Assembly (NCBI GenBank): GCA_033977485.1
Contig: CM066994.1
Location: 47,021,155-47,085,154, forward strand
Direction: 5' to 3'
Length of the DNA: 64,000 bases
Source of the DNA: Hydrangea macrophylla
Taxonomy: Eukaryota > Streptophyta > Magnoliopsida > Cornales > Hydrangeaceae
A program made the position numbers and the translations under genes. The notes beneath the pieces were generated by a model. It was not told where the DNA came from and did no database searches. It saw only the letters and a program-made list of their open reading frames with translations. Shown in pieces: positions 1-64,000 of this stretch; position 1 is the stretch's first letter, and every line of letters starts with the position of its first letter.

Positions 1-8
1 AATGGTGG

Positions 9-111
9 ATGAGAAATTTGTTGAAGCACAATCCCACGAGCTTCAAATTTCTCAAATGATGGATGAGAAACTTTGGTAACTCGTAGGATTGTGCTTCAAC
101 AAATTTCTCAT
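9..111. repeat. Near-perfect inverted repeat (hairpin)
   Basis: Arms 9-40 and 80-111 are reverse complements over 32 bases with one mismatch, around a 39-base loop. The left arm and loop carry a repeated GATGAGAAA piece. It lies at the upstream edge of a copia gag relic, so it may be an inverted duplication of gag sequence. No transposon ends or target duplication were recognised. Confidence 0.75.
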
Positions 112-300
112 GACATCATCTTGAACTTGGAAGGTATAAGTTTAATTAGATGATCAATTTCAAGTTGATGTAATCATTGATAAACTGCCCCCTAGTTGGA
201 AGGATTTTAAAAATGCCTTACGCCAAAAAAATAAAGAGTTGTCTTTGGAAAGTTTGATTACTCGCCTTTGAATTGAGGAGGCTAGAGTTTTCAGAGCAGT
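100..300 (+). pseudogene. Copia-type gag relic (UBN2/gag-polypeptide domain)
   Basis: Read on the plus strand from about position 148, the sequence gives the gag motif IIDKLPPSWKDFK followed by a KELSLESLITRL-like stretch. This is typical of the C-terminal half of the gag-polypeptide domain of plant Ty1/copia elements. An in-frame TGA interrupts it right after ITRL, and no zinc knuckle, protease or LTR follows. It is a short decayed piece, possibly continuing left of the window. The family call is fairly firm; the boundaries are estimates. Confidence 0.7.
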
Positions 301-1289
301 TGGCAGTGGTTGATAGATTTTGGTCTTGCCATTGGCATCGCGGTTTAAGACTTAGGATTTGCCGATATACTAGATAGATGTCTATCTCTCTCCCTAGAGA
401 CTATTTGATATGTTTTGAGTTGTTTAAAACATGAAAATTTCTTATAAAACATAGGTTTAGAATTCATACCTTAAGTTACGGTGTTAAGATTTCAGGAGGA
501 TCGTAAGAATACCAATACTAAGCTAAATCTCTGATTACACACAAAACATACAAGTTTTACATAGTTTTCCTCACAATTCAATATTATGATTTTTATAAAT
601 CTTAGCCAAATGTGACCTAATGAGTGTCAAAATATAGCTCTTACATCAAGAAATCCGAATATGTAAACGATAAGAAAATCTTATGAACGAACGGTCGTCG
701 ATTGGCGTCGGGAAGCTTGAAGCCAAGGAATCCCCCTTTTAGCTCTCAATTTAGGTTTTAGAAAAACTTTACAAATGAAAATATCTCATGAGTTTCTATA
801 TATAGCCTCGACACTCAGAAATTGCGTTTAACTCCCCACGAGTTTTCTAATCTTCCAATTATCTCCCAAAACGTCTTAAACATCTAAGTTATGGATTCAC
901 GAGTGAAAATTTATACTTCATAAAAGTTTTCGTCTAGTTCCGTTTGGGTCTGTAATTACGTTCCGAAAACTATTTTTGTAGAATTTCTAGATAACCTACC
1001 TTTTATGTACCGTATCACTTATGTTAATACTGCAATACGCTCAAAATGATCTAAATCAATATCAAAACTATCAGAAAGGTAAGCTACACAGGCAAAATCA
1101 CTATTCACAATTACTAGATAAATCAAATAACACTTAAATCATATCAATGTCATTTAATCACACGAATGCCTCATTGAATATTAGATTGTCATGTCCTCAC
1201 TTGACATCTTCCGTTGACTCATGCCAACCACTTCCACAATTATCAAATAACATTGATTATCTCTTGAAATTCAATTATGCATTTTAAAA
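301..1289. other. AT-rich non-coding stretch
   Basis: No gene is recognised. A TATATATAG box near 799-807 followed by CT/AC-rich sequence resembles the core promoter of an old LTR, but no matching partner LTR, primer site or target duplication was found. Confidence 0.4.
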
Positions 1290-1299
1290 ACAAATGTAT

Positions 1300-1608
1300 T
1301 TTCTGTCACGGCTCGCTCATTTGAGCTCGTGAACATGATCATTTAAGACTCATTGTATAGTGACTTTTATATACGTAGTAAATATATTTATTATAAAACT
1401 ATATAATTTTAGAGAAAATATGACATATCTCATAAATATACTTGATAAAGAATTATTTATATTAAACTATATCGTTTACAAGGGTGCGCGAAAAAGCTCA
1501 TTAAAATGTTCACGAGAAAGCTTGCAAACACTTGAAAGCTCAGCTTATTTGAGCTCGTGAGCAAACTCGTGAGCTCGCGAATAGACTCAGCTCATATACA
1601 CCCCTAAC
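1300..1608. mobile_element. hAT-like non-autonomous element relic
   Basis: The right end reads CTCATATACACCCCTAAC, the reverse complement of the TTAGGGGTGTATATGAG terminus common to plant hAT elements whose ends are rich in GAGCTCG words. GCTCG/GAGCTCGTGA words occur near both sides (1311-1336 and 1495-1585). The left end and target duplication are not resolved. Confidence 0.4.
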
Positions 1609-1828
1609 AGTAGGCGACAATGAATCATTAGAAAAAAGTTGATTCAAGTTAGATATTTGCTCATATTTGGAAACTTTAAGTTGGAGTAATGAAAATAATT
1701 TACAGACGTATGGGTGCCAACCTGGTTATGATGTTCATATGTGATAGGTGGTAGTGATGCAATTCTCCACCGTTTTTGGTCGTACATTAATTTGTACTCT
1801 TTTTAGTAAAACTTACCTTCCAATTTTA

Positions 1829-2150
1829 GACTTGTTTCCAAAAATGTTGCCTAAAAAAACTAAATTATTAAATTAGGGCATGTTTTAACTTAAAGACATA
1901 AGAGGAGTAAAACGTTCTTAGTAAAAATGCCATTAAAATGGCGTTATTTCAAAAAACGCTAATAATAAGAATACCGCCATTTCAAAAAATGCTATTAGAA
2001 TGGCGTGATTAGTAAAAACGCCATTAGCAATTGAAATTTTTCTATTTCCAGAAAATGAAAAAACGTTGTATGGAAATTCAAAAAAAATAATTTTAGAAAA
2101 TACTAGTGGTGGTTTTACAAACAATGCCAATATGCCATTCACCTTTTAAA
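1829..2150 (+). repeat. Left terminal inverted repeat of the MULE
   Basis: It aligns with the reverse complement of about 10560-10887 with scattered substitutions and small indels. It is full of short GGCGTTTTT / AAAAACGCCATT words facing both ways. Similar words continue as subterminal repeats to about 2520. Confidence 0.85.
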
Positions 2151-2746
2151 TATTTTTTTTTGTTTCCTTCTATTAGAAAAAAAAACGTATATAGGAATTT
2201 AGAAAAATAGTAATGGCGTGATTTAGAAAACCGCCATTAACTTTTTTATTTTTATTTTGTCCCCAATCTAAAAACATGTATAGCGTTATTACAAAAAATG
2301 CCATAATCAATGACGTGCTTATTAAAAACGTTTTTAGAATACTAATGGTGTTTGTACTAATGACGCCATTATAACATATATGACGGTTTTAGTAAAAACG
2401 CCATTAAAAAGGTCCACGCCAGCTTTCCTGCAGAATGGTTCCAGTATAGCGTGCAGTCAATGGTCATATCAATCACTGAGTGTACTAATGGCATTTTTAG
2501 TAAGAACGCTGTTAAAAGTTGTTCAAATAAAAACAATACGTTTTGAAGTTTACCAGATCTAAAAACTACACACTTTCTTCATGAATTTCTTTCTTCTTCT
2601 ACAACTAGACGCTTTCTTCTTTATTCTTCTTCTTTCTTCTTTCTTCATCCCTTCTTTATAAATATTTTTCTTATAGCAACTAGAAGATTATTATACTACA
2701 TACCACATCTCTAGACTAATGTCGACATTAATTGCATTTTACTAGT

Positions 2747-2774
2747 GGGGGGGGGGGGGGGGGGGGGGGGGGGG
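2747..2774. repeat. 28-base G homopolymer
   Basis: An uninterrupted run of G follows ACTAGT, inside the MULE and just upstream of the transposase relic. A run this long may mark an assembly or sequencing weak point. Confidence 0.95.
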
Positions 2775-2840
2775 ATTATGCTAAACGACCACAACGAAGG
2801 AGGTATTTAGTACAACATTCCAGCGAAGTATCTTCAACGA

Positions 2841-5603
2841 GTGAATCGGAGAGCAACATTTTCTGAGTTAGTCGCTTTGGTATATAACAAGGTAGCTTAT
2901 GAAGGGGAAATCATTGACTTGAAATTCACTTGTAGATTTCTAACAAATCAAATCGGTGTCGTTATCAATTTTATAGCCCTTTCAATAGTCGACAATCAGA
3001 CATTGGAGATTGTAATTGATATTCCATCATTTTGTCTGGCGATAAGGTGTGTTGAGGTCTACGTTGAGAAGGTACCTCTTGTTGGATTCTCTATGTAGAG
3101 TCTGGGCCGTATACTGGGTTCCTCACGCAAGGGGCTGAAAACTTTAATATTCAGTCCCATTCCCTATCCCCGATGAATTTTTACGATGACTTTGATGGAT
3201 ACCTGAACTCATATTGTAATTACAGAAATGAAGAAAGTAACACTCCAAACCCGATGAATTATTCGGAGTAGTACAATATGTTAAACACTCAATATGAAAT
3301 TCATGCAAATGTAGGTCCAAGCTTGAGCACTCAAAACTTTGAGAGTGCAAGTCCTATCTTTAGCAATCGAAACTATGGGACTGATTATGACTTCAATAGC
3401 AGAGTGATGCATGAAACAATGTCACAATGTGAAGGAAATGATGGTATGAACCCGGTCCAAACAGTTGGTAAGATCTGAGGGCAATACTTAGGCAAATGAG
3501 GGTATTGTTGTAGACAGTACAGGTCAAGATTATGATTCAGAAGATGCCTCGAAAAAAAATGTCGGGATGGATGGTTCGGATTCTGATGGAGAAGTTGAAG
3601 AACATGGTCCACAAGGTGTCGAAATATCATCTCCCTCTTGCGGACAAGAGCTTCACAGTCTGGTCCCCTTCTACACTAACCTTGAAGGGGATGAGGGTTG
3701 TGAGGTAACTAGTCGCGATAGCTACCGGACTTGTAAAATATGGAGAGCTGATAGTGTTGAGTTAGAGCTCCGAATGGGATTCAGAAACAAGCTACAGCTT
3801 CAGTAAGCCATAAAGTTCTATCACACGAAGCATAATTGAGAATACGTGGTAGTTGAAACAAATCCCAAACTGTGGGTGGTTCAGTGCAAGAATGGATGCA
3901 CATGGCGGCTTTGTGCTTCAGAAAATAGGCATAGTTTTTTTAAGATCACAAAATACAATGGCGATCATCATTGTTTGTACCAGCATATTAGTCAGGACCA
4001 CATTAACCTTCATATGAATCTTATAGCGAATATAATCATTGGTTACGTGAAGGAGGCCCCAGATATGAAAATCAGTTTGGTCATTGGACAACCAAAATTT
4101 CACCATATCATACAATAAGACATGGCGTGCAAGGAAAAGAGCAATTGGGATGGTGTTCAGAGACTGGGATGATTCTTACAGAAGATTGCCTAGATTTATG
4201 GCTGTATTGTAAGAATATAACCTAGGTACTGTGGTGGAATGGCTAAATAATACTACGGGCACTGAAAATACCTACAAGTTCCAATACTTATTTTGGGCCT
4301 TCAAACCTTCAATTGACAGGTTTACTCTTTGTCGTCCAATAATCTTAATCGAAGGGACACATCTTAATGGTAAATACAAAGGAAAAATCCTTGTAGCTAT
4401 GGGGTTACAGCAGCACATACATGTTACCCGCTTGCATTTGCCATTGTAGATAATGAGACCATTGTAAGTTGGTCATGGTTCCTAAGACACCTAAGTACAT
4501 ATGTTGTGCGAGGTCAAGAGGAGATTTTCTTGATATCTGACCGACAACAAGGTATACTTGGTGCAGTTCAAAGATTACCAGAGTGGCACAGGCCATCTGT
4601 ATACCATCGCTTTTGTTTAAGGTATGTTATGAGCAACTTCAACAAAAAATTCAAGAATATCCAATTGAAGGACCTTGTATAGAATGCTGGCATTGCCCAC
4701 CAGATTAGGAAGTTCAATAGTGTAATGGACAACATTGATGCCATAAATCACAATGCACGTCGGTGGTTAGAGAATATTCCCATAGAAAAGTGGTCCCTTG
4801 CAGACGACGGTGGTCATCGGTGGGGTATCATAACCGCTAACCACTGTGAAGTGTTTAATGTGGTACTCAAAGGTGCACGTGCCCTCCCAATAACTGCATG
4901 TTTACAGCTAATATTTTATCGAGTTATAGGCTATTTTGATGAAGGCATAGTAGTAGCAAATAAGAGTCTACGCGATGGATTTATGTACACTAAACATGTG
5001 CTACAACAGATCGATAAATATCAAAAGAAAGCAAATATCCACGAGATACAAGCGTATAACAGGTTATATCCATCTCTGCTTATTCATATATTAAACTTAT
5101 GCCACTTAATGATTTTAATTTGACACTTTTCACTTAATAGGGCGACAGGGGAGTTCCAAGTTTGATCAAGAAGGCGACGGATAAGTGGCGGTAACGTGCA
5201 GGTGGTGCGACTTAATGAAGGTTTTTGTTCGTGCAGGAAGACAAATATATATAAATATCCATGTTCCCATATACTAGCTACTACAACACGTCATGGTTTA
5301 GACCCATTTCATTTTGTAGTGAAAGAGTATAGGATGGAGTCTAATGTGCGCACGTGGGAAAGTCTTTTCCACCCGATGGCCCATGAAGACTATTGGCCAC
5401 AACATAACTTTATTGTGCTACTACCAAATGATGGTACTCGTTGTGTTATAAGGCCTGGTCGTCCCCAATCGACATGTATTTACAATGAGATGGACCAACG
5501 TAGCCATCGTGTACCCAAACAATGTAGTATATGTAGGGTGACAGGTCACGATCGACGCCAGTGTCCAGCCCATTCTCAGGTTGTACCATCAAATGTAGTT
5601 TAA
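2841..5603 (+). pseudogene. MURA/MuDR-type transposase, broken
   Basis: Pieces in order: N-terminal region ending in IVDNQTLEIVIDIPS (2841-3098); acidic linker (about 3490-3660); MuDR DNA-binding domain (3740-4118, with VVETNPKLWVVQCKNGCTWRL and SQDHINL); catalytic core (4231-4680, with FWAFKPSIDRF and LISDRQQG); helical region (4725-5123, with LENIPIEKWSLA and VLKGARALPITA); SWIM zinc finger (about 5224-5275, CSC..PCSHILA); CCHC knuckle (CSICRVTGHDRRQC, about 5521-5562). The usual first catalytic Asp (DGTHL) reads EGTHL here. Stops at about 3804, 3838, 4116 and 4680 and frame changes near 4400 and 5150-5195 break it. A GT-AG intron of about 90 bp is plausible near 5060-5150. The family is clear and the gene is dead. 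Confidence 0.88.
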
Positions 5604-5987
5604 TGTTTTTCTTTATGTAATTCATGGACATCACTATATCAATGTACTTTAAGTTTTCTAATTTGATATTTATTGTGTTTCTTTGCTATTTTTTCTCTTG
5701 GCTTTTATGTCTTCAGTTAAGATACTACTTGGTACTGGTGAAGTCATTACTTGGTGCTGGTGAAGTCACTTGCATATGACATATAACCTGTATTAATTTT
5801 AGTAGTCATGCTTTCTATTATTGTGACTAGATATATGAAAAAAAAAAAAAAAAAAAGAAAGAAAGAAAACAAATTGCAACAAGTATTTTTCGAGGTTTAA
5901 TTTTATTCACCTAAAAATACAGAATTGATTAACAAAATAAGCAATTGATTCTATTCCTTTACTATTAAAAAAGTGGGTATAATCTTC
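5604..5987. other. MULE downstream region, non-coding
   Basis: AT-rich sequence follows the transposase stop. It includes an A-rich run near 5839-5870 and a duplicated phrase (ACTTGGT[A/G]CTGGTGAAGTCA) at about 5727-5768. No gene is seen. Confidence 0.5.
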
Positions 5988-6032
5988 CCCAAACCTAAAC
6001 CTTTCATTGTCCCTAATGAAACAGTAAAAAGA
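5988..6032 (-). mobile_element. Scrap of a gypsy retrotransposon, reverse strand
   Basis: The reverse complement of CCCAAACCTAAACCTTTCATTGTCCCTAATGAAACA matches the GGGGACAATGAAAGGTTTAGG segment in the gypsy element of this same window (about 19760-19802). That phrase is common downstream of pol in plant Athila/Tat elements. Only about 45-100 bp can be recognised. The flanks, roughly 5880-6090, may belong to it too. Confidence 0.55.
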
Positions 6033-6115
6033 ATAAATATCTAACAAAAAAATTAGAGTACAGAAAATAATGAATGACCACCAGCCCAAAAGAATAACAG
6101 TCTATAGTTTTTCAG

Positions 6116-6343
6116 TAGGGGTGGCAATAATTACCCACACCCACGAACCCGCCCGCACCTACCCATAAATTATGGGTGTGGGTTGTTTAAATTTTGCTCG
6201 CAAGTGGGTTGCTAATATGAAATCTATTAGTTAAGCAGGTGTTTTCGGGTTGTACACAGGTACCCAATGGACGGGTTGGCTGTGCTTTACCTTTCTCACC
6301 ATTTCATCTTTTTTCAATTGATCTATCTGGAGTCGGGATTGGA

Positions 6344-6381
<38 letters not shown>

Positions 6382-7088
6382 CGATCGAACTCTACAACCC
6401 TAGCTCTCTTTCTTCTTCCCACCTATCCTCTCTACAAACCCTAGATCTCATGATTTGCGAAATTTGATCTCTACCACAAGACTAAATCTTGATAAAACGT
6501 CTCTTCTTCTTGGAGTGAGATCGAGAAAGCGTGAAATCCTAGAATATTTCGATCTGCAATTGTACGTGGAGCAGTTCAAGTCAAGCCCTTCAATTCTGCA
6601 TATCCAATCACTATGATTCTTCAAGAACCATTATTGATACTGTTATTGACTTTAATTTCCTTTAATTCTGCACACCCAATCTCTAGGGTTCTTCAAGACA
6701 TTTACAACTTTTCTATGATTTTTCCCATTCGGTTGATTATCTTTCTTTTGATTCCCTCCATTGTTTGTTTATCATGTTGATTTTACAAAGAGAAGTTTGG
6801 ATATTTAGAAAATTAGAAGCGTTTAAGCTGCCAAAGCCATAAATACATGTATATACATATATATATGTATAATCAGTGTAGAGAGAGAGAGTGTGTGTGT
6901 TTTTTTGGATACCCTAAAAAAAATAGATGTGGTTTGGGTTAACGGTTGGACCCGGGTAAACCCAACCCGCTGGAAACCCGCCCATTTTCAACCCGAATGA
7001 ATGGGTTGAATAATGGTTTGAACCCATTTATGACCCAACCCGTGAATGACCCACCCAAACCCGACCCAACCTTGCCCATTGCCAGGTT
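6116..7088. mobile_element. hAT-like non-autonomous element
   Basis: The left end TAGGGGTGGCAATAATTACCCACACCC and the right part, rich in CCCAACCCG and ending near CCCATTGCCAG, have the look of plant hAT elements (TAGGGGTGGCAA...TTGCCACCCCTA). The last bases of the right end differ and no 8-bp duplication was found, so that edge may be damaged. The middle has a (CT)n tract at 6342-6379 followed by a leader-like stretch (CTACAACCCTAG, AAACCCTAGATCTC), which could be captured host 5'-UTR sequence. No transposase is present. Confidence 0.5.
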
Positions 7089-7365
7089 TACCAACATGTG
7101 TCCCAAGAATTGTCAATAATCTTTGAAAAGAAGAAAAGCACGCCAATTGTATCCTTTAAATTCTGAACCCTCTTCCTATTCAACTACTCATACATACATA
7201 CAAACGTTTATATATAGATACACACATACATACACATATTTATATGTATCCTTTCCCAACCGAATCATACCTTTGAGTTTCACAATGACTGCAACACAAG
7301 GAAATCACACCACCCTCCTATATATATGTTTACACCCTAATATAAAAAATATATTTTTTATATTG

Positions 7366-7919
7366 TGACCGGTTTATGCAAGTGGGAAGTTAACCACACT
7401 AGCAGGGAAGTTACCAATTTAGTGGGTAGTGGTTATTTGAAGTGAGAAAGTGGCCAACTTAATGGGGAAATGGCCAATTTAGTGGGGGAGTTATTTTCAG
7501 CACCTCTATAAATACACAAGGCCAATCTACATACAAAGGAGGCTACACACGCCCAAACAGCCCCTGCGGCTCAACCCGAGCACCTAGTGCTCCTCCTTTT
7601 TGCTTACTGTCTATTTCCTTCTTGCTATTTGTTTATTTGTCCTTTGTCCTATTTCATTTGTCCACTGTTCAATGTTCTAATGTAATGTAGTTCAAGTACA
7701 ATTTACAATCTGTTTGAGAGCAATTTCATTTCAGTTTTATTGCTTGTTTGTACTTCATTTTCATCACTCGACCAAATCACTTGCATTAGAGTGATTGTAC
7801 CTCAAGGAAAGGGTCATCCCTACTTCCCAACGATCGCTTGATCCCTCTCAAACCACAGTTAGGGATCGTTTTGGTTACACGTTTGGGTCTTCGTACAAAG
7901 CCCCTGGCACGCCCGGTCA
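7366..7919 (+). mobile_element. Possible solo LTR
   Basis: The segment starts TGACCGG and ends CCGGTCA, an inverted pair with TG...CA borders. It holds a TATA-like box (CTATAAATACA, about 7504-7514) and then a leader-like CT-rich region, the order expected of an LTR. No second copy is in the window, and the 5-bp flanks (TATTG, AATTA) do not match. This is a structural guess. Confidence 0.4.
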
Positions 7920-8654
7920 AATTAATTTTTAGCTAGCCAAAACATTATATATATATATACATTTTGGTAAAACTATAAATAAATTAATTAGCTTCTCTTC
8001 TTCTCATCACCAAAGATTTTTTATTTAGTTAATGGAGGTTTAAAGATACCTGCCCATAAAAATATATAGATGATCAATGGCATTGAAATTTAGTGCTTTT
8101 AGTTTTTTCCTTAAAATTTTCTTGGTGATTTTGAGCGGAATAATTCAAGATGGATTAGTGAGAAGTGAAGAAGAAAACAAAAGGGATATATATTTTGACA
8201 TCTACTGCATAATTAAACAATTTTACAATGATTAGGGTTATGGGATACAAATGTAGGTGAAGTAATCAAATAAATTAAGGTCTATAACTATGGTTTTTTT
8301 CAATTCTTTTCCACAATATTCTCAAAAACCTAAAACCAATCACAATTGAAGGAAATTCTTTTGCACCAAATCATCAATTGAGGAACATACCTAATTGATA
8401 GAAACGTGCTCATGAGAGGAATCTGATAATGATTGTTTTAGAGTTTCCAGATCACCCGAATGAGCCGTGAAATTGCGAGGAAGATGAAGAGGAAGAGGAA
8501 GAGGAAGAGGGGAACATGACACGTGTATACAATATCACTATACTTTTTGTTTTTTTGTCTTTTTATTTTTTATTTTTAATTTTTTTAACTTTTTTTAATT
8601 TTTGAAAAGAATCAATATATGTACACATGAGGAATATAAGTTGTATTTACTAAG
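7920..8654. other. Non-coding interior of the MULE
   Basis: AT-rich. A purine-rich GAAGAGGAAGAGG stretch at about 8480-8512 and a short segment around 8090-8200 could be old captured exon or UTR sequence, but no open frame supports a gene. Confidence 0.4.
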
Positions 8655-8835
8655 GAGTAATGCTATGCTTTTCAATTTTTTTTTTTCAAAAGTGCTTTTC
8701 AGCACATGTGGTAGTGGGTCAGTTGATTTTGATTGATAGATATTGAAGTAATCCTACTATTAATGAAGAATGCCCATTGCTACATGTGTTGGGAAACACT
8801 TTTTGGGAAGAAGGTTGGGAAGCATAACATTACTC
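8655..8835. mobile_element. MITE, Mutator-type, 181 bp
   Basis: The ends GAGTAATGCTATGCTTTTCAA and TTGGGAAGCATAACATTACTC form inverted repeats. A perfect 9-bp target duplication TTTACTAAG flanks it (8646-8654 and 8836-8844). It has no coding capacity. It inserted into the MULE. Related ends appear at about 11900 and 25266. Confidence 0.85.
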
Positions 8836-9149
8836 TTTACTAAGTTCAACCGTGTATATAATATTAGAAGTGGTGTTTCCTAATACTAAACCTTGTATGT
8901 ATACTGTATATAACATGTATATCAATGTGGGTGGTCCAAAAAAAATGGTAAAAAAAAATGGCACACTAAACTTATTACCTAACAAAAATTAGTTAAGTAA
9001 AAGTGCATCAATTGATAAAAGTGCAAAACACTTATGGTCATCGGTGCACTTATATATATTATAGATGTAGATGGATATAGATAGATATACTACTAATTGC
9101 CCGTGTTCATGGGCACGACGCAAAGAAAAAAGAAGAAGAGAATTTGACT

Positions 9150-9305
9150 AAAAGTGTGTTTGATAAAAAGCAGCCAAAAATCCACTGAAAACTTTAGTCA
9201 TTTGAGTACTTGAAACAATATTTTCAGTATTACAAATTCAATCGCAAAATTTTCAATATTTAAAATTCAGCACTTAATTTTCAGTTTTATCAAACGGAGC
9301 CTAAG
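9150..9305. mobile_element. MITE-like element with TTTGATAAAA ends
   Basis: GTGTTTGATAAAAAGCAG at the left and CAGTTTTATCAAACGGAGC at the right are inverted repeats about 155 bp apart around an AT-rich, TTCAG-rich centre. This resembles common plant MITEs. The target duplication is not resolved. Confidence 0.5.
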
Positions 9306-10070
9306 TCTCAAATGCACAGTAAAACTAAGCCTCAATTAGCCATCAATGTGGGTCCCATGAGCTACATAAAATGCTCGAATCATAGTGATGTCAAACTAAT
9401 TCCCAAATAAACAAATGCAGTTACACTAAGTATATAGATCTAATTACTAATCAACCTCCATAGTCCTGTTATTTTCAAATAAATGGTATCTCAATTGAAT
9501 TACACTTTGAATGCAATCTGAGTTCATTCAATAATTAAAAGCAACACAAACTATCAAAGTCTATTAAATCAGCATTATAAATTTATAATAATAGCAGAAT
9601 TTTGCTCCATCTATCAAGCCAATTTACAAATCCTCTTAACAAATATATGTGTACACATATGTGTGTGTACAAACGTAGTCAAATTGGCCATTCTATTTCT
9701 ACTCTGCAATCATGGTCGATATATGGATATGAGTTGGAGCTGGTACTTCAAGCTATATCATATTGCAAACAAGGTCTCTAATTTTTATTCAAATTTTTTT
9801 TTTGTTGGGTGATGTTCAAATTGATCCAAGTGACAAGTAAGCTTAATCAGAGTCCACTGATCATGAGATCAAACAAGTGGTTAGAGCATTTCACCCCCCA
9901 TGGTCAGAGTTACAAGCGATGCCAAAAATAAACTTAATCCCCTTGTGGTGGGTGTCACAACATATAATTGACACTCAATAGGACCATTGGAGGGCCACCA
10001 GATTTTTGCCTAACTACCCCCAAACTCATTAACCCACCTCTTCAGACCACAAGTCATAACTATGAAATAA
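9306..10070. other. Non-coding interior of the MULE
   Basis: No open frame of note and no repeat recognised, apart from a TATATGTGTACACATATGTGTGTG stretch near 9643-9667. Confidence 0.4.
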
Positions 10071-10400
10071 ATGGCAGCCAAATTTCACAACTATGAAACC
10101 CTAGGATTGGATTTGAAACCACTATGCCTAACTCAAATTGAAATCCAAATCAAACTTATATATATGTATGTATGTATATTTATGTACATATGTATGTATT
10201 TATATGTATACATACCTGTGTTTGCAGGTGGCAACGGGATGGTGACGAAGGTGGTGGCGGTGGGCTGCTCACGTCAGTGGCAAAAGGAAGCGGGGAGAAG
10301 AGCTTCGTGGCGGCATGTGGCGGCGGTGGCATGGAGGCGGCAGTGGTGTGGTGGAGGCGGCGAGTCGCACCAAGAGTGAAAGAGAGAGTGAAAATAGACA
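10071..10400 (+). other. GC-rich patch next to the right TIR, possible captured host gene fragment
   Basis: A segment beginning ATGGCAGCC is followed by a (TATG)n-rich stretch and then a TGTTTGCAG acceptor-like site at about 10220-10228. After it comes a sharply GC-rich run (GGTGGCAACGGGATGG...) coding a Gly/Ala-rich stretch. The contrast with AT-rich surroundings and the position beside the TIR fit Pack-MULE capture of an exon-intron-exon piece. The parent gene is not recognised. Confidence 0.35.
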
Positions 10401-10559
10401 AGGTTGCATTAGGGCTCAAAAACGTCATAGACGTTTTATTTTCTCCACTTAATAGCGTTTTTACAAAGCACGCCTTGAATGGTGTCTTTTCTAAGTACGC
10501 CATTATAAACATTATTTTCTTTTCTTTTTTAGTAAATACTTTTTTTAAAAATAAAAGGA

Positions 10560-10887
10560 TACGAAAAAAAAAATTAAAAAATTGAATGGCGTTTTTTGTA
10601 AAACCGCCACTAGCATTTTCTAAAATTCAATTTTCTCAATTTCCATAAAACGTTTTTATTTTTTGGAAATGGAAACAATTCAATTACTAATGGCGTGATT
10701 AGCAAAAATGCCATTCTAATAGCGTTTTTTGAAATAACATTATTATTATTATTAGCGTGTTAGCTAAAAAACGTCATTTGAATGGCGTTTTTGCTTAGAA
10801 CGTTTTACTCCTATTATGTCTTTAAGTTAAAACATGTCCTAGTTTAATAATTTAGTTTTTTTTAAGCAAAATATGTGGAAACAAGTC
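10560..10887 (-). repeat. Right terminal inverted repeat of the MULE
   Basis: Its reverse complement aligns with 1829-2150, sharing the GGACTTGTTTCC-type end, the AAATTATTAAA block, and the AAAACGCCATT and CTAGTGG[C/T]GGTTTTACAAA words. Subterminal copies of the same words extend left to about 10420. Confidence 0.85.
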
Positions 10888-10974
10888 CCAATTTTGTATC
10901 TCATTTGTTCAATAGGTTTTGACTTTATGTCAAAATTTCAAATCACTTAATTTAGTGAATACTTAAAGTTTAAA

Positions 10975-11568
10975 CACTTTTCCCCTTTCTCTCTCTCTAA
11001 AACACAGTCTTTCTCTTCTCTCTAAAAGTCTTCCATGGCAGTTTCCCCATGGGCTTTCCCACCACATGAGAGCCCTTGGCTCTTCTCTTTTTTGTTGATT
11101 GTCTCTCTTTTTTAGAGTGTTGTCCCTCATTGTGGGGGTTTGTCACTTCTAGTGATGGTTTGTTTTATGTTTTTTTTTTTTGGTTTAGTTCTTGGTTTGT
11201 TTGGTTGCTCAAGCTAGATCTCTCAATTTCCTTGTTCTGTGGTTTGGATCCGTCCTTTCTTCTCACAGATTTGGCATTTTTTTTTTGCCAAATATGGAGT
11301 TTGGGTGGGCTCTTTTTGCAGTCCTAGTGCTTTGAAGTGCTCTATGTTTTGGAACTGCTGGTAGCTTTTTTTCCCAGTCGGCTCAGTGTGTTGAGCTATA
11401 CACTACACTTCAAGATATCACAGATTTAGGAGATTATAGTGCGAGTTAGAAGGTTGCTGAGCTTTTTTTCTTGTATTTTTTCTTCTTTCTGCTTGTATTG
11501 ATTCCTTTTGGAATCTGCCTCTGTTGTGAAACAATGAAATGCTCTTGTTGTAATAAAAAAGATAATAA
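10975..11568 (+). mobile_element. Short retroposon, 594 bp (5'-truncated LINE or SINE-like)
   Basis: A perfect 12-bp duplication TTAAAGTTTAAA flanks it (10963-10974 and 11569-11580). The 3' end is A-rich (TTGTAATAAAAAAGATAATAA) and there are no inverted ends, the pattern left by target-primed reverse transcription. The 5' part is CT-rich and leader-like, and no reverse transcriptase motif is present. It could be a LINE 3' piece, a SINE or a processed transcript. The long plus-strand open frame inside is low-complexity and not credible as a gene. Confidence 0.65.
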
Positions 11569-11580
11569 TTAAAGTTTAAA

Positions 11581-12108
11581 TGATTAATTGTTAATCTCCT
11601 AATCCTATGATCCTCGAGCGAGCCAAGGCTTCTCATCTACGATCTGCTCCTAAGAAGCGTGTACGTGTGTAGCACGTGGAAGGCTTCAGTCAACTTTTTC
11701 TCATACAATGAGAAATCTTGACTACATTGCTTCTATTTAAAAACTTCAGATACAAAATTGACGCAGTTGAAATTGCATGGACTAAAATGAGACATGCATC
11801 AAGCCTTGATTTATTTTTAATTTTTTTTTTTTATAACAGGTGGAAAGAGATTTAGTTGTAATTATTGGAGATAATCCAAAAAAAATAAATAAAAGAATAA
11901 CATTATGCTTCCCAAATTTTGTGTCCCAAAAATGTTTCCCATCACATATGACAGTGAGACCACACTCAATAATGGTGGAACCATTTTAACATCCTCCACA
12001 AAAAATGGAAATTCTAGTCAAAAGCTATCCAAAATAAACTTTTTTAGTATTAGGTCCAACCCTTTTTTTTAATTTTAATTTTTTTTATATAATTTTAATG
12101 AAAAGTCC
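11581..12108. other. Non-coding AT-rich stretch with a MITE-like end
   Basis: GAATAACATTATGCTTCCCAAA at about 11894 matches the right-end sequence of the 181-bp MITE at 8655-8835, so a truncated relative probably starts here. No gene is seen. Confidence 0.45.
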
Positions 12109-12214
12109 ACATGTTGTAAAAGTTATGTGAAATTTACATAAAAAAAAGCTTGACTAAGTTAAGTGAAATTTCACATGAAAAATTATGTGAAATTTCACAT
12201 AACTTTTAAAACAT
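12109..12214. repeat. Fold-back repeat
   Basis: CATGTTGTAAAAGTTATGTG (about 12109) and CACATAACTTTTAAAACAT (about 12194) are inverted. Two further copies of the GTGAAATTTCACAT palindrome lie between them (12162 and 12190). This is MITE-like, with no target duplication identified. Confidence 0.5.
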
Positions 12215-12604
12215 AAGTACTTGATCCGATTAAATTTCACTACTCATGGAGTTTTGACCAAAATGAAAAATGGGTTGTCCTTTAAACTTAACAAGTCTAA
12301 AATGAGAGATCTTTTACTTTATTTCTACAAAGAAAATCAAGTGAGCCAACCAGCACAGACTTTAGAATTTGTTAATGTATGTAGGTTAAAAATTATCTTA
12401 TATCCATATACAGTATATGTTAACAGATATGTCTACGTCTATGTAATTTATTAAATTTAGTAGATACATTTATTATACTAAGATACATACCTTAAATAAT
12501 ATCTTTCTCATCTTTAATTATATCGATTTAAAGTTATTTTTTTCTTTCTAGGGAAATTTTGTGATAAACGCCTTAAAATTAGTGTATAGTTTGTAAAGCC
12601 CAAC

Positions 12605-13946
12605 TGATCAGAAAAGAACAAATCCTATTTATACGCCTTAACGCGCATTTGTTAGTACCTTTTTATCCTGTTTTTGTATATTTTTACTTCGTTTTCTATT
12701 TTCTGACAGGTTTTGGAAGAAATCAAGTATATCAGGCTAAACAGGGTGAAAAAGCAGAAGAAAAGAAGCTGAAAAAGCCAAGTCGCTCGCGCGAGCCGCG
12801 CTCCCGAAAACCTAGAAATCGCTCGCGCGATCCGCGCGCGCGAGGTGCCAAATGTCGCGCTCGCGCGGTCCGCGCGAGCGAGATGTACAAAAAGTAAAGT
12901 TGCGTATTTCAGTATAATGAAGACTCCTGTGCAAACGAGACTTCCTAACTGCGTCCAGATTGTAAAATATATCAGTTTCAGTTCGTTTCGGGTTAGGAGA
13001 GCTTCCAAAACTTGCCCAAAATCTATATATACCCTATTTTACTTCAATTAAAGGGTTGCAAAATATTATACACACAATATACAACCATACTTTCAGCCAT
13101 TGAAGGGAGGAAAGCAAGGAGAAGAAGAAGAAGACCAAGGATTCCCATGGCCTCCTCCATCAACTACTTACCGATCTCCACTTCCATGGCAGCTTAGGCA
13201 TAGATCTAGGGTTTCAATGAAACCTTAGCCAAGTAATAGGGTTTTATTTATGTTTTTCTTTTAGTTTTATTATGTATGGATGACAGTTACATGTTGCGAG
13301 AATTTTTATAAATAAATCGTGCTTCTAATTGATTAAATCGTTACTTTCAAAATCTATTCTTGTCTTAGATCTATTTTGACTGTGATGTGCTCAATGATCT
13401 ATATTTGCTGTGCTTGTATGGATTATTTACATGTAATGGTGCTTTATTGAATTGTGCTATCAAGTATCCGAATAGTCCATGCCTAGATTAGACGGATTAC
13501 ACCACAACCCTAGTTTAGTGTGGTACAATTCGTGCTAACCGAAGATGAATTATGTTGGTGCTTGAACCATAGTTATTTTCTTGACGGAGGAATTGGGCTT
13601 GTAGCTATAATTCCCCATTATCATCCAACTTAATAATCTAATTGACTGCATAAATATTCATATTATGAAGCTAGTGGTGGATTTGCAATCCTAGGTTCCT
13701 TTAAACATATTCATTAAAAACAACTATTTTAATCGCTTTCATAATTTAGATTTATTTTTATGTTCTTTGTTTAATTCAAATTAAAATTCAAAATCCGTTT
13801 TTCTTAACTAACTAAATTAGGTTTTAAAAATTAAACTGTGTAGTATTCAATCTCTGTGGGTTCGACCATTACTTCCACACTGCAAATCTTTTGAAAGTAA
13901 AGCATAAATTAAGCACACTTTTATATCTTGATTCTGACAAAGATCA
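12605..13946 (+). repeat. 5' LTR of the gypsy element (1342 bp)
   Basis: It starts TGATCAGAA and ends AAAGATCA. A TATA box (TATATATA, 13024-13031) lies mid-LTR after a GC island of CTCGCGCGA-type words (about 12780-12890). The 3' copy at 21592 begins TGATCGGAA. Short open frames here are LTR sequence, not genes. Confidence 0.92.
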
Positions 13947-13951
13947 ATTTT

Positions 13952-13970
13952 TGGCGCCGTTGCCGGGGAT
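13952..13970 (+). other. Primer-binding site, tRNA-Asp
   Basis: TGGCGCCGTTGCCGGGGAT starts 5 bases after the LTR. It is complementary to the 3' end of plant tRNA-Asp, the primer used by Athila-group elements. Confidence 0.9.
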
Positions 13971-14462
13971 TGCAAATTACTACCTTTAGTTTTAGAATCT
14001 TAGTTTAGTTAATTCGTAAATATTAGAGTAGGTACTAATTTTCTTATTTTCCGTTTTTGATTTTTAGTTACTAACTTTTCTTTTTTTTTTTATAGGTTAT
14101 CGAGTCATCAAGTTCCAACGTTTCCGAGTGGAGTAGCTAATTACATCAAAGGAGCTTACGCAAATAAAAAAAAAAATTAAAAAAAAAAAATCAAGTAATT
14201 TGCTTCCTTTGAAATTCGCTTCAAACCACTGTAAGTCAAGGCGCTATGACGCAATTACTTGCATTAGGTTAGTTGTGGAGTGAACACTGCATTAGCTAGG
14301 AAACCCGGGGCGCTGGGATTGACGTGGTCATTGCATTACAGGATAATATTCATGCATCATAGTAGTACTGTGTGCTTGCTTGTCGTCTTATTTGCGTGAT
14401 TGCTATTTGTTTCTTTTGTTAAGTCAGTCTTTGTTTTTAGTTTTTTTTCTTTATTTTAGTTT

Positions 14463-17144
14463 ATGTTAGGTACACGTTCAAATAAACCAGAATTAAAATC
14501 TTTCAATCTTGAACTTGAACGTACCTTAAGAACTAGTAAGTCCACAACCCAAGCTTCTAGAGCTAGGTTGCAAGACGACGAATCAACTCCGATTCCGTCG
14601 TCATTGTTTGAGGCCGAAATTCAAAGTACCCGTGAACGGTTAAGGAAAACTCGAACTTTTAAAATCGAACCGATTAAAATGGTTGACGGTGGAAATGACA
14701 ATAACAACCAAAATAACGACGGTGTTAATATGAATAGCCTTAATATACCACCACCTCCTCCACTTATAAATTATTTTATTCCTACTACTTACACGCCACA
14801 TGCCGGTATCGAATTACCGGAGGCGACGGCATCTCACTTTGAGATAAAGTCGTCTACGATCTCGCTACTTCCTTCTTTCCATGGCCGTCTGAATGAAGAT
14901 CCATATCAACACTTAGGAGATTTTCAGGCTATATGTTCTACTTTGAAAATCCAAAACTTAAATGATGATGAATTAAAATTGCGGCTCTTTCCATTTTCTT
15001 TAAGAGACAAAGCTAAGTATTGGCTCCAATCTTTAGAGCCAAACACAATTAAAACTTGGGAAGCCTTATATACCGCATTTTTACAAAAGTTTTTCCCTAT
15101 TATGCGTACAAATCAGATAAGGAAATCAATAACTAATTTTGTAATGCAAGATGGGGAAACACTTTATGACACGTGGGAGAAATTTAAAGAATTATTACGC
15201 TCGTGTCCACATCATCAGGTTCCTAAGTGGCAGTTGGTACAGGTTTTCTATGAGGGACTTATTCCCTCTGTCCGTAATACCGTCGATGCCGTTTGTGCGG
15301 GAACTTTCCTACACAAAAGCGCCGACGAGGCCTGGAAAATTTTTGAAACTTTAAGCGAGAACTCGATGCATCAGGCTGTATCGGTACGTTCAGAAGGATA
15401 TCTTCCTCCACCCAAACGAGAGGTGAAGTTTGAGTCGAGTCATTCTATTGAATTTCAAGAATTATCTAAAAAACTTGACCGACTTATGACAATGAATCAA
15501 GCGACAACCGCACCCGCTCATGAAGTGTGTCAACTATGTTCTGATCCGTCACATTCTATCCTTGCATGTCCTTCTGCATCTCAATTTCCGGAATTCGTGG
15601 AGCAACACATTAATTCTATTCAACAATACCCACGAAATAATTATAATTCGACTACTAATAATCCGGATGCGCCATGGAGAAACCATCCTAACTTCTTGTG
15701 GAAAAATAATAATAATAATCCTAATGAGGCGACTAATTTTCCTAATGCATATAGACCTCAGTTTCAACCTAATCAATACCAACAACCGCCTCCTAATCCG
15801 AACCCTCCAAGGGGTAACGTTTTTGAGGAAAAGGTGTTGGCGTCCCTTAATAAAATTGAAACACAAGTCCAAGCACAGGCACAAATAGTGCACTCTCATA
15901 CACAATCCATTAAGAAGCTTGAATCCCAAATGGGACAAATAGCTACTGCGGTGAGTCGTAGAAACGAGGAAAAGTTGCCTGCGCAAACTATTCAAAATCC
16001 TAAGGGACAATATGAGATTAAGGGGTCAAGTGAACAAGTAAACGCCGTATCGACTAGGACGACTATTCGGGAAGACGAAGTTGTTAAGATTCCGGATCAA
16101 AATGACATTAACTTGAATAAGGAGGGTGAGGAGAGTAGAATTCAAAAAGATAAAGAACCGGTCCCAACTAATTACATTCCAAAGTTACCTTTTCCACCTA
16201 ATGTTGAGGAACCGTCTCATCTTTCAAAGAAAAAGTCAAAAGTCGAAGATATACTCGAGGTATTTAAACAAGTTAAAATTAATATTCCATTCCTCGATGC
16301 AATTAAGCAAATTCCCGCTTATGCTAAATGTTTAAAAGACCTTTGTACACAAAAGTGCAAACTACGCAGTCATACTCCTAAAAAGGTCTTCCTCACGGAA
16401 AAAGTAAGCTCAATTTTTCAACACGCTCCTCCGAAGTATAAGGATCCCGGTACGCCTACGATTTCATGTGTCATAGGTGACACTGTCATTCATAGGGCTC
16501 TCCTTGACTTAGGTGCTAGTGTTAACCTCTTACCCTATCATGTCTATAAACAACTAGGTCTAGGTGAACTTAAGCCCACGGCCGCTACTATTCAATTAGC
16601 GGATCGTTCTGTCAAAATACCTAGAGGAATCGTCGAAGACGTCCTAGTAAAAGTTGATCAATGTTTCTATCCCGTTGATTTTATGGTCCTTGACACCGAA
16701 TCGGTGCTAGATGCTAGAAAATACACTCCTATTATTCTTGGTCGTCCATTCTTAGCCACGGCTAACGCACGTGTTAATTGTCGAACAGGGGTAATGAAAG
16801 TGTCGTTCGGGAACTTGAAATTAAAATTAAATGTTTTTAATGCGGCTGATCAACCTCCAAAGGACGATGAATACTTAAGTGTTGAGGGTAATGAGGTTAG
16901 AAGAACTGTTGAACCTAATAAAATAATAAATAGCAATGAGGGGAATAATACGGTGAGTGATGAGCGGATGAATTTGAATACAACAGACTCTAACGATGAA
17001 TTTACTCGAAAGGTGAAAAATCGACTTGAATATAATCAGGATGAACCGTCGATTGAATTAATTCGAAGCGTCATGCTTTCAACTTACCATCGGTCTTTTC
17101 TTGACATCTTAAAGGGTTCACAGTCCGAGTTACGGCCTCCATGA
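14463..17144 (+). CDS. Gag-protease polyprotein of the gypsy element (893 aa)
   Basis: One uninterrupted ORF. Residues about 120-215 form the capsid-like Retrotrans_gag domain (LRLFPFSLRDKAKYWLQSL, then W..L...FL.KFFP). A CCHC knuckle (CQLCSDPSHSILAC) lies near residues 357-370, followed by Asn/Pro/Gln-rich linkers (about 380-450) and a retropepsin-like domain with DLGASVNLLP near residue 683 and ILGRPFL near 760. DLGA instead of DTGA is normal for Athila-type proteases. The product would form virus-like particles and cleave itself in the cytoplasm. The ORF ends about 130 residues after the protease without entering reverse transcriptase. That reading frame has stayed open despite the loss of pol. 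Confidence 0.9.
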   Translation: MLGTRSNKPELKSFNLELERTLRTSKSTTQASRARLQDDESTPIPSSLFEAEIQSTRERLRKTRTFKIEPIKMVDGGNDNNNQNNDGVNMNSLNIPPPPPLINYFIPTTYTPHAGIELPEATASHFEIKSSTISLLPSFHGRLNEDPYQHLGDFQAICSTLKIQNLNDDELKLRLFPFSLRDKAKYWLQSLEPNTIKTWEALYTAFLQKFFPIMRTNQIRKSITNFVMQDGETLYDTWEKFKELLRSCPHHQVPKWQLVQVFYEGLIPSVRNTVDAVCAGTFLHKSADEAWKIFETLSENSMHQAVSVRSEGYLPPPKREVKFESSHSIEFQELSKKLDRLMTMNQATTAPAHEVCQLCSDPSHSILACPSASQFPEFVEQHINSIQQYPRNNYNSTTNNPDAPWRNHPNFLWKNNNNNPNEATNFPNAYRPQFQPNQYQQPPPNPNPPRGNVFEEKVLASLNKIETQVQAQAQIVHSHTQSIKKLESQMGQIATAVSRRNEEKLPAQTIQNPKGQYEIKGSSEQVNAVSTRTTIREDEVVKIPDQNDINLNKEGEESRIQKDKEPVPTNYIPKLPFPPNVEEPSHLSKKKSKVEDILEVFKQVKINIPFLDAIKQIPAYAKCLKDLCTQKCKLRSHTPKKVFLTEKVSSIFQHAPPKYKDPGTPTISCVIGDTVIHRALLDLGASVNLLPYHVYKQLGLGELKPTAATIQLADRSVKIPRGIVEDVLVKVDQCFYPVDFMVLDTESVLDARKYTPIILGRPFLATANARVNCRTGVMKVSFGNLKLKLNVFNAADQPPKDDEYLSVEGNEVRRTVEPNKIINSNEGNNTVSDERMNLNTTDSNDEFTRKVKNRLEYNQDEPSIELIRSVMLSTYHRSFLDILKGSQSELRPP

Positions 17145-17449
17145 TTCTTGAGCTTGAATGGTCTAGCTAAAGACGTAAAAGTTAGCGCTTCTTGGGAGGC
17201 AACCCAAGCTTGATTTCGTCTGTTTCTTTGATTTTTGGATGTTTTTGAGTTGTTTTGGTCAGTCTTAGAGTTTTTCTGGACAGGTTTGGGGGTCGAAATT
17301 AATTTATTTTAATATTACATACATAATTTTAGCCAAAAAATGAAAAAAACTCAACTCGCGCGCGCGATCCGCTCGCGCGAGGCCTCGCTCGCGCGGTCCG
17401 CTGGCGCGAGTTTGTGCCTTAGGCGTTTTTCCTTGCTTTTTCTTATATG
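17145..17449 (+). other. Gypsy region after gag-protease, with GC island
   Basis: It contains TTGGGAGGCAACCCAA (about 17194-17209, a short hairpin). A GC island at 17352-17411 repeats the CTCGCGCG / GCGCGAG words of the LTR. Nothing codes here. Confidence 0.6.
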
Positions 17450-17454
17450 ATGCT

Positions 17455-19248
17455 TGTAGTAACCCGTGTTTTCATGTTTGAATTGACGATTTAGACTTCG
17501 TGTGCGATTTTAGCGAAAATTGGTCACAGGGGTATTTTGGTCATTTTTTCAATTTTATAAGTCATGGACTAAAAATATATTTTTTTGGGAAAAGTTGCGT
17601 GAGATTTGGTATTCGTGTTGGAAGTTAAGATTTTTCGAGTCATATTTAAAATTAACTCTAATATTTTCTCTTTTAATTTTAACAGTAGCAGAATTTTGTT
17701 TTTAGATTTTTGTTAGGAAAACGAAGGAAATTTAAGATTCTGCACGCGTTGTCCCAAGCAAAACTCGATTCTGCACACTTTTCGTCTAATGCAATTTTCT
17801 CAGATTCTGCACCGTTTGGGCAGAAAACGAGGATTACAGTAGCAGAGAAAGTATATTAGAAATTAAATCTAATATTTTCTCTTTTAATAATTAGATTGTT
17901 AGGCCATTATGTTTGGTTATTTATACACTAATATTAGTGGAGCTATATGTGCATTAGTGTATGTTTACATCATCTTGCATATTCCTTATAAACTACCAAT
18001 TAATTAGAAGTTAGTGGTTAATAATTAGATTGTTAGGCCATTATGTTTGGTTATTTATACACTAATATTAGTGGAGCTATATGTGCATTAGTGTATGTTT
18101 ACATCATCTTGCATATTCCTTATAAACTACCAATTAATTAGAAGTTAGTGGTTAATAATTAGATTGTTAGGCCATTATGTTTGGTTATTTATACACTAAT
18201 ATTAGTGGAGTTATATGTGCATTAGTGTATGTTTACATCATCTTGCATATTCCTTATAAACTACCAATTAATTAGAAGTTAGTGGTTAATAATTAGATTG
18301 TTAGGCCATTATGTTTGGTTATTTATACACTAATATTAGTGGAGTTATATGTGCATTAGTGTATGTTTACATCATCTTGCATATTCCTTATAAACTACCC
18401 ATTAATTAGAAGTTAGTGGTTAATAAGTGGATTGTTAGGCCATTGTCTCCAAGTGGAAGCTTGGCTATTTATACACTCACATACTCTCTCAAACATACAC
18501 ATTCTACACTTCTAGCATAGAGAGCTTGAAAGAGTCACACAGAGAGAGATTTATATATATACACACACAATTATAGATATACATACACCTCGAGTTAGAA
18601 GAAGAAGAAGAAGAAGAAGAGAAGTGTTTGGGAGTTGCTCAACATCATTTATAGGTACCGGGTTGTGTACAATATGCTTTCTAAATTCTCCGGAGTATTT
18701 CTTTGTTATCTCTACTTGTACTCTTTTTGCAGTTATGTTGTGTTTTCATTTGGAATCAATGAGTATGTGTTTATTGCTAAGTGCTATGGGACTAAAGGGT
18801 CATGAGCAAGGAGCACCTACCAACAGTCCAACAGGCCTCAGGGACCGACGTACTGGAGACGGGTGAGGTGAGGTGAGGTGTCTCTTGCTATGTGATCAAG
18901 AGGAACCTGGTATGATGCTATTGGTATGAGCGTTTGGGTAGTGTGAGCAGTTGGGTTGTGAGACTGGTCAATTGATTTGATGTCATTCTATGTATTTGAT
19001 TGTCATTATCCTTTTGAGCCTTTATTATTCATGTCATATTGTATACTTCCCGGTATGGTTTTTAGATGCAGGCAGTGCCGGTAACCGAAGCCTAGAAGGG
19101 AGATAAGGTTAAGGATGATATAGGAGATTCGTGGAGAATATGGACCTGCTGGGAGTTTTAAAGAAATTTTGTATTTTTATTTTAAAGAATCAAGTGTGAT
19201 TTATTTAATTTTTCAATGGAAATACACTTATTTTTGCGGGGCGTCACA
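17455..19248 (+). mobile_element. Solo LTR nested in the gypsy element (1794 bp)
   Basis: It begins TGTAGTAACCC and ends GGGGCGTCACA, typical borders of gypsy LTRs. The 5-bp flanks ATGCT (17450-17454 and 19249-19253) match perfectly. No internal region is present, so it is most likely the product of LTR-LTR recombination. It holds four 134-bp tandem repeats, a TATA-like box, and a leader-like region with a GAAGAAGAA tract (18598-18622). The 80-residue open frame near 18624 is LTR sequence. Confidence 0.9.
17890..18450 (+). repeat. 134-bp tandem repeats, four full copies plus part of a fifth
   Basis: The AGGCC landmark recurs at 17901, 18035, 18169, 18303 and 18437, exactly 134 apart. Units are nearly identical and each carries GGTTATTTATACACTAAT. 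The last, diverged unit carries GGCTATTTATACACTCAC (about 18461-18478), the likely working TATA box, followed by a CT/AC-rich leader. The array therefore stacks promoter-like segments upstream of transcription start. Confidence 0.93.
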
Positions 19249-19253
19249 ATGCT

Positions 19254-21573
19254 TCTGCTTCTTCTCGCGCCTGGTTTCGCGGGCGCGAGGGGGTCCCGCT
19301 GGCGAAAAAAAAAAAGATTAGGAATTCGCGCGCGCGACGGCCGCTTGCGCGGACCGCTCGCGCGATTCCCCGTTTTCTTGATGTTTTCTTTTGTTGTCTT
19401 ACCTATTTCCTCCCCACCTGTTCTAGTAATTTTTACTTTTCTATTTTTATTTCTTAGGTCCTTTTAGATCGAGTCATTTGTTATTTTTATAAGTTCTGGT
19501 TTTCTTTTCTTTTCTTTTATAGTTATTATCTTTTTGTCTTCATAGTTTTGTTCGGTCTTCTAGTTTATTTCGTTTCGTTTCGTTTAGTTTAGTTATAAAT
19601 CTTTTAGCTGCTTTTATTATTTTGTTTGTTTATTTTCTTTTATCAAGAGGTAACAGGTAACATTGAATTTTATTGCCATATTCATTTGTGTTCACCTGTT
19701 CTATGCTTGCCAAGATCAAGGTACTATCGTTCCTTATTTACCTACTCTCCTTTCTTTCGTTTTATTGTTTCATTGGGGACAATGAAAGGTTTAGGTTTGG
19801 GGGTATGCAGACACATGCACATTATATTGCAATTTTTCAATTATATTGCAATTTTCAAAATTTTTCAAAAGTTTTCGATAATTGTGCTTAAATAAACGAT
19901 GTCACCTACGGTTTTGCAACCTCTAGTCGATACTTTTTGATAGAGAACTTTGATTGTTATAGAATGATGAACATGAGATGATGTGATTAAATATTTACTG
20001 AAGTTATGATATGACGTGTTAAGTTATGTATTGTTTGAATCGTAGTTTTATATCATAGATTTGCACATAAACTTATGCACTGCACGTAGTTATTTGAATA
20101 CATGTTTGATGTGAACTATAATATGATTCGGATTTCTAGATAACACAAGGTGGAGACTAAACCCGGTGAGCTTTTGAGCCTATCTTTTCTTTTTAGAGGG
20201 TTATAAATACATTTGTGTTTGTCGAATTTCATTGAAATAGCGCATTAACTTGTTGTTTAGTCTCATTATTCTTGTTTTGGTTGATAGTCAAGTTAAAATA
20301 TTTGTTACCATGCTAAATAATCTTCCGTTGTAATGTTGAAGAAGCATATGACCATAGGACATGATTTTAGGCCCTCTTTGTTTACAGTCGACCGATAAAT
20401 GATAAATTTCCTTAGTTCGCCCCTTTGAGCCGTTAAAATGCCATTTTTCTTTAATTACCATTATCCTATTTTTGCTCCAATTTGGCCAACTTGGAGTTCA
20501 CCCCTGAAAGATTGATCAACTTTTTAGAGGTGTTAAGGCGATGTGTGATTGAGAAGAAGAAGAAAATAAGATGATGTTTGGGGTGGTTGCCTTGGTATTC
20601 AATGAATATTTGTTTCAAAAGCAACAAGGAGGAAAAGAATAGAGAAAAAGAAAAAAAAAAGAATAAGGTTGAAAAAAAAGAAACAGAAGGAGAAAAAATT
20701 GAAAGGAATGAAAAAAAGAGAATGAAAAGATGAAATTGGTAGAAGAGACGAATGAAAGAAATCGAACATGCCTTACAATGCCATTCTAAAACTACCTAAT
20801 GAATCATTTCTATCCTTTTTCATTATCTGAGCCATGTTACAACCTTTGAAAAGTCCTATTTGATCCTGGAAAACATGGTTTGGATATGTAAACGATGGGA
20901 GGGGGATTAAAACATGGTAATGACTAATTTTTCTTGATTGTTGGCATCCTATCCATGAGACTACTATTCTTTCGTGTCATGCGTCTTTTTCGAGTCATAT
21001 GTGAGCATTTCTCGTTTTGAAAACATATTTCCTTTACTCACATATATTAGAAAAATTACACATGTTTCTGAGTGTTTCATTTTAGAGTGTAATTAACATT
21101 GTGAGATTCGTAGTCGAGACATAGTCAATTGGTTATCCGAGTTATATTCCAAGTTCATGACATGCGCGTGTTCATTTGATTATCATATCACACACGTGCA
21201 ATTTTATGAGAAACTCTATTGATTTATACGATGCATGTGCTTGAGATTGCTTTTCATGACGTAGGTAGATGTTTGATTCCGTTTCTTCTTGTTCGTTATT
21301 CTATTTCAAATCATCGTTCTATGATAAGGAGTATTGGTTGTTTTGTTTTTCATTTGAATAAAACTTTTTAAATTTATAAGTTAATAAAGATGGTTGTGGG
21401 TGACTTGTTGACAAGAACCCTCACGAGACTTCACTTGTCCGACTAGGGACACCTAGAGGTTTAAAAGGCTTGTTGCATACGCTAAATGCAATCGTGATCC
21501 ATGCGAAAATGGAGTAGTTTTTTATTTTCTTAGTAGTTTAGTTTTTATTTTAGTTTTGCTCGAGGACTAGCAA
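19254..21573 (+). other. Gypsy 3' non-coding region
   Basis: There is a GC island with CTCGCGCG words at 19264-19372. GGGGACAATGAAAGGTTTAGG (about 19777-19797) and GGAGACTAAACCCGGTGAGC (about 20152-20171) are phrases usual in this group. A strongly purine-rich tract runs about 20625-20770, and GCTCGAGGACTAGCAAA (about 21559-21575) precedes the polypurine tract. No envelope-like ORF is seen. Confidence 0.6.
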
Positions 21574-21591
21574 AATGTAGGTTTGGGGGTG
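21574..21591 (+). other. Polypurine tract of the gypsy element
   Basis: A TAGGTTTGGGGGTG-type tract abuts the 3' LTR start (TGATCGG). It is the expected start site of plus-strand DNA synthesis. Confidence 0.8.
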
Positions 21592-22932
21592 TGATCGGAA
21601 GAGAACAAATCCTATTTATACGCCTTAACGCGCATTTGTTAGTACCTTTTTATCCTGTTTTTGTATATCTTTACTTCGTTTTCTATTTTCTGACAGGTTT
21701 TGGAAGAAATCAAGTATATCAGGCTAAACAGGGTGAAAAAGCAGAAGAAAAGAAGCTGAAAAAGCCAAGTCGCTCGCGCGAGCCGCGCACGCGAAAACTT
21801 AGAAATCGCTCGCGCGATCCGCGCGCGTGAGGTGCCAAATGTCGCGCTCGCGTGGTCCACGCGCGCGAGATGTACAAAAAGCAAAGTTGCGTATTTCAGT
21901 ATAATGAAGACTCCTGTGCAAACGAGACTTCCTAACTGCGTCCAGATTGTAAAATATATCAGTTTCAGTTCGTTTCGGGTTAGGAGAGCTTCCAAAACTT
22001 GCCCAAAATCTATATATACCCTATTTTACTTCAATTAAAGGGTTGCAAAATATTATACACACAATATACAACCATACTTTCAGCCATTGAAGGGAGGAAA
22101 GCAAGGAGAAGAAGAAGAAGACCAAGGATTCCCATGGCCTCCTCCATCAACTACTTGCCGATCTCCACTTCCATGGCAGCTTAGGCATAGATCTAGGGTT
22201 TCAATGAAACCTTAGCCAAGTAATAGGGTTTTATTTATGTTTTTCTTTTAGTTTTATTATGTATGGATGACAGTTACATGTTGCGAGAATTTTTATAAAT
22301 AAATCGTGCTTCTAATTGATTAAATCGTTACTTTCAAAATCTATTCTTGTCTTAGATCTATTTTGACTGTGATGTGCTCAATGATCTATATTTGCTGTGC
22401 TTGTATGGATTATTTACATGTAATGGTGCTTTATTGAATTGTGCTATCAAGTATCCGAATAGTCCATGCCTAGATTAGACGGATTACACCACAACCCTAG
22501 TTTAGTGTGGGACAATTCGTGCTAACCGAAGATGGATTATGTTGGTGCTTGAACCATAGTTATTTTCTTGACGGAGGAATTGGGCTTGTAGCTACAATTC
22601 CCCATTATCATCCAACTTAATAATCTAATTGAATGCATAAATATTCCTATTATGAAGCTAGTGGTGGATTTGCAATCCTAGGTTCCTTTAAACATATTCA
22701 TTAAAAACAACTATTTTAATCGCTTTCATAATTTAGATTTATTTTTATGTTCTTTGTTTAATTCAAATTAAAATTCAAAATCCGTTTTTCTTAACTAACT
22801 AAATTAGGTTTTAAAAATTAAACTGTGTAGTATTCAATCTCTGTGGGTTCGACCTTTACTTCCACACTGCAAATCTTTTGAAAGTAAAGCATAAGTTAAG
22901 CATACTTTTATATCTTGATTCTGACAACATCA
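21592..22932 (+). repeat. 3' LTR of the gypsy element (1341 bp)
   Basis: This is a direct copy of 12605-13946. Differences cluster in the GC island (about 21770-21870) and are otherwise scattered. It ends ACATCA before the CCAAC duplication. Confidence 0.92.
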
Positions 22933-23029
22933 CCAACAAAAGTTATTTTTTAATATAAACCCAAAGTGTTGATTTATTTTAAAGCTAAACCCCTTCTTTT
23001 TAATTTTTTTTTTGTTTTTTTATGACAAA

Positions 23030-25015
23030 TCTACCCCTACCACTACCACAATCGTCATCTTCATCACCAGCACGATCACCACCATCACCGCCACCATGCC
23101 ATTCCATCGCCACCGCGCCACCACCACTGCCATCACAGCACCATTATCACCACCATCGCAGTACCACCATCGAAGCACTACCACCCTCACCACAGTGTCC
23201 ACCATTGCAGCACCACCACCATCGCCACCATCATAGCACCACTACCCCACCATGTCCACCAGTGCAGCACCACCACCATCGCCACCACGTCTACCATCGT
23301 AGCACTAGCACCAGCACCAGCACCATCATAACAGCACCACTACCATCGTCGTCACCATCACCATCATCATCACCATCACCACCATTGTCACTGCCATCAC
23401 CACCACCATTGTCACTGTATCACCACCACCCCACTACCACCACCACCCCCTCCTTAACAGAATAGTTCATAACCACCACCATCACAGCACTACCATGACC
23501 ACCACCAGAGCACCACAATATTATCTGTTTTTGCAAACAGATAATATTATCTGTTTTAAAAAACTGAGAATTTTTCACCACAACCTCCACCATCAGAGCA
23601 CCTCCACCACTGCACCACCACCACCACTTCCCCCTTAACAGCACAGTTCATAACCACATCCATCACAGCACCACCATGACCACGACTAGAGCACCACAAT
23701 ATTATCAATTTTTGCAAACAGATAATATTATCTGTTTTCAAAAACTGATAATTTTTCACAACCTCCACCACTGCACCACCACCACAACCACTGCACCACC
23801 ACCACCACCACCACCACCACCTCCCCCTTAACAGCACAGTTAATAACCACATCCATCATAACACCACTATAACCACCACTAGAGCACCACAATCAGTTTT
23901 TGCAAATAGATAATATTATCTGTTTTCAAAAACTGAGAATTTTTCACAACCTACACCACTTCACCACCACCACCACCACCACCTCTTCCCCCTAAACAGC
24001 ACAGTTCATAACCACAGCCATCACATCACCACCATGACCACCACCAGAGCACCACAATATTCTCAGTTTTTGCAAACAGATAATATTATCTGTTTTCAAA
24101 AACTGAGAATTTTTCACCACAACCTCCACCATCGGAGCACCACCACCACTGCACCACCACTACCACCACCACCTCCCCCTTAACAGCACAGTTCATAACC
24201 ACCATCATCACAGCACTACCATGACTACCACCAGAGCACCAAACAGATAATATTATCAGTTTTCAAAAACTGAGAATTTTTCACCACAACCTCCACCATC
24301 AGAGCACCACCACCACTGCACCACCATCACCACACCCATAACAGAACAGTTCACAACCACCACCATCACAACACCACCATAACCACTACCAGCAGCACCA
24401 CAAAACAGATAATATTATCTGTTTTGAAAATATTATCTGTTTTCGAAAACAGATAATTTTGCACAACCACCACCACCACCACCGCACCACCACCACCATA
24501 CCCCTATAACAGCACAGTTCATAACCATTGCAATCACAGCACCACCACAACCACTACCAGCAGCACCACAATATTGTCTGTTTTTGTAAACAGATAATAT
24601 TATCTATTTTCTACAACAGAATTTTGCAGCAGCACCACCACCACCACCATCAGAGCACCACCACCACCACCACTACCACTACCGCACCGCGCCACCATCA
24701 CCATTTGTATCATTGTTGTCATTGCCATTGTCATCGCCGTCGTCGTCGACATCACCACATCCTCACCTCCATTACCATCGTCATCACCACCACCATCACA
24801 AAACCACAACTACCACCATTGAAGCACCACCATCGTACCACCACCACCATCATCGTCACCTCTATCTACAATCAGAGCATCAGTACCACCATCAAAGCAC
24901 CACCATCGCACCACCACCATCGAAGCACCAACAAAATCACAACACCACCACCACTACCACCACCATCCTCACCACCACTATCATCATCGTAGTCGTCACT
25001 TTTGCTGTGTAGGAG
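23030..25015. repeat. CCA/CAC-rich minisatellite with embedded palindromes
   Basis: The first 400 bp are CCA/TCA triplets. From about 23450 to 24660 a composite unit of roughly 160-195 bp recurs about seven times. Each unit has an AACAGCACAGTTCATAACCAC-like phrase (near 23453, 23635, 23827, 23993, 24180, 24340, 24504), CAC-rich sequence, copies of AACAGATAATATTATCTGTT or its halves, and CAAAAACTGAGAATTTTTCAC. Open frames coding poly-His/Thr or poly-Val/Gly products are by-products of triplet bias. Confidence 0.85.
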
Positions 25016-25265
25016 GAGATGACATTTTCGATTTCTTAGCAAATTAGGTCACTTTGGTCATTTTGGTTGGAGAAGGGGTTATTGAGTTAAATATTTGGGT
25101 CTTGGGTTTTATGTAGCCTTGTATTAATTTTAGGGTGCTATGGCTGAGTGCCCCTTTTTTCTAATGTTCTTGTGCATTGCACGAGTTTTCGACTAGTTTT
25201 TGATTTGTAAAACCCTTTGCATTATTTCATCATTTTTCCATGTTGTTGAAAACCCAATTTCTCAA
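25016..25265. other. Non-coding, possible right end of a DNA element
   Basis: The reverse complement of about 25060-25165 (CCCTAAAATTA, ATAAAACCCAA, ACCCCTTCT) loosely resembles sequence split by the gypsy insertion (12566-12604 plus 22938-23003). An old transposon carrying the minisatellite may therefore lie here. Confidence 0.35.
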
Positions 25266-25420
25266 GAGTAATGATATGTTTCTCAAATTTTATATCTTAA
25301 ATGTGCTTCCTAACGCATGTGGCAGTGGAACCACCTCCAACAAAGGTGCAGCGACTTCAACATCTAAAAATCAACCAGGTCCACTGCAACATGTGTTGAA
25401 AAACACATGTAGAATAAAAA
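25266..25420. mobile_element. MITE relative of the 8655 element
   Basis: It opens GAGTAATGATATGTTTCTCAA and carries GTGCTTCCTAACGCATGTGGCAGTGG, parallel to GTGCTTTTCAGCACATGTGGTAGTGG in the 181-bp MITE. The right end and target duplication are not clear. Confidence 0.5.
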
Positions 25421-25476
25421 TGAGTGCAATTTTGCTCACCTCAAAATTGCTCACCATTTACTCACCCTCCTCTCCC

Positions 25477-25558
25477 ATTGGTTAATGCAGTGAGACTCAG
25501 TACTTTACACTATTAATTAATTCTCATTTAAAACTGAAACTCACTGCATTAACCAATG
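25477..25558. repeat. Short fold-back repeat
   Basis: CATTGGTTAATGCAGTGAG (about 25477) and CTCACTGCATTAACCAATG (about 25540) are 19-base exact inverted arms with an AT-rich loop. It is probably the core of a small MITE. Confidence 0.75.
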
Positions 25559-25930
25559 AAAAAAAAGGGTAAACAAAAAATGTATTCAATTAAAATTTGG
25601 AAATCATGGTATTATTCATTTCCCATTGTGCATCCCATGTGTAGACACCCCCATTTTGTCGGCTACCAGATTTAGGAGACCCATAGCTTGGTGGTTCACA
25701 ATGATCGCAAAAGACCCAAAAGGACTCTCGGAAGTCAGCTCCATCTCTCGGAATGCTCAGAATGACCAAAATGCCCCTGAAGGCCCGAAAACTCCCAAAA
25801 TTGGTCCCAAAGCTCTGAAAACATGCTATGTCGTAAGAAAAGCAATAAAATGAGTTTTTAAGAGAAATCAGACGAAATCGTCAGCTCCCAGAGACCCCCG
25901 GAAGTCCCGAAAGTTCCCGGAAAGTCCCCG

Positions 25931-26007
25931 TTGACCAGTTTGACCAAGGTTTGACTAGGTTTGACCAAGGTTTGACCAGGTTTGACCAAGTTTGACCAAG
26001 TTTGACC
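25931..26007 (+). promoter_or_regulatory. Cluster of eight W-box-like TTGAC[C/T] words
   Basis: TTGACC or TTGACT recurs about every 10 bases, eight times in 77 bp, with three more at 26133-26158. TTGAC[C/T] is the core site of plant WRKY factors. The cluster lies about 680 bp upstream of the TATA box, in what should be U3. It is repeated in the 3' LTR (43378-43455) and, more diverged, in the related LTR at about 53165-53215. Binding is an inference. Confidence 0.6.
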
Positions 26008-26519
26008 GAAATCGTCCGGATTCACCAGAATCATTTTAAATCATGAGAAAAGTAGTTCCAAAAGAAAATCGAACGAAAACATCAGCTCCCGGGAACTCCC
26101 GGAGGTTTCCAGAACTTCCCGGGAATCCCAGGTTTGACCAGTTTGACCAAAATTTGACTTTGGAACTGGGGCGCCGAAACAATTTTCAAATATTTTTCAT
26201 AGATACTAGAGGTCAATAGCTTTCCAACGGTATATCGCACATAATTCCTGGATTTAAAACAAATTTATTATGAATTTCCAAAGGCGAAAAAGGAGATCAA
26301 ATCGGCTTTTATCGCGAATACCGCAAAACTTTTCAAAGTGACCTATCCCCGAACTATTTTTTATGTAAAATAGACTCCATTACCTTTCCAACGGTATATC
26401 ACAATCCCAATTTGGAGTTCGTACGCATTTCCTGTGAATTTCGGACGAAATAGGGCCTTTTCGCGAATACCGGAACATCAGGGGGCCTAAACAGCATTAT
26501 CCAGACGAAGGGAGGAGCA

Positions 26520-26534
26520 GTGCCGCCGCGGCAC
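26520..26534. repeat. GC palindrome GTGCCGCCGCGGCAC in the 5' LTR
   Basis: A single near-palindromic GC unit in an AT-rich LTR, about 150 bp upstream of the TATA box. Multi-copy versions occur at 43968-44026, 41595-41653 and 52603-52639. Confidence 0.85.
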
Positions 26535-28913
26535 TCTCCCCCAGAACAGTGAGTTTTTGTAATTATTCTTGTGGTCCCATTTTGATTAATTAAAATCCAA
26601 AACGACATGGTTTTATGATTTCAGATGTTTGGAGCCAATGGGAACACTTTCTAAACCCCAAAAACACCCCAAGTTGGCCTATATAAATACCCCATTACTC
26701 CTCATTTTGGGGGAGTAAAATGTGAGTTTTGGAAAAGTTTGGGAGAGAAAGTTGTAGAGATAAGGTTAGAGTAGGGAGAAAAGAAGCTTTCTTCTTTGAT
26801 TTTCAAAACAAAAGTGAGTTCTAACTTTGTTTTTTACTTCATTACTTCCATTTATTTCAACATTCAATACTCCCAACCACCATTTTAGTGAGCATTCAAG
26901 AGAGTGGAAGCTTCTTCCATGTCTAGTGTCAATACATATGAGTGAAACACCAATCCACAAGTCTTATGCTTCATGAATATCATCTATTGATCATCATTTA
27001 CTTGCTTGTTTATTTATTGTTCATCTCTTCTTATCTCATTTCTTTTTGATTTTCTTTATTTACTTACTAGCTCATCATCATCTAAGTGATGACATGAAGT
27101 TTGGGGTGAGTGAATCCTTATGGATAGTAGCTCTTGACCTCAAAAACATGTTTGATAGATGATGATCATAACCTCAATACTTCCAAGGTATTCTTGGAAT
27201 GTATTGAAGTTATGTTCAAAAATAAAATAAATCTCTCCAACAATCTTGGAGATTCTTAATGATGAGTTTGATGTTGGTATTCTAAGTGGCCATAATCCTT
27301 ATTGAGTGTTGAAAATATGTTTTCAAAACATCTATTTCAAAACCCCTCTCAATCCCTCTCATTTGGTTTCAAGAAACAAAACTTTGTTTTCCCCAAAATC
27401 TCCAAAATAATGGCCCAAAATAGTGAGCTGTTCAGATTCAAAGATTTGTTTTGAATTAAATACTAGAGTTATGATGATGAAACCACTTGGAAAACCTTCC
27501 TAATACATCATATTTTGTCCCTAACTTTTCTCATCAATTATAGAGATGTAAAAGTATTTGTTTTGGATGTGAGAAGTTCATATTCATAATCTGCCTCTGT
27601 TCTCACAGAATGTTCACCCAACTTCTTGCACCTATTCTGGACATTTTCATCACTGTACATATATCTTTTCTATTTTTTTTATAAAACTTGGGTGTCGTAG
27701 GAAACTTTTCGTATATAATGGGTCCTCATAACCCTTTTCTTTGATTTATGAAAAATCATACAAAATCAGTCAACAGTGCAGCATTTGTTTCTGAGTCATG
27801 TGTACATTCTGATTTTTTTTTTAATCTGTGATAGCTATTGATGTTTGTCTTTTTGGGTTATTTTCTAGACACAGTAAGGATGATCTCTGATTTTTCTCAC
27901 ATTTTTCTAGGCACGTTTGACCTCCCATTATAATGTTGCAAAGTAACACATGCAGTCTGTCCACTATTCACAGCAAGCACATTTCAACTTTTATTCTTTG
28001 ATTTGATGCTCATATGCATTCCAAATTAGCCCATATCTTAGGAAGTAGTTCATACTACATTTGTACATATCCCATGTTGATTTCATTCACCCATTCATAC
28101 ACATTTTAGACTTCTAAGTCATTCTAGGAATCCATGAACACAAAGCACACTACAACCTTGGCACATTTTAGATACATACATTGCATCCATGCAAAGATTT
28201 GGGGTTTTTGTAACTCTTAATCTAAGAAGATTATAAGCAATGAACTTGATCACACGTTCATGCTTTCCCCTCGATCTAATCATCCTTTCTCATCCGTCCC
28301 GGGGATTGAGAGGTCTTCTTTTCTCAAAAGAATAACATGCATCATTCTAGTTTGCTAAGCATACTTTGATTTCTTTGATTATTTGTTTCAAGAACAATTC
28401 ATGTCCCTTTAGATTAGGAAAACTTTATTATCTGATACATGATTAGACGATTTTTCCTAGGTTTATTTGTGTGATCTTTCACTTTGCATTGTGTGATATT
28501 TGGCTTAGATCTTATGAATGATATCTTATCTTTAGATCTTCCATTTCAAATCTCCTTATGTGATGTAATATATTATCATAGTATTATTTGTCGAACCATA
28601 CATAGTATAAGATGATTATTTGGATGCTAATTGAGGCCCGTCGAAAGGCGGGGCGAGTTGAGGGTGTTTTAGTCGCGACAAAGGCTCCTTCCTCTCTCGT
28701 ACCAAAACCCCGAACCAAGTTCTTTGGTGATGAAGGGCCGGTGCCCTTATCCGCTTGGGTGAGTCAAAATTAGGTTTCTTGGTTCCTTAAAGACCAAGTG
28801 GCGACTCTGTATCTGTTTTCAACAGACCACCATTTTCTTTCTTTGATTCAAAATCAAAACAAGTTTCAAAAACCCAACAAACAAAAAGCGGTGGAATCCC
28901 GGTATCCACAATC

Positions 28914-28931
28914 TGGCGACTCTGCTGGGGA
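28914..28931 (+). other. Primer-binding site of the Tat element
   Basis: TGGCGACTCTGCTGGGGA starts 3 bases after the LTR. A variant occupies the same place in the related minus-strand copy (50240-50257). Ogre-type elements are described as primed by tRNA-Arg; I did not check the match to a specific tRNA. Confidence 0.75.
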
Positions 28932-29535
28932 CTTTTATTTTAAAACAAAATAATACAGAGGTTTGACTCATAAGAAGCATCCTTAAAATCATCTTTTTAC
29001 TGTGTCTGGTTCACCGCATTGCACTCTGCATTTTACCCTCCCGACTGTGTCTGAAACGCGGCGCTGACATTGTTCAGGTCTTGCTGTGCCAGGGCACAAG
29101 TCACCGTTGATACTGTACCTTCCAAGGTATATCAAAAAGAGTAAAAACCTCCGTGCTGTCTCTCTGACGGTATATTGGAACTCTAGTCAACGGACCCTCT
29201 TTGACTAAATCCAGCCTTTGCATATAGATTCCTGTAGAACCTTTCATAGGACTATTCATTTATCTTTTCAGATAGGACAATGTGATATAACTGCTGTATG
29301 CCCTGGCGGGATTACCTGCGCGGTGTAGACGCTTATGTGGCATAGGACAAAACCTCTTTCTTATGATTCCCAAGGCAATCACTCACATGTAACTACATTG
29401 GGTTGACCTGCCTAGGCACCATGACAAGGATGTCTGCCCCATGCTCACAGAGATATACACCGCAAACCTTGTTTGTCGATCCTGAGACATAGGAGTATGA
29501 AAACCTGCTAGAAAGTACGATCACTATAAACATAC
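28932..29535 (+). other. Leader of the Tat element
   Basis: Non-coding leader sequence between primer site and tandem repeats. The same segment is recognisable, diverged and reversed, at about 49650-50240, so it is a true family feature. No upstream ORF of the kind found in some Ogre elements is convincing. Confidence 0.6.
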
Positions 29536-29900
29536 TTACCAGAAACTCTGTCCAGATATCCCAGATATGACCGTACTTACCAGTTTCTCCCAGAAACTCT
29601 GTCCAGATATCCCAGATATGACCGTACTTACCAGTTTCTCCCAGAAACTCTGTCCAGATATCCCAGATATGACCGTACTTACCAGTTTCTCCCAGAAACT
29701 CTGTCCAGATATCCCAGATATGACCGTACTTACCAGTTTCTCCCAGAAACTCTGTCCAGATATCCCAGATATGACCGTACTTACCAGTTTCTCCCAGAAA
29801 CTCTGTCCAGATATCCCAGATATGACCTTGTTTACTAGTTTCTCCCAGAAACTCTGTCCGAATATCCCAGATATGACCGTACTTACCAAGAAACTCTGTC
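29536..29900 (+). repeat. 51-bp tandem repeats in the leader, about seven copies
   Basis: The unit, beginning ACCAGTTTCTCCCAGAAACT and ending GATATGACCGTACTT, repeats head to tail from about 29540. The first copies are nearly identical and the last two diverged. Because 51 is a multiple of three, frames stay open on both strands (17-residue repeats). That is a by-product of period, so I do not call a gene. Diverged counterparts exist at 49420-49640 on the other strand. Confidence 0.92.
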
Positions 29901-30342
29901 CAAATATCCCCGTTTCTCCCAGAAACTTTGCCCAGATCAACCAAGAATGCCCGGTCCTTCTTAGAAGCCTCCGTAAACCCTGGAAATCCCGGTTATCCCT
30001 TGATGATCATACTGGAAAGTAAGATTGGCACACTCTATATGATTAGGACCTTAATTGCTTAACCTCTATCTGTTAGAAATAGGAACATCATATAGATTAA
30101 GGCTTACATCCGCATGCTTGTCTCCCATGCATACACTATCTCCGTATCTCTGCACGCACTGTCTCGAGTCAGTCCACGTCACTGTCTGTCTAAAAGTCGC
30201 CACTGTCAGGATCTGATACACCCCTTCTCTCAAAATCTGTCAGGTCAGTATAGATTCCCAAGGTCAGCAGCCGGAATCCTCGTTGTGGACCAGGAGTTCG
30301 GATAATCGTTTAGTCAGAACCGGTCTGACAGTCCGCTTCAAC

Positions 30343-31668
30343 ATGAATAGGGAAGAATTGGAAAACAAGGTCACCGAGTTTGGAGCAACTATAAGCCAAC
30401 AATCCGACAGTCTAGCCCAAGTCCTGAAGTTCATGGAAGAACTAAAGCAGCAACAGCCACAACCACCGCCCGAGTTTCCGCCACCAAGGTTTGAACCTCC
30501 TCTACATGAGAATAATGGGGAGGAAAACTGGTTCCAAGGGGTCCCACCGCTTACGTATGAGAAGAAGCTCCAAGAAAAATTGGACAAGGTCGATAAACTG
30601 GAGAGCGTGCTGAGAAAAAGCAAGGGAGTCGATGATTACATGCTAGATCTGGAAGGCCTCTTTGAGCCTGTCAAGTTGAAATTGCCGGAGAACTTCAAAA
30701 TGCCTGCCATCGATCGTTTTGATGGAACCGGGAACCCAAAAAGTCACGTGAAGTTGTGCATGAGTATCTTCCAATCCATGGGTTGTACCCACGAACACAT
30801 TGCAATGCTATTTCCGCAAACTCTGGCAAAATCTGCACTATCATGGTTCCTAACCTTGGAAGCCTCCAAGACCCGGGCCTGGGAAGATATCGTCCGAGTT
30901 TTTGTCGATCATTACTCTTACAACCAGGAGTTGGATGTCACCATCAGGGATTTGGAAACAACCCGACAAAGCAACAATGAATCCTTCGCTGCGTTCCTGA
31001 GCAGATGGAGGAACAAGGTAGCTCAAATGACCCACCGGCCGATTGAAAAGGAACAGGTAAGGATGCTCATCCGGAATCTGCAGCCGCTTTATCATGAGAA
31101 ATTATTCTACCAGTCCATTTCCACCTTTGAAGAGTTGTTTGAAGTCGGAACCCGAATCGAAGATGCTATCAGGGAAGGAAAGATCAAAAAGGAAGACCCT
31201 CCGAGTCAGCCAAGAAGGCCCAACTACTCCCGGAATCCCCCGGATGTCAATGCCCTTAGCAACCAACCCATGGCGTACCCCCCAAGGCCGTACCAACACT
31301 CCACCCAGCCAAATCCCTCCAACCGCCCTTTCCAGAAAAAGCCTCCTCGCAATTTCGCCAAACTAGAAATCTCTCTCTCCTCAGCCTTAGACCGCCTCCT
31401 CAAAAAGGGCCATCTCCAACTCCTCCAGCCTCGAAACACCCCACCCCCGCCTAACTGTGATGCGCCTACCACCAAGCCCCCGGCCATAACACTGACGATT
31501 GCATGCGCCTCCGCCATGATATTCAAGACCTCATTGACCAGAATATCATCGAGCCACCCCCGAAGCAGCCCCATATCACCCAAAATCCCCTACCAAACCA
31601 CCAAAATGTCAACCTCATCGAGTCCAACCCTATATTCTTCAACCCTGCTGCCTATATCATCCCCCTAG
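30343..31668 (+). CDS. Gag of the Tat element, shifted out of frame near its end
   Basis: The first ATG after the leader gives MNREELENK. An N-terminal coiled-coil-like region is followed by a Pro-rich linker (about residues 45-60). The Retrotrans_gag domain spans roughly residues 120-265 (SWFLTLEASKTRAWEDIVRVF, then SF..FLSRWRNKV and LI.NLQP). A basic Pro-rich tail ends in the frame change. Around 31460 the true continuation, a gag knuckle-like CAYHQAPGHNTDDC (31461-31502), is in the protease frame, so everything after about residue 370 in this frame is missense. Gag packages the RNA in cytoplasmic particles. The break is either a single-base indel or a frameshift signal; an indel is more likely. 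Confidence 0.85.
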   Translation: MNREELENKVTEFGATISQQSDSLAQVLKFMEELKQQQPQPPPEFPPPRFEPPLHENNGEENWFQGVPPLTYEKKLQEKLDKVDKLESVLRKSKGVDDYMLDLEGLFEPVKLKLPENFKMPAIDRFDGTGNPKSHVKLCMSIFQSMGCTHEHIAMLFPQTLAKSALSWFLTLEASKTRAWEDIVRVFVDHYSYNQELDVTIRDLETTRQSNNESFAAFLSRWRNKVAQMTHRPIEKEQVRMLIRNLQPLYHEKLFYQSISTFEELFEVGTRIEDAIREGKIKKEDPPSQPRRPNYSRNPPDVNALSNQPMAYPPRPYQHSTQPNPSNRPFQKKPPRNFAKLEISLSSALDRLLKKGHLQLLQPRNTPPPPNCDAPTTKPPAITLTIACASAMIFKTSLTRISSSHPRSSPISPKIPYQTTKMSTSSSPTLYSSTLLPISSP

Positions 31669-33326
31669 GACAACCCTTGCCCCTCATTGACATCCCGGAT
31701 TCTGAGGGAATTCATCTGATCGGAGGGGAGAACGACGAATGGCTGCAGCAGCTAGATGATGAGCAGGACTTGTTCTTCCTGGAAGAGCATGACCTAGGGG
31801 TGGTAGACCTCAAATGGTATGACCCTAATAATGAGAGTGATGCTTCCATCTGGAACGAGCCGGAAAAGCCATTTGTGGGAACGGATTGTGATTGGTTCAA
31901 GAAAGACGGGACTGTAGAAGGGCCCACTCCTGCCGAAATTGATCACCTAACCAGGTCAGGCCGTCATTATCAGCCACCACCGCCCGCCGTCGATGCAACT
32001 GAGAAAGGTCCGGTCAAGGACAAAGAGAAGGGTAAGATGGACGAGATCATCGAGGAAGATAATGAGTTGATAAAGCAGCTAAAGAAGACCCAGGCACATC
32101 TCTCAATGTGGGATATCATGGTGACCTCTTACAAGCATAGGCAAGCCGTGTTGAATGCCTTGGCTGGAATTGAAGTCCCTATTGATGCCGCACCAGAGGA
32201 CATGATAGCTTTCTTGGGCACACTTGCCCCCGACCCGATCATTACATTTTCCGATGAGGACCTGCCGCCGGAAGGATCCACACATAACAAAGCATTGTAC
32301 ATCACTGTCGGATGTAAAGGGCAGCAGGTCCCATTTTGTCTGGTCGACACAGGTTCTGCTTTGAATGTTTGTGCCCTAAGGACTGCCACTGCTTTGGGGG
32401 TCAATATCCTTGACATCACACCATCTGTGCAATCTGTGAGGGCCTATGATAACACCAGGAGAAATGTAATGGGGACTGTCTCTCTGCAAATCCGGGTAGG
32501 GTCTTTGGCGAGCACCGAGATCTTTCAAGTCATGGACATACCTGCCTCGTTCAATCTGCTGATTGGAAGGCCCTGGCTTCATGCCAACAAAGCTGTATCA
32601 TCCACTGTGCATCAAATGATCAAGTACATTCATGAGAAGGAAGTAAAGATCATCCTCGGTAATAGTTGGGGTAACGAAGCTTTCCCAAATTACGCTCCCA
32701 TTTTTGAAGTCCAAATACCTGAGCTGGCAGAAGGAGAAATCGGAGGATTCTTCATGGAAGAAGTCCATATGATCAATGATGAAGACCGATTCCCTGAAGT
32801 CCACTCTGTAGTTGTCAACATTGTCCGCAAGATGAACTACTTCCCCGGAATGGGATTGGGTCGACGCCAGCAAGGAATTCGGGAGTTCCCACAGATCAAA
32901 GGGCAACAAGGCACTTTCGGGTTGGGGTACAAGCCCACTGAAGAAGACATTGAGCTACAGAGGCCATGGAAGAAAAGGGTGAGGGGTCTCCCCCCATACC
33001 GCAAGACTTTGAACGGACAGTTCATCAAAGAAGGGGATGATTTCCCTTACTTCGGGTTCCCCGAACCCTGGATCCATCAAACCACTGGGAAGAGGCACCC
33101 CGGGCTTGAAATCTTCGCTGACTGCGAAAGGCCTCCATACCAAGACCCGTTCTATCCCGAAGAAATTGAGAAAACCCCAGAGGAGGACTGGCTGAAGTAC
33201 CTAGACACTGAAGCCATCGAGAAGATGTGGGAGGAATCCGCTGGGGAGAAGGAAGAAGAGAGGGCCAAGAGCCAAGATGATCAGATCAAGCCAACTGAGG
33301 AGGGTCTGAACAACCAGGTTGTATAG
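31461..33326 (+). CDS. Protease region of the Tat element, with G-patch
   Basis: It opens with the gag C-terminal CAYH...GHNTDDC motif. It continues through a low-complexity linker (LDRSGR-type LTRSGRHYQPP at about 31949) and a retropepsin domain with catalytic VDTGSALNV (about 32344) and LLIGRPWLH (about 32557). A Gly-rich MGLGRRQQGI...GLGYKP segment (about 32851-32935) looks like a G-patch, as in many Tat polyproteins. The frame is closed by one TAG at 33324-33326, and the same frame stays open into reverse transcriptase. Confidence 0.88.
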   Translation, partial: CAYHQAPGHNTDDCMRLRHDIQDLIDQNIIEPPPKQPHITQNPLPNHQNVNLIESNPIFFNPAAYIIPLGQPLPLIDIPDSEGIHLIGGENDEWLQQLDDEQDLFFLEEHDLGVVDLKWYDPNNESDASIWNEPEKPFVGTDCDWFKKDGTVEGPTPAEIDHLTRSGRHYQPPPPAVDATEKGPVKDKEKGKMDEIIEEDNELIKQLKKTQAHLSMWDIMVTSYKHRQAVLNALAGIEVPIDAAPEDMIAFLGTLAPDPIITFSDEDLPPEGSTHNKALYITVGCKGQQVPFCLVDTGSALNVCALRTATALGVNILDITPSVQSVRAYDNTRRNVMGTVSLQIRVGSLASTEIFQVMDIPASFNLLIGRPWLHANKAVSSTVHQMIKYIHEKEVKIILGNSWGNEAFPNYAPIFEVQIPELAEGEIGGFFMEEVHMINDEDRFPEVHSVVVNIVRKMNYFPGMGLGRRQQGIREFPQIKGQQGTFGLGYKPTEEDIELQRPWKKRVRGLPPYRKTLNGQFIKEGDDFPYFGFPEPWIHQTTGKRHPGLEIFADCERPPYQDPFYPEEIEKTPEEDWLKYLDTEAIEKMWEESAGEKEEERAKSQDDQIKPTEEGLNNQVV

Positions 33327-36300
33327 TCATCTATCTGTGTCTCCCAATCCCCTATTCCCCCGGAGTCTGTACTACCAATTGTCGAGTCTGTACCAGAGTC
33401 GGCTGCTGTAAGCCCACCACTGTCCATTGTAGTCACTTCACCTGTCATGAATGAAATGAAAGACGATTCTGCTTACTCCTCTGTGTCTAACACTTGTGAA
33501 TGCACAGATCCCTCCGAGGATCTCTCAATTGAATTTAAGCAACTAATCGAAAAACCACCTGCTTATGAAATAATCGAAGATACTTTATCAGTTAACCTAG
33601 GTGAAACAGATAATCCACAAATTGTGCAAATTGGCTCAACTCTTAATAAAGAAGAAAAAGAAAAATTAACCTTCTTGCTAAAAGAATTCAAAGATGTTTT
33701 TGCTTGGTCTTACGAGGACATGCCTGGGGTCGATCCCGACATCGTCCAACATCATATTCCTCTCCTCCCCAATTCTAAACCCGTCAAGGAGAAACTGAGG
33801 AGCATGAGACCGGAATGGGCACTCAAGGTTAAAGAAGAGGTGGAGAAGCAGTTCAAGGTAGGGTTCATCATTGTCACCGAATACCCGGAATGGGTTGCCA
33901 ATATCGTACCGGTCCCAAAGAAGGATGGGAAAGTTCGCGTGTGCGTCGACTTCCGTGATCTAAACAAAGCCAGTCCCAAGGATGACTTTCCACTTCCCCA
34001 CATTGACGTCTTGGTAGATAACACCGCGGGACATGAGCTACTTTCACTCATGGATGGTTTCTCAGGATATAATCAAATTCTAATGGCGCTAGAAGATCGG
34101 GAGAAGACGACATTCACCACCCCTTGGGGAACCTACTGTTATAGAGTAATGCCCTTCGGACTCAAGAACGCAGGGGCGACTTACCAAAGAGCTGCCACCA
34201 CTCTGCTGCATGATATGATTCACAAGGAGGTAGAAGTGTACGTAGACGACATGATTGTGAAATCCAAGGACAGAGAAGGACATCTGGTAGCGCTGGAAAA
34301 GTTCTTCGAAAGGTTGCGCAAATACAAGATGAGGTTGAATCCAAAGAAATGCACTTTCGGTGTGATTTCCGGTAAACTCCTGGGTTTTCTCATCACACAA
34401 AGGGGGATAGAGGTGGATCCCTCCAAGATCAAGGCAGTCCTAGAAATGACACCACCACGGAATGAAAAAGAAGTAAGGGGGTTCCTCGGAAGAATCCAAT
34501 TCATCAGCCGTTTCATCTCCAAGCTCACAACCACGTGCGATCCTCTGTTCCGATTATTGAGAAAAGGGGAGAAGTTCCAATGGGATGACCAATGCCAAGC
34601 CGCTTTCGACAAAATAAAAGCCTACCTTCAGAACCCGCCTGTCCTTTCACCACCCATTCCTCATAAGCCCTTATTCCTTTACCTATCCGTCTCCGAAAAT
34701 GCCGTGGGTTGCATGCTAGCCCAAGAAGGAGCAGAAAGCCACTCCGAAAAAGCCATATACTACCTTAGCAAGAGGATGACTGGGTATGAGCTCAACTACT
34801 CTACCCTTGAAAAAACGTGTTGGGCCTTGGTTTGGTGTACTCGCCGACTGAGGCACTACATGCTGGCCTTCCCAGTTGTGCTCATATCCCGCATGGATCC
34901 TCTAAAATACCTCCTCGAAAAACCCGCCTTGACCGGTCGCATATCCCGTTGGTTACTTCTACTATCCGAATTCGATATCAAGTATGTTACAAGCAAGTCA
35001 GTAAAAGGGAGAACCGTAGCCGAGCATCTCGCAGAGCATGCCGTTGACTCCGAAGAAAGTGGGGACTTTCCGTTTCCGGACGAGAATATCATGGAAATCA
35101 AGGAAGAACAGTGGAAGTTGTACTTCGATGGAGCGGCCAACATGAAAGGATACGGAGTAGGGATGATTCTCGTATCACCAAGCGGGGATCATACTCCATT
35201 GGCGGTCAAGCTCAACTATAACTCCACCAACAACACCGCCGAATATGAAGCGTGCATTCTGGGAATGGAAGCAGCCTTAGAACTGAGGGTTCAGAAATTA
35301 GATGTCTTCGGGGATTCGAACCTCATTATATCGCAAGCCAGAGGGGAATGGAAAGTAAAAGAAGAAAGGCTGAAGCCCTACCATGATCATCTCGACCAAC
35401 TCAAAAGGCAATTCAAGAGTGTCACGTTCCTCTACTTGCCTAGGGAAGAGAACCAGCTAGCAGATTCGTTGGCAACCTTAGCCTCCATGATCAAGATTCC
35501 TGTGGGAATCAAGATGATGCCTTTGGTAATAGAGCAGAGGTACGAGCCTTCGTTCAGTATGATCGCCGCAATCGAAAAAGAAGAGAATGAAATACCGTGG
35601 TATCGGGATATTTGGGATTTCATAGAAAAGGGGATATACCCCCAAGAATCTACCGAGAAAGACAAAAGGGCCATTAGAAGATTCACCGCGCAATTCATCA
35701 TTTGTGGTGGAAAATTGCTGAAGAAAGGATACAATGGTCACAACCTAACTTGCTTGTTCGGAAAGAGTTCCAAAAGAATGATGGAAGAAATACACGAAGG
35801 GGTATGCGGTCCGCACATGAACGGTCACATGCTGGCTAAAAAAATCATAAGACAAGGGTACTACTGGACAACATTGGAGAAAGATTGTTGTGAGTACGTG
35901 AGGAGGTGTCACAAGTGCCAGATTCATGCAAACATGATGCATACACCACCATCCCTTCTATACAGCATGACTTCGCCTTGGCCATTCTCAACCTGGGGAA
36001 TCGACATCATTGGTGAAATCATTCCGAAAGCCTCAAATGGAAATCGGTACATCCTGGTGGCCATAGACTACTTCACAAAATGGGTAGAAGCTGCATCTTA
36101 CACCAAGTTGGGGGCCAAAGAAGTGGCCAAATTCATCAAAAGAAATCTCATCTGCCGTTATGGAGTTCCTCATGAGATTATTTCGGATAACGGAAGTCAT
36201 TTCAAGGCAGAAGTCAGGGATCTGTTCGAGGAATACAAGATCACTTATCACAAGTCGTCGCCGTATAGGCCGCAAACCAATGGGGCAGTCGAAGCTGCAA

Positions 36301-36626
36301 ACAAGAATGTCAAGGCCATACTGCAGAAATCGGCCGATACCTACAAAGACTGGCATGAAAAACTACCGTTCGCACTTTGGGGATACAGAACATCAATAAG
36401 GACGTCCATAGGAGCAACTCCTTACTCGCTGGTGTATGGGATGGAAGCGGTGCTCCCAGTCGAGATAGAGCTACCGTCTCTACGCGTAATGGCAGAATGT
36501 GAAATTTCAGAATCAGATTGGTTGAGAGAAAGATACGAAGAATTGGCTCTCATAGATGAAAAGCGCCTAGCGGCAGTCGACCATGTCCGAATCTACCAAA
36601 AAAAGGGTAGCCCGTGCTTTCAATAA
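33327..36626 (+). CDS. Reverse transcriptase - RNase H - RNase H - integrase polyprotein of the Tat element
   Basis: The first ATG is at 33447, but the frame is open from the TAG at 33324. Reverse transcriptase: VDFRDLNKASPKDDFPLP, LMDGFSGYNQI and the YVDD box (about 34240). The usual gypsy RNase H follows (about 34660-34870). A second, archaeal-type RNase H has YFDGAAN, NNTAEYEA, FGDSN and LADSLATLA (about 35115-35490), a hallmark of Tat elements. The integrase shows an HHCC zinc motif (H..H..CHKCQ, about 35805-35930) and a D-D-E core (WGIDIIG, SDNGSHF, GAVEAAN, about 35995-36300). It would copy RNA into DNA and insert it in the nucleus. Near the A7 run at 36598-36604 the frame is lost, so the integrase tail is in another frame. 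Confidence 0.92.
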   Translation, partial: SSICVSQSPIPPESVLPIVESVPESAAVSPPLSIVVTSPVMNEMKDDSAYSSVSNTCECTDPSEDLSIEFKQLIEKPPAYEIIEDTLSVNLGETDNPQIVQIGSTLNKEEKEKLTFLLKEFKDVFAWSYEDMPGVDPDIVQHHIPLLPNSKPVKEKLRSMRPEWALKVKEEVEKQFKVGFIIVTEYPEWVANIVPVPKKDGKVRVCVDFRDLNKASPKDDFPLPHIDVLVDNTAGHELLSLMDGFSGYNQILMALEDREKTTFTTPWGTYCYRVMPFGLKNAGATYQRAATTLLHDMIHKEVEVYVDDMIVKSKDREGHLVALEKFFERLRKYKMRLNPKKCTFGVISGKLLGFLITQRGIEVDPSKIKAVLEMTPPRNEKEVRGFLGRIQFISRFISKLTTTCDPLFRLLRKGEKFQWDDQCQAAFDKIKAYLQNPPVLSPPIPHKPLFLYLSVSENAVGCMLAQEGAESHSEKAIYYLSKRMTGYELNYSTLEKTCWALVWCTRRLRHYMLAFPVVLISRMDPLKYLLEKPALTGRISRWLLLLSEFDIKYVTSKSVKGRTVAEHLAEHAVDSEESGDFPFPDENIMEIKEEQWKLYFDGAANMKGYGVGMILVSPSGDHTPLAVKLNYNSTNNTAEYEACILGMEAALELRVQKLDVFGDSNLIISQARGEWKVKEERLKPYHDHLDQLKRQFKSVTFLYLPREENQLADSLATLASMIKIPVGIKMMPLVIEQRYEPSFSMIAAIEKEENEIPWYRDIWDFIEKGIYPQESTEKDKRAIRRFTAQFIICGGKLLKKGYNGHNLTCLFGKSSKRMMEEIHEGVCGPHMNGHMLAKKIIRQGYYWTTLEKDCCEYVRRCHKCQIHANMMHTPPSLLYSMTSPWPFSTWGIDIIGEIIPKASNGNRYILVAIDYFTKWVEAASYTKLGAKEVAKFIKRNLICRYGVPHEIISDNGSHFKAEVRDLFEEYKITYHKSSPYRPQTNGAVEAANKNVKAILQKSADTYKDWHEKLPFALWGYRTSIRTSIGATPYSLVYGMEAVLPVEIELPSLRVMAECEISESDWLRERYEELALIDEKRLAAVDHVRIYQKKGSPCFQ

Positions 36627-36843
36627 AAGGGTTCGTCCGAGAAAGATTGTCAAGGGTGACCTTGTCCTTAAGGAACTGCGAGCTCCGATCTTCGATCCCC
36701 GTGGGAAGTTCAAACCTAAGTGGGTCGGCCCTTATATCGTCAAAACAATCCTTTCTGGAGGAGCAACTTACCTCATGGACCTCGATGGTGTCGAATTCAA
36801 AGAACCAATCAACATGGATCGCCTCAAAAAGTACCATGCTTGA
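36605..36843 (+). pseudogene. Integrase C-terminal tail, out of frame with pol
   Basis: It reads VARAFNKRVRPRKIVKGDLVL and then KWVGPYIVK, the GPF/Y-type module that ends gypsy integrases, and stops at 36841-36843. It is one base out of frame with the integrase core because of the A7 run. No chromodomain follows, as expected for Tat. If not an assembly slip, this copy lacks an intact integrase. Confidence 0.85.
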
Positions 36844-36869
36844 CAAAAATAACCATTTCTTTCAAGCCT

Positions 36870-37240
36870 TGCCTTGAACTACGCTTGACTTGATTCCCAC
36901 TCGGGGATACGTAGGCAACCACATCGGTTCGGTCACCTCACCAAAATAACCATTTCTTTCAAGCCTTGCCTTGAACTACGCTCGACCTGATTCCCACTCG
37001 GGGATACGTAGGCAACCACATCGGTTCGGTCGCTCCACCCACAAAAAATAAAATAACCATTTTCTTTCAAACCTTGGCCTTGAACTACGCTCGACCTGAT
37101 TCCCACTCGGGGATACGTAGGCAACCACATCGGTTCGGTCGCTCCACCCACAAAAAATAAAATAACCTTTTTCTTTCGAAACTCTGGCCCGAACTACGTT
37201 GGACCTGATCCCCGCTCGGGGGTACGTAGGCAGACTTTCG
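36870..37240 (+). repeat. Four copies of a GAACTACG...GGGATACGTAGGCA block
   Basis: A block of about 95-112 bp recurs with landmarks GATACGTAGGCA near 36904, 37002, 37110 and GGTACGTAGGCA near 37222. A fifth, lone copy sits near 42904-42926, just before the polypurine tract. It includes CTGATTCCCACTCGGGG. Such blocks after integrase are frequent in Tat elements. Function unknown. Confidence 0.85.
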
Positions 37241-37435
37241 AAAAGAAAAGAAGGATGGCTCGCTAGGATGAAAATCCGAAAGGACGCCTAGGCAAAAATT
37301 AGAGCTAAATCCAAGGTGAGCAATAACAAAAGAGAGAAAATAGCTCGCTAGGCCACCTCCTTGGTGCCTAGGCAAAAATTATGAGCATGTGAGAAATAAA
37401 GTCGCGGTCCTTACCATAACCCATATATCACCCTC

Positions 37436-37590
37436 CACACTAGGGGCAAACTTCGGCCACTCGCCTCGTTTGCCTGAACCCCTTCCAAACTAGGGGCAAA
37501 CATCGGTCATCTACCTCGTTTGCCTCACAACCATGCACGTCCCAAACTAGGGGCAAGCTTCGGCCACCCACCTCGTTTGCCTCTAAATCA
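37436..37590 (+). repeat. Three copies of an ACTAGGGGCAAAC...CCTCGTTTGCCT block
   Basis: A 55-60 bp unit is repeated at about 37439, 37490 and 37546. The inner words GGGGCAAAC and GTTTGCCT are inverted, so each unit can form a small hairpin. GGGGCAAAC also occurs in the polypurine tract (43079-43087). Confidence 0.8.
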
Positions 37591-37854
37591 CCCTAGCAAT
37601 GCCCAAGTGAGTACCAAAAAGCAACAACTAAATTGAAATCCAGGTCACAAAATGTTTTTCAGAAAGCTAAATGCATAAAAAGAGGTTCTCAAAGTAACCA
37701 AGGTTCACTAGTAAACAAACTTTGAATATTACATAAGCAGGAATAATCAAAGAAATAAAAGTCTTTCAAAAAGCAATCACATGTTCAAAGACACTTGGAG
37801 GAATGGGCAGAATCAGTCAGGTCTAGTCCTTTTTATTTATTTCTTCAAAGGCCT

Positions 37855-38853
37855 TTAGAAGTAGGCCTTTACTCGGTCAGTCCAACCGTCAATAAAAGCA
37901 GCAATAGTAGCAACCCTGATCCTGGAAGCGAAGACCCTCTCAGTAAACCCCCGGGGAACCTCCTGAACCTGTCCATACTGTCTGGCCAAACGGCGAGGAT
38001 GATAGAAAGAAGTCTCTCTCAGACCCATCAACCACACTCTCTGGTGACCCCTGAGGCTCGTGGTAATAGCGTAAAGGCCCCAACGCCTCACAACCCAGCA
38101 AATGTCAGCCTCAGATAAAGCACCCATCATGTCCACCCAATTGGCAAAAGTATAGTGAGAGTGAAGCACAGATCGACGGAAGTAAACCGGTGGTATGTGG
38201 CCCGTCCACAATTGGAGCCGCTCGTATAACCAGGCCTGTAACACCAAAGGCGCCCCAGAAAGTAGGGGCGTTCCTTGATCAGAGGCATGGTCCAAACCAT
38301 TCAAGGTTTCAGCTAGAACCATGGCCATGGGATTCTTGCTAAACTTCAACCCAAGGCACACATGCACTAAGGCAACGGAGGTACTCGAGAATAAGAAGTG
38401 GGAGGTCATGCACAATATCAAAGCAGCCCCGCGGGTGGCATCATACACGCTGGGATTCCCGGGACGGGCATACTGAGCAATAATAGAAGCGATATTAAGG
38501 GCCTCACCTTGAATCAGCCGACGGGAAATAGTGATGGAGCAATTCAGATATTCAGCCAAACCTCTCGTAGGACTGAGGGTACCAGCAGAAGGGAGAATCA
38601 GATCAGAGTCAGAATCATAGCCGAGAATAGCACAGAACTCCTCAAACATGGGGCATATCTCCAGGCCATTAAAGTTGAAGACATGGTTCACCGGGTCCCA
38701 GTGACCAATGGCAGCACGCAAGAACTCAGTGTTCAGGGTCATCCGGCAAAGAGAGAATAGCTCGGTCAAGCCGTAGCTAAAGAGGTTGATCCGCTCCACG
38801 CCATCCGTGATGGTCAGCCAAGCTGTGAGTTGAGCGGGATCATACAAAGCCAT
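37855..38853 (-). CDS. Antisense single-exon gene in the Tat element (332 aa, plant-mobile-domain-like)
   Basis: The ATG at 38853 (MALYDPAQLTAW) opens a frame that runs to TAG/TAA at 37855. An in-frame stop lies upstream, so this start is preferred. The middle has FLRAAIGHWDPVNHVFNF, EICPMFEEFCAILGYDSDSD and PLVLQAWLYERL. This pattern (residence in FWDP...F.FNG.E..PT.EE...ILG) is seen in plant DUF7745/mobile-domain-like proteins; I hold the exact family loosely. There is no signal peptide or membrane segment. A CCTTGCAG acceptor-like site about 70 bases upstream hints at a leader intron. It follows the spliced antisense gene with a 339-bp gap, on the same strand. Role in the element is unknown. 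Confidence 0.72.
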   Translation of the reverse strand: MALYDPAQLTAWLTITDGVERINLFSYGLTELFSLCRMTLNTEFLRAAIGHWDPVNHVFNFNGLEICPMFEEFCAILGYDSDSDLILPSAGTLSPTRGLAEYLNCSITISRRLIQGEALNIASIIAQYARPGNPSVYDATRGAALILCMTSHFLFSSTSVALVHVCLGLKFSKNPMAMVLAETLNGLDHASDQGTPLLSGAPLVLQAWLYERLQLWTGHIPPVYFRRSVLHSHYTFANWVDMMGALSEADICWVVRRWGLYAITTSLRGHQRVWLMGLRETSFYHPRRLARQYGQVQEVPRGFTERVFASRIRVATIAAFIDGWTDRVKAYF

Positions 38854-39192
38854 GTTTTCAGTCGCGACTCTAGCAAAATTCGAAATTTCGGCAGCACCTT
38901 CCCGTTTCACGGACTATCCCACCTGCAAGGCAAAAAGCACTCACTATCACAAAACTGCCCATCGCAGTAGCATCCAACAATCACAGTGTACATATATCAA
39001 CTAAAACAAGCACACAACTGCGCCTCTAAACCGGAAGATATCCGGCCTAGGAGGCAAAACATCATAATACTTTGTCAAAAGGTTACAAATTGTTCCACAC
39101 TTCGTCCTACACTGTCCAAATAATCATATCCCCAGTACAACCCAATCGAAAACAGAAAAAGAAAATAAAATAAAATGCCCTCTTGGGAGGCC

Positions 39193-41371
39193 TCAGTCTT
39201 CCTCTTCTTCGTCCTCTGTCGGACCGCCCGGAGTATATGTCGGCGACGGCCTCCTCCTACCGCCTCTGCATCTTGGACCAGTCCTCGATGAGCCAGCCCC
39301 GCCTCCACGATACTGCACACACAAATAAAATGAAGGCAATCAGTAAGAAAATAACAAAAAGAAAGAAATGCCAAAAACAGAGTCGAGCCAGAGACTTACC
39401 AAGGACGCCATCTGGTTGGCAGCAAATTGCCGCATACCGTCCATCTATCAAGGGTAAAATCTAGGGTTAGAACCTCGTAACCAAAAGAAAGTGCAAAATT
39501 AGAGACATACCCGGTGATCTCGTGTGAGGACCAAGGACCGTAAGCTAGCTGCCAAGGCGTGACCCTCCTCAGCGTAACTCCAAGGAACATTGAGGATGCC
39601 CGCTGGCTGAGTAGGGTACCCACATGTGACTCGCGGCACCTCCATCATTTGGGGAGTGCCATCAGCGCCTAGAACATTGACGATCCAATCCCAAGGAGGG
39701 ATAGGGTCGGGAGCCTGAGGAGCCTGTCTCCTGTACATCTCGCGAAGCTGTAGGCACAGAATAAGTTAAAGGCGAATCAAAAACATGGGCAATGAATAAA
39801 AAGCAAAAATATAACAAGAAACTTACCTCCAGGAGTGGGAAGTTGGGCATCAAGGAGCTGCCACGGTAAGCCTCATACCCAGTCTCAGAGAGGAAATGAT
39901 CCCAGACGTCGGTGCCAGCTAAGGCCGCCGACAGAGCATCACCGGAGAGGTCACTGGCATCCATCACAGGAGGATTATGGGGAACGCGATACCGGGAGCC
40001 ACCAACCACCTGCCGAGACACCCGTTCCCCAAGGAACCACTGTCTACACTCGGTACTCTCCAGCAAAAGGCGGCAAGAGGTAAGAGATTTAACCGCTTGT
40101 ATCTCCTCTGGGGCGGCATAGGCGACGCCCTCCCAAGGCGTCCAATCAACACTAGAGGCCGTCAGCCCAGTTAAGAAGTTCCAAAGCAAAATAATCCGAT
40201 GGGCCCCGCTCTTCACCCCAACAACGTCCCTCCGCCATCTCAAACCTCGTGGGAATAGAGGCACAGGAGCCATGCCATCCTCATCCTCGCCTGATTCATC
40301 CGCCGGGGAAGGAGCCAACATCTTCAAGTATTCAAAACTCCAAAGCTGCACAGACAAAGGAGAAATCAGAACAAGTATGGAAATCAAAGAGATGGAAAAT
40401 AAAGGAAGAAACAGCGCGTACCTCCCAAGCTCGCCAAAATCCCCCAGTAGATTTAATATCGCCCCGAGAGACCTCCCCCATATGCTTATAGAGATGGGCC
40501 AGGGCAGCACCGCCCCAGTTATAGGAAGGGATCTCATCAATGGTCGCCAGGCAAGAAAGGAGCCTCAAGCTCACCCGGTCGTTCCTTGTTGCAAAGATTG
40601 AGCACCCGAGGACATACAGAAGATAAACCCTCAAAAGTTGGGAATTGTTCAGATTGTGATTACCTCTACCATAGGCCCGGTAAAGCCAGCCGCAGGGAAA
40701 CCAATGCCTCTCCAGGTTGGGGGGAACAGCCCCAATCAGCATCTCCACCGCCTCCGGGTCGATCTCGTAAAAGTAATCCAGAATCAGGCGCTTCCCGCCG
40801 ACCCTCAGGCCCGTGATCATAGAAAAGTCGAAGGGCGTCATAGTCATTTCCCCGAACGGCAGGTGAAAAGTGTTGGTGGTGTCCCACCACCTCTCGGCCA
40901 ATGCATAGAAGTGAGCTAAATCGTTGCTGCTTTTTGAAACCAAACGGACAAAGCCTCCAAACCCGGCGTCGTCCACCATCCTCTTAACGGTGGGCGAGAG
41001 TTGAGTGTACCATAAGAAGGCGTGGGCAAGGCTACCATGGCCTTTCAGGGCCACTTCCGGCATCTGCACACAACAAAGACGACAAAAGATGCACAAAATC
41101 ACTATTCACAACCCGAGAGCAAAAATTCGCAAAATCAACATTTGAGCACAAATCGAACTTCTAACGATCTCTAGGTGCACACTATGGCTCACAAAACTAG
41201 CACAATACATGAAAGTGGTCCTAAAAGGTCGAAAGTTTCACATACCAAGCTCGCTAGAGCCGCGGCCGAAAGATGGCGTTGGGGGTCCCATAAAATCAAG
41301 TCCGGGGTTTGCATTTCAGCCTTCATCCGTCCCTTAGCCTTCTTAGACGGTCTCCTTGAGCTCGAAGCCAT
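39193..41371 (-). CDS. Antisense spliced plant-mobile-domain (PMD) gene in the Tat element (562 aa, six coding exons)
   Basis: Minus-strand exons: 41371-41246, 41063-40422, 40345-39827, 39747-39511, 39444-39400, 39312-39193 (TGA at 39195-39193). All introns are GT-AG (five donors read GTATGT, GTACGC, GTAAGT, GTATGT, GTAAGT) and every exon is a multiple of three (42, 214, 173, 79, 15 and 40 codons including stop). A 5'-UTR intron (41474-41376, CAG/GTGAGT donor, TTCTTGTAG acceptor) precedes the ATG. Exon 2 carries the PMD signature (LAERWWDTTNTFHLPFGEMT, then F..ITGL.VGG); exon 3 continues it (LWNFLTGL, VERVSRQ-like ERVSRQVVGG); the last exon is Arg-rich and ends acidic (EDEEEED). PMD proteins occur both as host genes (MAIN/MAIL1) and in transposons; molecular role here unknown. 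Splicing is inferred from sequence only. Confidence 0.85.
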
Positions 41372-41594
41372 GGATCTACAAGAAAAATGGAAGTCACATT
41401 CAAACTTTCTTCTTGAAAATTTGGGCAAACCAAAACACCAATTAAAAATCCGACTACGGGGAAAGATTACTCACCTGAGCACGCACAAGCTGCGTTTTGA
41501 TGAATTTTGGCTTCAAAAACACCCCAAAATGACCAAGAATGAGCTTCAAAAGCTCAAAAACCCGAGATATAAGAAAATGGAGTCCGGCCACCCA

Positions 41595-41653
41595 GTGCCG
41601 CCGCGGCACTGGCCAACTGCCACCGCGGCAGTGGCCCAGTGCCGCCGCGGCAC
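41595..41653. promoter_or_regulatory. Triple GC palindrome upstream of the antisense PMD gene
   Basis: Three units (GTGCCGCCGCGGCAC, CTGCCACCGCGGCAG, GTGCCGCCGCGGCAC) at 41595, 41617 and 41639. They match those in the LTR upstream of its TATA box. Here they lie about 225-285 bp upstream of the antisense ATG, with a weak TTATATC box at about 41566-41572 on the minus strand between them and the 5'-UTR exon. A shared promoter module is an inference. Confidence 0.5.
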
Positions 41654-41929
41654 TGCTCCCCGTGGGCCCCGCTTCGCTTCATTTTGCCCCGTTTCGCCCC
41701 GTTTTGCCCCGCTTTGACCCGTTTTGGCCTTTTTCAGCCCGTTTTTGACCCCGATCAGCCCCGGTGGCCTAGTCCAGTCAAGATTTATGAGTTTTTATCC
41801 CAAGCAGACTAAAAGTTGTCAGAACTACCTCCAGCAGGCAGAAACTGAAAAAAATCGGCTCCCGAAGACCTGAATCGGCCGTTCCAAGACAACCGTCGCA
41901 AATTTTGATCAAACGCGAGAATTCTGGTA

Positions 41930-42500
41930 ACAGATCCTGGTTTTTCTAGCTAACGCACCAGATAAACAAGAAAAGAGATTCCCCGAGAACCCTGCATCAT
42001 CCCCCGAGGACAAAAGCAGACAGATACCAGCTCCCGGAGGCCCTGACCGGCTCTCTCGGATTGAGCGTCGAAAGATTTGATCAACCGTGAGAGGTTCAGA
42101 GATGGATCCTGGCTCCCGATCGAGGAAAGAGATTCCCCGAGAACCCTGCATCATCCCCCGAGGACAAAAGCAGACAGATACCAGCTCCCGAAGGCCCTGA
42201 CCGGCTCTCCCGGATTGAGCGTCGAAAGATTTGATCAACCGTGAGAGGTTCAGAGATGGATCCTGGCTCCCGATCAAGAAAAGAGACTCCCCGAGAACCC
42301 TGCATCATCCCCCGAGGACAAAAGCAGACAGATACCTGCTCCCGAAGGCCCTGACCGGCTCTCCCGGATTGAGCGTCGAAAGATTTGATCAACCGTGAGA
42401 GGTTCAAAGATGAATCCTGGTTCCCGATCAAGAAAAGAGATCCCCCGAGAACACCTACATCGTCCCCAAGGGTAAAAGCTACTACCACTAGCCAGAACTG
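41930..42500. repeat. 154-bp tandem repeats, about 3.6 copies
   Basis: The CCCCGAGAAC landmark recurs at 41981, 42135, 42289 and 42443, exactly 154 apart. The first three units are nearly identical and the last has diverged. Minus-strand frames stay open through it but show only repeated low-information peptides. Confidence 0.92.
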
Positions 42501-43072
42501 ATTCCCGAAAGTCGGCCTTCACGAACAATCAGAGCATCGCCCAAATCCAGATCTCCTGATTATCAAGAATTTCCTCATAGCATTACCACAAAATCCCTCG
42601 GTCACTTCTAAAGCAAAGCGCATCTGAACTGTCTCACTCGTTCCAGAAGTTTGCCCCCAGACCCGGAGTCTCCTAAACTCCGATGTCCTTATCCGAGCCA
42701 CCCACCGCATCACAGTTACAATGGCACACCCCGCAGCACTTCCACATACTAGGGTCATAACACTAGACATGATAGGATTCATAACACAATTCACATCACA
42801 TCCATGCATTGCATATCACTCTTATTGCATGGCATCCGCCTGATTGTTGTGTATGTGCATATGTGATTTATTCCTTAGAGCTCCGAACTACGTCCTGGTC
42901 TGATTCCTCTCGGGATACGTAGGCAGCCCACGCAGGGCGCGACCAGCACTAGCCTCATCATCCTTGCATCTTTTGCAAAGCTTTTTATCCTAAATCTATA
43001 GCCTCCAAAAAGTCCTGTCTCTTCAGGGCTTTGGCAGTCGCTTGCGACATGCGTTGCCTCGCAAGTTCATGC
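42501..43072 (+). other. Tat element region before the polypurine tract
   Basis: Non-coding. It contains a lone copy of the GAACTACG...GATACGTAGGCA block (42884-42926). Confidence 0.5.
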
Positions 43073-43087
43073 CAAAGAGGGGCAAAC
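43073..43087 (+). other. Polypurine tract of the Tat element
   Basis: AAAGAGGGGCAAAC directly abuts the 3' LTR start TGTAGACACC. Confidence 0.8.
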
Positions 43088-46000
43088 TGTAGACACCCCA
43101 TTTTGTCGGCTACCAGATTTAGGAGACCCATAGCTTGGTGGTTCACAATGATCGCAAAAGACCCAAAAGGACTCTCGGAAGTCAGCTCCATCTCTCGGAA
43201 TGCTCAGAATGACCAAAATGCCCCTGAAGGCCCGAAAACTCCCAAAATTGGTCCCAAAGCTCTAAAAACATGCTATGTCGTAAGAAAAGCAATAAAATGA
43301 GTTTTTAAGAGAAATCAGACGAAATCGTCAGCTCCCAGAGACCCCCGGAAGTCCCGAAAGTTCCCGGAAAGTCCCCGTTGACCAGTTTGACCAAGGTTTG
43401 ACTAGGTTTGACCAAGGTTTGACCAGGTTTGACCAAGTTTGACCAAGTTTGACCGAAATCGTCCTGATTCACCAGAATCATTTTAAATCATGAGAAAAGT
43501 AGTTCCAAAAGAAAATCGAACGAAAACATCAGCTCCCGGGAACTCCCGGAGGTTTCCAGAACTTCCCGGGAATCCCAGGTTTGACCAGTTTGACCAAAAT
43601 TTGACTTTGGAAACGGGGCTCCGAAACAATTTTCAAATATTTTTCATAGATACTAGAGGTCAATAGCTTTCCTACGGTATATCGCACATAATTCCTGGAT
43701 TTAAAACAAATTTATTATGAATTTCCAAAGACGAAAAAGGAGATCAAATCGGCTTTTATCGCGAATACCGCAAAACTTTTCAAAGTGACCTATCCCCGAA
43801 CTATTTTTTATGTAAAATAGACTCCATTACCTTTCCAACGGTATATCACAATCCCAATTTGGAGTTCGTACGCATTTCCTGTGAATTTCGGACGAAATAG
43901 GGCCTTTTCGCGAATACCGGAACATCAGGGGGCCTAAACAGCATTATCCAGACGAAGGGAGGAGCAGTACCCGCCGCGGCACTGGCCCACTGCCGCCGCG
44001 ACAGTGGCCCAGTGCCGCCGCGGTACTCTCCCCCAGAACAGTGAGTTTTTGTAATTATTCTTGTGGTCCCATTTTGATTAATTAAAATCCAAAACGACGT
44101 GGTTTTATGATTTCAGATGTTTGGAGCCAATGGGAACACTTTCTAAACCCCAAAAACACCCCAAGTTGGCCTATATAAACACCCCATTACTCCTCATTTT
44201 GGGGGAGTAAAATGTGAGTTTTGGAAAAGTTTGGGAGAGAAAGTTGTAGAGATAAGGTTAGAGTAGGGAGAAAAGAAGCTTTCTTCTTTGATTTTCAAAA
44301 CAAAAGTGAGTTCTAACTTTGTTTTTTACTTCATTACTTCCATTTATTTCAACATTCAATACTCCCAACCACCATTTTAGTGAGCATTCAAGAGAGTGGA
44401 AGCTTCTTCCATGTCTAGTGTCAATACATATGAGTGAAACACCAATCCACAAGTCTTATGCTTCATGAATATCATCTATTGATCATCATTTACTTGCTTG
44501 TTTATTTATTGTTCATCTCTTCTTATCTCATTTCTTTTTGATTTTCTTTATTTACTTACTAGCTCATCATCATCTAAGTGATGACATGAAGTTTGGGGTG
44601 AGTGAATCCTTATGGATAGTAGCTCTTGACCTCAAAAACATGTTTGATAGATGATGATCATAACCTCAATACTTCCAAGGTATTCTTGGAATGTATTGAA
44701 GTTATGTTCAAAAATAAAATAAATCTCTCCAACAATCTTGGAGATTCTTAATGATGAGTTTGATGTTGGTATTCTAAGTGGCCATAATCCTTATTGAGTT
44801 TTGAAAATATGTTTTCAAAACATCTATTTCAAAACCCCTCTCAATCCCTCTCATTTGGTTTCAAGAAACAAAACTTTGTTTTCCCCAAAATCTCCAAAAT
44901 AATGGCCCAAAACAGTGAGCTGTTCAGATTCAAAGATTTGTTTTGAATTAAATACTAGAGTTATGATGATGAAACCACTTGGAAAACCTTCCTAATACAT
45001 CATATTTTGTCCCTAATTTTTCTCATCAATTATAGAGATGTAAAAGTATTTGTTTTGGATGTGAGAGGTTCATATTCATAATCTGCCTCTGTTCTCACAG
45101 AATGTTCACCCAACTTCTTGCACCTATTCTGGACATTTTCATCACTGTACATATATATTTTCTATTTTTTTTATAAAACTTGGGTGTCTTAGGAAACTTT
45201 TGGTATATAATGGGTCCTCATAACCCTTTTCTTTGATTTATGAAAAATCATACAAAATCAGTCAACAGTGCAGCATTTGTTTCTGAGTCATGTGTACATT
45301 CTGATTTATTTTTTTAATCTATGATAGCTATTGATGTTTGTCTTTTTGGGTTATTTTCTAGACACAGTAAGGATGATCTCTGATTTTTCTCACATTTTTC
45401 TAGGCACGTTTGACCTCCCATTATAATGTTGCAAAGTAACACATGCAGTCTGTCCACTATTCACAGCAAGCACATTTCAACTTTTATTCTTTGATTTGAT
45501 GCTCATATGCATTCCAAATTAGCCCATATCTTAGGAAGTAGTTCATACTACATTTGTACATATCCCATGTTGATTTCATTCACCCATTCATACACATTTT
45601 AGACTTCTAAGTCATTCTAGGAATCCATGAACACAAAGCACACTACAACCTTGGCACATTTTAGATACATACATTGCATCCATGCAAAGATTTGGGGTTT
45701 TTGTAACTCTTAATCTAAGAAGATTATAAGGAATGAACTTGATCACACGTTCATGCTTTCCCCTCGATCTAATCATCCTTTCTCATCCGTCCCGGGGATT
45801 GAGAGGTCTTCTTTTCTCAAAAGAATAACATGCATCATTCTAGTTTGCTAAGCATACTTTGATTTCTTTGATTATTTGTTTCAAGAACAATTCATGTCCC
45901 TTTAGATTAGGAAAACTTTATTATCTGATACATGATTAGACGATTTTTCCTAGGTTTATTTGTGTGATCTTTCACTTTGCATTGTGTGATATTTGGCTTA

Positions 46001-46403
46001 GATCTTATGAATGATATCTTATCTTTAGATCTTCCATTTCAAATCTCCTTATGTGATGTAATATATTATCATAGTATTATTTGTCGAACCATACATAGTA
46101 TAAGATGATTATTTGGATGCTAATTGAGGCCCGTCGAAAGGCGGGGCGAGTTGAGGGTGTTTTAGTCGCGACAAAGGCTCCTTCCTCTCTCGTACCAAAA
46201 CCCCGAACCAAGTTCTTTGGTGATGAAGGGCCGGTGCCCTTATCCGCTTGGGTGAGTCAAAATTAGGTTTCTTGGTTCCTTAAAGACCAAGTGGCGACTC
46301 TGTATCTGTTTTCAACAGACCACCATTTTCTTTCTTTGATTCAAAATCAAAACAAGTTTCAAAAACCCAACAAACAAAAAGCGGTGGAATCCCGGTATCC
46401 ACA
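43088..46403 (+). repeat. 3' LTR of the Tat element (3316 bp)
   Basis: Copy of 25640-28910 with scattered substitutions. It has a 40-50 bp gain where the GC palindrome is present as about three degenerate units (43968-44026) instead of one. W-box-like array 43378-43455; TATATAAAC box near 44172. Confidence 0.93.
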
Positions 46404-46544
46404 CCATGTGGCACCTAGAATGTGATGGAAACCATAGGCATGCCATCACAAAATAACTCCAGTTTGCAAAGACTTGAACATAAGACTAAACCCATCAAAC
46501 TAGCAAGCTTTTTGACTGTATCCATCAACTTCTCAACTTATTTG

Positions 46545-48116
46545 TAGGGTTATAATTTGGGCGGGCTAACCCCAGCCCAACAAGTAATTTACTTGGGCTT
46601 AGACTAGAAAGTTCAAGCTCGAATTGAATTTGAGTTCGGATTTGGGTTTGGGTAGAAAGATTATCAACCCGAGTACGACTGACACATGTATATTTATATA
46701 TTATAAACTAGTCCGAGCCCTGCGCGTTGCGCAGGAAATTTAATTGTGTCGTTTCGTGTGGTTAAGTGGTTGTTAAAAGTATATAATAAGATGTTAAAAC
46801 AGTTAAATATGAAATTGTAAATGTAACTATTTAATCTAAAACTCTTCTTACGGAAGAAGTTGATAATTCTGACTATCTTATAAATGAGTAGTAAATGTAC
46901 CTAAAAATAATATGACACAAGTAGGATATTTTCTCTTAAAAGGGCATGAATGTGTTTGTAGGCCTTAATTGATATTCGAATAAAATCTATAAATCATGAA
47001 TTTAAGGGAAGAAATTGACCAAAATGTAAATATTAGTGATCAATTCATAATAGCTACTAAAATAGCCACTTTATTTGACATTTTAAATATACCAGAACTT
47101 TAATTTTAGAGAAGAAGTTGACCAAAATGTGAAATTAGTGACCAATTCCTAAAATAGCCACTAAAATAGCCACTTTTTAAAACTTTTTAAAAGTGAATAA
47201 TAAATATCCCAAAACTTGTTGACCTAAATTCCATTACACATATTACAATATATGAATCATAAATTTGAGAGAAGAAGTTGAGCAAATTGTAAATATTAGT
47301 GACTAATTCCTAAACAACCACTAAAATAGTCATTTTTTTTTACTTTTTATGAAGTAAATAATAAATATCCCAAAATTTATTGACCCAAATGTAATTAGAC
47401 ACAAATTGTTGATTGAAACCTCATTTGAGAGAAGAAGTTGACCAAATTGTAAATATTAGTGACCATTTCCTAAATAGCCACCAAAATAGCCACTTTTGTT
47501 GACTTTTTTTGAAGTCAATAATAAATATCCCAAAAATTGTTGACCCAAATGTAATTAGACACAAGATTGTTGATTAAAACCTCATTATTATATTAAATAA
47601 AATTTTAAAAGCTGACTTGAATGTAATTATTTGTCCAAAATGACAGATTTAGCCTCACACAAATCAATATATCATTACAATGTATATATAGATATATGAG
47701 TAATTATAATGTAGTGAAGGGCAAAATAGGAAGTTCATATTTTTTGACGTGCTTGTTTCTTCGTTTTTATAGTATAGTAGATATATGATATTCTATATAT
47801 GTATTATTTTTAACCACTAGATTTTAGTGGGTTGTAGTGACAAAAATGCACTTTTAAATATTACTCAATAGCTAAATTGATAGATGAAAAATTTTATCTC
47901 AATTCTAAACCAAAGAATTTAAATTGATACTCTATTTTTGTTATTTATCTACTCCAATTTGGGCTCAAGTCATGCTCGAGTTTCAACACTAATGCACAAG
48001 TCAGGTTCAGGTTGGGTAGTTCGGGCTCAAGTCGGGCTAGAACAGACTCTACTAAAATTCGGACTGAGCTTGGGCAAACCTAAAATAAAGCCCAGCCCAC
48101 CCGAGTCGCAGGTCTA
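46545..48116. mobile_element. hAT-like element with an inner insertion
   Basis: The left end TAGGGTTATAATTTGGGCGGGCT and the reverse complement of the right end TAGACCTGCGACTCGGGTGGGCT share TAG and GGG[C/T]GGGCT at the same spacing, as in plant hAT ends. An AT-rich block (about 46700-47785) beginning near ACTAGTCCGAGCCCTGCGCG appears to be a second element inserted in it. No transposase remains, and no clean 8-bp duplication was found. Confidence 0.5.
46995..47640. repeat. Diverged tandem repeats of about 158-160 bp
   Basis: GAAGAA[A/G]TTGACCAAA starts units near 47007, 47107, 47267 and 47425. Each continues into ATTAGTGACCAATTCC, ATAGCCACTAAAATAGCCAC and AATAATAAATATCCCAAAA. The first unit is about 60 bp shorter. 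Confidence 0.75.
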
Positions 48117-48480
48117 CTCACTTCTCAAAGCACATCAATTTTGGCAGGCTTAATTTCAAAATATACCATTGAGTTTGGTCCCTTTTTTAACTTTAGCCCA
48201 TTTAGTTTTTTAATTGCATCAAGTTGGTCCTTGAAGTTTTTAAATAAAAGTAATGTGGTCAAAATGTCCAATTATGTGAAAAAAAGTTGATGAGAATTTA
48301 CTCCGATTTTATGCTCTGTCACGCTTTTTAGGGGTAATACTATATCAATCTTTTCTACCCAATTGTTAGCATAATTGTGTACAATGATGGGTGAACTCCA
48401 ATTCCACGTGTGTTTCTGACCGGGGACTCCGGTATACTGTACTAATATATGTGTAGCTCCCCCAGAACCTGATAAAAAAT

Positions 48481-48642
48481 GAGTAATGATAGGCACACAA
48501 CGAATTGCACAAACATGTAGCACATGGTTGGACCTTGTGCTGAAAAGTCTGTACACACAAAAAGGTTTGTGCAGAATTTTTAGCACAAGGTCCAACCATG
48601 TGCTGCACATTTGTGCAATTCGTTGTACGCCTATCATTATTG
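48481..48642. mobile_element. Fold-back MITE, 162 bp
   Basis: Arms of about 60 bp are inverted: GCACATGGTTGGACCTTGTGCT on the left pairs with AGCACAAGGTCCAACCATGTGC on the right, and GAATTGCACAAA with TTTGTGCAATTC. The 9-bp flanks ATAAAAAAT (48472-48480) and ATAAAGAAT (48643-48651) match at 8 of 9, suggesting a Mutator-type MITE. Its RNA would form a strong hairpin. Confidence 0.8.
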
Positions 48643-48759
48643 ATAAAGAATATAGGGCATAACATAAAAATTCACGTAGTTATGTAAGTTTACTCGTGAA
48701 CGACAAAAAGAGGGTTTTCTTTTCGATATGGAAGAGAAACTGTTTAGCGAAAGAAAAAA

Positions 48760-48880
48760 TGAAGAGAAAAATTGAAGAGCATGTGTGGGCCGGGTGTTGG
48801 CGTCGATCAAATCAGCTGCATGCATGCCCGACGAGATCATACACAACATCATATTTCATCTCCCATTAGTCGACTAAGAA
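48760..48880 (+). pseudogene. F-box motif relic
   Basis: Around 48806-48876 the frame reads MPDEIIHNIIFHLPL, the start of an F-box as in plant F-box/LRR proteins, followed by a stop. Just upstream DQISC appears in another frame; a repeated ATGC at 48821-48830 may be the cause. No complete F-box domain is present. A matching LRR-like piece lies at 62520-63015 on the same strand. Confidence 0.45.
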
Positions 48881-49200
48881 TGGTTTAAGATCTTTTGTCC
48901 AAAAGATTTTGATCATTTAGGTCCACCCACCTTTCTGATCAAAATTGCTTCGATCAATCAACATCTTCATCATCACATATTGGGTTACAGAAATTTAGTG
49001 ATTTTATTGGGTTACAGAAATCAACAATGATAGACTCACTCTCACAACCACACCTTCAACCACACTCAAGCCCCTCTAAGCAATTTTAAAAATATTATGG
49101 AACCCACCATTATTTCCTTCCCCCAAATCAAAATAGAAACAACTCAAATCAAAGACTGAAATTGCTCCATCCCCAACCCGTAACCTAACCATAGCAGCAA
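48881..49200. other. Non-coding stretch
   Basis: No gene recognised; AT-rich, with a repeated ATTGGGTTACAGAAAT phrase at about 48978 and 49008. Confidence 0.4.
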
Positions 49201-49217
49201 CCCCCCCCCCCCCCCCC
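49201..49217. repeat. 17-base C homopolymer
   Basis: It lies exactly at the left edge of the copia LTR piece and replaces about 18-22 bases seen at the equivalent place near 55865. Confidence 0.9.
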
Positions 49218-49416
49218 GTTGGAAAATTAGAAGGATACGGCTATGATACTGATTGAGGCGTACAATAGTTTGCACTATCCTTAAGAACAATTCCGCCCCT
49301 CAGAGTCAATGACTCGATGCACAAGGTCTCAGCGTTATGCTCTCTAGGATTCATCAATCAATTTCTTCCAAACGTGCACTCGAATTGGAAGAATATATGA
49401 GTGCTCAGAATTGCTC
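49218..49416. repeat. Partial copia LTR
   Basis: It matches 55881-56079 almost base for base (GTTGGAAAATT[A/G]GAAGGATACGGC through GAATTGCTC). It stops abruptly at 49416, where sequence of the Tat-related leader begins. CATAGCAGCA just left of the homopolymer is also shared with the other copy. Confidence 0.8.
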
Positions 49417-52400
49417 AGAAACTGGTATTTTGGGAACTTCTGATAAATTTGGACAGAGTTTCTGGGAAAAACTGTTATTTTGGGTATTTCTGAGTGTTTT
49501 GGGAATTTTTGGGAAATCTAAGTGGAGTTTATGGGAGAAACTGGTACATTTGGGAATTTCTAGAAAATTTAGACAAAGTTTCTAAGAGAAACTGGGATAT
49601 CTGAATGAGTTGGGCAGAGTTTCTAGGAGAACAAGTGTATATGACAGGAGCATGTGATGATGGTGATCATACTGTATAGCAAGTTTTCATACTCCTATGT
49701 CTTAGTACCAACAAACAAGGTTTGCGGTGTATATCTTTGTGAGCATGAAGCAGACATCCTTGTCATGGTCCCTAGGTAGGTCGACTCAATGTAATCACAT
49801 GTGAGTGGTTGCCTTGGGAATCATAAGAAAGAGGTTCTGTCTATACCGCGCAGGTAATCCCACTAGGGCATATAGGAATTATATCACATTGTCCTATCTG
49901 AAAAGATAAATGAACAGTCCTATGAAAGGTTGTATAGGAATCTATATGCAAAGGCTGGGTTTTAGTCAAAGAGGGTCCGTTGACGAGAGTTCTAATATAC
50001 CGTCGGAGAGACAGTACCGAGGTTCTTACTCTTTTTGATATACCTTGGAAGGTACAGTATCAACGGTGACTTGTGCCCTGGCACAGCAAGACCTGAACAA
50101 TGTTAGCGTCGCGTTTCAGACACAATCAGAGGGGGGAAATGCAAAAGTGCAATGCGGTGAACCAGACACAGTAAAAAGATGATTTTAAGGATGCTTCTTA
50201 TGAGTCAAACCTCTGAATTATTTTGTTTTAAAATAAGAATCCCCAGTGGAGTCGCCAGATTGTGGACATGCGGAATTCCACCTCTTTTTGTTTTTGTTTG
50301 AAATTGATTTGGATCAAAGAAAGAAAAGGAAGGTCTGTTGAAAACAGATACGGAGTCGCCACTTGGTCTTTAAGGAACCAAGAAACCTATTGACTCACCC
50401 AAATGGATAAAGGGCACCGGCCCTTCATAACCAAAGAACTTGGTTCGGGGTTTTGGTACGAGAGAGGAATAAGCCTTTGTCGCGACTAAAACACCCTCAA
50501 CTCGCCCCGTCTTTCGACAGGCCTCAATTAGCATCCGAATAATCATCTTGTACTATGTTTGATTTGAGAATTAATACTATGATAGTATACTACATTACAT
50601 AAGAAACTTGAAATGGAAGATCTAAAGATAAAATATTATTCATAAGATCTAAGCCAAATATCATACAATGTAAAGTGAAAGATCACACAAATAAACCTAG
50701 GAAAAATCGTCTAATCATGTATCAAGTAATTAAGTTTTCCTAATCTAAAGGGGACATGAGTTGTTCTTGAAACAAATAATCAAAGAAATTAAAATATGTT
50801 TAGCAAGCTAGTATGATGCATGTTAATCTTTGAGAAAAGAAGACCTCTCGATCCCCGGGACGGATGAGAAATGAAGATTGGATCGAGGGGGAAGCATGGA
50901 CGTGTGATCAAATTCGTTCCTTATAATCTTCTTAGATTAGGAGCCTTGAAAGCCCCAAATCTTGCATGGATGCAATGTATGTATCTAGAATGTGCCAAGG
51001 TTGTAGTGTGTTTTATGTTCATGGATTCCTAGAATGACTTAGAAGTCTAGAATGTGTATGAATGAATGAATGAATGAAATCATGGGATATGTACAAATGT
51101 AGTATGAACTGCTTCCTAAGACATAAGCTAATTTGGAGTGCATGTAAGCATTAAATCAAAAGGGGGGAAGTAAAAGTGTGCTTGCTGTGAATAGTGGACA
51201 GAATAGTAGCATGATCTTTTGGAAATTGAAAAGAGGGGTTAGGAATGTTTTCAATGCATTATTTTTTATGGAGATCTTCCTTATTGTGTCTAGAACACAA
51301 ACCAAAAATCCAATCTTTAATAACTATCACAGTTTGAGAGAAATCATATAAACAATAGAGGTTATTCAGAAACAGAGTCCGTACTGTCGACTGAAATGTT
51401 AGAAATTCTTAGAAAATGAAAACAAATGATCTAGAGGCCCATATTATACAGAAAGTTCTCTAAGACTTGAAGTTCAAGGAAAAAATAAGCTGGGACTACT
51501 CTGTTTGGAAGCATTTTCTGTAAAAACAAGTTGAAATTCAACCAAGCTGCAGTGACAGAAAAAACAGAATATCTAGGGAGAATGTTTGGGTCCAAATGGA
51601 CCACTTTCAAGTGCTTTCAAGTCAAGCCAAAAATCATGGGAGTTCTCTAATGAGTTAGTAAGACTTTCCAAGTAGTCTTGCATCCATAAATTGAGTATTG
51701 AGTTCTAGAGAAATCTTTGAACTCGGATCACTCACTATTTTGACTCACTGTTTTGATGATTTTGGAAAAAACAAGAGTTTTTCTTTCTTGAGTTCAAAAT
51801 GAGGGGGTTAAAGAGGGGTTTTGAAATAGTGGTTTTGAAAGTATATTTTCAACATCAGATAGATATTATGACCTCTTGGAATATCAACATCAAACTCATC
51901 ATCAAGAACCCTTAATATTATTGGAGAGATTCACTTTTATTTTGAATATAACTTCAAGGATACCTTGGAAGTATTGAAGTTATAATCATCTATTAAACAT
52001 GTTTTTGAGGTCAAGAGCTACTATCCATAAGGATTCACTCACCTCAAACTTTATGTCATCATTTAGATGATGATGAACTATAAGCAAAACAAAGAAAATA
52101 AAAAAGAAATGAGGTAAGAGGAGATGAACATTGTATATAAGCAAGAAAATAAACAATCAATAGATGATATTCAATGGTGGAACCACAAGCTTTCAACCTC
52201 TCATATATATGTGTATGTGGGTGTAGATTGCTCTCTAACTCATTGGAAACTCAAAGAATATGAAGAAAATGAATTGAAATCTTGGAAATACTAGTTTAGT
52301 TTTGAGAAAACTAAAAAAAAACCTCACATTTGGCTTAGATTTGAAGAAGAAAATCTTGATTTCTCTCTCTATTTCTTCCTAACTTTCTATATCTCTCTCT

Positions 52401-53495
52401 AATGGCTTCCAAGTTCTCCCCAAATGGAGGCAAATGGGTCTCCTTTATAGGCCAACTTGGGGAGGTATTTTGAGTTTTAAAAAGTCTCTAATTGGTCCAA
52501 AATTCCAGAATGATCAAAACTATGTCGTTTTATTTGTTGAAAATTTGAATTAAAATCCAAAAATTAACCAAAAATTACAATAAAAATGAAAAATCACTCA
52601 GAGTGCCGCCGCGGCAGTGGGCCAGTGCCGCCGCGGCAGTCAATTCCCCTGTTGACCAAAAATTGCATTTTGGTCCCCCGAAACTCCCAAAATTCGCAAA
52701 ACGACCCTATTTCGTCCGAAATTCACAGACAATTCATACGAAATCTAAATTGAGATTGTGATATACCGTTGGAAAGGTATTGAGGTCTACTTTCCATAAA
52801 AAAATATTTTGGAGTTGGGTCACTTTGGAAAGTTTTGCGGTATTCGCGATAAAAGCCGAATTGATCGTAGTTTTTTTCACCTTCAGAAATTCATAACAAA
52901 TTCATTTTAGATCCAGAAATTATGTGCGATATACCGTTGGAAAACTATTGACCTCTAGTATTTGATAAAAATATTTCAACATTGAAAAGGACACTTTGAT
53001 TTTTGGTCAAACTTGCAGTCAAACAGTGCACTTCCAGGAAATTTCGGGAAGTTCTGGGAGCCTCCAAATACTGACGTTTTCGTCCGATTTTCTTTTAAAA
53101 CATATTTTAAGACTTTTCATATGATCTAGGATGATCTCGACACTTTTGAGCGAATTCGAATGATTTTGGTCAAACCTTGGTCAAACTTGGTCAAACTTTG
53201 GTCAAACCGGTCAACAGAGACTTTCTGGAACTTCCGGGGGTCTCTAGGAGCTTACGATTTCAAATATTCATCTTTTAAAATACCTTTTTTTTTTTGAACA
53301 ACATCGAATGATTTTTTAGATTCTGGGCCAATCTGGAGAGTTTTGGGCTTTTAGGGGCATTTTGGTCATTTCTGCAAATTCTTTGACTTCTTGAGAGTTA
53401 GAGGCAATCAATAAAAAACCGATCTTTCTAATCATCGAGGTTTGACATGCTTGTGGCCTCCTAAATCTGTTAGCCGACAAAATGGGGTGTCTACA
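49417..53495 (-). mobile_element. Truncated Tat-related element, minus strand (5' LTR plus leader)
   Basis: The minus-strand LTR spans 53495-50261 (TGTAGACACCCC to TGTCCACA). It carries a primer-site variant at 50257-50240 and a leader that parallels 28932-29950, including diverged TCTGGGA-type repeats (49420-49640). No coding region follows; it ends at 49416 in a copia LTR. It is clearly older than the 20.8 kb element: only diverged similarity, about 3.24 kb LTR, two GC palindrome units at 52603-52639. Confidence 0.88.
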
Positions 53496-53559
53496 ACTAC
53501 ATCCAAATCATTTCATATCAAAATTAAATCTCCATATAAATATGTCATAACACATACTC

Positions 53560-54130
53560 TATCACTGTGTTTACGATATAAACATATATACATCACTTTC
53601 ATTAATTTTGAAACTATTTGAAACAATAGTTTAATCAAGATTTTCATTCTCTTAATTGGCTACTAAATTTAAAATCTATATAAGGAGTAAACAAGTATTC
53701 ACACTTTACTCTTATGCGAATCTAAAAAACCCTACTGGTTTATCCGAATAAAATTTCTCCTCATCCATCTCATAAATATATACTCGTACATATCAACAAC
53801 AGCTAATAAATTTTAAAGGATGTAAAACATGAGACTAAGTATCCAAAAACAATGTACTTCTTTTAGCTAAAAACCCTTAGCTACTAAAGTAGCTTCATAT
53901 TGTGTTTCAATGTAACCATAAAAAATCTTTCTGATCCATTTACTATCTACTATTCTACATTCAAGAAGTAAATCCACAAGTTTCAACTACGATTAGACAT
54001 AATAGAGTCCAAATCATCTTGAATTACTTCTCTCTAGAAATCACCAGGAGATTCGAGCGTCCTCTAAACAATTAGTATGTCCTTCTAAAGTAAATGAATT
54101 AAAATTACTTCCAAAGTCTTTTTAGCACTT
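53560..54130 (-). pseudogene. Decayed copia reverse transcriptase
   Basis: Minus-strand pieces read DSIMSN..., LVDLLLECRIVDSKWI, LVAKGF.LKEV and, after a gap, LVYSLY. These are consecutive motifs of the start of copia reverse transcriptase, interrupted by many stops and frame changes. The YVDD region is not found. It probably belongs with the LTR at 55880-56460. Confidence 0.65.
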
Positions 54131-54438
54131 AACTTTCTTACTCATTTATGGTTCAGATACTTTGTCATGACATCTATCATGCGTTCTAAATTCAATGTAT
54201 ACATATTAGATAAAACAGGAGGTTGTGAACCCCTACTATACCTCAATTTATAGTGAGATCATAACAAAAAGCGTCAATAGATTCAAAAGGTCGCATCAAA
54301 TTATTATTATTTTTAATCTCAAAAAATGACAAGCATTAAAATTAATTGCATGTCCCAAAATAAATATATACTGCAAATTTTTTCTTTTCCTTTAGGATTA
54401 AAAATCCTAACGTAGCCAAATAATTCAACCTCGAAAAC

Positions 54439-54469
<31 letters not shown>

Positions 54470-55371
54470 TACATATATATTTTTAATATTCTTGGTAAGA
54501 GATCATTAAAAAATATTCATTATGCTTGATATTATCTCACATATCCAGGTATGCCCAAAATTATACAAACTTAAAAAAGTTCAGAACTAAAATGAAATAT
54601 TCATGGTTTCTATGTCATGTACGATGAAAACTCCCACCATGAATTTTTATTCACAACTCAAATTACAACGTTATAAGTCGGTTACAGATACTCAACAAAT
54701 GAATTTAGAACAAGTACTAAATTCTTAACAAATAAAGAGTTTTTAGATATACATAATGTCTCTCTAAAAATGCCAACCTGAAACTCTTTTACAATCTATA
54801 TATTTGATTGTGTACACAAAGGCTGTTATGTATGAGTTCAATTGGACATACAACATAAACTACACATTTGATACAATTTAATAAGATACACACTAAGACT
54901 TTAAAAAAATGTTAAACCGCAACCAGTAAATGATAACTAATAATGAAAAGTTCTTACCTTACTAGATACCCAATTCAAGCAATAACATGTATCTCTATAT
55001 CAACACTAAGTTTTTTTTAACTTAAGAGCCTCATGTATAATCTTTTAAATACTCCATTAAGTACCAAAAATGTGAGTGTTGATGACCATTTTACTGCCAT
55101 GAAATAGTCCACCATAACCGTTGGACTCAAGGGATTCTAAAGAGTAAACACTATAACTGTTGGGTAACAACTTGACACCTTTTAAAGAAATATTCAATGG
55201 ATAATAAAATAGTCCAAAGTTAATAACCGTTGGGAACCAGAAAGTAAATCCTTTGGTTAAAAGCTAAAACTCAGTGTATGACATCATTTAAACTAAAAGC
55301 TTTTTATATACAACCAAATATATGGATATGTATAATCCATTCGAGTAAATTGAATTCAGTGAATATCATAT

Positions 55372-55402
<31 letters not shown>

Positions 55403-55879
55403 CTAATAAGTGATTTTTCCAATGTGACATTAACTAATTTGGACCAAAACACTAAGCAACTGATAAACTAAAGCATAACACGTTGAGTCTTAAAATACCA
55501 ATAAAGGTCATATGTGCTCAACTAATGAAAAGTTTAGCAAAGTCCATCAACTAGATTGAACACCCTTTATTTTATTTATTTTATTTTTATAAGTCAATCT
55601 AATGCTGTATCAGCCTACCATAAGAGAATCGGTGCTACCTTTTGAAAAAATATATATATGTATATATATATATTTAGTACATTGTTAAAAAGAACTTCTC
55701 AAACTTAAAGGGGCTACACAAAATAGGGTTACTAGTGTTTAATTCAACTTTCATAGAAAGATCTAAACATCTTAACATTATTGGAACTGTAAATAAAATA
55801 GAAACAATATTACCGGATCAATAGACTGTTGGACAAATATCGGGTTGATCATAGCAGCATCCATAATTGTTCTTAAGAT
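54131..55879. other. AT-rich non-coding stretch, probably the rest of a decayed copia element
   Basis: (AT)n tracts at about 54438-54465 and 55390-55402. No readable domains; stops are dense on both strands. Confidence 0.4.
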
Positions 55880-56093
55880 TGTTGGAAAATTGGAAGGATA
55901 CGGCTATGATATTGATTGAGGCGTGCACTAGTTTGCACTGTCCTTAAGAATAATTCCGCCCCTCGGAGTCAATGACTCGATGCACAAGGTCTCAGCGCTA
56001 TGCTCTCCAGGATTCACCAATCAATTTCTTCCAAGCGTGCACTCGAATTGGAAGAATATATGAGTGCTCAGAATTGCTCCAAAATATTGAAAT

Positions 56094-56138
<45 letters not shown>

Positions 56139-56460
56139 GAATCACAAAAGAGAGAGAAATTTTTTTTCATTTTGTAAATGGGAAGAGGGAAGGCTATTTA
56201 TATTAGACAAATTGCCAACAGTCATTTTATTAAAAACAGATTTAATAGCCTCCAACGTCCATATTTTTAATATAGGAGTTAATAAATTTAATAACCTCCA
56301 ACGGCCATATTTTTAACATTGGAGTTAATAGATTTAATAGTCTCCAACGGCCATATTATTAAGACAAGACACTAGTCACATCAATGTAAATGACTTTGTT
56401 TGCATTTTTGAAATAAAAAAACCCAATGCCCAAATAAGAGGAAACTCAATAATTCTAACA
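55880..56460. repeat. Copia-type LTR (581 bp) with a 41-base T run
   Basis: It starts TGTTGGAAAAT and ends AATTCTAACA, giving TGTT...AACA borders, and contains CTATTTATATTAG (about 56194). Its first 199 bases recur at 49218-49416. A T homopolymer at 56096-56136 interrupts it. Three AT-rich ...CTCCAACG[G/T]CCATATT... units follow (56249, 56296, 56342, about 46 bp apart). Orientation is uncertain. Confidence 0.7.
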
Positions 56461-56461
56461 C

Positions 56462-56531
56462 CCCCAAACCCAGCGGCGGCTCCAGCCAGTGGCCCACGGC
56501 GATGGAGACGGCGACCACCACTGGTCCGGCG

Positions 56532-56578
<47 letters not shown>

Positions 56579-56810
56579 CTTCGGCGGTATGCACACACAC
56601 TCTCTCTCTCTCTCTCTCTCTACATCTACATATATATATATATATATATATACATATCTGAATGTTGGTCTCGTTGGATCTTGTTCTGTACACTGCAAGT
56701 AGCCCAAGTATGATTTGGACAAGAAGAATGGAAATAGTGGCTCAAGTATGATCTGAATAGTGACACAGATGTAGATATATAGTGATATAGAAGTACATAT
56801 CTTCATTTCT
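56462..56810 (+). repeat. Left arm of a GC-rich inverted repeat
   Basis: The reverse complement matches 62040-62212: the GC-rich part (CCCAGCGGCGGCTCC...CACTGG) with a few mismatches, then (CT)n/(TA)n microsatellites, then TAGATATATAGTGATATAGA. The left arm has about 110 extra bases in the middle. Open frames here are frames of the microsatellite. Confidence 0.8.
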
Positions 56811-57438
56811 AACAAGCTCCAATCAATTTATTGGATTTGTTCTAAGTTAAAAAGTTTCATAGGAAATGAGATAAGGACAACATAAGAAATGAGATTAATC
56901 TTCTTTCATTACCAATAAAACAAACACCTTATCAAATTGGTGTTAATTGGACACATCATTGGACAATATATAATAAATCAAATTACCAATCTGTAATTTT
57001 AATAAGAGCACTAAGGATCCCAGATATTTGTTTTTTTTGGTGGTTGTTGACAAATTCCTTTTTTTTAAATTAGTGGTGTTTTTTCCTATTCTTTGTAATC
57101 AGACAACTGCGAAGTTTGATTGTGTCACAAAATGCATATTTTGAAACATCATATTGTCTTTTCTGATAAATTTTAAATACAGATTCATATTTTCTTTCCT
57201 ATAATTTTCCCCATAATTGAGAAAATGTTATTAAACAACAAAGACTGATTAATTGTTACTATTTTCTTTCCATGGTGTACACTTTAATGCTTTTCTACTT
57301 TTAATAAATGTTTAATTTTTAATTTGTGTAGGGCTATCAAAATCCATTTTGGTGGGTGGGAAATGATTTCACAAATATGCATCCATCAAGTTCAGACAGA
57401 GGATTATTCCCTGAAGATAATGAAGATAATGATAGATA
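56811..57438. other. Non-coding, with a possible terminal exon
   Basis: AT-rich. At 57330-57438 a TTTGTGTAG acceptor-like site is followed by an open stretch (GYQNPFWWVGNDF...EDNEDND, then TAA) that could be a last exon of an unidentified gene or element. Confidence 0.3.
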
Positions 57439-57594
57439 ATGGTTGTAGTTGATGTAATGTAATTTGGAGAATGGTTGTAGTAGATGTAATGTAATTTGGA
57501 TAATAGTTTTAGTTGATGTAATGCAATTTGGAGAATGGTTGTAGTAGATGTAATGTAATTTGGATAATGGTTTTAGTTTATGTAATGCTTTGGT
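57439..57594. repeat. 32-bp minisatellite, about five copies
   Basis: Units of the form AATGGTTGTAGT[A/T]GATGTAA / TGTAATTTGGA[G/T] recur head to tail, alternating two slightly different versions, so a 64-bp higher-order period is visible. Confidence 0.85.
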
Positions 57595-58095
57595 ATTTTT
57601 ACATATTTTGAACCTATTTAACCAATATTTCGTATTTATTTTGTACCTATTTATACATAATTTGCATACATAACTGGCTTGAGCAAAGTTATTATAATGT
57701 AAATCCGCCAATGAATCCAGGAAAGTAGTGGAACAAAGTTGTAGATAACAAAACTAGAATTGAAATTCATATATGACATTGAAGAATACATTGAAGAAAT
57801 CACATTTACATTCAAAAAAAAATTAAGGAACCAAAAACAAATTGTACAGGGCACCACTATTCCTTTCGTTGTCGCGTCTTTCATTTTCTTCTTGCTAATT
57901 AGTGAGAGCAATGTGTAAACATTATTGGTGCACTTGGACTCTTGCTCTCTCCCAATTCACGATGAAAAGCATCCGACCAGCTTTCACAATCTTGTAGTAC
58001 CTTCAGTCCAAATTCAACGTTGATATTGATTCGTCTCAATTAACTAAATGAATAGGCTAAACACAAAGTAATTCTTGTTTTGCAATAGATGGATG

Positions 58096-58295
58096 TGTGA
58101 ATATATTAAATAATCAAGAAAACAACAAAGGGAAAGAGAAAAGAGAGCTAGAGTTTCTCATAACACAAAAACTGAATGAATGAAATACAATGGAAAAGAA
58201 GAGACAATAATAATAGAATATCTAGGTATACAGTATTACCCTAATATAAAGGAAAAGACTAAACTACCCTTAAGCTAATAAAACTAATTCTAACA
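58096..58295 (-). repeat. 3' LTR of the copia derivative
   Basis: 200 bp, minus-strand TGTTAGAATTAG to ATTCACA. It differs from the other LTR by three bases. The polypurine tract GAGTTTGAGGAGGGG (58310-58296, minus strand) precedes it. Confidence 0.92.
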
Positions 58296-58308
58296 CCCCT
58301 CCTCAAAC

Positions 58309-60852
58309 TCACGATGCTACAGCTAAAAGCATAGAGAGTTTGCCAACTAAAAAACGAAAACGCTGAATCGGATGTGACTTTGTAAACAAATCAGCAATCT
58401 GTGCGGAAGAAGAAACAAAAGCCAAAGTGATAGCACCATGCTTAAGGTGATGACGAGTAATGTGACAATCAATCTCTATATGCTTGGTCCTCTCATGGAA
58501 AACGAAATTGTGAGCAATCTGAATAGCACTCGTATTATCACAATACATAGGTGAAGGGCGAGGAAGGGAGACACCAATATCTGTAAGTAGTCGGTGTAAC
58601 CAAATAACCTCACGGGTAGTCGAAGCCATAGCACGATACTCAGCTTCTGTGGAAGACACAACAACAACATCTTGCTTCTTGTTCTTCCAAGAAATGAGAG
58701 AATCACCCAAAAATATACAAAACTCAGTAACAGACTTGCGATCTGTAGGATCACTGGCCCAATCAGCATCAGAGTATGCACACAGCTCCAAGGAAGATGA
58801 TGACGAAAGTAAAAGACTTTGAAACCTAGTGCCCCTCAAGTACCTTAAAATACGATGAATAGCAGCCCAATGAGCTGTAGTAGGGGAAGTAACAAACTGA
58901 CTAACAACATGAACAGCATGAGCAATATCCGAACGAGTAATAGTAAGATAAACCAAGCTACCAATAATAGTGCGATATAAGGTAGGATCAGGCAAAGGAA
59001 CGTCGTCAGAAGGAGAAAGACGAACATTAAGCTCTAAAGGGATATCAACAATCTTATTATCAGTGAGGCGAGCACGCTCAAGAATGTCACCTGTATACTT
59101 AGGCTGAGAAAGAAGATAACCTTTTGGAGAACATGCTACTTCAATCCCCAAAAAATAACGTAGTGGACCTAAGTCCTTCATTTCAAAACAACGAGCTAAT
59201 TCAGACTTCAACACTGCAATCCCATCAACATCATCACCAGTAATAATCATATCATCAACATACAAAGAAAGCATAATACGACCAGCAGTGGTACACCTAA
59301 GAAAGAGGGCTGAATCATACTCACTCGGGGAAAACCCAAATGAGGTAATCACTATGGAATACTTCTCAAACCAAGCTCGAGGGGCTTATTTAAGACCATA
59401 TAAGGCTTTTTTAAGCCTGCAAACTTCACCAGGACCATGAGGAACACCCGGCGGAGGAACCATATAAACCTCCACTTAGAGGTCTCCATTCAAGAAAGCA
59501 TTTTTAACATTCATCTGAATTATATGCCACTGACGAATAGAAGCAACTGCAATAAGAGTACGAACAGTAGTCATTTTAGCAACAGGAGCAAAAGTCTCCT
59601 CGTAATCCATACCATACTGCTGGGAAAAATCCTTGGCAGCCAATCTTGCTTTGTACTGCTCAACAGACCCATCTGACTTGGTTTTGATTTTATAAACCCA
59701 ACGAGAACTAATAGCACTCTTACTAGAAGGTAAGGGAACCAAACTCCAAGTATCTCTCTTAAATAATACTGAGAGTTCCTCTGCCATAGCCTGTTGCCAA
59801 AGAGGATCAAGAGTTGTCTCTTTATAGGACAGAGGCTCAGAGAGATCATGAATTGAAGCTAGAAATGAAGCAAAAGAATCTGAATAACAAGAATAAACAA
59901 AATCAGGTGATTAAGTAGACTTACGAGTGCGAGCAGGATAGCGAGAAGGCTCCACAGTCTCAGTAGGTGCTTGGGTGGCCTCTGGAAGGGAGGTAGCATC
60001 AAGCGGCAAGGTACCAGTATCAGCAGAAGTAGAACCATGAGGTGAGACAATATCAGTGGTGCATGGGGCTTGAGAGGGCACACTATCGGTATCATCAGAG
60101 AATGGGTCAAGATGGATGAAATCAGTTTTAGTCAACTCATAATGATTATCAGGAATAGAAAAGAAGGGTATGTGCCCGAGAAACACAACATGGCGAGAGA
60201 CATACAGTTTCTTAGTAACTGGGTCAAAGCAACGATATCCCTTCTGACCCTCACCATAACTTAGAAAAACACAAATAGCAGACTTAGGTGACGATTTGGT
60301 ATGCTCTACACGATGTCGAAGGACAAAACAAGTACAACCAAATACCTTTAAGGAAGAATAATCAGGAGCATGCCCATACAATTTTTCAAAAGGTGACAAA
60401 CCTGAGCAGTGAGAGGACGGAATTTTATTAATTAGATGGACAGCAATAAGGACAGCCTCTCCCCAAAAATCACTAGGGACATATGCAGATAATAAAAGAG
60501 AGCGAGCAGTTTCAATAATATGCCGATATTTCCTTTCAGCAACACCATTTTGCTCAGGAGTGTCTGTACAAGAGGACTGGTGAATAGTTCCATCTAAAGC
60601 AAGCAACTCACGAAATTTCTGATAGGTATACTCTCCACCTAAATCACATCTAAAACATTTGATGACAGCAGAATGTTGAGTTTTAACAAAAGCACGAAAG
60701 GAAATATATATATATATATAATCTCGTCGATGAGATTCAAACCTGGCTTTGATACCATGTGAATATATTAAATAATCAAGAAAACAACAAAGGGAAAGAG
60801 AAAAGAGAGCTAGAGTTTCCCATAACACAAAAATTGAATGAATGAAATACAA
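58309..60852 (-). pseudogene. Copia pol: partial integrase, reverse transcriptase and RNase H, with three stops
   Basis: From about 60700 to 58309 the minus strand keeps one reading frame. Integrase: RCDLGGEYTYQ and TPEQNGVAERK (second Asp and Glu of the catalytic triad; the first is deleted), then the SPFEKLYG region. Reverse transcriptase: [37 protein letters not shown] (about 59270). RNase H: AYSDADWASD, SSTEAEYRAMA, HTKHIEID-like HERTKHIEID. It ends close to the polypurine tract. Only three TAA stops break it (59911-59913, 59476-59478 and about 59353-59355), with no frameshift. At two of them the family normally has Gln. It cannot make full-length protein as it stands. Confidence 0.92.
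60742..60757 (-). other. Primer-binding site of the copia derivative
   Basis: Minus-strand TGGTATCAAAGCCAGG directly abuts the 5' LTR. It is the initiator-Met tRNA type (TGGTATCAGAGC) with one change. Confidence 0.85.
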
Positions 60853-60957
60853 TGGAAAAGAAGAGACAATAATAATAGAATATCTAGGTATACAGTATTA
60901 CCCTAATATAAAGGAAAAGACTAAACTACCCTAAAGCTAATAAAACTAATTCTAACA
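60758..60957 (-). repeat. 5' LTR of the copia derivative
   Basis: 200 bp, next to the primer site. Its outer edge meets the GGATG duplication at 60958-60962. Confidence 0.92.
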
Positions 60958-60962
60958 GGATG

Positions 60963-61261
60963 GAGTTTCGCAAAGTGGATGGAGCTTATCCGACGAGACC
61001 AACATTTTGTTAGTTTCAGAAAATAATAAATTTAAAGAGTGACTCTGTCACAAGAGTTCACCTTTGACTTTGTGCTCAAAAAATGAACAAGCCAACGACA
61101 ATTTTGATGAAATGGTAGCATTTATTCCTTGAAAAATATCTCCAAACCTTAATTCACAATGGCCATCAAGGAGTTTAGTAATAACTTAGTTTGTGCTAAT
61201 AAGTAATACTAACTTTTTTAGAGTTCTATTCGTAGAAATAATATGTTATTTGATCATAACA
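60963..61261. other. Non-coding, probable intron remainder of the IQM-like gene
   Basis: No further exon is recognised downstream (minus strand) of the IQM-like exon before the copia insertion. Confidence 0.4.
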
Positions 61262-61707
61262 TCAACCACAATCTGCAAGGTTTCTTCGGGTCGGATAACT
61301 CTTATGGACTTTTTGAAGCTTGACAGCAGCAGCATCAAGCTCATTAGCCGACCTTGGCGAAAACAAAAACTCCGGTTTAGGAATAGAATTAATCGCGGGC
61401 GTTGATTTACGAATAAGCCCCGCCAAATTGTCTGATGAACCCAATATGTCTTGAACTAGTAGATTCTTGAACGAAAGGGTTGTTTCAAGTATAACTTTCA
61501 AGGGCTTAATTGAATTTGGAGTACTTCTTTTAATAGATGAATTTGAATTGGCAATGGTGTTTCTGAATCTAATTTCTTGAAGCTATCAGTCATTAAGGTC
61601 ATTTGTTGATCTTTAGAAATAAAATTGATACTGTAGGCCAAATCAAAAAATGTGTGTCTCACAATTTCTTCCCAGGATGATGATAGTAATGATAAAGATA
61701 AACCCAT
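61262..61707 (-). pseudogene. IQM-like calmodulin-binding protein, first exon, frameshifted
   Basis: The minus-strand ATG at 61707 gives MGLSLSLLSSSWEEIV, the usual N-terminus of plant IQM proteins. TLSFKNL, FSPRSANELDAAAVKLQKV and HKSYPTRRNLADC follow; the last two contain the calmodulin-binding IQ motif and are hallmarks of the family. Between about 61535 and 61560 the frame changes by one base, so the two halves cannot be read through. A GATTGTG/GTTGATG donor-like site at about 61271 fits the end of exon 1. The large catalytic-like remainder of the gene is absent; the copia derivative lies 300 bp downstream. IQM proteins act in stress and hormone signalling in the host; this one is broken. 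Confidence 0.8.
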
Positions 61708-62030
61708 CACAGAGTACTCTTCAATCAATATTGAAGAGTGAAGAAGCCTATATATACCTGCACATAACAATTAGGAGTTGTGTAAATTAGAGATCATAAA
61801 TATTTTCGTTTTTTCGCAATGCAAAGAATCAAGAAAAAATGAAATGGACCCTTCACATCGTTGAGGTATAGGCCAAGTGAATGTATATTTTATCACTAAA
61901 CCCATTATCAAATGGAAGAAAAAAATATTGAAAATCCATAAAGAACAACCAATTAAACAGAGAATTTAAAATTTACAAGTTAAGATAGATACTTGGGATC
62001 CTTACCTTACCACAGTTATATATATATATA
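61708..62030. other. Upstream region of the IQM-like exon
   Basis: Minus-strand TTATGTGCAG (about 61762-61771) looks like a 5'-UTR splice acceptor. No promoter could be identified with confidence. Confidence 0.35.
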
Positions 62031-62212
62031 TGTGTGTGTATATGTAGATATGTACATCTATATCACTATATATCTACATCTATATATATGTGTATATGTA
62101 GAGAGAGAGATAGAGAACATATCGCCAGAGAACCGGAGAGAGTGCGCTGGACCAGTGGTGGTCGCCGTCGCCATGGGCCACTGGCCGGAGCCGCCGCTGG
62201 GTTTGGGGGAGG
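62031..62212 (-). repeat. Right arm of the GC-rich inverted repeat
   Basis: Pairs with 56462-56810. GAGAGAGTGCGC, CCAGTGGTGGTCGCCGTC and GGAGCCGCCGCTGGG mirror the left arm. The sequence right of 62212 is not shared. Confidence 0.8.
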
Positions 62213-62519
62213 GTTTGCTGCTAGGGCTGGGTTATGGGTTGGGGAACAACACAATTTGGGTCTTTGATTTGGGTTGTTTCTCTTTTTTTTTTCGCTCTAA
62301 AATGGATTCTGTCAAATCCGATTACCGACTCGATGAAGCAATTAGGTTTGCTTATAGAGGAAGAAGTCAAAAGTGTTAGCCCTTATCATAGATATACCAA
62401 AACAAAACCACCATTGCATCACATTGTCTATTATGGATAATCAATTAGCACTGTTTTGGAGTTGCAAGGACTCAAGTAATTATGCCCTGGTGATCTGATT
62501 CGATACTGCCCTTTGATCG

Positions 62520-63015
62520 AATGTTTGAGTCTAACTTGCAGTGTATTATTTTTTGGATTACAAGAAAGAGATTAAGATTTCGAGTAATAAACTCAGATAG
62601 TATTAAGTTTGAAGGTTGTTTTGAGATTCAAGGATCATTAAATCTTCCAATCTCTTGTATTCTGCGTATCACCAACTCATGTATGGAAGTTTACATCCAG
62701 AACAATTACTCTTAAATACGCTGGTAGGCAGCAGAATTTTGGGATTAAGGTTGATTCTTGTTGTGGCTCTCTTAAGTATTTATTTATGTTTAGAAGGAGC
62801 ATATATAATGGACTGGCTAGCCTGCTGACCCTATTTCTCAATTCCAGTTGCTTAAGGTTTTGTCCACTCCGTGATTGCAATATGTCGGCAAGTATGAAGA
62901 TTTCGAAGACTAATCTCGACAGATTTGAGTTTCCTGGATCAGGGAGTGTGAGCTCAATTTATATAGATATGAGAAATTTCTCACGAACCTGGAACATTAT
63001 GAGAAATTTGATTTG
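62520..63015 (+). pseudogene. F-box/LRR-like protein relic
   Basis: Frames on the plus strand read RLRFRVINSDSIKFEG..., LPISCILRITNSCMEV, then in another frame DCNMSASMKISKTNLDRFEFPGSGSVSSIYIDM. The spacing and wording resemble the LRR part of plant F-box/LRR (FBD-type) proteins. Stops and shifts break it. It may be the far end of the gene whose F-box lies near 48806-48876, now more than 13 kb apart. Confidence 0.4.
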
Positions 63016-63439
63016 ACGTGACCATAATCTGTTTACAAATTTCGTGACAAATTTCTCATCATGTTAGAATATTCTACCAAGGGCAATATTGTAACATGCC
63101 CTCCCTTCTTTTTGTAATAGCAAATTCATGGAAGGCGGAAAAAATTATAGAAACCATTTAGGAGTGAAATACAGTTTTTCTCATCAAAGATTACATATCT
63201 TCAAATATAGCCTGTCCAGGTTGATGGGTGATAGCAACCATAGCCTTTATGCAAGTTACTATACCAAATGAACACACAAATAATAATAACATTTTGGATT
63301 GAAACTTGTGTTTGTTCCTTTCTTTCAATTAAGGAACAGATTTGCAGTCAAATATATTGAGAGAAGCAATCCAGGTTGTAGATCATATAGCTTAGAAAAG
63401 GGGGTCTGACGTGGGCAGCCTATTTCTAAAATATACTGC
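63016..63439. other. Non-coding, possibly a copia LTR edge
   Basis: TGTTAGAATATTCTACCAAGG (about 63063) looks like the start of a copia LTR next to the integrase relic. Its partner is outside the window. Confidence 0.35.
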
Positions 63440-64000
63440 ACTGAGGAAGGCATCTATCTACCTATAGAAAGAGGGGCAACCTTGCATGAAATATCAACAT
63501 GGGCCGAATTTAGGAAGTATCTATATTTCCTATCAGCAACTCCCTTTTGATTAGGTGTTTCGTGTGAGATGCGTCTAACTACTGAGTACGCGTTCCATTT
63601 AAGTTTTAGGTAGTTGATGAGCTTAATTTTAGCAAATTCTCCTCGCTATCACATTGGATGAGTTTGAAAGACTTGTTAAATTGTTTTTCCACCGTCTTAT
63701 GGAGTTTTTGGTAAGTGATGTAGAATTCTGATTTTTGTTTCATGGAAGACAACCAAGTAAATCTGGTACAATCATCATCAACAAAAACCACGTAGCATCT
63801 CAGATGTTGTGAGCAAATTACTGGTACATGGCCTCTGGCCCAGACATCTTTGCCAATTCATCAACTTTATTGGAAGGCAATTTACAACTTTTTTCCCATT
63901 TGGCAACTAGCACAAATTGTAGGTTTCTTATCCCAACAACTTCCATTAAGAAATGTATTTGAGCTTAAAGATTTAAGGGCCTTCAGATTAGCATGTGCTG
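63440..64000 (-). pseudogene. Copia integrase relic, runs off the right edge
   Basis: Minus strand, from the right edge inward: HANLKALKSL and CWDKKPTICASCQMGKK (gag-pre-integrase zinc region with CxxC), VDELAKMSGPEAM, FVDDDCTRFTWLSSMKQKSEF (integrase core start with its Asp), LIQCDSEENL (second Asp), then TPNQKGVADRKYRY (PEQNGVAERK region with Glu changed to Asp). Several stops and frame changes show it is dead. It ends near 63440 without reverse transcriptase. Confidence 0.8.

Follow-up and report, generated by a model that had tools for sequence, protein, structure and literature searches.

A multi-exon antisense plant mobile domain gene under purifying selection in an Ogre-like retrotransposon of Hydrangea macrophylla

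The stretch of 64,000 nucleotides analysed here (the window), part of the 2.22-Gb genome of Hydrangea macrophylla, contained a young LTR retrotransposon of 20.8 kb at 25640-46403, an Ogre-like member of the Tat lineage of Ty3/gypsy. Its two LTRs on the forward strand (5' LTR 25640-28910, 3' LTR 43088-46403; 3.27 and 3.32 kb) aligned over 3317 columns at 98.0% identity, differing by 19 mismatches and otherwise by gaps. The terminal TGTAGACA...TATCCACA of the 5' LTR could be seen in the sequence, and a perfect 5-bp duplication, CCATG, flanked the element on either side (25635-25639 and 46404-46408). If sites change at 1.3e-8 substitutions a year, 19 substitutions in ~3.27 kb would correspond to an age of roughly 0.2 million years. 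Just 3' of the 5' LTR lay a primer-binding-site-like stretch (28914-28932, forward strand), recognised by sequence, and the same strand carried a gag ORF (30217-31668; PF03732, E=1.9e-9), a PROT ORF with a G-patch (31461-33326) in a frame that differed from gag, and a single open frame of 1,099 codons for RT, RNaseH, an additional RNaseH (aRNaseH) and INT (33327-36626). The G-patch match (PF01585) was barely above its cut-off (22.8 vs 22), and protease matches in the PROT ORF were weak and under the cut-off (E=0.05 and 0.094). The PROT and RT ORFs abutted in the same frame with one stop between them. A preliminary description of this DNA had called gag-pol frameshifted, which held for the differing gag and PROT frames, next to the stop between PROT and RT, but not for RT-RNaseH-aRNaseH-INT; as this is one open frame, the element as a whole cannot be called decayed.

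The pol ORF contained the domains RVT_1, RT_RNaseH (445-549), RVT_3 (601-718) and rve (886-982). An additional RNaseH between RNaseH and INT is the criterion for the Ogre/Retand group (Neumann et al. 2019; PMC6317226), and since RVT_3 sat between RT_RNaseH and rve, the element was placed in that group within the Tat lineage. LTR size and PMD point to Ogre, and we use 'Ogre-like' on the basis of element size, LTR length and PMD. Retand LTRs measure 0.3-1.2 kb, compared with 3.3 kb here, and an antisense Transposase_28 occurs in 97% of recent Retand clusters (PMC11963269); a Pfam profile search at E<=0.1 found no Transposase_28, the Retand antisense marker, in either of the two antisense proteins described below.

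Opposite gag-pol, the minus strand carried a plant mobile domain (PMD) gene with six coding exons and a 5'-UTR intron, encoding 562 aa followed by TGA. The 5'-UTR intron (41376-41474; GTGAGT...TTGTAG) preceded coding exon 1 (41246-41371; 126 nt), which encoded a basic N terminus (RRPSKKAKGR), and exon 2 (40422-41063; 642 nt), which held the PMD core. Intron 2 (40346-40421) separated this from exon 3 (39827-40345; 519 nt), followed by exon 4 (39511-39747; 237 nt), exon 5 (39400-39444; 45 nt) and exon 6 with the stop (39193-39312; 120 nt). Every intron was GT-AG and every coding exon phase 0, and the model given in the preliminary description could be rebuilt exactly. Its assignment to the PMD family agreed with the profile search, in which the protein matched PF10536 at E=1.6e-36 and 126.6 bits (gathering cut-off 34.9). 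G+C content was 56% in the exons and 37% in the introns, where T made up 46%. Retention of any of the five coding introns would change the frame or introduce a stop: two were not divisible by three and stop-free, two were divisible by three and contained stops, and one was both indivisible and stop-containing. A chance or low-complexity ORF was ruled out by the rebuilt frame, the PF10536 match and the introns that cannot be retained. Among 32 relatives reported, scored from the best 7992 candidates by common words, the closest were two Rhododendron proteins (33-34% identical over 88-89% of the query), and the exon 2/3 junction fell within a conserved, gap-free stretch of the alignment. The predicted structure of one homologue, folded with 13 others, had a mean pLDDT of 46.8, too low for a fold search, and a profile search of solved structures returned a T4 lysozyme alone (E=0.57). 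In many copies the ORF is antisense to pol and placed between it and the 3' LTR, which fits the definition of an aORF-3R.

A second antisense ORF (ORF2; 37855-38853, minus strand) encoded a DUF7745/PMD-like protein of 332 aa. Because it matched both the DUF7745 profile (PF24924, E=2.9e-14) and the PMD profile (PF10536, E=2.5e-9), the latter over almost its full length, the element encodes two related antisense proteins. Only one relative of the ORF2 protein was found at E<=0.001 (54% over 63%). An acceptor-like TTTTTGCCTTGCAG (38923-38936, minus strand), a putative splice acceptor, lay 69 nt 5' of the ORF2 ATG; among the 30 genomic copies compared below, its AG was present in all and TTGCAG in 29. 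On the 3' side of ORF2 were AATAAA poly(A)-signal-like motifs (37832-37841, minus strand), with at least one AATAAA within 37860-37790 in 28/30 copies, and none of the 30 had an AATAAA after the PMD stop (39195-38990). We infer that PMD and ORF2 may form one antisense unit, expressed by alternative splicing from a common leader. A TATA-like TTATATC (41566-41572, minus strand) is the candidate promoter motif of the antisense gene; it varied among copies, with shared variants at 41572, 41570 and 41566.

A DNA search with the PMD gene scored the best 40 of 4381 candidates, all of them full length at 94-100%, and the 30 copies compared, window copy included, were picked as the most similar to the PMD gene. 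The 12 splice dinucleotides of the gene were present in every copy (360/360), and its frame was intact in 25 of the 30, the other five having a changed start (one), single stops (three) or a 1-base gap (one). ORF2 adjoined the PMD gene in all 30 aligned copies, kept its ATG in all of them and had neither gaps nor stops in 24; pol was found opposite the PMD gene in the four copies checked. Variants present in at least three copies (shared variants) have most likely passed through transposition, and singletons are mostly later decay. Counted without the first codon of exon 6, nonsynonymous and synonymous variants (N/S) in the PMD gene numbered 17/78 when shared, 5/21 as doubletons and 79/76 as singletons, three of which were stops (shared vs singleton, p=1.3e-7); the corresponding counts in ORF2 were 52/112, 7/11 and 122/42 (p=9e-15). 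The singleton ratio was 1.04 for PMD vs 2.90 for ORF2, suggesting that PMD singletons are probably partly selected too. Per site, shared variants occurred at the first, second and third codon positions at rates of 0.034, 0.012 and 0.123 in PMD and 0.114, 0.063 and 0.316 in ORF2. CpG decay was rejected as the source of the N/S contrast, as non-CG/CHG sites kept the codon-position order, with few variants (4, 0 and 9 shared). At 0.053 per site, shared variants were rarer in introns than at third codon positions, so that introns are an unclean neutral yardstick.

A one-ratio codon model of the 30 copies gave an omega of 0.18 for PMD and 0.27 for ORF2. Pooled over four copies, dN/dS to the window was 0.083 for PMD, 0.148 for ORF2 and 0.101 for pol, the last from four copies of about 300 codons each. 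Averaged over all pairs of the 30 copies, dN/dS in PMD exons 1-6 was 0.30, 0.04, 0.18, 0.26, 0.06 and 0.03. The preliminary description had suggested that the gene might be under selection of its own, and its Ka/Ks among copies, from ~0.08 (window vs four) to 0.18 (codon model), was indeed not near 1. Both the PMD gene and ORF2 are under purifying selection on transposing lineages. We regard it as very likely that the antisense gene is real, bears introns and is under selection, and since selection keeps it working in the copies compared, it is probably of use to the element.

Alternatively, the antisense RNA might itself be functional, as double-stranded RNA or in copy control, with the protein frame incidental, and several retroelements are known to produce noncoding transcripts in antisense (PMC7264820). 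However, constraint tracked codon positions, whereas third positions would not be spared if the RNA were what mattered, and PMD dN/dS was as low as in the compared pol stretch; antisense RNA without protein is largely refuted by the codon periodicity, making this explanation very improbable. It is hardly credible that the gene, captured by chance from the host or a MULE, is now a passenger: exon 2, searched as protein, had at least 150 places at >=98% (the best-scoring of 11897 candidates), 147 of these 150 being stop-free, and the shared variants are under purifying selection. Copies and purifying selection refute the passenger as a present state, yet capture may be its origin, and a PMD gene beside a MULE transposase domain elsewhere in the genome has the same intron 2. 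The gene might also serve the plant, with selection acting on a single domesticated copy, or a handful of them, from which the others spread, and MAIN and MAIL are host genes with a PMD domain (PMC5418596, PMC7156037). This is unlikely, given that ORF2 lay beside the gene in every one of the 30 copies and pol opposite it wherever checked, and that shared silent variants ran across many dispersed copies.

Upstream flanks were much more diverged than the PMD gene. The flank at 42468-42975 of the window was matched in 22 of the 29 other copies, at 70-78% identity in pieces >100 bp and 82-94% in shorter pieces, which may result from picking copies by PMD similarity or from exchange between subfamilies. 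Intron loss in the long exon-2 frames was considered and rejected, as intron 2 was kept in all three examined of 13 matches >400 aa. Two loci of this genome (L049 and L051) kept intron 2, with internal indels, and at a third (L050) array-like sequence preceded exon 2 in place of intron 1.

Retroelements are expected to lose introns in every cycle. Here their antisense placement lets them pass through reverse transcription, since in the sense genomic RNA they are invisible to the spliceosome. The preliminary description had proposed such shielding, and the argument is sound: the sense strand reads CT...AC, and the sharing of intron 2 with diverged PMD genes strengthens it. As this element family has inherited an intron-bearing gene, and selection on it is of about the same strength as on the compared pol stretch, antisense placement is a workable route by which retroelements can carry spliced genes.

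Three loci of this genome (L009, L013 and L015) held diverged PMD genes, 28-31% identical to the window protein, with an intron that matched intron 2 in codon and in phase, one residue before a conserved W. The exon before it ended GFWRAWE|LW in the window, PITLLQ|MW in L009, PVTLLQ|MW in L013 and PLILLQ|LW in L015. L009 and L013 were close relatives, and L015 was on a separate branch of the tree. Since intron 2 is common to diverged PMD genes it is probably ancestral, and the gene thus probably already bore introns, as DNA, when it moved into the retroelement, or out of it. MULE transposase domains were present in L013 and in L011, whose PMD gene was without intron 2. In the PMD tree, all 16 sequences from other loci of the same genome formed one clade (support 1.000) that excluded the window protein, so that intron 2 spans a deep split. 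The window protein grouped with Prunus sequences (0.893) in this tree, which was sparse, midpoint-rooted and without reference PMD-A sequences. The origin of Gypsy PMDs relative to host genes was left 'fully open' in PMC5418596, and the introns provide a new marker for its direction, from host genes into Gypsy elements or the other way. A further intron, missing from the window gene, seems to be present in L009, L013 and L015. At L012, less than 10 kb from a diverged PMD gene, the viral movement protein domain PF01107 was found at 7657-8403 (reverse strand) and ~4700-5450, perhaps a fragment of an endogenous plant virus.

A 17-bp palindrome, AGTGCCGC-S-GCGGCACT, repeated with a period of 22 bp, was present both upstream of the antisense gene and in the LTRs. 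One array (41596-41655) lay directly 5' of the antisense gene, at its putative promoter. The 3' LTR contained three imperfect units at 43971-44027, which matched with 94% identity over 53 bp (E=4.8e-18); they preceded the LTR TATA box CTATATAAA (44170-44178, forward strand) by ~143-199 bp. The 5' LTR had a single unit (26518-26535). The palindrome was found in all five LTRs fetched from other copies, and the TATA box was an identical 9-mer in 5/5 fetched copies. When the antisense promoter was compared with the window by short words, similarity was limited to the palindrome block. The antisense promoters of the 30 copies had one to three palindrome units, part of them degenerate, and the promoter-proximal unit was exact in 26 and had one mismatch in four. 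Over the 60 columns of the array there were 14 singleton substitutions, two doubletons (each variant in two copies) and none in three or more copies, compared with 10 singletons, no doubletons and 18 shared substitutions in the next 121 columns (p=4e-5 without doubletons; p=0.0014 with doubletons counted as shared). The occurrence of singletons but no widely shared variants indicates that the palindrome mutates after insertion and that variants are seldom inherited. The palindrome thus shows signs of selection, and unequal exchange between array units could also be removing variants. A diverged LTR and 5'-leader fragment from a related family lay in reverse orientation elsewhere in the window (49655-52984, minus strand); it kept two palindromes (~52602-52640), and the neighbouring sequence had changed far more.

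Matching motifs before the antisense gene and the LTR promoter hint that the gene helps control the element. The best overall explanation, to which we give close to an even chance, is that the antisense PMD and ORF2 genes are selected and encode nuclear proteins that act at the palindromes. The antisense transcript would probably start just downstream of the array at 41596-41655, use the strong leader donor at 41474 and end at the poly(A) signal 3' of ORF2, with the leader spliced to 41376 for the PMD protein or to 38923 for the ORF2 protein. If the genes are transcribed and spliced in the plant in this way, both proteins would most likely be nuclear and have the element itself as their target. 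Alone or within a complex, they would act at the 22-bp palindrome arrays of both promoters, so that element and regulator would be switched together and protected from host silencing, much as VANDAL transposons are by VANC. For this regulatory mechanism our confidence is tentative and falls somewhat short of even. An anti-silencing role had been raised in the preliminary description, and the common palindromes would make such a role, or a regulatory one, more specific. ORF2 and the constraint on it, the ancestral intron 2 and the 17-bp palindrome at both promoters go beyond that description.

Another possibility is that the palindromes are host transcription factor sites driving both promoters, and that the antisense genes, equally real and selected, encode proteins that do something else, such as nuclear import of the pre-integration complex or packing of genomic RNA. 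The GCCGCC and TGGGCC of the palindrome unit resemble the GCC-box and site II motifs recognised by ERF and TCP factors in plants, and the basic N terminus of the PMD protein would fit nuclear import. Nuclear import has already been proposed for antisense accessory proteins (PMC7264820). This possibility comes closest to the best explanation, differing only in assigning the palindromes to host factors; it leaves unexplained, though it does not contradict, that the two promoters share the palindrome array and, by short-word comparison, nothing else, and we regard it as possible though doubtful.

Returning to the proteins as regulators of the element, VANDALs are DNA transposons and the likeness to VANC, with the putative binding here, is one of analogy only. 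In VANDAL elements as well, an element-encoded protein, an intron-bearing gene and a short tandem motif in noncoding DNA occur together (PMC5735166, PMC10398659), and VANC binds tandemly repeated motifs of its own element (PMC5735166). MAIN, MAIL1 and MAIL2 have the same Pfam domain but are host genes, whereas the gene described here lies inside a retrotransposon; MAIN and MAIL1 act in silencing and probably in chromatin compaction (PMC5418596, PMC7156037), 'perhaps as heterodimers' (PMC5418596). A more elaborate reading, speculative and rather unlikely, is that the two-gene antisense unit, alternatively spliced from one leader, might supply two partners with a PMD fold, imitating or counteracting the MAIN/MAIL1 pair of the host and docking on both palindrome arrays. 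It would then be a retroelement counterpart of VANC, by analogy, with ancestral introns carried through reverse transcription. The HBZ protein of HTLV and its promoter are unrelated to the PMD gene, and any likeness is convergent at most. HBZ is likewise an antisense regulatory gene of a retroelement (cited in PMC11963269).

Antisense accessory ORFs have been published before (Vicient and Casacuberta 2020, PMC7264820; Vicient 2025, PMC11963269), as has PMD in Ogre and Gypsy elements (PMC6317226, PMC5418596, PMC9289625). The aORF-3R of Grande (gene23), RIRE2, Retand and PvRetro13 likewise lie antisense between pol and the 3' LTR, and that of Grande encodes a nuclear protein and has its own promoter (PMC7264820). 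These ORFs were described as lacking clear protein similarity, or as having Transposase_28 or SMC (PMC7264820), in contrast to the six coding exons and PMD found here; the same paper urges that antisense and spliced transcripts be looked for. PMD occurs in 57% of Ogre elements (PMC6317226), as it does here, and in the division into PMD-A1/A2 clades PMD-A is encoded by Gypsy elements only (PMC5418596). The extra ORFs in PMC6317226 were typed by orientation as uninterrupted frames of at least 250 codons, whereas the gene here bears introns; surveys of uninterrupted ORFs can miss such genes. The available text of PMC6317226 holds no statement on introns or orientation of the PMD gene, and neither 'antisense' nor 'intron' occurs in the main text of PMC5418596. 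Splicing is also found in the plant LTR elements Ogre and EVADE, but there the introns are on the sense strand, and only some of the Ogre transcripts are spliced (PMC12786077, PMC6317226), in contrast to the antisense accessory-gene introns here. In the open-access literature searched, we found neither a multi-intron antisense PMD gene nor the shared palindrome; exon-by-exon selection, the shared ancestral intron and the palindromes are new here. The shared palindrome also offers a short target for testing self-control of the element.

Other repeats were present in the window. A tandem array of 154-bp units (41967-42467) lay upstream of the antisense gene and may be a recombination site, with array-like sequence directly before exon 2 in L050. 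Just before gag, a 51-bp tandem array (29539-29888) had an open frame on both strands. Outside the element, a tandem array with a 134-bp period (17750-18553) had almost identical central copies, and repeats at 23406-24496 mixed ATAATATTATCTGTTTT-type and CACCAC stretches at a spacing of ~160-190 bp. A direct repeat with 96% identity, its two units 9 kb apart (12605-12904 and 21592-21891), could represent the LTRs of another element.
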